Source: an uncultured bacterium
GTDB taxonomy: Bacteria > Chloroflexota > Anaerolineae > J036 > Brachytrichaceae
DNA: 35,413 bases
NCBI GenBank assembly: GCA_903921365.1
Contig: CAIXPS010000572.1
Location: 1-35,413 of the forward strand
Reading direction: 5' to 3'
In this document: piece after piece, positions 1 to 35,413 of the stretch
Layout of the letters: every line of letters begins with the position of its first letter
Numbering within the stretch: the stretch's first letter is position 1
Translations under genes and position numbers: made by a program
Notes under the pieces: generated by a model
Seen by the model: only the letters and a program-made list of their open reading frames with translations
What the model was told of the DNA's origin: nothing
Databases searched by the model: none

Positions 1-1083
<1,083 letters not shown>

Positions 1084-1090
1084 GTCTCTC

Positions 1091-1876
1091 CTATAACCTC
1101 TGTAGATGTATGCCGCCGTCTACATTGATGACTTCTCCGGTCGAGTACGGTAGATAATCGCTCGCGATGGCGACGACGGCGCGCGCGACTTCTTCAGCCC
1201 GACCCCAGCGCGCGATCGGCGCCAGCCCATCGGCGAAACTCCGGTCGTACTTCTCGTGCACCGCGCTGGTCATGTCGGTCTCGATGATGCCGGGGCGCAC
1301 CTCATAGACGTTAATACCGAACTCCGCAAGCCGATCGGCGAACAACCGCGTCATCATCCCTATGCCAGCCTTCGACAGGCAGTATTCGGCGCGACTGGTG
1401 CTGCTGATATAAGCGCTCATTGAGCCGATATTGACCACCTTCGGGCGCGGGAATGCGGCGTCAACCGCCTGGGCAGCCATCAGGCGCGCCACGGCCTGCG
1501 TCAGGAAAAACGGCCCTTTCAGGTTCACTGCCATCACCTCGTCGTAACTGGCCTCGGTCATCTGGAGCATGTCCATGCGCTTGCGCGGAGCCATGCCAGC
1601 ATTGTTCACCAGCAGGTCGATCCGGCCAAACACCTCCAGCGTCTCGTCGAGCAGGCGCGCGCGCTCGGCGGCATCCGCGATGTTCGCCTGGACCGCGATG
1701 CCTGCGCTCCCCGCACTCTGCACCAGTCCGAGTGCTTCGGCAGCAGCCTCCGCATTCGACTGGTAATTAATCACGATGCGCCAGCCCTTCTGCGCCAGTG
1801 CCGCCGCGATTGCTCGTCCGATGCCTCTGCTGGCGCCTGTCACCAGTGCGACGGGAGAGTTAGATAAGTCACTCAT
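1091..1876 (-). CDS. Short-chain dehydrogenase/reductase (FabG-like SDR)
   Basis: A 261-residue classical SDR that oxidises or reduces an alcohol/ketone with NAD(P)(H). The Rossmann motif TGASRGIG is at residues 13-20, the NNAG motif follows at about residue 90, and the catalytic Tyr165-x3-Lys169 (YCLSK) sits after the serine segment NIGSMSAY. The C-terminus has the usual GEVINVDGG ending. The ATG at 1876 is preferred over a longer reading because it has AAGGA about 10 bp upstream and gives the normal family length. It lies 13 bp after the URO-D-like gene and 7 bp before the OYE gene, so the four genes are probably co-transcribed. 3-Oxoacyl-ACP reductase annotation would be generic; a sugar- or polyol-type dehydrogenase fits the operon better. 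The exact substrate cannot be read from the sequence. Confidence 0.92.
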
Positions 1877-1889
1877 TGCTTTGAATCCT

Positions 1890-3041
1890 TTAGGGTTTGA
1901 CCGTTTCCCGCTCCAATATCTCCCACACTTTGGCGATGTAGTGGCGGTAGTTGACCAGCGGCGTGCCATTCGGGATGCGGTGATCGAGACCCAGCAGGCA
2001 TCCGCCGCTGCGTGCCATCGGCGGCAACTTGTATTCCAGTTCAGCGTCGATTTCAGCCAGCGTGCGCCGGATCACGTGTTTGTCGATCCCGCCGACAAAC
2101 GCGAGCTTATTCCCATACCTGGCGCGCACCTGCACGATATCCATCCCCGCAGCCGGTTCCATCGGCAGCAGGGTGTTGATGCCGGCGTCGATCAGCCCGT
2201 CGAGAACGCTGAGGATATTGCCGTCGCTGTCGATGCTGAAGATGCGCGCGCCGCGCTCGTGCAGCATGTCCCAGATGCGCCGGTAGTACGGGCGCAGGAA
2301 TTCGCGGATGTGGCGTGGGCTAATCAACGGGCCGCTCTTGCCGGCGAAGTCCTCGTGCACGTCGAGTTGATCGATCTGGATCCGCCGCGAGGCGTGTTCG
2401 AGAACCTGGAATGCCGTGTCGGCCATCGTCGCGAGCATGTCGTGGATCAGTTCGGGTTGCTCATAGAACGCGATGCATAGCGCCTCTTCGCCCATGAGCT
2501 GGCGCGGTTCATCGAACCCGCCCGGGATGCCGACCGAAACGACATAACCTTCCGCTTGCGCCTGACGGGCGCCGACCTCCCAGCCGTCGCCGAAGCGCTC
2601 CTCGGAGAACTCGTAATGCGATTTAATGCGCAGCCAGTCATCCATCGTCGCTACGGGATGATCGAGCGGCAGCGCAAGTGTGGCGGAGCCTTTGATCAAC
2701 TTCACCGTGCGCCCATAGGTGTCGCGCGCGATGATATATGCATCCGTTTCTTCGAGGATGCGCTCCACGTCATTCGGTCCCGCCAGCCAGCCGGTGTTGA
2801 GCGGTAGCGCGCTATACAGCGGCCTGCGGTAGCGGAACGCGCTCATGTCGATCTCGGCCTCTGTTGCGCCCTGCGCCCGCCACTCTTCCTTCACGCCGAT
2901 CAGCGGCCCGAATATCTCGGTGAACAGCGGTCGCGCGTTCGAACGGAAGGTCATGACGTCAAGATACTCTTCGCGCCGCGCGTCCATGCTGCGCTTGATG
3001 GCGAGCGCGTCGTGAATGTCGCTGAGGCGCCTGGTGCTCAT
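1890..3041 (-). CDS. Uroporphyrinogen decarboxylase (URO-D)/methyltransferase superfamily protein
   Basis: A 383-residue protein with the TIM-barrel layout of the URO-D/corrinoid-methyltransferase superfamily. It has a SGPLISPRHIREFLRPYYRRI segment, an IFSIDSDGNI segment (barrel strand with acidic residues), LLPMEPAAGMDIVQVRARYG, and FVGGIDKHV. These match the URO-D-like proteins found in glycan and aromatic catabolic clusters rather than true HemE: the N-terminal RQAGR-type motif of HemE is not visible and no other haem gene is nearby. Its ATG overlaps the stop of the GH88 gene in an ATGA arrangement, implying translational coupling. A demethylase or decarboxylase role on a sugar-derived substrate is possible, but this is inference; the family in such operons is poorly characterised. 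Confidence 0.8.
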   Translation of the reverse strand: MSTRRLSDIHDALAIKRSMDARREEYLDVMTFRSNARPLFTEIFGPLIGVKEEWRAQGATEAEIDMSAFRYRRPLYSALPLNTGWLAGPNDVERILEETDAYIIARDTYGRTVKLIKGSATLALPLDHPVATMDDWLRIKSHYEFSEERFGDGWEVGARQAQAEGYVVSVGIPGGFDEPRQLMGEEALCIAFYEQPELIHDMLATMADTAFQVLEHASRRIQIDQLDVHEDFAGKSGPLISPRHIREFLRPYYRRIWDMLHERGARIFSIDSDGNILSVLDGLIDAGINTLLPMEPAAGMDIVQVRARYGNKLAFVGGIDKHVIRRTLAEIDAELEYKLPPMARSGGCLLGLDHRIPNGTPLVNYRHYIAKVWEILERETVKP

Positions 3042-4213
3042 TCCTCACCCAGTCCTTTGCTCAAGGCTTCCATAAAGAAGTACTCGCCCCACATCACGCT
3101 CTCATCGACGCCCAGCCCTTTACGCTGGTGATACATGCCATGCTTCAGCACACCTTCCCATCCCGGCGTCTCAATCGCCAGGAACTCCGGGCTGCACAAT
3201 GTCGTGAGAATGCGCTCGGCATAGGCGCGATACGCTGCGGCTTTTGCCGGGGCGAGCGTCAGGCGGGCGAGGTTAAACAGGCCGCTGGCGGCAATCGCGG
3301 CGGCAGAGCTTTCGTAAGGGTGGCGCGGATTGGACTCTTCCCAGTCATTCGGCGGGACGCCATGCGCCGGTGTGCGCTCGATGTAGAAATCGGCGCAGGC
3401 CTCCGCCGTGTGCAGAAAACGCGCATCATGTGTGAAAGTATAGGCAGTTCCGAAGCCGTACAGCGCCCAGCTCAGCCCGCGCGCCCACGACGAATCGTCG
3501 CGCCAGCCCTGATGGGTGGTCTGCTTGAGGAACTCGCCTGTGCCAAGGTCGAACAGCCCTTCGTGCGAGGTGCTGCCATCGCCGCGCACCAGAGTGCGGC
3601 GCGAGGTCAGGCAATGTTGTGTGGCGCGGCGCTGCAGGTCGGCGTCGCCCGTTTGCTGGGCCGCATAGAAGAGGATGCCCACGTTCATCATGATGTCGAT
3701 GAACAAGCTGTCGTCCGAGACGAACGAACGCAGGTACTGCCCCTTCTCCTTGAAGCGCAGGCTGAGCGTGCGCCCGGCCTCGACGACGACGGCGTTCACT
3801 GCCGGGTCGCCTTCCAGGTCGAACCAGCGCTTCCATGTAGACCAGAACAGGAACCCCAGGTCGTGCACATTGCGATCGGTCTTGCGATGTTCGACCAACC
3901 GCGAATAGTGTTCGGCGCGCTCGCGCCAGTATGAGTCGCGCGTGTGGCGATACAGCAGCCACATCTGCCCGCCGAGAAAGCCTTCGCACCAGTTCGTCCA
4001 GGCTTCGCCACCGTGCTTCCATTTTCCGCCCGCCGTGTACATGGGGAAATAGTCGGGAACTGTTTCGATCAGCCGGAGCACTTGCGTCCCGGCGAAATCA
4101 AAAGCCTGGTTCACACGGGCGCGCAACTGAATATTCTCAGCCAACTGAGTACTCTCAGCCAACTGAGTACTCTCAGCCAATGGGTCGCTCACCGGAACTG
4201 TTATGTTGGTCAT
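3038..4213 (-). CDS. Glycoside hydrolase family 88-like unsaturated glucuronyl hydrolase
   Basis: A 391-residue protein from ATG 4213. It resembles GH88 enzymes, which hydrate the C4-C5 double bond of unsaturated uronic acids released by polysaccharide lyases. The family signature HQGWRDDSSWARGLSW is present, as are two candidate catalytic aspartates, Asp118 (VHDLGFLFW) and Asp173 (FIDIMMN). These lie at the relative positions of the two conserved Asp residues of unsaturated glucuronyl hydrolases. An upstream GTG at 4249 would add 12 residues but has no better ribosome site. Residues about 13-30 contain an unusual tandem LAEST/NIQ hexapeptide repeat. No signal peptide is evident, so action is probably cytoplasmic. 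It is the first gene of the operon and suggests use of glycosaminoglycan- or alginate-like oligosaccharides. Confidence 0.85.
   Translation of the reverse strand: MTNITVPVSDPLAESTQLAESTQLAENIQLRARVNQAFDFAGTQVLRLIETVPDYFPMYTAGGKWKHGGEAWTNWCEGFLGGQMWLLYRHTRDSYWRERAEHYSRLVEHRKTDRNVHDLGFLFWSTWKRWFDLEGDPAVNAVVVEAGRTLSLRFKEKGQYLRSFVSDDSLFIDIMMNVGILFYAAQQTGDADLQRRATQHCLTSRRTLVRGDGSTSHEGLFDLGTGEFLKQTTHQGWRDDSSWARGLSWALYGFGTAYTFTHDARFLHTAEACADFYIERTPAHGVPPNDWEESNPRHPYESSAAAIAASGLFNLARLTLAPAKAAAYRAYAERILTTLCSPEFLAIETPGWEGVLKHGMYHQRKGLGVDESVMWGEYFFMEALSKGLGEE
4124..4177. repeat. Three 18-bp in-frame tandem repeats inside the GH88 gene
   Basis: Units are 4124-4141, 4142-4159 and 4160-4177. The last two are identical (caactgagtactctcagc) and the first differs at two bases. 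On the minus strand they encode the hexapeptide LAESTQ twice, then LAENIQ. The array lies in the N-terminal region before the conserved GH88 fold, so the length could vary by slippage without breaking the enzyme. Confidence 0.9.
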
Positions 4214-4260
4214 GGGTAGGCTCGGTTCAAGATAGATTGGCAAAAGCACCCACTCTTTTC

Positions 4261-4296
4261 ACCGTTGTGTCGCAATAAAATTGCACTAAACCGTTG
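4261..4296. promoter_or_regulatory. Possible operator upstream of the GH88 operon
   Basis: A small inverted repeat GCAAT-aaa-ATTGC (4272-4284) is flanked by direct repeats ACCGTTG at 4261-4267 and 4290-4296. It lies between the proposed promoter at 4329-4358 and the GH88 start, where a sugar-responsive repressor could bind. The regulator is not in the window. Confidence 0.3.
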
Positions 4297-4328
4297 GACA
4301 CGAAGTGAATGGATGGGCGCTCGGCGTA

Positions 4329-4358
4329 ATGATATACCAGCACAAGCAAGAGTGTCAG
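4329..4358 (-). promoter_or_regulatory. Candidate sigma70-type promoter of the GH88 operon
   Basis: On the minus strand, a -35-like CTGACA (4358-4353) and a -10-like TATCAT (4334-4329) are separated by 18 bp. Each matches consensus at five of six positions. The rest of the 300-bp gene-free gap 4214-4513 holds only this, the possible operator and the terminator described separately. Confidence 0.4.
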
Positions 4359-4448
4359 CAATGTTTGAAATCGCGCTTTGCGTGTGGCAAAGGCGCTGGG
4401 CTTCGCCCCCAAGTGTCAATCGAACTTAGCCGCTTATTGAACCATACC

Positions 4449-4485
4449 AAAAAGGCCTCACGAGTTCTATCAACCCGTGAGGCCT
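4449..4485 (-). terminator. Rho-independent terminator after the hydrogenase operon
   Basis: A perfect 10-bp stem, AGGCCTCACG (4453-4462) pairing with CGTGAGGCCT (4476-4485), with a 13-nt loop. Read on the minus strand it is followed immediately by a TTTTT run (4453-4449). It lies 28 bp beyond the hoxH stop, so it ends the long hydrogenase transcript and separates it from the GH88 operon. Confidence 0.88.
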
Positions 4486-4513
4486 GCTTCTCTCCCCTGC
4501 TCCTCTTCTCCTC

Positions 4514-5941
4514 TCAGTCCCTCCGCACCGTCTCAGTCACCGTGCCGCTCGGATCGACGAATTCGAGGATCATCGGCATCTGACCGAGCGCGTGGGTGGA
4601 ACAGCTCAGGCACGGGTCGTAGGCGCGCACGGCAGCTTCGACGCGGTTGAGTAGCCCTTCGCGGACGGTCTGCCCGTTGATATAGGTCTTGGCGACACTG
4701 TCGACCGCATTGCACATGGCCCAGTTGTTGTGGCCGGTGGACACGATCAGGTTCACCTTTTCGATCTGGCCGTTTTCCTTCACCCAGTAGTGATGGAACA
4801 ACGTCCCACGCGGCGCTTCGATCACGCCCACAGCCTCGCCGTGGAAATCGCGCTTCGTGTTCAGGATGTCGTTACCCAGGATATCCGGATCGTTCAGCAG
4901 CGCTTCGACGCGCTCAATGGCGAACAGCGTCTCGATCAGGCGCGCATAGTGATAATGCAGCGTGTTTTCGACCGGCTTGCCGGGGTTCAGCGCGCGGAAT
5001 ATCTTCAGTTCCTCATTCGCGATCGGTGTATCGATCTGGTCGCACAGGTTCAGGCGGCCCAGCGCCCCGACGCGATACACACCTCCGGGAAAGCCCATCT
5101 TCTTATAGTACGGGAACTTCAGGTATGACCAGTTCTCGACGTGCTCGGAGATATAGTCCAGATAGCGCGGCGCGGCGAACTGCTCCAGCAGGTTGCCCTT
5201 CTGGTCGATCAACCGGCAATCGCCCTGATATAGTTCCAGGCTGCCCTTCGGCGTCACCAACCCGAAGTAGCCGGTGGGGAACACGGCGAACTTGTCGATG
5301 TCCTCGCGGTTCTTCGCCGCCCAGTCCTTCATGATGGCAATACCGGCCTGGGTCGTCGCCATAGCCTCGGCCACACCGGCCAGGATGCCTTCGCGCTCCG
5401 ACGGTTGGAGCGCCTTGTTCACGCCGCCCGGAACGGCGAAGTTCGGATGAATGCGCCGCCCACCCAGCGTGTGGATGATCTCCTGCCCGAACTTGCGCAG
5501 GTTTACGGCCTTCAGCGCCAGCGCGGGGTTAGCCTGAATCAATCCGACAACGTTGCGAATCGCCGGATCCGCATCAAACCCCAACAGCAAATCGGGGCCG
5601 GCCAACTCGAAAAAGTGCATCCCGTGGCTCTGGATGATCTGGCCCATATGCATCAGTTCGCGCAGCAGATTCGCCGTTCGCGGAGGTTCCGCGCCGACAA
5701 TCTGATCGCACACTTTAGCCGACGCCAGGTGGTGGCTGACCGGGCAAATGCCGCAAATGCGCGGCGTGATGCTGGGCATCTCGAAGAACATGCGCCCTTC
5801 GCAGAACTTCTCGAAACCTCGGAATTCGTTGATATGCAGATAGGCGTGCTCGACGTTGCCATCCTCTTTCATGTGGATGGTCACCTTGGCATGCCCCTCA
5901 ATGCGTGTTACAGGTTCAATCGTGATCTTATGTGTTGCCAT
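4514..5941 (-). CDS. hoxH: [NiFe] hydrogenase large subunit, group 3 (HoxH/HydL type)
   Basis: A 475-residue catalytic subunit that makes or oxidises H2 at a Ni-Fe(CN)2CO centre. Both nickel-ligand motifs are intact. The L1 motif [11 protein letters not shown] carries Cys63 and Cys66, and the L2 motif DPCLSCSTH carries Cys444 and Cys447. After His450 there is a 25-residue tail, the usual maturation peptide removed by a specific endopeptidase; no such protease or hyp gene is in the window. The motif wording is that of cytosolic group 3 (NAD(P)-linked) enzymes, most like 3d or the HydABCSL bifurcating type; the subgroup cannot be settled by eye. No signal peptide or membrane segment is seen. 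It is the last gene before the terminator, 29 bp after hoxY. Confidence 0.96.
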
Positions 5942-5970
5942 TACGCTTTATCCCTTCTTGCTACTCGTCT

Positions 5971-6513
5971 CTAATGCCAGTGCAGCTTATCGCCCTTGAG
6001 TTCCGGAATTCGCCCTTGCCCCAACTCGCTCAGCACGTAGAAAATAACGTCGGCGTCGGGCGGGCAACCCGGCACATTCACATCCACTTTGACGATATCG
6101 CTGACTGCGCGAACCTCGGTGGGAATGCATAACTCCGGGTCGTTCGGCACATGCCCCTCGCCATCGGTGCTCTCGGTCTCCACATAGGCGCGCTTCAACG
6201 CGTCTTCCAGCTTGAAGAAGTTGCGCAAGGCCACCACACCGCCAAACACGGCGCAGTCACCCAGCGATACCAGGCACTTGCTGCGGCTGCGCATGCGGAG
6301 CGCCACTTCCTCGTTATAGGTATTGTTTACCGCGCCGGACAGGATTCCAACATCCACACCGCTTTCATCGGGCACTTTGAGGTCAGTGATCGGGGTGGAG
6401 CGAATATCCACCAGGTTGGCCACGGCGACGATACGCTCGTCCATATCGAGTAGCGACATCTCACAACCCGCGCAACCCGCTAGCCAGTCCATTGATACCT
6501 TTGGTTTAGCCAT
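5971..6513 (-). CDS. hoxY: [NiFe] hydrogenase small subunit (HoxY/HydS type)
   Basis: A 180-residue subunit that passes electrons between the Ni-Fe site and the diaphorase. It has the short group 3 form carrying only the proximal [4Fe-4S] cluster. The likely ligands are Cys14 and Cys17 (GCAGCEMS), Cys87 (SLGDC) and Cys150 (VPGCPPD). There is no Tat signal peptide and no C-terminal medial/distal cluster domain, so it is cytoplasmic. An AAGGAG site 7 bp before the ATG lies inside the end of the preceding NuoG/HoxU-like gene, whose stop is only 2 bp upstream, indicating coupled translation. It is followed by hoxH. Confidence 0.95.
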   Translation of the reverse strand: MAKPKVSMDWLAGCAGCEMSLLDMDERIVAVANLVDIRSTPITDLKVPDESGVDVGILSGAVNNTYNEEVALRMRSRSKCLVSLGDCAVFGGVVALRNFFKLEDALKRAYVETESTDGEGHVPNDPELCIPTEVRAVSDIVKVDVNVPGCPPDADVIFYVLSELGQGRIPELKGDKLHWH

Positions 6514-6515
6514 TA

Positions 6516-8318
6516 CTAAGCTCCTTCCTTGGGATTCCAGTTCCCATCCAACGTCGCGCCGACGCGCTCGGCCAGCGCTTCAAATACTTTTTCGTTCGAC
6601 CACACATTGACAGGGGCGTTGATGCCGCGATGTGCTTCCTGCCAGCGGCCTTCCAGGTTCAAATAATGACCCTCTTGTTCCGTCCACATCTCCACAGGCA
6701 ACACCACGTCGGCCATGGCGGTGACCTGTGACACATAACTCGCCTGCACCGCCACAAACGGCGCGCCTTCGATCTGCTGCGCCAGCGCGGGGGTGATCTG
6801 TGCATCGCCGAGCGCCACATACACGGCCTGGCGTCCCTTCGGCTCAAATGGCTTATCCAGCTTGTACATGGCTGCGGCCATGCTATTCGCCGCACCCTGC
6901 ACACTGATCAGTGTCGCATTGAGCGCAGTTGCCAGTTTCACCGCAGCGTCCCAGTACACGCTCTTTCCAACAACGATCACGGGCTTTGTCGCGCCTGCGA
7001 TCAGCTTGGCGATGGCGGGATCGGTCACAATGCCGGCCAGCGTTTGCGCTTCTGCGCCCTTCGGCGCAATCAACGCCTTGTCCGCGATATCGGTCATGCC
7101 GCTCCCGGCATCCGCGCTATCAATCACGATCAGCTTGGCGCCTTTCGGTAAGTTGCGCTTGATGAAGAATCCGGCAACTTGATGCTGTGTGATCAGATCC
7201 GCGCCCGCCACCAGCACACAATCGGCGGTTTTCAGCGCGTCGAGCATGCCGGGCGTAAACGGCGTCGCGGCCTGGGGTTCCAGGCTCGTAACCATCGGGC
7301 TGCCCAACTTCGCGCCAAACAACTGCTCAAAATCGTGCAACGCTTCAGCTGTCAACCGAGGCGATGTCACTGCAGCGATGCCGGCGCCGTTCTGTCCCGC
7401 GAGCGGCTTGAGCTTGTCAGCAATAGCGCCCAGCGCCTCGTCCCACGTCGCTGCCTTCAACGCGCCATCCTTGCGCACAAGAGGCGTGAGCAGGCGTTCG
7501 CGCGTTTCCTTCATTGGTGTAAATCGCCCGATCTGGCACAACAGCCCATCATTTACCGGCGCATCCCAGTCGCCTTCGATGCGCACCAGGCGGTTATCGC
7601 GCACGATCATCTCGACGCCGCAGCCCACACTGCAACCGGGGCATGTGGTCTTCACATGTGCCACATCCTTCTCGCGACCCTGAAACACGCCGGCACGGTC
7701 AATCAAGGCGCCGGTCGGGCATACTTGCACACACGTGCCGCAACTGATGCAGGTGCTTTCACCCAGTGGGGCGCCCAGGTCGGCGATGACCAGCGTGCTT
7801 GCGCCGCGCTCCTCCACGCCCAGCGTGAAGTTGCCAACCAACTCGCCGCATGCGCGGATGCAACGCCGGCACAGGATGCAGCGGTTATTGTCGAGGACGA
7901 AGTCTTCGTGCGAGGCATCCATCGGGAAGGGCTGCCAGTTCGGCTGGAGCGGCCAGTGCGTCATGCCCTCGCCGTAAGCGGAGTTCTGCAGTTCGCAGTC
8001 GCCCCCGCTGACCGGGCAGTACATGCAGAAGTGATTGCGCTCGCTGAAGATCAGCGTGAGCACAAACTTGCGCGCCTCGCGCACTTTGGGCGTATTCGTC
8101 AGCACCACCATATTGTTGCTCGCCGGCAATGTGCACGACGGCTGCAACGTGCGGGCGCCTTCCACTTCCACCAGGCACATCCGGCAACCGCCGTACGGCG
8201 CCAGTTCCTTGTGGTCGCACAGGGTGGGGATATCGACGCCGACTGACTGTGCCGCGCGCAAGACGGTCGTCCCATCAGGAACAGCGACCTCTTGTCCATC
8301 TATTTTGAGAGTTACCAT
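6516..8318 (-). CDS. NuoG/HoxU-like iron-sulfur subunit of the hydrogenase (HydA-type, no H-cluster domain)
   Basis: A 600-residue electron-wiring subunit. In order it has: a plant-type [2Fe-2S] domain (Cys34, 45, 48, 62); a His-Cys [4Fe-4S] site spaced as in HoxU (His96, Cys98, 101, 108); two ferredoxin [4Fe-4S] clusters (Cys147/150/153/157 and Cys190/193/196/200); and a molybdopterin-oxidoreductase-type [4Fe-4S] site (Cys226, 229, 233, 261). About 330 residues of a shortened MopB-like domain follow, which probably bind no cofactor, as in NuoG. The [FeFe] H-cluster motifs are absent. A good AAGGA site precedes the ATG. It should connect the NuoE/NuoF diaphorase to HoxY. It differs from standard ~240-residue HoxU by the long C-terminal half. 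Confidence 0.92.
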   Translation of the reverse strand: MVTLKIDGQEVAVPDGTTVLRAAQSVGVDIPTLCDHKELAPYGGCRMCLVEVEGARTLQPSCTLPASNNMVVLTNTPKVREARKFVLTLIFSERNHFCMYCPVSGGDCELQNSAYGEGMTHWPLQPNWQPFPMDASHEDFVLDNNRCILCRRCIRACGELVGNFTLGVEERGASTLVIADLGAPLGESTCISCGTCVQVCPTGALIDRAGVFQGREKDVAHVKTTCPGCSVGCGVEMIVRDNRLVRIEGDWDAPVNDGLLCQIGRFTPMKETRERLLTPLVRKDGALKAATWDEALGAIADKLKPLAGQNGAGIAAVTSPRLTAEALHDFEQLFGAKLGSPMVTSLEPQAATPFTPGMLDALKTADCVLVAGADLITQHQVAGFFIKRNLPKGAKLIVIDSADAGSGMTDIADKALIAPKGAEAQTLAGIVTDPAIAKLIAGATKPVIVVGKSVYWDAAVKLATALNATLISVQGAANSMAAAMYKLDKPFEPKGRQAVYVALGDAQITPALAQQIEGAPFVAVQASYVSQVTAMADVVLPVEMWTEQEGHYLNLEGRWQEAHRGINAPVNVWSNEKVFEALAERVGATLDGNWNPKEGA

Positions 8319-8389
8319 GTTTTCTTCCTTTTGGTCCGTGTCACATCGCCGGCAATGTCGCCGACGACGCGATGACTTGTGTTTTTTCC

Positions 8390-10063
8390 TCAGTGAACCA
8401 AAGCTGCAACGTTATGTTCTACATTTACATGCCGGTGGCGTCCGCGCATCGCGCATGCGCCCGCCGGGCATATCTTCAACTTGATATGGGCCTCAACCTC
8501 GGCCCGGAAATACTTCAACATATCGCGGATAGGCACCGCTGCCGTCTGACCCAAACCGCAATTGGAAAGCTGGGTCAACCCATCGGCGATAGTCTCAAGG
8601 TCTGCGAGATCATGCAGCGTGCCGATACCTTCCGAGAGATTGGTCAGCAGTTGATAAGCACGGTCAGTGCCGATACGGCACGGGCCGCACTTGCCACAGC
8701 TCTCGTTGCGGAAAAACTTCAACAGGACACGCGTCAGGTCAACCACGCAGGTATCGTCGTCGCAGATCAGCAGCGCACCCGAACCAAGCGACACGCCGGC
8801 TTTGTTGAACGAGTCAAAGTCCATCGGCGTATCCTGCAGGCTGGCCGGGATGATCGACCCGCTCGACCCGCCGGTCTGCGCCATTTTGAACCCTCTTCCA
8901 TCGTGCATGCCCTTGCCGTAAATCGTAATCACTTCGCGCAGGGTGATGCCCATGGGCACTTCGATCAAGCCGGTCATGTTGACATGTCCGAGGATCGTGT
9001 AGACCTTGGTGCCGGGGCTGCTGGGGGTGCCGAAGCCCTTATACCAGGCTGCCCCATGGCGCATGATGGCCGGCAGATTTGCCAGCGTCTCGACGTTGTT
9101 AATCAGCGTTGGTTTGCCCCACAATCCGTTCGTCGTAGGATAGGGTGGGCGCGCGCGCGGTTCGCCCCGGTTGCCCTCGATGGATTCGATCAGCGCCGTT
9201 TCTTCGCCGCAGATATACGCGCCCGCGCCGACATGGAGGTGAATGTCGAAACTGAAGCCGGTCCCGAAAATATCCCGGCCCAACAGTCCATATTCACGCG
9301 CCTGCGCGATGGCGGTGATGAGGCGCGCCTGCGCCAGCATGTATTCGCCGCGCACATAGATAAAGCCTTCGCTCGCGCCGACGGCATACGCGGCAATCGT
9401 CATCGCCTCGATCAGGCTGTGCGGGTCGCCTTCCAGAATCAGGCGGTCCTTGAATGTGCCCGGCTCGCTCTCGTCGGCGTTGCAGATCACATATTTGGGT
9501 GCGCCCGGTGCCTGCGCCACGGCCTTCAACTTGGCCCCAGTGGGGAATCCTGCGCCGCCGCGCCCGCGCAACCCCGACTTTGTGATCTCTGCGATGACAT
9601 CGACGGGCTTCATCTCAGTCATGCACTTGCCAAGCGCCTCATAGCCGTTATGACCGATATAGTCCTCGATATCCTCAGGGTCAATGACGCCAGCGCGCTC
9701 CATAACGATGCGCTGCTCGGCAGGCAGCGTGCCTTTGCGCGCCGAAATCCAGGCGATGCGCCCGGAGAGTTCACGCGCGGGCAACTGCAACCCGGCTGCG
9801 ATGCGCCCCTTATAGAGGTGCTCTTCGACTAGAAAATGGACATCGCCGGGCGTCACCGGCCCATACACGACGGCCTCCGGGTAGATGATCACCAGCGGCG
9901 CAGCGTCATGACGGCCAATATCAGAGACCATTGCCACGGCCACTTCATCGCTCAATCCAAACGCGGTGATTTCATCCTGCAGGCATTTATGCACTGCGAG
10001 GGCGCCTTTTTCTATGCTCTCGCGATCGCTGGAGACCAAAACCAAAGAGCGAACAGCTTTCAT
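8390..10063 (-). CDS. NuoF-like NAD(P)H/FMN subunit 2 (HoxF/HydB type, lacking the C-terminal ferredoxin domain)
   Basis: A 557-residue flavoprotein. The N-terminal ~100 residues are a degenerate thioredoxin-like domain with almost no cysteines. The FMN-binding GRGGAGFP is at about residue 166, an NAD-binding AYICGEETAL segment is at about 280, and the [4Fe-4S] motif ESCGKCGPC is at about 450 with the fourth Cys in SNCGLGQ at about 498. The tail keeps EAHIKLKICPAGAC, the motif that in bifurcating HydB/HndC-type proteins precedes two ferredoxin clusters, but the protein ends about 20 residues later and the ferredoxin domain is missing. A perfect AGGAGG site precedes the ATG, 12 bp after NuoE-2. 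It is most likely the diaphorase attached directly to the HoxYH unit. Confidence 0.93.
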   Translation of the reverse strand: MKAVRSLVLVSSDRESIEKGALAVHKCLQDEITAFGLSDEVAVAMVSDIGRHDAAPLVIIYPEAVVYGPVTPGDVHFLVEEHLYKGRIAAGLQLPARELSGRIAWISARKGTLPAEQRIVMERAGVIDPEDIEDYIGHNGYEALGKCMTEMKPVDVIAEITKSGLRGRGGAGFPTGAKLKAVAQAPGAPKYVICNADESEPGTFKDRLILEGDPHSLIEAMTIAAYAVGASEGFIYVRGEYMLAQARLITAIAQAREYGLLGRDIFGTGFSFDIHLHVGAGAYICGEETALIESIEGNRGEPRARPPYPTTNGLWGKPTLINNVETLANLPAIMRHGAAWYKGFGTPSSPGTKVYTILGHVNMTGLIEVPMGITLREVITIYGKGMHDGRGFKMAQTGGSSGSIIPASLQDTPMDFDSFNKAGVSLGSGALLICDDDTCVVDLTRVLLKFFRNESCGKCGPCRIGTDRAYQLLTNLSEGIGTLHDLADLETIADGLTQLSNCGLGQTAAVPIRDMLKYFRAEVEAHIKLKICPAGACAMRGRHRHVNVEHNVAALVH

Positions 10064-10075
10064 TGTGACCTCCTA

Positions 10076-10600
10076 TTACTCGTACCGTTCCAGTATCCCG
10101 TTCACCTGCTGCGGCGTGATATTGCCATAAATATCTTCGTCAACGGTGATGACCGGCCCGACCGCGCATACCCCCAGGCAACTGGTGGTGCGCAGGGTCC
10201 ACTTTCCATCCGCGCTAGTCTCACCCGATTCAAGCTTCAACGTATCCTGCAGCGCCGTCCACACTTCGCGCCCGCCCACTACGTGGCAGGGCGCACTCTC
10301 GCAAAACTGAATCAGATGCCGTCCGCGCGGCTTGGTGGACAACATCTGATAAAAACTTGCCACTGAGAACAACTGGCCGATTGGCGTATGCAACACATGG
10401 CTGACTTCTTTAAATGCTTCCGGCGGGATATACCCCAACGCATGGTTGATTTCCGTCAGAATCGGCACAAGGTCTTCGCGCGTTGCGCCACACTTTGCCA
10501 CCGCGGCTTCCACGACCTCACGAACGCGAGACTCAGACACTGTTGCGGATCTTTGATCAGTCTGTACCTCTACGATGCCTACGGCACTCATGGCAGTCAT
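10076..10600 (-). CDS. NuoE-like [2Fe-2S] subunit 2 (HoxE/HydC type)
   Basis: A 174-residue thioredoxin-fold ferredoxin of the NuoE (24-kDa) family. The four [2Fe-2S] ligands are Cys100 and Cys105 (CESAPC) and Cys141 and Cys145 (CLGVC). A helical N-terminal region with GATREDLVPILTEINHALGYIP is typical of HydC/NuoE. It pairs structurally with the NuoF-2 protein encoded 12 bp downstream. The first ATG is favoured by a GGTGGAG site about 8 bp upstream. It is the second NuoE gene of this cluster and differs clearly in sequence from NuoE-1, so the pair is not a recent duplication. Confidence 0.94.
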   Translation of the reverse strand: MTAMSAVGIVEVQTDQRSATVSESRVREVVEAAVAKCGATREDLVPILTEINHALGYIPPEAFKEVSHVLHTPIGQLFSVASFYQMLSTKPRGRHLIQFCESAPCHVVGGREVWTALQDTLKLESGETSADGKWTLRTTSCLGVCAVGPVITVDEDIYGNITPQQVNGILERYE

Positions 10601-10625
10601 GTTGTTTCTCCACCGAACGAATGTA

Positions 10626-10648
10626 GGGGCAACCCTTGCGGTTGCCCC
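10626..10648. repeat. GTAGGGGCAACC-type hairpin between nuoF-1 and nuoE-2
   Basis: A perfect 9-bp inverted repeat, GGGGCAACC (10626-10634) and GGTTGCCCC (10640-10648), with a 5-nt loop, fills most of the 53-bp gap between the stop of nuoF-1 and the start of nuoE-2. No U-tract follows on either strand, so it is more likely a dispersed palindromic element or an mRNA processing/stability hairpin than a terminator. Confidence 0.75.
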
Positions 10649-10653
10649 CCGTT

Positions 10654-12432
10654 CTAGTTAATGACAATCGCGTTAAAGTTGCACACCTGCATACAGATGC
10701 CGCAACGGATACACGTGTTCGCATCAATGACGTGCAGCTTGCGCCGCTCGCCGGTGATCGCACCGACCGGGCAGTTGCGCGCGCAAACGGTGCAGCCCGT
10801 GCATGCGTCAATGATATCGAACCGTATCAAGCCCTTGCACACCTTGGCCGGGCAACGCTTCTCGTAGATGTGCGCCTCGTACTCCTTGCGGAAGTGCTTG
10901 AGCGTGCTCTCTACGGGATTCGGCGCGCCCTGACCCAGGCCGCACAAACTGGTGGACTTGATCTGCCTGCACAGCATTTCAAGCGTCTCGATGTCGCCGT
11001 CCTTGCCGTCGCCCTTACAGATGCGCTGCAGGATTTCCAGCATGCGGCGCGTGCCCACGCGGCAGGGGGTGCACTTACCGCAGCTTTCATCCTGGATAAA
11101 CTCCATGAAGAAGCGCGCAATGTCCACCATGCAGGTGTCTTCATCCATGACGACCAACCCGCCCGATCCCATGATCGTGCCAGCGGCCGCGAGCGACTCA
11201 TAATCGATCGGGCGATCCAGGTACTCTTCGGGCAGACAACCGCCCATCGGCCCGCCAATCTGCACGGCCTTGAGTTTCTTGCCGTCTTTGATACCCTGCG
11301 CAATATCGTAGACGACCTCGCGCATGTTGATCCCCAGCGGAACTTCAATCAACCCGGTATGATTCACATCGCCGGCCAGCGCAAAGGTCTTTGTGCCCTT
11401 GCTCTTCTCGGTGCCCATGCTGGCGTACCACTGCGCGCCTCTCAGCATGATCTGCGGCACGTTGGCATATGTTTCCACGTTGTTGACGTTGGAGGGTTTG
11501 GCCCACAGACCGCTGACCGCGGGGAACGGCGGGCGCGGGCGCGGTTCGCCGCGCTTGCCTTCAATCGAAGCCATCAGGGCTGTCTCTTCGCCGCAGACAA
11601 ACGCGCCAGCGCCAATGCGCACCTCAAGGTCGAAGGAGAAGCCACTGCCCAGAATATCCTCGCCCAGCAATCCGAGCGCGCGCGCCTGTTGGATCGCGAT
11701 GTTCAGCGTGCGCACGGCCAGCGGGTACTCGGCGCGACAATAGATGTAACCGCGGCTGGAGCCGATGGCATAGGCGGCGATAATCATGCCCTCGACAACG
11801 GCATGCGGGTCGCCTTCGAGCACGCGCCGGTTCATGAACGCGCCGGGATCACCTTCGTCCGCGTTGCAGATGACGAATTTGGGAGTTGCCTTGGAAGCGC
11901 GACAGAACTGCCACTTCCGACCCGCCGGGAACCCGGCGCCGCCGCGTCCGCGCAGACCGGAGGCGAGCATCTCGTCGATCACTTTTTCAGGAGTGTAGGA
12001 CGCGAGCACTTTAGCGAGCGCCTCGTAACCATCCTCAGCGATATAGTCCTCGATATTCTCCGGGTCGATCTTGCCGCAGTTGCGCAATACGACGCGCACT
12101 TCCTTGGAAGTCGGCGCGCCCAACTCTTCATCCTTGACTTCAACCTTGGTCAAAAGGAATTTCTTCGCCACGCGGCCTTTGAGGAAATGCTCTTCAACCA
12201 GGAAGGGGATGTCGTCGACGCTCATCCCGACATAATGCACACCATCGGGGTACACCATCATCTCAGGGCCATGGCTGCAGTCGCCGATTCGCGGTGTTTC
12301 GAGCACCTGGACTTCGTCGATCAGCCCCTGGGCGACCAATTCGTCCTGCAATGCATCTTCGATATCATGCGCGCCCTTGCCCAGACATTCAGGGTCGACG
12401 CAGATCAATATGTGAGTGCGATAGTACTTCAT
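10654..12432 (-). CDS. NuoF-like NAD(P)H/FMN subunit 1 with C-terminal 2x[4Fe-4S] domain (HydB/HndC type)
   Basis: A 592-residue flavoprotein with the full domain order of HydB/HndC subunits. The N-terminal thioredoxin-like domain keeps Cys11 and Cys16 and a CSHGPEMMVYPDGVHY segment. The FMN motif GRGGAGFPAG is at about residue 160, an AFVCGEETAL segment at about 282, and [4Fe-4S] ESCGKCTPC at about 449 with Cys in SLCGLGQ at about 496. An EAHIYEKRCPAKVC motif follows, then two ferredoxin clusters, CTGCTVCARNC and CIRCGICMQVC, at about residues 540-590. That C-terminal ferredoxin domain is characteristic of electron-bifurcating Bfu-type enzymes and contrasts with NuoF-2. Complex I NuoF lacks it. 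It follows the HndB-like gene by 17 bp. Confidence 0.94.
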   Translation of the reverse strand: MKYYRTHILICVDPECLGKGAHDIEDALQDELVAQGLIDEVQVLETPRIGDCSHGPEMMVYPDGVHYVGMSVDDIPFLVEEHFLKGRVAKKFLLTKVEVKDEELGAPTSKEVRVVLRNCGKIDPENIEDYIAEDGYEALAKVLASYTPEKVIDEMLASGLRGRGGAGFPAGRKWQFCRASKATPKFVICNADEGDPGAFMNRRVLEGDPHAVVEGMIIAAYAIGSSRGYIYCRAEYPLAVRTLNIAIQQARALGLLGEDILGSGFSFDLEVRIGAGAFVCGEETALMASIEGKRGEPRPRPPFPAVSGLWAKPSNVNNVETYANVPQIMLRGAQWYASMGTEKSKGTKTFALAGDVNHTGLIEVPLGINMREVVYDIAQGIKDGKKLKAVQIGGPMGGCLPEEYLDRPIDYESLAAAGTIMGSGGLVVMDEDTCMVDIARFFMEFIQDESCGKCTPCRVGTRRMLEILQRICKGDGKDGDIETLEMLCRQIKSTSLCGLGQGAPNPVESTLKHFRKEYEAHIYEKRCPAKVCKGLIRFDIIDACTGCTVCARNCPVGAITGERRKLHVIDANTCIRCGICMQVCNFNAIVIN

Positions 12433-12449
12433 CGATACGTATTCCAGTA

Positions 12450-12821
12450 TTATTTGGTCGGGATCACGAGCTCGGCCACGACGTGGCCGCCGACCACATG
12501 CTCTTTCATGATGCGTTTCGCCTGATCAACGGACACTTTGCCGTAGGTCACCTTCGCGGCGCCGCCAACTTCCACCTGGACGATGGGTTCCAGTTCACAC
12601 AGCCCCATGCAGCCGGTCTGTTTGACGACCACGCCGCTTAGACCGTCGGCCTCGATCGTGTCGAGAATAGCGCGCATGGTCTCACGCGCGCCGGCGGCAA
12701 TGCCGCATGTGCCCATGGCAACGGTCACCTGGGCGGTTCCGGCGGTCGTTTTTGCATTGCGCTTCGCGATCGCGTCTTCCTTCAATCTCTTCAACTCATC
12801 GAGCGATTTGACTGCTGGCAT
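12450..12821 (-). CDS. HndB-like thioredoxin-fold [2Fe-2S] ferredoxin
   Basis: A 123-residue protein with the pattern GTCGIAAGARETM (Cys39) and TGCMGLCELEP (Cys71, Cys75), matching the HndB family of small thioredoxin-like ferredoxins encoded between NuoE- and NuoF-type hydrogenase genes. Only three conserved cysteines are visible, so cluster binding may need another ligand or a partner. The start ATG at 12821 has a perfect GGAGG about 6 bp upstream; the 18-codon longer reading lacks one. It lies between the small HATPase and NuoF-1, the gene order of hnd/hyd operons. A role as an electron-transfer partner or assembly subunit of NuoF-1 is inferred. Confidence 0.85.
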   Translation of the reverse strand: MPAVKSLDELKRLKEDAIAKRNAKTTAGTAQVTVAMGTCGIAAGARETMRAILDTIEADGLSGVVVKQTGCMGLCELEPIVQVEVGGAAKVTYGKVSVDQAKRIMKEHVVGGHVVAELVIPTK

Positions 12822-12871
12822 AGCTTCCTCCAACGTTTGGTGATTGCAAATTGCGACCGGCAGGTCACCCG

Positions 12872-12899
12872 CCAATCGCTAATCTCCAATCTCTAATCC
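12872..12899. repeat. Heptamer repeat (GATTGGA/GATTAGA type), copy 1
   Basis: Read on the minus strand, four degenerate 7-mers (GATTAGA, GATTGGA, GATTAGC, GATTGGC) overlap the HATPase stop codon. The 14-mer AGATTGGAGATTAG is shared exactly with 21481-21494 on the plus strand. This suggests a dispersed low-complexity intergenic element of unknown role. Confidence 0.6.
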
Positions 12900-13441
12900 T
12901 TGATCTCACTATTTTTGATGCCTTCCTGCAACGTTTCGCGCAGGTAGGTCAAAATGGCGGGCTCGCTCAGCGAGACATCGCCCAGTTCATTCTTGATTGG
13001 CGCGTCGTCAAACAGGAACTCGTTTCCGTTGGCGCGGTAACGGAAAATCCAATGGATTTGCGGCCACGCCACCAGCAACTCGAACCACGTTCCCGCCAGG
13101 TCGCCCAGCGGCATGCGGTCGATATGGCTGCGCTGGAACTCTGCCTCCAGGCGCGTGCCTTTGCCCGGCGCCGAGTTGATGCGCAGATAGCCGTTGCACG
13201 CTTCTGCCGCCGCCTTGAGCAAGGGAATCCCCAGCCCGACTTTGCGCGTGGTGCGGCTGGTGACGAACGGGTCGGTCACGCGCGCGACCATGTCCTCGTC
13301 CATCCCTTTGCCGTTGTCTTCGACGCTCATCTTCAGGCGATCCTTCTTCGAATCCTCGTCAACGGCAATCGTGATATCACCGGCGTCAGCTGCGACGCTA
13401 TTCTCAGCAATATCAAGCAAATGCAGCGCAAGTTCCCTCAT
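12893..13441 (-). CDS. Small stand-alone HATPase (histidine-kinase-type ATP-binding protein) of hydrogenase cluster
   Basis: A 182-residue protein made of a GHKL ATP-binding domain. The N-box DIAENSVAA is at residues 10-18, the G1 motif EDNGKGMD at 41-48 and the G2 motif KVGLGIPL at 67-74. The remaining ~80 residues are not recognised. There is no phospho-accepting His/dimerisation domain and no sensor or membrane segment, so it is not a complete kinase. Stand-alone HATPases of this kind are known beside multimeric [FeFe] hydrogenase genes, where their function is unproven. It sits between NuoE-1 and the HndB-like gene, 12 bp after NuoE-1, and its stop overlaps the heptamer repeat. Confidence 0.85.
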   Translation of the reverse strand: MRELALHLLDIAENSVAADAGDITIAVDEDSKKDRLKMSVEDNGKGMDEDMVARVTDPFVTSRTTRKVGLGIPLLKAAAEACNGYLRINSAPGKGTRLEAEFQRSHIDRMPLGDLAGTWFELLVAWPQIHWIFRYRANGNEFLFDDAPIKNELGDVSLSEPAILTYLRETLQEGIKNSEIKD

Positions 13442-13453
13442 ACGATCCGCGCT

Positions 13454-13960
13454 CTAGCTCTGCGCCTTGCGCAAAATCTGCGTCAACTTGGCGGGGCGCA
13501 CACGGCCGTGCATCTCCTCGTCCACGACAACGACCGGCGCCTGGCTGCATGCGCCGACGCATCGGCATATCTCCACGGTCGTCATACCGTCTTTCGTGGT
13601 ATGCCCGGGTTCCACGCCGAACGTCTGCTTGGCTTTCTCGATCAACTGCTCGGCGCCACCCACGTAGCACGCTGTGCCCATACAGAACTTGACGGTATGC
13701 TTGCCGCGCGCCTGGGTGGTGAAAAACGAATAGAAGGACACCACGCCGTGCACCTGCTGCAACGGCACGCGCATCTTCTTCGATACATACGCCTGCATTG
13801 AGGGTGAAACAAACCCGATCTTGCTCTGTAGTTCGTTCAGTATGACCATAACGGAACCTGGCAGATTCCGGTTTTCTTCAAGGATCTGATCAATCACCGC
13901 GCGCTTCTCGGGGATAGCGACCGGATCCGTTGTTGGGATATTTTCTAACACGTTTTGCAT
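13454..13960 (-). CDS. NuoE-like [2Fe-2S] subunit 1 (HydC/HndA type)
   Basis: A 168-residue NuoE-family thioredoxin-like ferredoxin. The [2Fe-2S] ligands are Cys93 and Cys98 (CMGTAC) and Cys134 and Cys138 (CVGAC). The N-terminal helical region has QSKIGFVSPSMQAYVSKKM. ATG 13960 is chosen because GGGAG stands about 5 bp upstream; a TTG four codons earlier is less likely. It is the first gene of the downstream half of the hydrogenase cluster, preceded by a 155-bp gap carrying a candidate operator and -10 element. It probably partners NuoF-1, which carries the matching HydB-type domain set. Confidence 0.93.
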   Translation of the reverse strand: MQNVLENIPTTDPVAIPEKRAVIDQILEENRNLPGSVMVILNELQSKIGFVSPSMQAYVSKKMRVPLQQVHGVVSFYSFFTTQARGKHTVKFCMGTACYVGGAEQLIEKAKQTFGVEPGHTTKDGMTTVEICRCVGACSQAPVVVVDEEMHGRVRPAKLTQILRKAQS

Positions 13961-14033
13961 TCTGGCTCCCAAACTTCAAAGTGAGCACCGACTTTCGATT
14001 GGCTTCATTGGCCTGTATTTCGTTGCACTTACT

Positions 14034-14051
14034 TTGTGATTATTTTCACGA
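14034..14051. promoter_or_regulatory. TTGTGA-N6-TCACGA palindrome upstream of nuoE-1 (Rex- or CRP/FNR-like operator)
   Basis: Half-sites TTGTGA (14034-14039) and TCACGA (14046-14051) are separated by 6 bp, with one mismatch to a perfect palindrome. A TAAAAT -10-like hexamer on the minus strand (14060-14055) lies just upstream, placing the operator near the start of transcription, where a repressor would act. Two more TCACGA half-sites stand at 14067-14072 and 14094-14099. The nuoE-1 start is 73 bp downstream. The -35 is poor. The motif matches the Rex (NADH-sensing) and CRP/FNR consensus families; which regulator binds is unknown. Confidence 0.5.
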
Positions 14052-14115
14052 TCCATTTTAGCACTTTCACGAAAATGCGCTAACTGCTAAATGTCACGAT
14101 ATCATGCGCAATACG

Positions 14116-14868
14116 TCACACAGTCCGCAGAGAACGGAACGACATACTGCGGCCGTGCTGTTGTGCCAGCGCCATTTTCAACTCGGCGACGGTCGGCGCC
14201 TCAACCTTGAAGACATTCCTGCCGAGAAATTCATCCAACCGGTGCACGTCGCCGCTCTGGATCAGCGGATACCCGCGCAACTGAGGAAACTTCACCGGCG
14301 CGTCGGCAGGGCTGAGATGGCGCGATATCTCCAGCGCATCGAAGTGCACGTCAGTGGGCACCAGCCCCAGGTTGGTCAGCAAACTGAAGGAGTTACGGTT
14401 CACGTGCGCCGGGATGACCATACCACCCAGTGCGCGCACCCCTTCCACTGCCTCGTGCAGCGACAGGTTCGCTGATGTGATCAACAACTGCGACTCCGTG
14501 CGGATATAGTCGCCGTTCTCATCCACCACGAACTGATCGCCATAATATTCAGGGTTGTTGACCAGCGCCGGCATGTATACATCAACAGTCGCCTGCCAGT
14601 GTTCCAACTGCTCGACGGTGTCAAAGATGCACAGCATGTGCACTTCCTCGCGCGTCTGCAACTCCATCCCAGCCAGCACGACTAACTCGGCGCCTGCGGC
14701 GGCTTTCTGAACTGCGCGCGCGTTGGCGCTCGCATTGTGATCCGTGATAGCGATCAACCCGATGCCCTGATCGAGCGCCTCCTGCACAATCAAAGGCGGG
14801 AGCATCTCGACCTCTGCACAGGGCGAAAGCACCGTGTGCACATGCAGCTCGGCGATATACGACTTCAT
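14116..14868 (-). CDS. PHP-domain metal-dependent phosphoesterase-like protein
   Basis: A 250-residue PHP-family protein. It has the expected metal ligands: His9 and His11 (ELHVHT), Asp43-His44 (ITDHN), Glu69 (GMELQ) and His77 (EVHML), then PAHVNR and the C-terminal SGDVHRLDE. The fold is a distorted TIM barrel binding several divalent metals; members cleave phosphoesters such as small-molecule phosphates or nucleotide messengers. PHP proteins occur next to multimeric [FeFe] hydrogenase genes together with DRTGG and HATPase proteins, as here. This supports a signalling or regulatory role, although the substrate is not established. It starts 7 bp after the DRTGG-type gene and is followed by a 155-bp regulatory gap. 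Confidence 0.9.
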   Translation of the reverse strand: MKSYIAELHVHTVLSPCAEVEMLPPLIVQEALDQGIGLIAITDHNASANARAVQKAAAGAELVVLAGMELQTREEVHMLCIFDTVEQLEHWQATVDVYMPALVNNPEYYGDQFVVDENGDYIRTESQLLITSANLSLHEAVEGVRALGGMVIPAHVNRNSFSLLTNLGLVPTDVHFDALEISRHLSPADAPVKFPQLRGYPLIQSGDVHRLDEFLGRNVFKVEAPTVAELKMALAQQHGRSMSFRSLRTV

Positions 14869-14875
14869 CGCGTCA

Positions 14876-15223
14876 CTATTCGCTTCTCAACCCCATTTCC
14901 CACAGCTTCCCCACTACATAAAAGATGGGCTTCTGCGTGAAGAACATGTTGATCTCCTCCTCGTTCGCCTTGGCGATGCTGGCCGGGTCGGGCATGGCGC
15001 CTTCGGTGATAATGACTGCGCTCAGATCGAGCAATGCGGCCACTGCGACGATGTTGGCGTGCGACTGCAATGTCACCCACACCGAATGTTTCTGCGCGCC
15101 CGCCATGACACAGCTCAACAAATCCGACGCATAACCTGAAGCGGGAACGACAGCGTCAAAGTCGCGCTTCACCGTTAACACCTTGAGTTCCAGTTGATCG
15201 ATGATGTCTTGTAGTGTTGGCAT
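14876..15223 (-). CDS. Small DRTGG-domain-like protein, copy 2
   Basis: A 115-residue single-domain protein (MPTLQDIIDQLELKVLTV...). It carries the ASDLLSCVMAGAQKHSVWVTLQSHANIVAVAALLDLSAVIITEG arrangement characteristic of stand-alone DRTGG-type proteins of hydrogenase clusters. The literal DRTGG tetrapeptide context is not visible, and the assignment rests on overall pattern and on similarity in layout to the gene at 16242. It has no catalytic motif or membrane segment. It lies 7 bp behind the CBS-HATPase gene and 7 bp ahead of the PHP gene, so it is co-transcribed. A ligand-binding regulatory role is inferred; the family's function is unknown. Confidence 0.75.
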   Translation of the reverse strand: MPTLQDIIDQLELKVLTVKRDFDAVVPASGYASDLLSCVMAGAQKHSVWVTLQSHANIVAVAALLDLSAVIITEGAMPDPASIAKANEEEINMFFTQKPIFYVVGKLWEMGLRSE

Positions 15224-15230
15224 ATATTCC

Positions 15231-16226
15231 TTATGACTTGTGAGTTGTATCGCCCAGTTGTTCCTGCGACTGCATATTGATGCGCATCTCTAACCGCGTG
15301 CCGCGCCCCGGCGTGGAGTCCAGATACATGTCATCCACGCAGCGGTGGATGTTCTTCAGCCCCATCCCCGCGCCAAAGCCAAGCTCGCGGATCGAGTCGG
15401 GCGCGGTGGAGTAGCCGGGAGTCATCGCCAGTGCGATGTCCGCAATGCCGGGGCCGTCGTCAAGCGTCTCCATTAATATCTGATTCGGTTCGATCTCGAT
15501 GCGAATATTGCCCCCGCGCGTGGCGTGAATGATGATGTTCATCTCCGCTTCGTAGATCGCGATGCCACAGCGGCGCGCAATCTGCGGGCTGGCGCCCAGA
15601 CGTAACAAGGCCTTCTTGATATGGCTGGAGGCGTTGCCGCCGAGTGCGAACTCGCCATGCTTCACCTTGTAACGCAATGTCAAGCTGGTGCGGTCGGAGA
15701 TGATATCCTCGAACAGGTGACGCGCGCGATACTTGCGGACTTCCTCTTCCTGGTAGTCGTATTGCAGAGAGCGCATCACCCCGCTGGTGATATCCCCTTT
15801 GGTGATGATGCCAGCCAGCTTGTTGTTTTCGTCGACGACGGGCAGACGGCCGATGTGGCGCTGATCGAACACCTTCAGCGCTTCGATCAACGGGCTGGCG
15901 GCCTTCACGGTCATCACCTGGCGCGTCATATACTCGCCAACGGGGGCCTGGATGTTGCTCTCGCGCAACGCGCGGATAAGGTCTTCAAGGCTGACGATGC
16001 CGATGAGATCGCCGTTCGATACGACAGGCGCGCCGGAGATGCGCGCATGGCGGAAGGTCTCCATCACGTCGCCCATCTTTGTGCCGGGAGCGATTGTCTT
16101 CACATTGCGCGACATGACCTCGCCGATGGTCAGTTCATATGCCAATTCTTCGACGCGGCTGATCAGATTCGCAGCGCCGTCTGTTATGACACGATCCTTC
16201 CGCACCGATTCTTCTGAGTTTTCCAC
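15231..16226 (-). CDS. CBS-domain pair fused to an RsbW/SpoIIAB-like HATPase (cytosolic sensor)
   Basis: A 331-residue protein. Two CBS domains occupy about residues 33-90 (VMSRNVKTIAP...GIVSLEDLI) and 97-155 (YMTRQVMTV...GIITKGDIT). A linker follows, then a GHKL ATPase at about 190-320 with YEAEMNIIIHA (N-box), DDGPGI (G1) and GFGAGMGLKNI (G2). CBS pairs bind adenine nucleotides or related ligands, so this looks like an energy-state sensor controlling an anti-sigma-type serine kinase or ATPase. It starts at GTG with GAGGAG about 11 bp upstream and begins 15 bp after the DRTGG-type gene. No sigma factor or anti-anti-sigma partner is present in the window. Such proteins occur in hydrogenase signalling clusters; their target is unproven. 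Confidence 0.88.
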   Translation of the reverse strand: MENSEESVRKDRVITDGAANLISRVEELAYELTIGEVMSRNVKTIAPGTKMGDVMETFRHARISGAPVVSNGDLIGIVSLEDLIRALRESNIQAPVGEYMTRQVMTVKAASPLIEALKVFDQRHIGRLPVVDENNKLAGIITKGDITSGVMRSLQYDYQEEEVRKYRARHLFEDIISDRTSLTLRYKVKHGEFALGGNASSHIKKALLRLGASPQIARRCGIAIYEAEMNIIIHATRGGNIRIEIEPNQILMETLDDGPGIADIALAMTPGYSTAPDSIRELGFGAGMGLKNIHRCVDDMYLDSTPGRGTRLEMRINMQSQEQLGDTTHKS

Positions 16227-16241
16227 GTCTTTGTGGTCTCC

Positions 16242-16604
16242 TCATCCCTCATCATACGCATGCTCCAGGCTTTGCAGCCCGGCGCAGTGCAGACGGCCGC
16301 ACACCTCGAACATGCCGTGCACCGTGCTGATCAGCGGGATTTTCTCGCGGTTGGCCAGTTGCACGATGTCGTCGTTCGGCTGCTTGTCGCGCACAAAGAT
16401 GATCGCGGCGACGTCGGCCATCATCGCCGTGCGGACAACCTGCATCGTGCACAAACCGGTCAGCAGCACAGCATCGGGTTGAGAATAGGCCAGGACGTCG
16501 CTCATCAGATCGGCGCCGCAACCGCCCAGCACCTCACAGTTGAGGTTGACGCCTTTCGTCAGCACCACGCCGTCAATGAGCTTGATAAGCTCGGTGAGTT
16601 TCAT
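16242..16604 (-). CDS. Small DRTGG-domain-like protein, copy 1
   Basis: A 120-residue single-domain protein. It carries the GGCGADLMSDVLAYSQPDAVLLTG segment, a TMQVVRTAMMADVAAIIFV core and the C-terminal IPLISTVHGMFEVCGRL typical of DRTGG-type proteins found beside PHP and HATPase genes in hydrogenase loci. Several cysteines are present, but no recognised metal site. It is the first gene of the four-gene signalling block, separated from the upstream DHODH-like gene by a structured 109-bp gap. The ribosome site is weak. The copy at 14876 shares its layout but is divergent. Function is unknown; a small-molecule-binding or regulatory role is inferred. Confidence 0.8.
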   Translation of the reverse strand: MKLTELIKLIDGVVLTKGVNLNCEVLGGCGADLMSDVLAYSQPDAVLLTGLCTMQVVRTAMMADVAAIIFVRDKQPNDDIVQLANREKIPLISTVHGMFEVCGRLHCAGLQSLEHAYDEG

Positions 16605-16612
16605 GTGCTTTA

Positions 16613-16680
16613 TCTATAAAACAACAAAGGTCGAGACACTTGTGGGTAAACTGCACCCCGCCACATGACGCCTCGACCTT
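16613..16680 (-). terminator. Possible terminator or attenuator between DHODH-like and DRTGG genes
   Basis: A 9-bp inverted repeat, AAGGTCGAG (16627-16635) and CTCGACCTT (16672-16680), encloses an inner 5-bp stem (TGTGG 16641-16645, CCACA 16661-16665). Read on the minus strand the outer stem is followed by TGTTGTTTTAT (16626-16616), a U-rich tract. The loop is long for a canonical terminator, so partial termination or attenuation is the cautious reading. Confidence 0.45.
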
Positions 16681-16713
16681 CACGATACCGATCAGGTTGC
16701 CGCTGACCGACCC

Positions 16714-17727
16714 TTACATCAGGACGCCGGTCGGGTCAGGGCTCCATGACAACAGATTTTTCATGTAATTGGCGCGCTCAATCATCGCCGGCTGTGCCAG
16801 GTTGACCTGGCTAAGGCTGCCGATCATCTGTGAGACCGACTCGTACTCGCGCTCGATCATCCACGACTTGACGCCTTCCAGCACCTGGTTGATGCGTCCC
16901 AGACCGTGCTCCAGCAGTTCGGAAGCCATCATTGTGACCTTCGCGCCGGCCATCAGCCCCTTCAGCACATCCTCGGTGCGGTGCACGCCGGTGGTAATCG
17001 CGAAGTCCACGGGCACGCGTCCATGCAGAATGGCCGTCCAACGCAACGGCAGCCGCAGCTCGTTCGAGTTGCTCAGCACCAGGTGCGGCACCACTTCCAG
17101 ATGTTCCAGATCGAAGTCCGGCTGGTAGAAACGGTTGAACAAGACGAGTGCGTCGGCGCCCTGCGCGGCCAGCCGATAGGCCATATTTGCGGTGGAACTG
17201 AAGAATGGGCTGAGTTTGACCGCGACCGGGATGGTCACCGTCTTCTTCACATCGCGCACCACGTCGAGATACATCTGCTCGACCTCCGCGCCCGTGCGCA
17301 ACAGATCGGTGGCGATGTAATACAGGTTAAGCTCAATCGCATCAGCGCCAGCTTCCTGAATCTTATGCGCATATTCTATCCAGCCGCCCGTGGACACGCC
17401 GTTCAAACTGCCGATGATCGGTATGCTCGTCGCGGCTTTGGCTTTGCTGATCAGATTCAGATATTCATCGGGCCCGACGTTGTAATGCGCCAAATCGGGA
17501 TAGTAGCTGGTGGCTTCTGCAAAGCTCTCCGACCCGTAGCTGAGATAGTGGTCGAGCACGCGGCTCTCCCACTCGATCTGCTCCTCAAACAGCGAATACA
17601 TCACGACTGCGGGCGCGCCCGCGTCTTCCATCTTGCGAATGCCATCCAGGTTTTTAGACAGCGGCGACGCTGAAGGCACAATCGGGTGCTTCAGCTTGAG
17701 TCCCATATAAGTAGTTGATAAGTCCAT
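16714..17727 (-). CDS. Dihydroorotate dehydrogenase-like protein (PFOR-associated)
   Basis: A 337-residue FMN-type TIM-barrel protein of the dihydroorotate dehydrogenase superfamily ([20 protein letters not shown]...). The segments [36 protein letters not shown] (lysine strand), [13 protein letters not shown] and [21 protein letters not shown] fit flavin and phosphate binding. The protein belongs to a subfamily commonly encoded next to PFOR and not to pyrimidine genes; the catalytic Cys/Ser loop of true PyrD is not recognisable. GGAG about 8 bp upstream supports the start. It follows nifJ after 62 bp, nearly all a 40-bp palindrome. A redox function coupled to PFOR or ferredoxin is inferred, with no established reaction. 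Confidence 0.88.
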
Positions 17728-17743
17728 TGCTGCTTCTCCGGTT

Positions 17744-17783
17744 ATGCGGACGGTTGCTGTGCCGGCACAGCAACCGTCCGCAT
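17744..17783. repeat. Perfect 40-bp palindrome between nifJ and the DHODH-like gene
   Basis: Two 20-bp arms meet without a spacer: atgcggacggttgctgtgcc (17744-17763) and its exact complement (17764-17783). It fills most of the 62-bp gap. No U-tract follows on the minus strand (AACCGGAG comes next), so a simple intrinsic terminator is unlikely. An RNA hairpin that stabilises the PFOR mRNA or limits read-through, or a palindromic mobile element, are alternatives. Confidence 0.9.
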
Positions 17784-17789
17784 GAATGA

Positions 17790-20700
17790 CTACTGTGCTT
17801 TGGCCTGCATATCGAGTCTGTGCCAGCGCTCGGTGACTTCCTTCTGCGCTTCGGCCATGAGCCGCTCGGCGGTAACCGGATCGCTCTGCGACAGCATGCG
17901 ATAGCGGGTCTCGTTGTAGGCAAAGTCCTTCAGCTGCACCTTTGGCGCCGCCGAGTCAAGGACGAACGGGTTCCGGCTCGGCGTCTGCGCTTTCAATGCC
18001 GGATTGTAGTGGTACAGCGGCCAGTAACCGGACTCGACCGCCAGCTTCTGCTGGTTGAGCCCCTTGGACATATCGATGCCGTGTGCGATACAGTGGCTGT
18101 ATGCGATGACCAGCGACGGCCCATCGTAAGCCTCGGCTTCGAGCAGGATACGCACGGTCTGCGCATCGCTCGCGCCCATGGCGATGGTCGCCACGTACAC
18201 GTTGCCATAGGTCATGGCCATCCCGCCGAGGTCCTTCTTGCCGCTCGGCTTGCCGCCTGCGGCGAACTTCGCAACAGCGCCCAGCGGGGTAGACTTGGAA
18301 GCCTGGCCGCCGGTATTGCTGTACACCTCGGTGTCGAGCACGAGAACGTTGACGTTCAAGCCGCTGGCCAGCACGTGATCCAACCCACCGTAACCGATGT
18401 CGTAGGCCCAGCCGTCGCCGCCCATGATCCATACGCTCTTCTTGACCAGCAGGTCAGCGAGACTGTGCAGATCCTTGGCCTGCGCTGGGCTGCCACTGTT
18501 GGCAAGTGTGTTCAGCTTGAGCTTCAACTCGGCGACGCGATTGCGTTGCGCTTCGATGCCGGCTTCGTCGGCCTGGTTGGCGTTGAGCAGCGCATCGGCC
18601 AGCTCCGCGCCGATCTGGTCACGCATGCGGGCAACAAGCTCACGCGCATATTGCGACTGCTTGTCGAGTGTCAGGCGCATGCCCAACCCGAACTCGGCAT
18701 TATCCTCGAACAGCGAGTTTGCCCAGGCCGGCCCGCGCCCTGCTTTGTTGAAGGTCCAGGGTGTGGTGGGCAGGTTGCCGCCATAGATGCTCGTACAACC
18801 AGTGGCATTGGCAACGAGCGCGCGATCACCAAACAACTGGCTGACCAGTTTAACGTAAGGCGTCTCACCGCAACCGGAGCACGCGCCGGAGAATTCGAAC
18901 AGCGGTTGCAGCAGTTGCACGTTCTTGACGTTGTTGTACTTGATGCCGCCTTCGGCGCGCGACACCTCGGGCAGTTCCAGGAAGAAGTCCCAGTTGGCGC
19001 GCTCGGTCTCGCGCAACGGGATCTGCGGCGCCATATTGATTGCCTTCTTGCCGGAAATGCTCTTATTCTTGGCTGGGCAGGCTTCCACGCACAGCGCGCA
19101 ACCGGTGCAGTCCTCAACCGCTACCTGCAGCGTGTACTTCTGACCGGGCAGTTCCTTCCAGCGCGCCTCGGACGACTTGAAGGTCGCGGGGGCGTTGGTC
19201 AACTCAGCCGGGTCGTAGGTCTTGGCGCGAATGACCGCGTGCGGGCACACCAGCACGCACTTGCCGCACTGGATGCACACATCCGTATCCCACACGGGCA
19301 CTTCAAGCGCGATGTTGCGCTTCTCCCACATGGCGGTGCCGGTGGGATAGGTGCCATCGACGGGCATGGCGCTTACCGGCAGCAGGTTGCCCTCGCCGGC
19401 GATGATCTTCGCGGTAAAGTTCTTGACGAAATCAGGCGCGGCGCTGGACACAACAGCCGGCATGGCGGTCGTGCTGGTGGCCTGTGCAGGCGCCTTCAGC
19501 TCGTGCATGTTCTCGATGCTGGCATCCACAGCGGCGTAGTTCATCTTCACGACTGCTTCGCCGCGCTTGCCATAGGTTTTCTTGATGGCCTTCTTGATCT
19601 GCTCAATCGCCTCGTCGCGCGGCAGCACGCCGCTGATCGCGAAGAAGCACGCCTGCATAACCGTGTTAACGCGGTTGCCCATGCCGGCGGCTTTGGCGAC
19701 ATCATAACCGTCGATGACGAAGACCTTTAATTGCTTGTCGATGATCTGCTGCTGCACCTGGGTGGGCAGTTGATCCCATGTGGCCTCAACGCCAAACGGG
19801 GAGTTGATCAGCAGCACGGCGCCTTTGGCCGCGACTTCAAGCACGTTGTAGCGCTCAAAGAAACCGAACTGGTGCACTGCCACGAAGTTGGCATGGCGGA
19901 TGAGATAGGTGCTCTTAATCGGTCGCGGGCCGAAGCGCAAGTGCGATATGGTGCGCGAGCCGGACTTCTTCGAGTCGTAAACGAAGTAGCCCTGCACGTA
20001 GTTGGGGGTCTCTTCGCCAATGATCTTGATCGAGTTCTTGTTCGCGCCCACGGTGCCATCGGCGCCCAGGCCGTAGAACACCGCGCGCACGACATCGTCG
20101 GCTTCGGTGCTGAAATCGGGATCGTAGTCGATGCTGTTGTGAGTGACGTCGTCGTTGATGCCCACAACGAAGTGATTCTTTGGCTTGGCTTTGGTCATCT
20201 CGTCGTAGATGCCCTTGACCATGGCCGTGTTAAATTCCTTCGATGCCAGGCCATAGCGCCCGCCAATCACCTTGATACCGCTCACGTCGCCCTCCACCAG
20301 GGCCGTGATCACATCCTGATACAGTGGTTCGCCGGCGGAACCGGGTTCCTTGGTGCGATCCATCGCGGCGATGACTTTCACGGTCTTCGGCAACGCGGCG
20401 ATGAAGTGCTCGATCGAGAACGGGCGATACAACCGAATCTTCAGCAACCCAACCTTCTCGCCCTTTGCGAGCAGATAGTCCACCGTCTCTTCGGCCGCCT
20501 CGCAGCCCGAGCCCATCATAATGATGACGCGCTCGGCATCCGGGGCGCCGACATAGTCAAACAGGTGATACTGCCGGCCGGTCAGACCCGCAAACTGATC
20601 CATGGCCTTCTGCACGATGGCGGGAGTGGCCAGGTAGTATGGGTTGGAGGATTCGCGACCCTGGAAATACACATCGGGGTCCTGTGCAGCGCCGCGCAGC

Positions 20701-21341
20701 ACTGGGCGGTCGGGCGTGAGTGCGCGCGCGCGATGCGCCTGCACCAGGTCGTCAGTGACCATCGCCTTCATGTCGTCGTCACTGAGAAATTCGATCTTGG
20801 TCACTTCCGCTGAGGAGCGGAAACCGTCGAACACATGCAGAAACGGCACGCGGGATTCGAGCGTGGCGGCGCGGGAGACCAGCGCCAGATCCATGATCTC
20901 CTGCCCGGAGTTAGAGAACAGCATGGCCCAACCCGTCGAGCGGGTGGCCATCACGTCGCTGTGATCGCCGAAGATCGACAGCGCCTGCACCGCGAGAGCG
21001 CGGGCAGCGATGTGAAACACCGTGCTCGTCAACTCACCCGCGATCTTGTACATGTTGGGGATCATCAGCAGCAAGCCCTGGCTGGCTGTGAATGTCGTGG
21101 CCAGCGCGCCCGCCTGCAATGCGCCGTGGATTGCGCCTGCGGCGCCGCCCTCAGACTGCATTTCCTTCACGACGGGCACAGAGCCCCACATGTTCTTCTT
21201 TCCCTCAGCCATCCACTGATCGGCGTATTCGCCCATGGTGGAGGAAGGGGTGATGGGATATATAGCAATAACTTCGTTGGTTTTATAAGCAACGTAGGCC
21301 GCAGCCTCGTTGCCCTCTATGGTTTCAAGAGGTCGATTCAT
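17790..21341 (-). CDS. nifJ: Pyruvate:ferredoxin (flavodoxin) oxidoreductase, single-chain
   Basis: A 1183-residue fused PFOR that oxidises pyruvate with CoA to acetyl-CoA and CO2 and reduces ferredoxin. The domain order is complete: the N-terminal pyrimidine-binding domain ([24 protein letters not shown]), the transketolase-C-like domain, the gamma domain ([13 protein letters not shown]), two [4Fe-4S] ferredoxin motifs at about residues 690 and 745 (CIQCGKC, CTGCALC), the proximal cluster Cys in CSGCGETP at about 820, and the thiamine-diphosphate motif [12 protein letters not shown] at about 975 with [21 protein letters not shown] 21341 is preferred over the adjacent GTG 21344 because AGGAG lies 7 bp before it. 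It heads the cluster, behind a promoter and operator region. Ferredoxin produced here is the natural electron source for the downstream hydrogenase. Confidence 0.97.
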
Positions 21342-21365
21342 CACGCGCTCCTATGAAATAACTTT

Positions 21366-21395
21366 CTTATACCTGAATTATCGACCGATTGTCGA
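21366..21395 (-). promoter_or_regulatory. nifJ: Candidate sigma70-type promoter of nifJ
   Basis: On the minus strand, TCGACA (21395-21390) and TATAAG (21371-21366) are separated by 18 bp. Each matches consensus at five of six positions. Transcription would start about 15-20 bp before the nifJ ATG region. Confidence 0.5.
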
Positions 21396-21426
21396 TTTAG
21401 CAAAGTCACGTTTGGTTGTGATACAG

Positions 21427-21462
21427 GGTGACTATTATCACGCATTGTGAAATAATTCACAT
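21427..21462. promoter_or_regulatory. Tandem TGTGA-N6-TCACA operators upstream of nifJ
   Basis: Site A at 21445-21462 reads TTGTGAAATAATTCACAT, an almost perfect match to the Rex consensus and an exact core match to TGTGA-N6-TCACA (CRP/FNR family). Site B at 21427-21442 is GGTGA-CTATTA-TCACG, centred 19 bp away, about two helical turns. Both lie upstream of the proposed nifJ -35, at about -75 and -94, which suits an activator better than a repressor. The divergent vapB promoter region is about 110 bp away and could also be affected. Confidence 0.55.
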
Positions 21463-21479
21463 GTGACAACGTGGCGAAG

Positions 21480-21508
21480 GAGATTGGAGATTAGAGAGTG
21501 GTGATTGG
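21480..21508. repeat. Heptamer repeat (GATTGGA/GATTAGA type), copy 2
   Basis: The plus strand carries GGAGATTGGAGATTAG and then GTGATTGG. The 14-mer AGATTGGAGATTAG at 21481-21494 is identical to the minus strand of 12892-12879. It lies in the 234-bp gap between nifJ and vapB, next to the possible vapB -10 element TATACT at 21531-21536. Confidence 0.6.
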
Positions 21509-21575
21509 TTATATATCTGGCGGGATACGTTATACTGATTCGAGGAAATGTATAACATAAACGAGGCGATTACAA

Positions 21576-21827
21576 ATGATGACCGCGAAGATATCGGAGA
21601 AGGGCTGGATCGTGATTCCGGCTGAGTTGCGCCGGAAGTACAAGATTGAGCCGGGGATGGAAGTGCAGGTGGTTGATTATGGCGGCGTGTTGTCGATCGT
21701 GCCATTGCTCAAGAACCCGATCAAACTGGCCGCAGGGATGTTGAAGCGCGACACATCACTGACCGAGACATTGCTGGCGGAACACGCAGCCGAACACGAG
21801 CATGAGCATGAGTCACGAAACGGATAA
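21576..21827 (+). CDS. AbrB/MazE-type antitoxin of a VapBC-like pair
   Basis: An 83-residue protein with an N-terminal SpoVT/AbrB swapped-hairpin DNA-binding domain (AKISEKGWIVIPAELRRKYKIEPGMEVQVVDYGG, residues about 3-37). The C-terminal tail, ending in a His-Glu run (EHEHEHES), would wrap the toxin. GAGG about 10 bp upstream supports the first ATG; a second ATG follows directly. The 3' end overlaps the PIN-domain gene by 26 bp, the usual coupled antitoxin-toxin layout. Such antitoxins repress their own promoter; a TATACT -10-like element lies at 21531-21536 without a clear -35. Confidence 0.9.
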   Translation: MMTAKISEKGWIVIPAELRRKYKIEPGMEVQVVDYGGVLSIVPLLKNPIKLAAGMLKRDTSLTETLLAEHAAEHEHEHESRNG

Positions 21828-22233
21828 GCTCTACATCCTTGACAGCTTCGCCCTGCTCGCGTTCCTCGGAGGCGAGGCTGGCATGGAGCGGGTTCAGGAG
21901 GTGCTGCATGCAGCAAAACGCAGGCAAGCCCACGCGCACATGCCGTCCATCTGCCTGGGCGAAGTGCTGTACATCACCGAGCGCGAGCGGGGTCTGTCCG
22001 TCGCCCAGAAAACCCTTGCTGCGATTGAGCAAATGCCGATAGACATCCTGGATGCCACACGCCCGCGCGTTCTCGCGGCTGCTCACATCAAGGCTAACTT
22101 CCGCGTCTCATACGCCGACGCCTTTGCCGTGGCAGCCGCGCAGGAAATCGGGGCTACCGTCCTGACCGGCGACCCGGAATTTGCCGCTGTGGAAAGCGCC
22201 ACTGTGATTCACGTCGAATGGTTGCCGCGTTAG
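21802..22233 (+). CDS. PIN-domain ribonuclease toxin (VapC-like)
   Basis: A 143-residue PIN-domain protein. The four acidic active-site residues are all visible: Asp14 (ILDSFALLAFL), Glu54 (CLGEVLYI), Asp106 (SYADAFAVA) and Asp124 (LTGDPEF). It is therefore likely an intact Mg-dependent RNase, as in VapC toxins that cleave tRNA, rRNA or mRNA. It overlaps the AbrB-type antitoxin; a second in-frame ATG at 21808 is an alternative start, and neither has a strong ribosome site, consistent with translational coupling. Its stop is only 4 bp from the truncated, convergent GNAT reading frame. Confidence 0.92.
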   Translation: MSMSHETDKLYILDSFALLAFLGGEAGMERVQEVLHAAKRRQAHAHMPSICLGEVLYITERERGLSVAQKTLAAIEQMPIDILDATRPRVLAAAHIKANFRVSYADAFAVAAAQEIGATVLTGDPEFAAVESATVIHVEWLPR

Positions 22234-22237
22234 TGAT

Positions 22238-22474
22238 TCATCCGATGATCTGCTGGTTCTGAACAGCGACAAAGCACGAGATGGGATGATTCGACATCGC
22301 CTGATCGGTCTCGCTGTCCCACGCATCGGAGAAGTGCTGCTTGACCCACGCGACGAGCACATGCCGCTCCGGGCCGATGGGCTTGCGGATAGTGACTCCG
22401 ATCACAGCCTGTGCGGCCACGAATCCTCTCAGATCATCCGCGAGGTTGTACAACTTAACGAGCATGTCGGGCAT
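22238..22474 (-). pseudogene. Truncated GNAT-type acetyltransferase N-terminus
   Basis: A 78-codon frame starting MPDMLVKLYNL with a good AGGAG site 8 bp upstream. The sequence (IGVTIRKPIGPERHVLVAWVKQHFSDAW, then SNHPISCFVAV) resembles the N-terminal third of a GNAT-family acetyltransferase of about 190-200 residues, but it stops after QNQQIIG. The acetyl-CoA-binding motif and the remaining ~110 residues are absent. The break is within 4 bp of the vapC stop codon, suggesting that arrival of the toxin-antitoxin module removed the 3' part. A functional small protein cannot be excluded because the ribosome site is intact. Confidence 0.65.
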
Positions 22475-22604
22475 GATGTTTGCTCCTGTTTGAATTCAGG
22501 ATAGTATGCACCGATTCAGGAACGCGCGCGCGACGCGACGGCGCACCACCTCGCCGGCTGTTCGAGCGCACAAAGTTCGGCGTAGCACTGTTGTATATGA
22601 GCGG

Positions 22605-23273
22605 TTATGTGAGACCTTCAAGAAGTGTTAACCACTGATTGAAGTGCGGACACTCAGTGCGGATACTGTCAATGCCGATCTGAATAGATATGCGCGTTCC
22701 CCAGGCTTCTTTGTCATATCCCGGATACAGGCTTTTCAGGCGTTTTGAGGGTACAGTTTGCGGGTTGTCGTTGATGTCTTCTGGCGTTTTGAAATCAGAT
22801 CTGATGCGTTGTAACCGCGCAAGTTGTGAACCAGCATTAACGAGCTTAAGGGATTGATCAATGATGGCGACATCACTAAATAGGATGGCTTCGAATTCGT
22901 ACTTCTGGATATATGGAATAAATCGGCGGTCATCAATTGTTTTCGCCAGTTCTTTTTCGAGTATCTCTGCTCGATCACCGGGATAAATAGCCTTTTGAGC
23001 AGTTTGATATCCCGGGAAGTCGTCTGGTAAGCCATACAAGTCAAACATCGTTGTGACATAGGCGGATTTATCTTCCTTCAGCCATTGATTGATATCATGC
23101 GCTGCCCTGGCAAAACTTGTCATGCCGCCTCTATAGAGGTGCGCCCCTTTACGCCCTGTAATGACGCGGCGCTGGTTGACCAACACGCCCAACTTGCCAA
23201 GATGCTCTGACAGAACCACACGCGCGAATGTTTCCTCAGTATGACCTTCGACAACGATATTCAAGCGCGCCAT
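22605..23273 (-). CDS. DUF4276 family protein (TOPRIM-like, partner of AAA ATPase)
   Basis: A 222-residue protein from ATG 23273, with RLNIVVEGHTEETFARVVL at the N-terminus (Glu9 and the following acidic residues in a TOPRIM-like position), TMFDLYGLPDDFPGY in the middle, RFIPYIQKYEFEAILFSD, and a C-terminal PSKRLKSLYPGYDKEAWG...CPHFNQWL. This is the conserved pattern of DUF4276 proteins, which are nearly always encoded beside an AAA_21/AAA_15 ATPase. Here the start overlaps the ATPase stop (TGATG). The pair recalls OLD/RloAB/Abi-type systems in which an ABC-like ATPase controls a TOPRIM nuclease. Anti-phage function is therefore plausible but not shown. A 12-codon longer reading would lie inside the ATPase gene. 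Confidence 0.82.
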   Translation of the reverse strand: MARLNIVVEGHTEETFARVVLSEHLGKLGVLVNQRRVITGRKGAHLYRGGMTSFARAAHDINQWLKEDKSAYVTTMFDLYGLPDDFPGYQTAQKAIYPGDRAEILEKELAKTIDDRRFIPYIQKYEFEAILFSDVAIIDQSLKLVNAGSQLARLQRIRSDFKTPEDINDNPQTVPSKRLKSLYPGYDKEAWGTRISIQIGIDSIRTECPHFNQWLTLLEGLT

Positions 23274-24352
23274 CAGGCTGGTCTCCCCCCAATGACGTTC
23301 TTCTCCCACAGGTCGCCAAGCGTGTATTCCTCCAACCAGGCGGTAAACTGAGATTGATCGAGCCGTTCAATGACAGTATCGCGCTCTTTGCGATTAGCAA
23401 TCAGCAGGTCCTCGACTTGAAACTGGTTCACAAGCGTCACGGACTGCGTTGAAACAATGAGTTGCGTGCGGGTAGAAGCGCTACGCATCAGCGAGGCCAG
23501 CAACGTGATTGCATAGGGATGCAGTCCCAACTCCGGCTCATCGATGATAATCGTGGCTGGCACCGATGGCTGCAGCAACAACGTCGCCAGGCAGATAAAG
23601 CGCAGTGTGCCATCGGATAATTGGTGCGCCAGGAATGGGTAGTCGGAACCGCGTTCGCGCCATTCCAGTTGTATCTGAGAGGTATTATCGGAAACAGGAC
23701 GCAGAACAAAATCGTCAAAGAACGGCGCTACCATACGCACCATATCGCGGATGGATTCGTAGTGCCGGGAGGCACTCGCTTTAATATGGAACAGATAGGC
23801 CGCCAGGTTTCCAGCATCGGTGCGCAGATACTGATTATCGTTTATGCTCCCACGTCGCTTGACTTCTGCGGAGTCGCTGGTGTCGTGGAAGTGATACACC
23901 TTCCAACTCTTTAGATGGTCCAGCACATATCGTGATACCGGCGTCTTGCCGCTGCTCTGCCTCAGCTGACTTTCACGATGTCCGCGTCCGATCAGGTTGC
24001 GGCTCTGCGGGATAAGGTCACCAAAAAAAATACTGTATTCAGTGTCGAAGATCAGCGTGTTATCGGCAGTGGGTAACCACGTACATTCATAGGCATTTCG
24101 ACCCGCTTTCAGTTCCACATGAATAGCATTGGTTTCTTTCCGACCGTAGGAAAGAAACGTGTCTGCACCTCCAGACTGCGAGACGAACACCTGGAAGTTG
24201 TCATTGACCATCTCATTCAGCAGTTTGAACAGGCTAATGAAGTTCGATTTTCCTGAACCGTTGGCGCCGATTAAGACATTGAGAGAGCGCATGTCAAGGT
24301 TGAGAGCGCGAATGGTTTTGTACCCGGTTACATTCAGATGGTCAAGTTTCAT
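23273..24352 (-). CDS. AAA/SMC-like ATPase (AAA_21 type) paired with DUF4276
   Basis: A 359-residue ABC/SMC-type ATPase of the OLD/RecF-like group. The Walker A motif IGANGSGKSN is at about residues 28-37, an ABC-signature-like LSDGTLRF is at about 235-250, and Walker B is TIIIDEPELGLHP with its catalytic glutamate, followed by QLIVSTQS (H-loop position occupied by Gln). No membrane segment is present, and the protein lacks its own TOPRIM domain. That activity is presumably supplied in trans by the DUF4276 protein, which starts one base into its stop codon. It lies 9 bp after the alpha/beta-hydrolase gene. A nucleic-acid sensing ATPase of a defence module is the favoured reading. Confidence 0.9.
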   Translation of the reverse strand: MKLDHLNVTGYKTIRALNLDMRSLNVLIGANGSGKSNFISLFKLLNEMVNDNFQVFVSQSGGADTFLSYGRKETNAIHVELKAGRNAYECTWLPTADNTLIFDTEYSIFFGDLIPQSRNLIGRGHRESQLRQSSGKTPVSRYVLDHLKSWKVYHFHDTSDSAEVKRRGSINDNQYLRTDAGNLAAYLFHIKASASRHYESIRDMVRMVAPFFDDFVLRPVSDNTSQIQLEWRERGSDYPFLAHQLSDGTLRFICLATLLLQPSVPATIIIDEPELGLHPYAITLLASLMRSASTRTQLIVSTQSVTLVNQFQVEDLLIANRKERDTVIERLDQSQFTAWLEEYTLGDLWEKNVIGGRPA

Positions 24353-24361
24353 ATGTCACCG

Positions 24362-25153
24362 TTACTTATGATACTTCACGCATGTAGAAATCACCCCTTC
24401 TATACCACGCGCGAACCGATCTATGAACGATCGTACTACTGTCTTCCATCTTTCCGCCTGTTCGAGCGCGATAAAGTGACCGCAATTGGTGAAAGTCTCA
24501 ACCTGCACACCCGGGATGAGCGACGTGCCAATCGCCTGCAACACCTCCGGCAACTTCGCCGCATCGACCCAGCCACGGTCGCCCAATAACGCGAGCGCCG
24601 GAACGTCGATAGACGACAGCCACGGGCGGGCATCGAAGGCCAGAATCGACTCCCACACACTCACAGGCACGCGTCCGGCGGCGGCGTTGGCAAACGACTT
24701 CGCATTGATGCGCGCTTTCACCCCAGGATCAACGGTCGGGGCGAAGAGGTCAAACAGACGCATGCCGGCCGCGAAGTGCGGGAAGGCGTCATCGATGATG
24801 AGGGCGCTCGCGCTGCCCGGGTACTGGCGCCAGTAGTCGAGCGCAACCATCCCCCCAAGGCTGTGTCCATGTAGGATAGGCTGGCGGATGTCGAGCGCGG
24901 CGAAGAGCGCGTGCAGGTCCTGCGCCAGGTCGGCGATACCGGCGGGGCGGTCAAACGGCGTCGCGTCGCTGAGCCCGTGGAAGCGCAGGTCGGGCACCAC
25001 CACGCGATAGTCGCGCGCCAGGTCAGCCGCGACTTCGGCGAAGTCCTCGCCATCGCGGTTGTGGCCGTGAACCAGCACGATAGCCTGCGGCGCATCAGGG
25101 TTATAGTCGCGGACGGCGAAACGGTTGTTACGGATGAGGTAATGGATAAACAT
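24362..25153 (-). CDS. Alpha/beta-hydrolase fold enzyme
   Basis: A 263-residue hydrolase with the oxyanion segment LVHGHNRDGEDF at about residue 27-38, the nucleophile elbow GHSLGG with Ser98, an acid in LLGDRGWVD (Asp192 or Asp197) and His226 in NCGHFIALEQ. The complete catalytic triad predicts an active esterase, lactonase or C-C hydrolase; the substrate is unknown. No signal peptide is present. It is encoded just upstream of the AAA/DUF4276 pair on the same strand, 9 bp away, so it may share their transcript without sharing their role. Its ATG directly faces the plus-strand small gene, with only 40 bp between the two preferred starts. Confidence 0.9.
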   Translation of the reverse strand: MFIHYLIRNNRFAVRDYNPDAPQAIVLVHGHNRDGEDFAEVAADLARDYRVVVPDLRFHGLSDATPFDRPAGIADLAQDLHALFAALDIRQPILHGHSLGGMVALDYWRQYPGSASALIIDDAFPHFAAGMRLFDLFAPTVDPGVKARINAKSFANAAAGRVPVSVWESILAFDARPWLSSIDVPALALLGDRGWVDAAKLPEVLQAIGTSLIPGVQVETFTNCGHFIALEQAERWKTVVRSFIDRFARGIEGVISTCVKYHK

Positions 25154-25193
25154 GAATTATCAGTCAGTTGTATCATTACAGCAGGGTAAAAAC

Positions 25194-25418
25194 ATGAGCA
25201 TAGTACAGTTATCTGAACGTGAGCGGTTGATCGAACGGATTTTAAGGCTGCCGGACGAGGATGTTTACACGCTGTCTGAACTCGCGGATGAACTGGAAGA
25301 GAGTCTTGATCCAGCCATGCTCAACGCGCGCAAAATGGAACCTACCCTGTCATTGGATGACTTCTTGCGTGAAAACGGACTACAGAGCAATACCGATATC
25401 GGCCAGAGGCCGACTTAG
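25194..25418 (+). CDS. Small acidic protein, antitoxin-like, unknown
   Basis: A 74-residue protein (MSIVQLSERERLIERILRLPDEDVYTLSELADELEE...). It is rich in Glu, Asp and Leu and predicted helical, with a C-terminal LSLDDFLRENGL segment of the kind seen in small antitoxins. No family is recognised with certainty and no toxin-like gene follows. The start at 25194 is chosen because an upstream ATG at 25152 would overlap the divergent hydrolase start codon; neither has a strong ribosome site. Its stop is 2 bp from the convergent nuclease-like gene. It could be an orphan antitoxin remnant or an unrelated small regulator. Confidence 0.5.
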   Translation: MSIVQLSERERLIERILRLPDEDVYTLSELADELEESLDPAMLNARKMEPTLSLDDFLRENGLQSNTDIGQRPT

Positions 25419-25420
25419 GA

Positions 25421-26260
25421 TTACAGGTCATCCTCAAGATCATAACGCGGTGTTTCCTCAAACATCGATGTTTGTTCGGCAATGCCTTCCGGCGTTGTGA
25501 AGTACCTGGGTGGAACCAGACCTTTGTCACTTAACCCGCCAAGCTTGTTCACCATCTTGGTGATGCCTTTCACGCAGTATTCCGCCTGATCCTCTTTCAC
25601 TTGGGCCGTGTTAAATCGCAAGACATTCCACTTCTCGGTCTCAACAGCATTGTTACGAACGTTGTCTAGTCCGGCGCGTTCACGATTAGCATGCCACGTG
25701 TCGCCATCCGTTTCGACATCAATCTTGCCTTCATTGCAGAAAACCGCAAAGTCAAGAAAGTAGCGCTTTTCAGCAATCTTGACGTCATACTGGCGTTCCG
25801 CATTGATCTTAAGCCGCTTCATCTCAACCCACAAAATGTCTTCCAGCGGGCTTTCGTTATAAAGATCGTTGATCTCACCCGCTTGTGTGAACTTTCGCCA
25901 CGTGGTCGGGATAAAAACGATACGGCGCCAACGAAGGCTGGGAATAGGTTGGGGCAATGTCTCGATCCGATCAAGGTGAACCTGGTAATACTGTTTATCA
26001 GCCTTTGCGCTCTCATACTCGTTGGGGAACAGTTCTCGGCGCGAGACTCTGTCAATCAAGCGAACCTGCCCGTAATAACGGATGGCATAGGCCTCCTGCT
26101 TGAACACCTTGGTCTGATAGAACGCCAGCCATTTGGGCGGCCAGGGTTTTGGGGCGCTGGCAACAGGGATGCGATACCAATGGTGTTCCTGCAGGATAGT
26201 AAAGTCCCTGGGATTATTGATGATCGCTACGATGCCCTGCTGATTAGAAGTGTCATTCAT
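25421..26260 (-). CDS. Protein with C-terminal Vsr/DUF559-like nuclease domain
   Basis: A 279-residue protein. The first ~130 residues are unrecognised (HHWYRIPVASAPKPWPPKWLAFYQTKVF is reminiscent of a domain in restriction-like proteins). Residues about 138-235 read as a PD-(D/E)XK/Vsr-DUF559-type fold: SPLEDILW (Glu140), a Lys/Arg-rich turn, KRYFLDFAVF (Asp170), KIDVETDGDTWH (Glu183, Asp185), then TEKWNVLRFNTAQV. These match the Asp...Glu-x-Asp active-site spacing of the group. ATG 26260 is used; upstream ATG/GTG starts would add 15-19 residues, and no start has a good ribosome site. It neighbours the ATPase/DUF4276 pair, so a defence-related or selfish nuclease is inferred. Confidence 0.75.
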   Translation of the reverse strand: MNDTSNQQGIVAIINNPRDFTILQEHHWYRIPVASAPKPWPPKWLAFYQTKVFKQEAYAIRYYGQVRLIDRVSRRELFPNEYESAKADKQYYQVHLDRIETLPQPIPSLRWRRIVFIPTTWRKFTQAGEINDLYNESPLEDILWVEMKRLKINAERQYDVKIAEKRYFLDFAVFCNEGKIDVETDGDTWHANRERAGLDNVRNNAVETEKWNVLRFNTAQVKEDQAEYCVKGITKMVNKLGGLSDKGLVPPRYFTTPEGIAEQTSMFEETPRYDLEDDL

Positions 26261-26351
26261 GCTTGTGTTTATGATACAAATGGCTGCGTTATGCAAGTCC
26301 TTCATGAGGGCAAGCACGTTTGTAGGCAGATGGATCCATCGATTTCATTGC

Positions 26352-28169
26352 TTATAACTCTGTTCCAATCGCCATCGCCGCCACCGCATACAGCAACGGC
26401 TTCCCAAACGTGTTATATCCCGTATCCGCCGCGCCGCCGGTGAGTGTGGCGATGGCGCCGAGGTCGTGCGCCGCGAGCGCCCAGTTGAGGATGGTAACGG
26501 CAAGGATCGTGTAGCCCACATAGAGGAAGACGCGCCCGGCGCGCGGCAGCCCCGCCGAGCCGGTATTGACCCATCCAGCCCCGGTGATCGCATCCCATAC
26601 GATGCCGAAGGCGACGAAGCCCACGCCCGCAAAGCCGAGAAGAGGGCTGAAGCGGCTCTCGACGAAGATGGTCTGTTGCATGAGGAAGCCGACCATCGTC
26701 GCGAAGAGCAGGCGCAGCACATTCCCGGCATCCATCTGGCGACGCACCAGCCGGATGATCGCGACAACAGCGACGATTATCGTCCACCAGAACACCACCG
26801 GCTCAGTCCCGTGCCACACCAGCGCGCCGAGCAGGCTATCCGGCAAGGTGAGGTGCAGCCAGACACCGGTTGCGCCGAAGATGCCCAGATACAGGGCGGT
26901 GGGCGCCGCCCCAGCGGACGGGAAACGGCGCAGGGTCAGCCGCACTCCCAGTGCAAGCGCGGCAGCGTATACCAACAGCCGCCACGAATCGCTAAGCTGA
27001 TTGCTGAGCATATCCGCCAGCGCGATGAGCGGTTGGGCGATGGTCGTGACCGGCAACGCGCCAGCGAGGGTCAGCAGGACGAATGAGGCTAGCTGGGCGC
27101 CGAGGTAGATTACGATCAGCGGCAATGCGATACGCGCTACGGCGTCGACCAGCGCCGTCTCGTCGAGCGGGGCAGGTTCGGGTGTTCGTGCGCGATTCGC
27201 GACGACGACCGCCCATAGAACGAGACCTGTCAGGACCGGCATCATCAGCGCGCCGGCGTATTCGAGGCCAGTGGCGCCCAGTGATGACGCGGCGATGCGC
27301 GCCTGCAACTGGCCGATCACCGTGGCGACCCGCCAGATCAGCGCCGTGCCCAGGAGAATCGCCGCAACCCAGGCAGGTAGATTGGCGCGCACGACGTCGA
27401 TGGTCCATCCCGCCACTCGGCGGACGAAGTTGGTGACGTCGATTCCGATCAGCAGCAACAGCGGTGTGACCAACAGGCGGAATGTGAGCAGTTCGGATTC
27501 GAGGCTGCTGAACAGGATCGGTATGGCCGTCGCGCGCCAGGAGGCCAACTCGCCGGCCTGCATCAGCGCCATCGGCGCAGCCACAAGTGCGAGCAGAATC
27601 ACGAACTCGGCTGCGGGTGCAGACCGGGCGGTTTGACGCCCACGCAGCACGAAGAAGACCGGCACGAGCAGGAGCAGAAAGCTACGCACGAGCAGCGGCA
27701 AGGGCGACTCGACGCCTAACAGGGTCTCCGACAACAGGATCACAATGGTCTGCACCCCGCGCAGCAGGTACAACGCCAGGATGCCGGCACGCGCGAGTGG
27801 ATGGCTGTGCAACAGCCCAGTCAGCGCGAACGCCCACGCGATTGCCAGCAGCGCATACGTCACTGGAACGAGCGCCTCGGGCACAAAGCGACCGCGCCCG
27901 ACCATGTCGAGCGGCGCCGGCATGCCGACAAGCGGAAACAGTTGCCGCCACAGTTCATTGTTTAGTAGCAGCGCCACCATCCCGAACAGCAGCGCAAAGC
28001 CGAGCAGGATGGTCCAGCGCGTAGAGCGCGCAAAGCCCTTAAGGTCGATCATGCCGTCGCGGATATCGCGCCATACGAAGTCACGCAACGCGCCAAACGT
28101 GATCGAGACGAGGAAGCCGCCCACGATACGGACACGTTCGAACAGGCGCGAGGGTCTCGCCGTCGTCAT
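26352..28169 (-). CDS. Polytopic membrane protein of unknown function
   Basis: A 605-residue integral membrane protein with about 15 hydrophobic segments spread over its whole length, after a ~50-residue Arg-rich N-terminal region that is probably cytoplasmic. Examples are WTILLGFALLFGMVALLL near the start, LPAWVAAILLGTALIWRV in the middle and VFLYVGYTILAVTILNWALA near the end. No transporter or enzyme motif is recognised. Its ATG overlaps the stop of the PQQ-propeller gene (ATGA), so the two are translationally coupled. They may form a membrane complex in which the propeller lies outside the cytoplasm. It is the last gene of the envelope cluster. Confidence 0.85.
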   Translation of the reverse strand: MTTARPSRLFERVRIVGGFLVSITFGALRDFVWRDIRDGMIDLKGFARSTRWTILLGFALLFGMVALLLNNELWRQLFPLVGMPAPLDMVGRGRFVPEALVPVTYALLAIAWAFALTGLLHSHPLARAGILALYLLRGVQTIVILLSETLLGVESPLPLLVRSFLLLLVPVFFVLRGRQTARSAPAAEFVILLALVAAPMALMQAGELASWRATAIPILFSSLESELLTFRLLVTPLLLLIGIDVTNFVRRVAGWTIDVVRANLPAWVAAILLGTALIWRVATVIGQLQARIAASSLGATGLEYAGALMMPVLTGLVLWAVVVANRARTPEPAPLDETALVDAVARIALPLIVIYLGAQLASFVLLTLAGALPVTTIAQPLIALADMLSNQLSDSWRLLVYAAALALGVRLTLRRFPSAGAAPTALYLGIFGATGVWLHLTLPDSLLGALVWHGTEPVVFWWTIIVAVVAIIRLVRRQMDAGNVLRLLFATMVGFLMQQTIFVESRFSPLLGFAGVGFVAFGIVWDAITGAGWVNTGSAGLPRAGRVFLYVGYTILAVTILNWALAAHDLGAIATLTGGAADTGYNTFGKPLLYAVAAMAIGTEL

Positions 28170-31100
28170 GGCTGTGCGCCTTCCTCCACGACCTCAAGCC
28201 CAACCAGCCGCGTGTCGAGTGCGACAATCGCGCGTTTACCGTCTGCGCTCACGAATGGACGCTGGGCAATAGTGCGCAGCGACGCAAGATCGAGTTGGAG
28301 TTCGTCGTACTGCCCGGCCGGTTTGCCGGTTTCAACATCCAGAATCACCACATGGCCGTTCTGAAGAATCATCCAAACGCGCCCGGAGGCGACGGTGATC
28401 TGCCCGTAGCGCAGCGCGGGCGGCTGGTAACGCCAGGCCACTGCGCCGGTGCGCGTATCGAGCGCCACGACCCGGCCGCCGGGGTCGCCGGTCGGGACGA
28501 TCACGCGGTCGCCGCTCAGCCATAATTGGCCGAAGTAGTTGAGGAAATCGACGCCGAGATCGGCTTTCCAGCGTAGCGCCCCTGTGTGCGCGTCGAGTGC
28601 GAGCACCGCCCCCGTGCCACCCTTGCCGCTGGGCGGCTCATTGATAATCGCGGCATACAGCGTCGCGCCGGATTCGTCTAGCGCGGGCGTGCCTACACCA
28701 AGTGGAAAGTTCTGCGTGCCCAGACTATCTGGCGGCGTTTGCCACAAGCGCGCACCCGTAGCGAGGTCGTAGGCCGAAGGCGGCGTGCTGAGATAAACCA
28801 CATTGCCACGAATCACCGGCCCGCCTGCGAGAAAGAAACTACCCAGCGAAATCTGCCAGCGCAGCGCGCCGTCGCGCAGCCCGATCGCGTAGAGCGTGCC
28901 AGTGATCACGGCGTCCTTTGTATTGTGTTGAGTCATCACGACGACGGTATCATCGTTGGCATCCGGCGGGCGATAGATGTCGTCGTCGCCGCTGAACGAC
29001 CACAGTGCGCGACCGTCGCGCAGCGAGTTGGCGTAGACAGTGCCCGCAACGGAGGATAATAACGTGTCACTCACAATCACCGAATCGATGATGGGCGTCC
29101 CATTGCCGGATGCGAGTTCGCCCAGCCGTGTGCTTTTGCCGCTCAGCGGATCAGTCATATAAATGGCCGCGCTGCGATCGACCAGCACGGCGCGATCGCC
29201 ATAACGCACCGGCGGGATCAGGAAAGGCACAGCCTTGAACGGTGTGTCGTACAACAGGTTGATCGCCCAGCCGGGTTTCAATTGCACTTGGCGCGACTCG
29301 GTCAAATGCGGTCCCAGCCGCCACAGCACGGTGCTGTCGTCTGTGAGCCACGCGGCAGCGCCGCCGGCAGTCGGGCCAAGGCTGAAAGTGCGCTTCGCGC
29401 TTGCGCTGTTCGGCCAGGTCATCACGCGCAGGCCAGCGGCGTCGAGCAGGTCAACCTGTCCATCGAAGCGCGCCGCAACCACTTGATCCCCGATCAACAA
29501 TGGCGCGCCCACATACAATCCGTCACTGCTCCACAGGCGTTTCCCGGAGGCGCGCTCAAGCGCATTGAGCCGATACGATCCATCGACCACATAGACGTTG
29601 TCTGCGCTGATGGCTGGGGCGGTGTGCAGCACGGCGCCAAGATCGGCGGACCATGACTGATTGCCGGTGGCAGCGTCGAGTGCATACAGCGATCGGTTGC
29701 GCGAGGCGATATACGCGACGCCATCGACAACCACGACCGGCGTCTCGACCGGCCCGCCGGTGTGGAAGACCCAGCGCGTCGCGCCGGTTGCAATGTCCAG
29801 GGCAACCACGGCGCCGTCATCTGATCCGATAATCGCAACGTCGCCGGCCGCAGCCGCAGATGAGACAAGCGCAGCTCCGGCCATGGCCCTCCAGCGCAAC
29901 CGCCCTGTTGCAGCGTCAAGCGCATATACAGAGCGATCTTCGCTGCCGAAGATGACGGTGTCGCTGATCACCAGCGGGTGTGACGCAACGTTGTCGGACG
30001 TGTGAAACGACCACACAAAAAGACCGCGCGTATCGAGCGCATACACGTTTTTGTCGCCTGATCCGAAGTAGATCTGCCCGCGAGCTTGATCAAAGGCAGG
30101 TGGACTATAGATCGGGGCTGAGGTATGGAATCGCCACGCTACGACTCCGTTCGCGGCGTCAAACGCAACCAAGTCGCCGCGCGTTGACGCTTCCAGCACC
30201 AGCGGCGGTTCAGTCGGGATATAGACCGGCGGAATGGCGCTCGCACCGCTATCACTGCTCAGAAGCATCTGTCCGGCGCGCGCGAGTTGCCAATCACCCG
30301 CGAAAGGCACGGTAGCCGTGTCAGCATTGGTCGCCGCGATAAGAGATGAAATGGATGCCAGGGGCGGGAAAGTTGCGGGAGCGTACTGCGCCGCTGTATT
30401 GGCATTGTCGGAGACACGAACCATTCTGCTGACCGGCATGAGGGTCGTATCGGTGCTGGTGTATTGGCGTGATTCCACAAGACCGGCGCCGACGCAATAG
30501 GTGTATTGTGACGCATTGGTGTTGCTGTAAGAAGGTTGCGCTGTGATCGTTACGACCGTAGCAATCTGGATGCAATCTCCCTTTCTACTGGAAGTTTCTG
30601 GCTGTAACACAGAACTATGCAGCAGATAGGTGATGCCCGTGGACACGCCGAGTGTGCCGCTGGATTCCCATGACTGTCCGGGACGAATATCCGCAGGCAC
30701 AAACGTCGGAGGATCATAAATGACATCCTTATCGTGTGCGGGATCGGTTACCCCAAACTGAATATCGCCCGCAGGGCTGCGCAGGCCGATCACGATCGTT
30801 TCGGTCACGCCTTCGGCGGGAAACAGTCCCACGTCCCGCGTGCGTAACTCGTACAAGCGCGCCCCATCGCGCGCAATCAGGTCTGGCAGGTCATCGTAGC
30901 TGATGTCGCCTGGCGACCGGGCGTCATAGTAGCGTTTGACTGCATCGCGGTAGGCGTGACGCAGATCGGTGGTGATGGCGCGGGAGTCCGGCAGGATGCG
31001 CGCGTTTGCGCTGCGCCGCCCGGTCAGCGCGCCGTCCGGGCCATACAGTGCCAAAAAAACAGCCGCGCCATCGTTCAGCGGCAGGTAACGATCCAGCACT

Positions 31101-31249
31101 GTGCCGGGCTGCGCTGACGGCTGTAACCACGGCAGCCCGAAGGCCAGCGCAAGCGCGGCGATCACGCCAAAAGTGGCTGCGACCAGACCCGCAACACTCC
31201 CGGAACCTACGGAGTTCCGGGAGTGTTGCGGGTTTTCCTCAATGCTCAT
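28166..31249 (-). CDS. Membrane-anchored PQQ-type beta-propeller protein
   Basis: A 1027-residue protein. One transmembrane helix near the N-terminus (GLVAATFGVIAALALAFGLPWL) anchors a large extracytoplasmic part. From about residue 350 on it carries many PQQ/WD-like blades with the repeat LDAxTGxxxW (for example ALDAATGRLRWRA, ALDIATGATRWVFH, ALDAHTGALRWKAD, ALDTRTGAVAWRYQ). These blades resemble PQQ dehydrogenases and BamB, but no PQQ-binding or Ca2+ active-site set is recognised, so a scaffold or binding role is more likely than catalysis. Residues about 50-340 are a separate unrecognised region. The ATG at 31249 lacks a ribosome site, and codons about 6-20 coincide with a 19-bp hairpin, so a later GTG start is possible. 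Confidence 0.85.
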   Translation of the reverse strand: MSIEENPQHSRNSVGSGSVAGLVAATFGVIAALALAFGLPWLQPSAQPGTVLDRYLPLNDGAAVFLALYGPDGALTGRRSANARILPDSRAITTDLRHAYRDAVKRYYDARSPGDISYDDLPDLIARDGARLYELRTRDVGLFPAEGVTETIVIGLRSPAGDIQFGVTDPAHDKDVIYDPPTFVPADIRPGQSWESSGTLGVSTGITYLLHSSVLQPETSSRKGDCIQIATVVTITAQPSYSNTNASQYTYCVGAGLVESRQYTSTDTTLMPVSRMVRVSDNANTAAQYAPATFPPLASISSLIAATNADTATVPFAGDWQLARAGQMLLSSDSGASAIPPVYIPTEPPLVLEASTRGDLVAFDAANGVVAWRFHTSAPIYSPPAFDQARGQIYFGSGDKNVYALDTRGLFVWSFHTSDNVASHPLVISDTVIFGSEDRSVYALDAATGRLRWRAMAGAALVSSAAAAGDVAIIGSDDGAVVALDIATGATRWVFHTGGPVETPVVVVDGVAYIASRNRSLYALDAATGNQSWSADLGAVLHTAPAISADNVYVVDGSYRLNALERASGKRLWSSDGLYVGAPLLIGDQVVAARFDGQVDLLDAAGLRVMTWPNSASAKRTFSLGPTAGGAAAWLTDDSTVLWRLGPHLTESRQVQLKPGWAINLLYDTPFKAVPFLIPPVRYGDRAVLVDRSAAIYMTDPLSGKSTRLGELASGNGTPIIDSVIVSDTLLSSVAGTVYANSLRDGRALWSFSGDDDIYRPPDANDDTVVVMTQHNTKDAVITGTLYAIGLRDGALRWQISLGSFFLAGGPVIRGNVVYLSTPPSAYDLATGARLWQTPPDSLGTQNFPLGVGTPALDESGATLYAAIINEPPSGKGGTGAVLALDAHTGALRWKADLGVDFLNYFGQLWLSGDRVIVPTGDPGGRVVALDTRTGAVAWRYQPPALRYGQITVASGRVWMILQNGHVVILDVETGKPAGQYDELQLDLASLRTIAQRPFVSADGKRAIVALDTRLVGLEVVEEGAQP
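31188..31232. repeat. 19-bp perfect inverted repeat within the 5' end of the PQQ-propeller gene
   Basis: Arms 31188-31206 (cccgcaacactcccggaac) and 31214-31232 (its exact complement) flank a 7-nt loop. In the annotated frame it encodes residues about 6-20, between the start codon and the membrane anchor. It may be an inserted palindromic element or a structure affecting translation start. Confidence 0.85.
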
Positions 31250-31277
31250 GATTAGTTATTGATCAAGCAGCGAGTGG

Positions 31278-32234
31278 TCACTTCCTGATGACCTGTATAT
31301 CGAGAGTCACCGGGCTTTCGGCGTCATCTCCGATGGTCAAGTTGTTCGCCCCGCGCAGCTTATACCCGTCTGCGGCGATCAACATCGCATAGGCCGTGTT
31401 GCGTTCGAGCGGCTTCCATAGCGCGAACTGGCCCTGATCGTCACTGCGCGTCTGCGCGTAGATATCCTCGCTGCGCGTCTCGCGCGTAAAATCGGCGATG
31501 GTCACACCGGGATTGAGCGCGAACACGCGCGCGCCGGCGACAGGCTGCCCCGTGCGCAGGTCGAGGATTGTGCCCTGCAGCAACGCCTGTTGCGCCGCGT
31601 CCAACGACGTTGCGCCGCCGACGAGCACCTCGCCCGTGGTGAGTGGCGTCTTGCCCAGGTAGAACGCCACGCGCCACTTGCCATCCTGCAATTCCGAGCC
31701 ATCCGGGGTGGTCAGGCCGTAAAAGAACACCCCCGCGGTTGGTGAGGCATGCAACGTGCGCTTTTCGACCAGTGCGGGTTGATCGCCATACGCCTCGTTG
31801 TAGATGATGACGACGATGTCCGTGTCCTTCGGGACGCAGGCATATTTGAACCCGGGGGCGAGGATCGTGACGCCGCTGGGATAGGCGTCCACCGGCGTGT
31901 CAGTGTTGATGTTGCCATCAGCGTCCGCCGTAAACCATGCCGTCGCCCCGGCGCTGAGTTTGGAACATGCGGCAGCCGGCGCCGTTAGTTCCGCATATCC
32001 CGCTTGTGGCGATTGTGCCTGCCGCAGTTGCACTGCGGCATGTCCGTTCTTGATGCCAATTAACCCAACAGACCGCGGGAGTACAACTCCCGCGGGAACA
32101 TTAACGGAGTCAGCAGTGGGCAGATCGGTGAAGCCAGCCCGCACTCCTCGTCCCTGCGCAAGACCGGCCTGAGGCAACCCGATGGCGAGGAAACAGGCGA
32201 ATGCGATGCAGTGTCGTATCAGGCGCTGTCTCAT
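31278..32234 (-). CDS. Secreted protein with carboxypeptidase-regulatory-like domain
   Basis: A 318-residue protein with a clear signal peptide (MRQRLIRHCIAFACFLAIGLPQAGLAQG, hydrophobic core then AxA-type cleavage near residue 28). The C-terminal ~100 residues (LLQGTILDLRTGQPVAGARVFALNPG...DDQGQFALWKPLERNTAYAMLIAADGYK) have the look of a carboxypeptidase-regulatory-like/beta-sandwich domain, used for binding or as a structural module. The middle part is not recognised. The start at 32234 is fixed by the signal peptide and by an ATGA overlap with the stop of the Asp-box lipoprotein gene; a longer upstream reading would lie entirely inside that gene. A second perfect hairpin (32073-32095) lies within the coding sequence. 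Confidence 0.82.
   Translation of the reverse strand: MRQRLIRHCIAFACFLAIGLPQAGLAQGRGVRAGFTDLPTADSVNVPAGVVLPRSVGLIGIKNGHAAVQLRQAQSPQAGYAELTAPAAACSKLSAGATAWFTADADGNINTDTPVDAYPSGVTILAPGFKYACVPKDTDIVVIIYNEAYGDQPALVEKRTLHASPTAGVFFYGLTTPDGSELQDGKWRVAFYLGKTPLTTGEVLVGGATSLDAAQQALLQGTILDLRTGQPVAGARVFALNPGVTIADFTRETRSEDIYAQTRSDDQGQFALWKPLERNTAYAMLIAADGYKLRGANNLTIGDDAESPVTLDIQVIRK
32073..32095. repeat. 9-bp perfect hairpin inside the secreted-protein gene
   Basis: Arms CCGCGGGAG (32073-32081) and CTCCCGCGG (32087-32095) with a 5-nt loop (TACAA, which can close one more T-A pair). In frame it encodes part of AGVVLPRSVG. Its form resembles the hairpin at 31188-31232. Confidence 0.75.
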
Positions 32235-34891
32235 GGCATCTCCATTGTCCAGATGCTGCGCCCGTAGGTGGCCGCAGCCATGATTCCGGTCTTTGTGTTT
32301 AACTGAATATCGCTGACGAGGGTGTAAGGCATGCCGGCGCCATAGGGCTGCCATTGCTTGGAAGCGTCCGCGGTTGGGTTTCCGGAAAGCACCCACACAC
32401 CGAGCGCTCCGCCGATGTAGATACCCGCGTACTTGGCGCGTGAATCGATCACGACTGCCCCGATCGGCGCGTCTGGCAGGGTGTATGAGATGTCCTGCCA
32501 GTTCTTGCCGCCGTCGGTTGTGCGGAATATGTGTCCCTTGGCGTAGGGCGTCTGCGCGTCGAACCCGCCGAACACGGCCACCGCGACCTGCGGGTTGGTC
32601 GGATCGATGGCGATGTGGTTCACCTGGCGGGTGGGCAGAATCTTCGGCGTCGTGCGCTGCCAGTGCTTCCCGCCATCGCTGCTGGTCCAGATGCGGCCTT
32701 CGGTCGTCCCGGCGTACAACACCTGCGGGTCGCTGGCCGAGATAGCCAGCGAGCGGATGCTGCCCTTGTCGCCGCTAAGCGCGTCGCTGATCGGATCCCA
32801 CGAATCTCCGCGGTCGGTCGTCTTGTACACCCGCTGCGATGCGATGTAAAGAACGCCTTCGTTCTTCGGATCGACTACGAAGGGAGCATAGAACAGAAAG
32901 CGATCGTCACTCGCCAACCCACTGGTGTGCTCTTCCCACCCGTTGTTTGCGCCACCCTTACCGCCGTCTTCGTTGCGCGCAAAACCGCCTTTTGGCCAGG
33001 TGCTGTAGACGATATCGGGATTGAACGGATCGACCGCGGTGTAACCCATGTCGCCCTGCGATGCCCCCGGCCACGTCTTGCCGCCGTCGGTGGTGAGCGC
33101 GATGGCGTTGTCCTGCAAGCCGCCAATCATGTATTTGGGATCGGTGGGATGCAATCCCACGCCGATGAACAACAGCGTGTTGATGCCGCCGCTGCGATGC
33201 TCCCACGCCGGCTGCGGCTGCGAGGCATCCTCAGTGCGGTAGATGCCGCCATCGGTGCCGACCCATACGACATTGTGGTTCTTCGGATCGATGCGGAAGC
33301 CGTGCGAGTCCGGATGCATCCAACTGGCCTCGTTGGCGACCGGGTTGGTGTCGCGCCAGGTCTTGCCCCCGTCGGCGCTGCGCTGAATGACTCCGCTCCA
33401 CCCTTTGGCGGTCTTGTCAATGCTGAACGAACCGCCCAGGTACATGATCTTCGCATCGGTCGGGTCAATGGCGACGATGTTGTCATAGGAGCACTGCATG
33501 TTGTGCCCGCTCCCTGTGCAGTAGTCCGCTGCGCCGGGAAGCAACTCCCACGAGTCGCCGCCGTCGGTGCTGCGCATGGCGAACGACGCCGGATTCACTT
33601 CGCCCTTCTTGCTGCCACCATAATACAACCCGCCACCGGCCAACAGCACCTTCGGGTCGCTCTGCGCCACTGCGATGGCCAGCCCCGTGACGGCGACTTC
33701 ATCCGTGTAACGGCTGGTCAGCAGCTTGACCTTCTTCGCTTTCTCCCATGCCGCCAGCGCGTTGCTGTAGTCAAGCTCGTCCCAGTTCTGACCGCCGTCA
33801 GTGCTGCGCAGGATGACGGCGCCAACGCACGAATAACTGCAACGCACTGCATACAGCGCGTCATCGCTGCCGACGGCCAGGCTGAAGAAACCGCCGGATA
33901 TCTCGCCGGTTTGATAGGCGCATAATTTGCCGCAGTCGAGCAGGCGCGTCCACGAGTCGCCCTTGTCGCTGGACACGAACACGCCGAAGTCAGGGCGACC
34001 GGGCGGCGCCTTCATCGGCAGCTCAATCCCTGAGGTCGCATAGATGTTGCCCGTCGAGTCGAACGCCAGCGCGGTGACCACTGCCCCCTTGAACACATCA
34101 GAGCCGATCAGCTTCCACGAGCGACCAGCATCGGTGCTGCGCATGATGCCGTTGGCCAGGTAGCCGTACTCGCGCACCATACTTGGCGCGAACTCGCCCA
34201 GCAGCGCATACAACACGTCGGGGTTCTTCGGATCCATCTCGATGCCGCCATACACCATCGGCACCTGGTTATCAGTCAGCGACTGCCAGTTTGAGCCGCC
34301 ATCGGTCGTTTTCCAGATACCGCCAAACGACGCGGCGGCATAGACCACGTTTGTGTCACGCGGGTCGATGGCAAAGGCATTGATCTTGCCCGCACTGGGA
34401 ATCTGTCCCTGCGGCATGTTGACGCTCGCGATGGTGCTCGGCCCCGCCGAATGCCACGTCCCGCCGACGGGCTTGTACTTGCCGAGTTCCTTGTAGGCGT
34501 CGATCAACACATTGCGCTCGACATCGCCGTCAATGCTGATCAGCCCGGAGGCGACGTCCTGCAGGCGCTTCTCGAAGTTCTGAGCATCGGTATCGTTTAG
34601 ATCGATGTCGGTGAAGTCGGCGGTGACGCCAGCCGGGGGCTTCGTCGTGGCCTCAAGCTTGGGGCGATCAGGGTCGGCAGTGGGTTTGACCGCGGTCGCC
34701 TTGCCGGTCGCGCCGGACTTGGCGGTCGGCGTCCTGCCGGGCCGTGGGGCGCTGGTTGCTGCCCCGGCCGGGGGCTCAGTGGATACCGGATTATTAGAGG
34801 GGTCAGAGGTCAAACCGCAGGCCGTCATGAGCATCGCCGCGGCAATGAGACTGAACATGGGGCTGAACGTGAGACTGATTTTCCTTCGCAT
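32231..34891 (-). CDS. Asp-box (BNR/sortilin-like) beta-propeller lipoprotein
   Basis: An 886-residue secreted protein with a lipoprotein signal peptide (MRRKISLTFSPMFSLIAAAM followed by lipobox LMTACG, lipidated Cys25), then a Pro/Thr/Ala-rich low-complexity spacer to about residue 85. The rest is one or two beta-propellers with at least ten Asp-box motifs, for example RSTDGGQNW, KTTDGGSNW, RSADGGKTW, LTTDGGKTW, KTTDRGDSW and RTTDGGKNW. This is the pattern of sortilin/Vps10-like and BNR glycosidase-related proteins, common as large exported proteins in Chloroflexota and similar groups. A glycan-binding or hydrolase function is possible, but no catalytic residues are identified. It overlaps the next gene by 4 bp and starts 10 bp after the partial gene upstream. 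Confidence 0.9.
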   Translation of the reverse strand: MRRKISLTFSPMFSLIAAAMLMTACGLTSDPSNNPVSTEPPAGAATSAPRPGRTPTAKSGATGKATAVKPTADPDRPKLEATTKPPAGVTADFTDIDLNDTDAQNFEKRLQDVASGLISIDGDVERNVLIDAYKELGKYKPVGGTWHSAGPSTIASVNMPQGQIPSAGKINAFAIDPRDTNVVYAAASFGGIWKTTDGGSNWQSLTDNQVPMVYGGIEMDPKNPDVLYALLGEFAPSMVREYGYLANGIMRSTDAGRSWKLIGSDVFKGAVVTALAFDSTGNIYATSGIELPMKAPPGRPDFGVFVSSDKGDSWTRLLDCGKLCAYQTGEISGGFFSLAVGSDDALYAVRCSYSCVGAVILRSTDGGQNWDELDYSNALAAWEKAKKVKLLTSRYTDEVAVTGLAIAVAQSDPKVLLAGGGLYYGGSKKGEVNPASFAMRSTDGGDSWELLPGAADYCTGSGHNMQCSYDNIVAIDPTDAKIMYLGGSFSIDKTAKGWSGVIQRSADGGKTWRDTNPVANEASWMHPDSHGFRIDPKNHNVVWVGTDGGIYRTEDASQPQPAWEHRSGGINTLLFIGVGLHPTDPKYMIGGLQDNAIALTTDGGKTWPGASQGDMGYTAVDPFNPDIVYSTWPKGGFARNEDGGKGGANNGWEEHTSGLASDDRFLFYAPFVVDPKNEGVLYIASQRVYKTTDRGDSWDPISDALSGDKGSIRSLAISASDPQVLYAGTTEGRIWTSSDGGKHWQRTTPKILPTRQVNHIAIDPTNPQVAVAVFGGFDAQTPYAKGHIFRTTDGGKNWQDISYTLPDAPIGAVVIDSRAKYAGIYIGGALGVWVLSGNPTADASKQWQPYGAGMPYTLVSDIQLNTKTGIMAAATYGRSIWTMEMP

Positions 34892-34901
34892 GGCACGTGT
34901 T

Positions 34902-35413
34902 CTACAGAACCAGACTATTGACGAAACGCGTAAACAGCGGCGTCATATCCTGCATCTTTTCGGGCGGGGCGATCAGCGTGACGACGAGTGCGCGCCCGCC
35001 CTTGATCACCACATAATCGACGCCCTGCTTCATCTGTGGCGCCGAGCGCCCAAGGCCGCCGGTATCCACGTAGGTGAAGCGCAGCCGCAGCGCCTGCTCG
35101 CCACCTACTGTCGCCTTGCCGCTCTCGAGTATCTTGTACACGGCGTAGCGGCTGCCGCGGTCGGCGGTGACGAGTGTCGCGATATCCTGCAACGCCAGAC
35201 CCGCGTCAACGGGGGAGGCCGCGATTGCAAACTCGGTCCCGCTGCCCAGCGCGTCGGTCACATGCAGCACCTCATCCGGTCTGGCTGAGGGCGTGAAATA
35301 GGATGGGTATGCGCCACGCACGCCGTCCTTGTCAAATGTCGTGGTGGTATTGACGGCGCCGTTCCACACCAGCACCGCAACTACCAGCGTGAGGCCAAAG
35401 ACGCGCGCCACCA
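34902..35413 (-). CDS. Membrane-anchored or secreted protein of unknown function (5' end cut by window edge)
   Basis: About 170 codons are visible, open at the window edge. A hydrophobic segment (VFGLTLVVAVLVWNGAV) near the visible start could be a signal anchor; a GTG at 35411 is a possible start, but the gene may extend beyond the window. The remainder (FDKDGVRGAYPSYFTPSARPDEVLHV...ALRLRFTYVD...YVVIKGGRALVVTLIAPPEKMQDMTPLFTRFVNSLVL) has the look of a PsbP/lipoprotein-like domain that senses or scaffolds in the envelope, a tentative resemblance only. It is 10 bp upstream of the Asp-box lipoprotein gene and probably belongs to its operon. Confidence 0.7.
   Translation of the reverse strand, partial: VARVFGLTLVVAVLVWNGAVNTTTTFDKDGVRGAYPSYFTPSARPDEVLHVTDALGSGTEFAIAASPVDAGLALQDIATLVTADRGSRYAVYKILESGKATVGGEQALRLRFTYVDTGGLGRSAPQMKQGVDYVVIKGGRALVVTLIAPPEKMQDMTPLFTRFVNSLVL

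Follow-up and report, generated by a model that had tools for sequence, protein, structure and literature searches.

To our knowledge, it is not settled what keeps FMN-based electron-bifurcating enzymes from cycling NADH, ferredoxin, and H2 wastefully. A 35,413-nucleotide stretch of DNA from an uncultured Chloroflexota bacterium (the window) raises the question in concrete form: five genes with signaling-type domains lie in a hydrogenase operon. What do they sense, and which part of the enzyme do they serve? An earlier note on this DNA had placed the five genes between PFOR and the hydrogenase subunits, called them typical of [FeFe] hydrogenase loci, and proposed that they serve the flavin module rather than the H2 site.

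The locus and its host enzyme

All five genes are present as intact reading frames on the minus strand (window ORF list), and they lie in a compact operon with the following neighbors:

16714-17727: DHOD-like gene, separating the cassette from PFOR
16242..16604, minus strand: DRTGG1, 120-residue DRTGG-domain protein (PF07085, E 3.9e-7)
15231..16226, minus strand: CBS-HATPase, CBS pair plus SpoIIAB/RsbW-fold ATPase, candidate Ser/Thr kinase (PF00571 twice, PF02518)
14876..15223, minus strand: DRTGG2, 115-residue DRTGG-fold protein (AlphaFold2 and Foldseek)
14116..14868, minus strand: predicted PHP-family phosphoesterase, metal-site residues complete (PF02811)
13454..13972, minus strand: NuoE1, HydC-like 2Fe-2S subunit (PF01257, E 2e-44; HoxE/NuoE models)
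12893..13441, minus strand: small GHKL ATPase, the small HATPase (PF02518, E 2.8e-17; PF13589)
12450..12875, minus strand: HydD-like thioredoxin-fold 2Fe-2S protein (2Fe-2S ferredoxin models; PF01257 slightly under cut-off)
10654..12432, minus strand: NuoF1 (HydB/BfuB), FMN/NADH subunit with C-terminal 4Fe-4S domain (PF01512, PF10589, Fer4)
10076..10600, minus strand: NuoE2, second NuoE (NuoE models)
8390..10063, minus strand: NuoF2, second NuoF, lacking the C-terminal 4Fe-4S extension (comparison with NuoF1)
6516..8318, minus strand: NuoG/HydA-like Fe-S subunit without H-cluster domain (TIGR01973)
5971..6513, minus strand: HoxY/HydS, [NiFe] hydrogenase small subunit (reading frame between NuoG and HoxH; order retained in relatives)
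4514..5941, minus strand: HoxH/HydL, [NiFe] hydrogenase large subunit (best PDB match 7T2R_D)

The position given in the earlier note thus needs two amendments: the DHOD-like gene, not the cassette, lies next to PFOR, and NuoE1 is interspersed among the cassette genes within the interval 12893-16604. Specifically, the small HATPase gene sits between NuoE1 (hydC) and HydD and does not adjoin PHP. Nor is PFOR adjacent to the cassette in the mapped relatives. A scan of positions 12400-22000 for promoters and terminators gave nothing beyond chance.

The best PDB match of NuoF1 is the HydB subunit of the Acetomicrobium mobile NiFe-HydABCSL hydrogenase (7T2R_B, E 1e-245, residues 1-589 covered), and its PF01512 domain is followed by two C-terminal Fer4 matches, making it a HydB-type FMN protein with the 4Fe-4S extension. 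NuoF2 is 49% identical to NuoF1, restricted to residues 1-533. HoxH likewise finds its best match in the large subunit of NiFe-HydABCSL (E 2.7e-175). The genes for the [NiFe] small and large subunits adjoin those for HydABC, and HydA carries no H-cluster. By best match, the operon is predicted to encode an electron-bifurcating NiFe-HydABCSL-type hydrogenase of the Bfu (HydABC) family. The H-cluster domain PF02906 has 0 matches in the whole 96.9%-complete genome, with a positive T. maritima control. The earlier note was therefore right that no H-cluster protein is present. An [FeFe] hydrogenase, whether close to the operon or further away on the genome, is rejected as the reason for the cassette; an adjacent one was among the things that the note had said would refute its reading. 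Neither the locus nor the genome holds the H-cluster protein of a sensory [FeFe] hydrogenase cluster.

PHP, HATPase, and CBS domains occur in defense genes. An anti-phage role was rejected: PADLOC has no match for any of the five genes.

Folds and conserved residues of the cassette proteins

The CBS-HATPase (AlphaFold2 model, pLDDT 87.8) combines a sensor-like and a kinase-like part. Residues 180-320 align with SpoIIAB (1TIL, Z 19.2) and RsbW (6M36, Z 15.8); the nearest solved fold is SpoIIAB in complex with its antagonist, followed by RsbW, and the protein matches TIGR01925 (anti-sigma F). The SpoIIAB-type N-box (Glu-x3-Asn) and glycine boxes are in place, with E226, N230, D256, G258, G260, and G283-G289 invariant. 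AMP/ADP-bound CBS proteins match the model at Z 16-17, and CBS proteins with bound AMP, ADP, or ATP are among its nearest structures. Each CBS domain has the ribose-binding Ser/Thr-x-x-Asp motif at the residue level: S79-x2-D82 in the first is at least 90% conserved, and in the second, T142-x2-D145, T142 is at least 90% conserved and D145 is invariant in a 15-sequence set. To judge by sequence, this near-invariance of S79/D82 and T142/D145 fits adenine-nucleotide sensing.

DRTGG1 is assigned by PF07085; its best alignment match is the regulatory region of CBS-pyrophosphatase (3L2B/3L31), and D32, S35, and T49 are invariant. DRTGG2 has no match in Pfam or NCBIfam and is assigned by fold. Specifically, its AlphaFold2 model (pLDDT 97.3) retrieves 2IOJ ("Pfam DRTGG," E 1.7e-6) and 3L2B (E 8e-6) as best Foldseek matches, and also 3L31 and 1KO7. 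In the PHP protein, the metal site is complete, with H9, H11, D43, H44, E69, H77, H155, D207, and H209 invariant among 36 sequences. The small HATPase retains D10, N14, D42, G44, G46, G69, G71, and a C-terminal D108 as invariant residues. Pfam finds no HisKA/DHp domain in either ATPase, which are thus not histidine kinases by domain content, and no cassette protein contains the DHH domain of a family II CBS-pyrophosphatase.

Partner enzymes and HydD as a statistical bridge

The CBS-HATPase occurs in 15 of 301 Chloroflexota genomes, 13 of which lack any [FeFe] hydrogenase while two have one. Calling the genes typical of [FeFe] loci was therefore misleading. Nor does the cassette single out one metal: across phyla, it has partners of both. 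The same cassette gene order is found repeatedly in many phyla, and among loci with 7 kb or more of sequence to either side, NuoE/NuoF lies within 9 kb in 38 of 46. The arrangement is thus not due to chance.

What adjoins the cassette across phyla is NuoE/HydD/NuoF, in the company of [NiFe], [FeFe], HdrA-fused, Stn-like, formate-dehydrogenase-like, or complex I partners. An [FeFe] hydrogenase stands beside it in loci L029, L091, L087, L103, and L106; loci without a hydrogenase instead carry an HdrA-fused NuoG (L058), a StnC-like protein (L072), or complex I NuoABCD (L066, L074). In one genome (G216), the cassette lies with NuoEF and NuoG-HoxYH is on another contig. Stand-alone cassettes occur in Spirochaete and Thermotogae genomes, all of which have an [FeFe] hydrogenase; in several, the small HATPase gene lies between NuoE and HydD of a remote [FeFe] operon. 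The only clear fusion seen joins PHP and HATPase (L059) and links these two proteins; among the fusions looked for, none joined DRTGG to CBS.

The cassette is thus not tied to one hydrogenase type and travels with the common NADH/ferredoxin electron-splitting module. Because it stays with NuoE/HydD/NuoF whatever the partner, and because of the split in G216, the proposal that it serves the flavin module rather than the H2 site is largely supported. There are exceptions. Twenty further Chloroflexota NuoEF loci were examined and all lack the cassette, so the flavin module can occur without it, and three loci (L027, L064, L070) combine DRTGG1-CBS-HATPase with a group-3b-like [NiFe] hydrogenase and no NuoEF.

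Co-evolution, assessed by Mantel-type tests on related loci from which shared ancestry is not fully removed, is strong within the cassette block (rho 0.75-0.82; CBS versus HATPase 0.75, CBS versus PHP 0.82) and weak between cassette genes and NuoE/NuoF (rho about 0.3). A simple mirror-tree gives no support for direct co-evolution of CBS-HATPase and NuoF (rho 0.2-0.3). HydD co-evolves with NuoF; the HydD-HATPase correlation persists when NuoF is controlled for (r 0.42, p 0.001), and that between HATPase and NuoF vanishes when HydD is controlled for (r -0.01). HydD is the statistical bridge from the cassette block to NuoF, and NuoEF is linked only through it. As for the chemistry of HydD, its three cysteines (Cys57/89/93) are jointly lost in 12 of 55 loci. 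This loss weakens the idea of HydD as a general redox sensor; a redox role cannot be general.

A possible energy-charge gate and its alternatives

We consider it rather probable that the five genes form a discrete regulatory cassette acting on Bfu-family bifurcating NAD/ferredoxin enzymes by an adenine-nucleotide-gated kinase/phosphatase mechanism. The cassette probably informs the electron-splitting module of the cell's energy state. Nucleotide binding, kinase and phosphatase activity, the substrates, and the effect on the enzyme are what we infer, and the steps would be as follows. The CBS pair would bind adenine nucleotides (AMP/ADP versus ATP or Ap4A) and gate the fused SpoIIAB-type ATPase domain, which would phosphorylate Ser/Thr on a partner. 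The first candidate substrates are DRTGG1 and DRTGG2, in both of which a conserved Asp is followed by an invariant Ser, and the PHP protein may take the phosphate off. Between hydC and hydB lie the genes of the small GHKL ATPase and HydD, the two proteins that would relay the state of the cassette to the enzyme. The notion is that the flavin module toggles between active and restrained, such that H2/NADH/ferredoxin exchange tracks energy charge.

We speculate, with more doubt than confidence, that the gate is portable, acting via HydD on the FMN-based bifurcating module and plugged into many enzyme classes. The classes in question are hydrogenases of both metals, transhydrogenases, Hdr-type complexes, formate dehydrogenase, and a complex I operon; the parts are the CBS-gated SpoIIAB-type kinase, the two DRTGG partners, the PHP phosphatase, and the GHKL ATPase.

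Less likely is a role in assembly or repair. Here, the two GHKL ATPases would be ATP-driven, Hsp90/MutL-like chaperones working together with HydD and PHP to insert Fe-S clusters or FMN into NuoE/NuoF; the CBS and DRTGG proteins would merely tune loading to energy state. The position of HydD and its co-evolution with NuoF are consistent with this idea, as is the lack of HisKA in the small HATPase. Moreover, Feng et al. assume that the A. mobile operon's HydD, HydP, and HisK, which are absent from the purified enzyme, function in maturation and/or regulation (PMC8880783). However, T. maritima HydABC produced in E. coli has its iron content in order and, once artificially matured, is highly active (PMC7064455); many NuoEF loci do without the cassette; and a SpoIIAB-fold domain joined to a CBS sensor is a regulator-like architecture.

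We judge it improbable that the cassette acts by transcriptional partner switching, with CBS-HATPase as an anti-sigma factor/Ser kinase on the operon and the DRTGG proteins in place of anti-anti-sigma factors. The SpoIIAB-antagonist and RsbW matches and TIGR01925 suggest such a role, and in six loci the gene for a Rex-like redox repressor is found in the vicinity or upstream of the cassette. Yet the recurrent neighbor genes include no sigma factor, and the insertion of HATPase and HydD between enzyme subunit genes points to action on the enzyme. Finally, it is hardly credible that the genes are functionless leftovers of an ancestral [FeFe] locus whose catalytic subunit was swapped for [NiFe]: fermentative bacteria do carry histidine/serine kinase genes between their sensory and their bifurcating [FeFe] hydrogenases (PMC3561251), and five cassettes adjoin [FeFe] enzymes, but catalytic and ligand residues are retained across large distances, complex I, Hdr-like, and Stn-like enzymes have the cassette too, and few cassette-bearing Chloroflexota possess any [FeFe] hydrogenase.

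If one adenine-nucleotide-reading phosphorylation cassette controls many such enzymes, the regulation of anaerobic electron flow would have a shared switch that can be tested, and anyone using these enzymes heterologously for H2 or fuel production would have to include or remove it on purpose. The genomic result directs the search: the link from cassette to enzyme runs via HydD. Full-text searches, covering mostly papers other than subscription ones, turned up no description of the full cassette with hydrogenases or bifurcating enzymes; a 2025 neighborhood study of [NiFe] hydrogenases gives the CBS and HATPase families merely as counts.

Among known systems, the A. mobile NiFe-HydABCSL operon is close: no solved structure is closer to NuoF1 than its HydB, or to HoxH than its large subunit, and it also has HisK and HydD genes, whose products are not holoenzyme subunits (PMC8880783, PMC9304861). 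The window differs in adding DRTGG1, CBS-HATPase, DRTGG2, PHP, and a second NuoE/NuoF pair; the main texts of the A. mobile papers (Feng 2022, PMC8880783; Schut 2022, PMC9304861) do not mention CBS genes. The idea that A. mobile HydP corresponds to the PHP protein was given up, as the paper's text does not settle its identity. In the sensory [FeFe] clusters (PMC3561251) found upstream of bifurcating [FeFe] hydrogenases, a kinase gene is likewise close to an operon of HydABC type, but here there is no H-cluster sensor protein. The Stn transhydrogenase and Nuo-Bfu complexes (PMC7483475, PMC9304861) have the BfuBC flavin module in common with our enzyme, and the cassette adjoins the Stn architecture in L072 and the Nuo-Bfu architecture in L066 and L074; they differ in catalytic partner, and their operons lack a hydrogenase.

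The anti-sigma Ser kinases SpoIIAB and RsbW resemble CBS-HATPase in the fold of residues 180-320 and the invariant N-box Glu and Asn. Unlike them, CBS-HATPase carries a fused CBS pair and recurs among neighbors without a sigma factor or STAS antagonist. The pairing of CBS and DRTGG is itself familiar from family II pyrophosphatases, whose regulatory region (3L2B/3L31) both DRTGG proteins match best or near best. CBS-pyrophosphatase contains two CBS domains and one DRTGG domain; AMP/ADP inhibit it, whereas ATP/Ap4A have an activating effect, and in its authors' view its regulation hardly depends on the DRTGG domain (PMC11172384). In our cassette, by contrast, the CBS and DRTGG parts are separate polypeptides, the DHH pyrophosphatase domain is absent, and the output is a kinase-fold domain.

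The cassette and its operon

The operon runs along the minus strand from 21344 down to 4514, in the order PFOR, DHOD-like, DRTGG1, CBS-HATPase, DRTGG2, PHP, NuoE1, small HATPase, HydD-like 2Fe-2S protein, NuoF1, NuoE2, NuoF2, NuoG, HoxY, HoxH. The source assembly (G000; 6.88 Mb, 603 contigs) is of metagenome type and 96.9% complete; its relatives place it in Chloroflexota. The signaling cassette and the flavin-module genes interleaved with it are as follows:

16242-16604, minus strand, DRTGG1
15231-16226, minus strand, CBS-HATPase
14876-15223, minus strand, DRTGG2
14116-14868, minus strand, PHP
13454-13972, minus strand, NuoE1 (HydC-like)
12893-13441, minus strand, small HATPase
12450-12875, minus strand, HydD
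10654-12432, minus strand, NuoF1 (HydB-like)

Spacing from DRTGG1 to NuoF1 is mostly 7-17 bases, the sole exception being the 143-base gap between PHP and NuoE1. All five signaling genes named in the earlier note are present and correctly identified, with NuoE1 in their midst. Specifically, Pfam recovers the HATPase, PHP, CBS + HATPase, and DRTGG1 domains. The family search returned no match for DRTGG2; the top structural matches of its AlphaFold2 model (pLDDT 97) are DRTGG structures, namely 2IOJ, then 3L2B/3L31, the CBS-DRTGG region of a C. perfringens pyrophosphatase.

The PFOR and DHOD-like genes (16714-21344) lie 5' of the cassette in the window and are absent there in mapped relatives, so this linkage looks lineage-specific. 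Two neighboring plus-strand ORFs at 21576-22233 (83 and 143 aa) resemble, by eye, an AbrB-type antitoxin and a PIN-domain toxin.

Genomic company of the cassette

The earlier note considered these genes typical of [FeFe] hydrogenase loci, a label that fails among 301 Chloroflexota genomes: CBS-HATPase occurs in 15 and [FeFe] hydrogenase in 13, and only G081 and G089 possess both. Its observation that the locus lacks an H-cluster protein extends to the whole genome, in which the [FeFe] hydrogenase profile PF02906 has no match. Given that absence and the two-genome overlap, [FeFe] hydrogenase is rejected as the reason for the cassette. All 13 closest-HoxH genomes (61-100% identity) are among the 15 with CBS-HATPase, and CBS-HATPase is missing from three genomes with HoxH at 56-57% identity and from the ordinary Hox clade. 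Family members G037 and G152 harbor ordinary Hox operons and no cassette.

A contig scan returned at least 568 relatives, from which 80 loci in many phyla were kept and mapped. Among the 46 flanked by 7 kb or more on each side, NuoE/NuoF lies within 9 kb in 38, a group-3b-like [NiFe] hydrogenase alone in one, and neither in seven; assuming a ~3.5-Mb genome that encodes a few copies of NuoF, we estimate chance proximity at a few per cent of loci. The catalytic partner varies, [NiFe] being one of several types.

Partners other than [NiFe] hydrogenase, by locus
[FeFe] hydrogenase: L029, L091; divergently oriented in L087, L103, L106
NuoG-HdrA fusion with HdrBC/MvhD: L058, L044, L079
GltD-NuoG-like fusion, as in Stn transhydrogenase: L072
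Formate-dehydrogenase-like subunit: L085
Complex I subunits: NuoABCD in L074; NuoD in L066

No [FeFe] hydrogenase was found anywhere in the genomes of L066 and L074. In genome G216, one long contig carries the cassette with NuoEF, and another carries NuoG-HoxYH. The seven neighborless loci are Spirochaete/Thermotogae relatives; all 14 genomes of this kind that were tested carry an [FeFe] hydrogenase operon at another site, and in L180, L184, and L188 the small HATPase and HydD reside within that remote operon. A Rex-like redox repressor gene sits immediately upstream of, or near, the cassette in L079, L085, L087, L091, L103, and L106.

The cassette is optional for the NuoEF module. HydD, DRTGG, and the small HATPase are present alongside NuoEF in all 11 complete cassette loci; none of 20 other Chloroflexota NuoEF loci, hand-chosen rather than random, has a HydD, DRTGG, or adjacent small HATPase gene. 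The Fisher p for this contrast carries no correction for relatedness. At L142, a single ORF is labeled CBSATP by profile and the remainder of the cassette is missing; because a CBS-HATPase search of its genome (G096) was negative, we take this ORF to be another CBS or HATPase protein. In L027, L064, and L070, a reduced cassette, DRTGG1-CBS-HATPase without PHP, DRTGG2, or NuoEF, lies upstream of a group-3b-like [NiFe] hydrogenase (4Fe-4S beta, FAD/NAD gamma, small, and large subunits).

HydD and the predicted biochemistry

Pairwise distances within 43 loci separate CBS-HATPase, PHP, and small HATPase, which form one block (rho 0.75-0.82), from NuoE and NuoF, which form a second (rho 0.70); between the blocks, rho is ~0.3. 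HydD shows correlation with each block (rho 0.49 for HATPase and 0.56 for NuoF). In partial Mantel tests, the HydD-HATPase correlation holds when NuoF is controlled for (r 0.42, p 0.001), as does HydD-NuoF when HATPase is (r 0.51, p 0.001), and HATPase-NuoF vanishes once HydD is controlled for (r -0.01, p 0.55); because the loci share descent, these p-values are indicative only. Thus, the cassette appears to be largely inherited as a unit and coupled to the enzyme via HydD. In 12 of 55 loci, HydD has jointly lost three cysteines while the gene is retained, implying a cluster-free protein there; Cys57, Cys89, and Cys93 are gone in L017, L019, L021, L022, L032, L034, L035, L036, L041, L043, L047, and L081. 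Given the retained Cys-less HydD, an adaptor role would fit better than that of an obligate redox sensor.

In the modeled CBS-HATPase, residues 180-320 appear to fold like SpoIIAB (1TIL, Z 19.2, with 135 residues superposed at rmsd 1.8; RsbW 6M36, Z 15.8), and residues 31-155 resemble AMP/ADP/ATP-bound CBS proteins. N-box Glu226 and Asn230 are invariant, and acid-x3-Asn is the pattern of SpoIIAB-type kinases. Conservation extends to the CBS signature residues, S79/D82 and T142/D145. The small HATPase has N-box Asp10 and Asn14, and Pfam finds no HisKA in it. Both DRTGG alignments place Asp and Ser at the corresponding position (D32/S35 and D34/S37), at a helix start in the DRTGG2 model; on these grounds, the Ser is a candidate site of phosphorylation. 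PHP retains a complete metal site and is fused to HATPase in L059. Cassette PHP proteins also carry an invariant Cys17 (SPC motif) beside the HxH metal motif, possibly a redox-sensitive or metal-ligand residue. CBS-PPase combines CBS with DRTGG; acting via CBS, AMP/ADP inhibit this enzyme and ATP/Ap4A activate it, although its authors place little weight on DRTGG (PMC11172384).

The notion that the cassette regulates the flavin module survives in part: the cassette goes with the NuoE/HydD/NuoF side and not the H2 site, but it is optional, and its contact is likely to be HydD, not NuoE/NuoF. Its most probable role would be adenine-nucleotide-gated control of a bifurcating enzyme through reversible phosphorylation. 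Possible alternatives are that the cassette is an assembly factor or a transcriptional switch.

Relation to a known bifurcating hydrogenase

Across all solved structures, NuoF1 is nearest to 7T2R_B, HydB of A. mobile NiFe-HydABCSL (E 1e-245), and HoxH to 7T2R_D, its large subunit (E 3e-175). The second pair, NuoE2-NuoF2 (8390-10600), follows NuoF1 and lacks the C-terminal 4Fe-4S domain. Because many Anaerolineae relatives keep a second pair (L018-L022, L024, L031, L033, L040, L043, L061), hydrogenases of this kind may have two NADH modules. NiFe-HydABCSL-like operons in L146 (G194), L147 (G162), and L148 (G082) have a longer NuoF (~1030-1046 aa) and no cassette. CBS genes are not mentioned in the main text of the A. 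mobile enzyme paper (PMC8880783) or the Bfu family survey (PMC9304861).

NuoF1 possesses a C-terminal 4Fe-4S extension, whereas its counterpart in the family's ordinary Hox operons does not (matches stop near residue 523). A signaling gene within a [NiFe] bifurcating cluster has precedent, since the A. mobile operon carries HydD, HydP, and HisK genes, whose products are missing from the enzyme as purified; the paper assumes that they function in maturation and/or regulation (PMC8880783).
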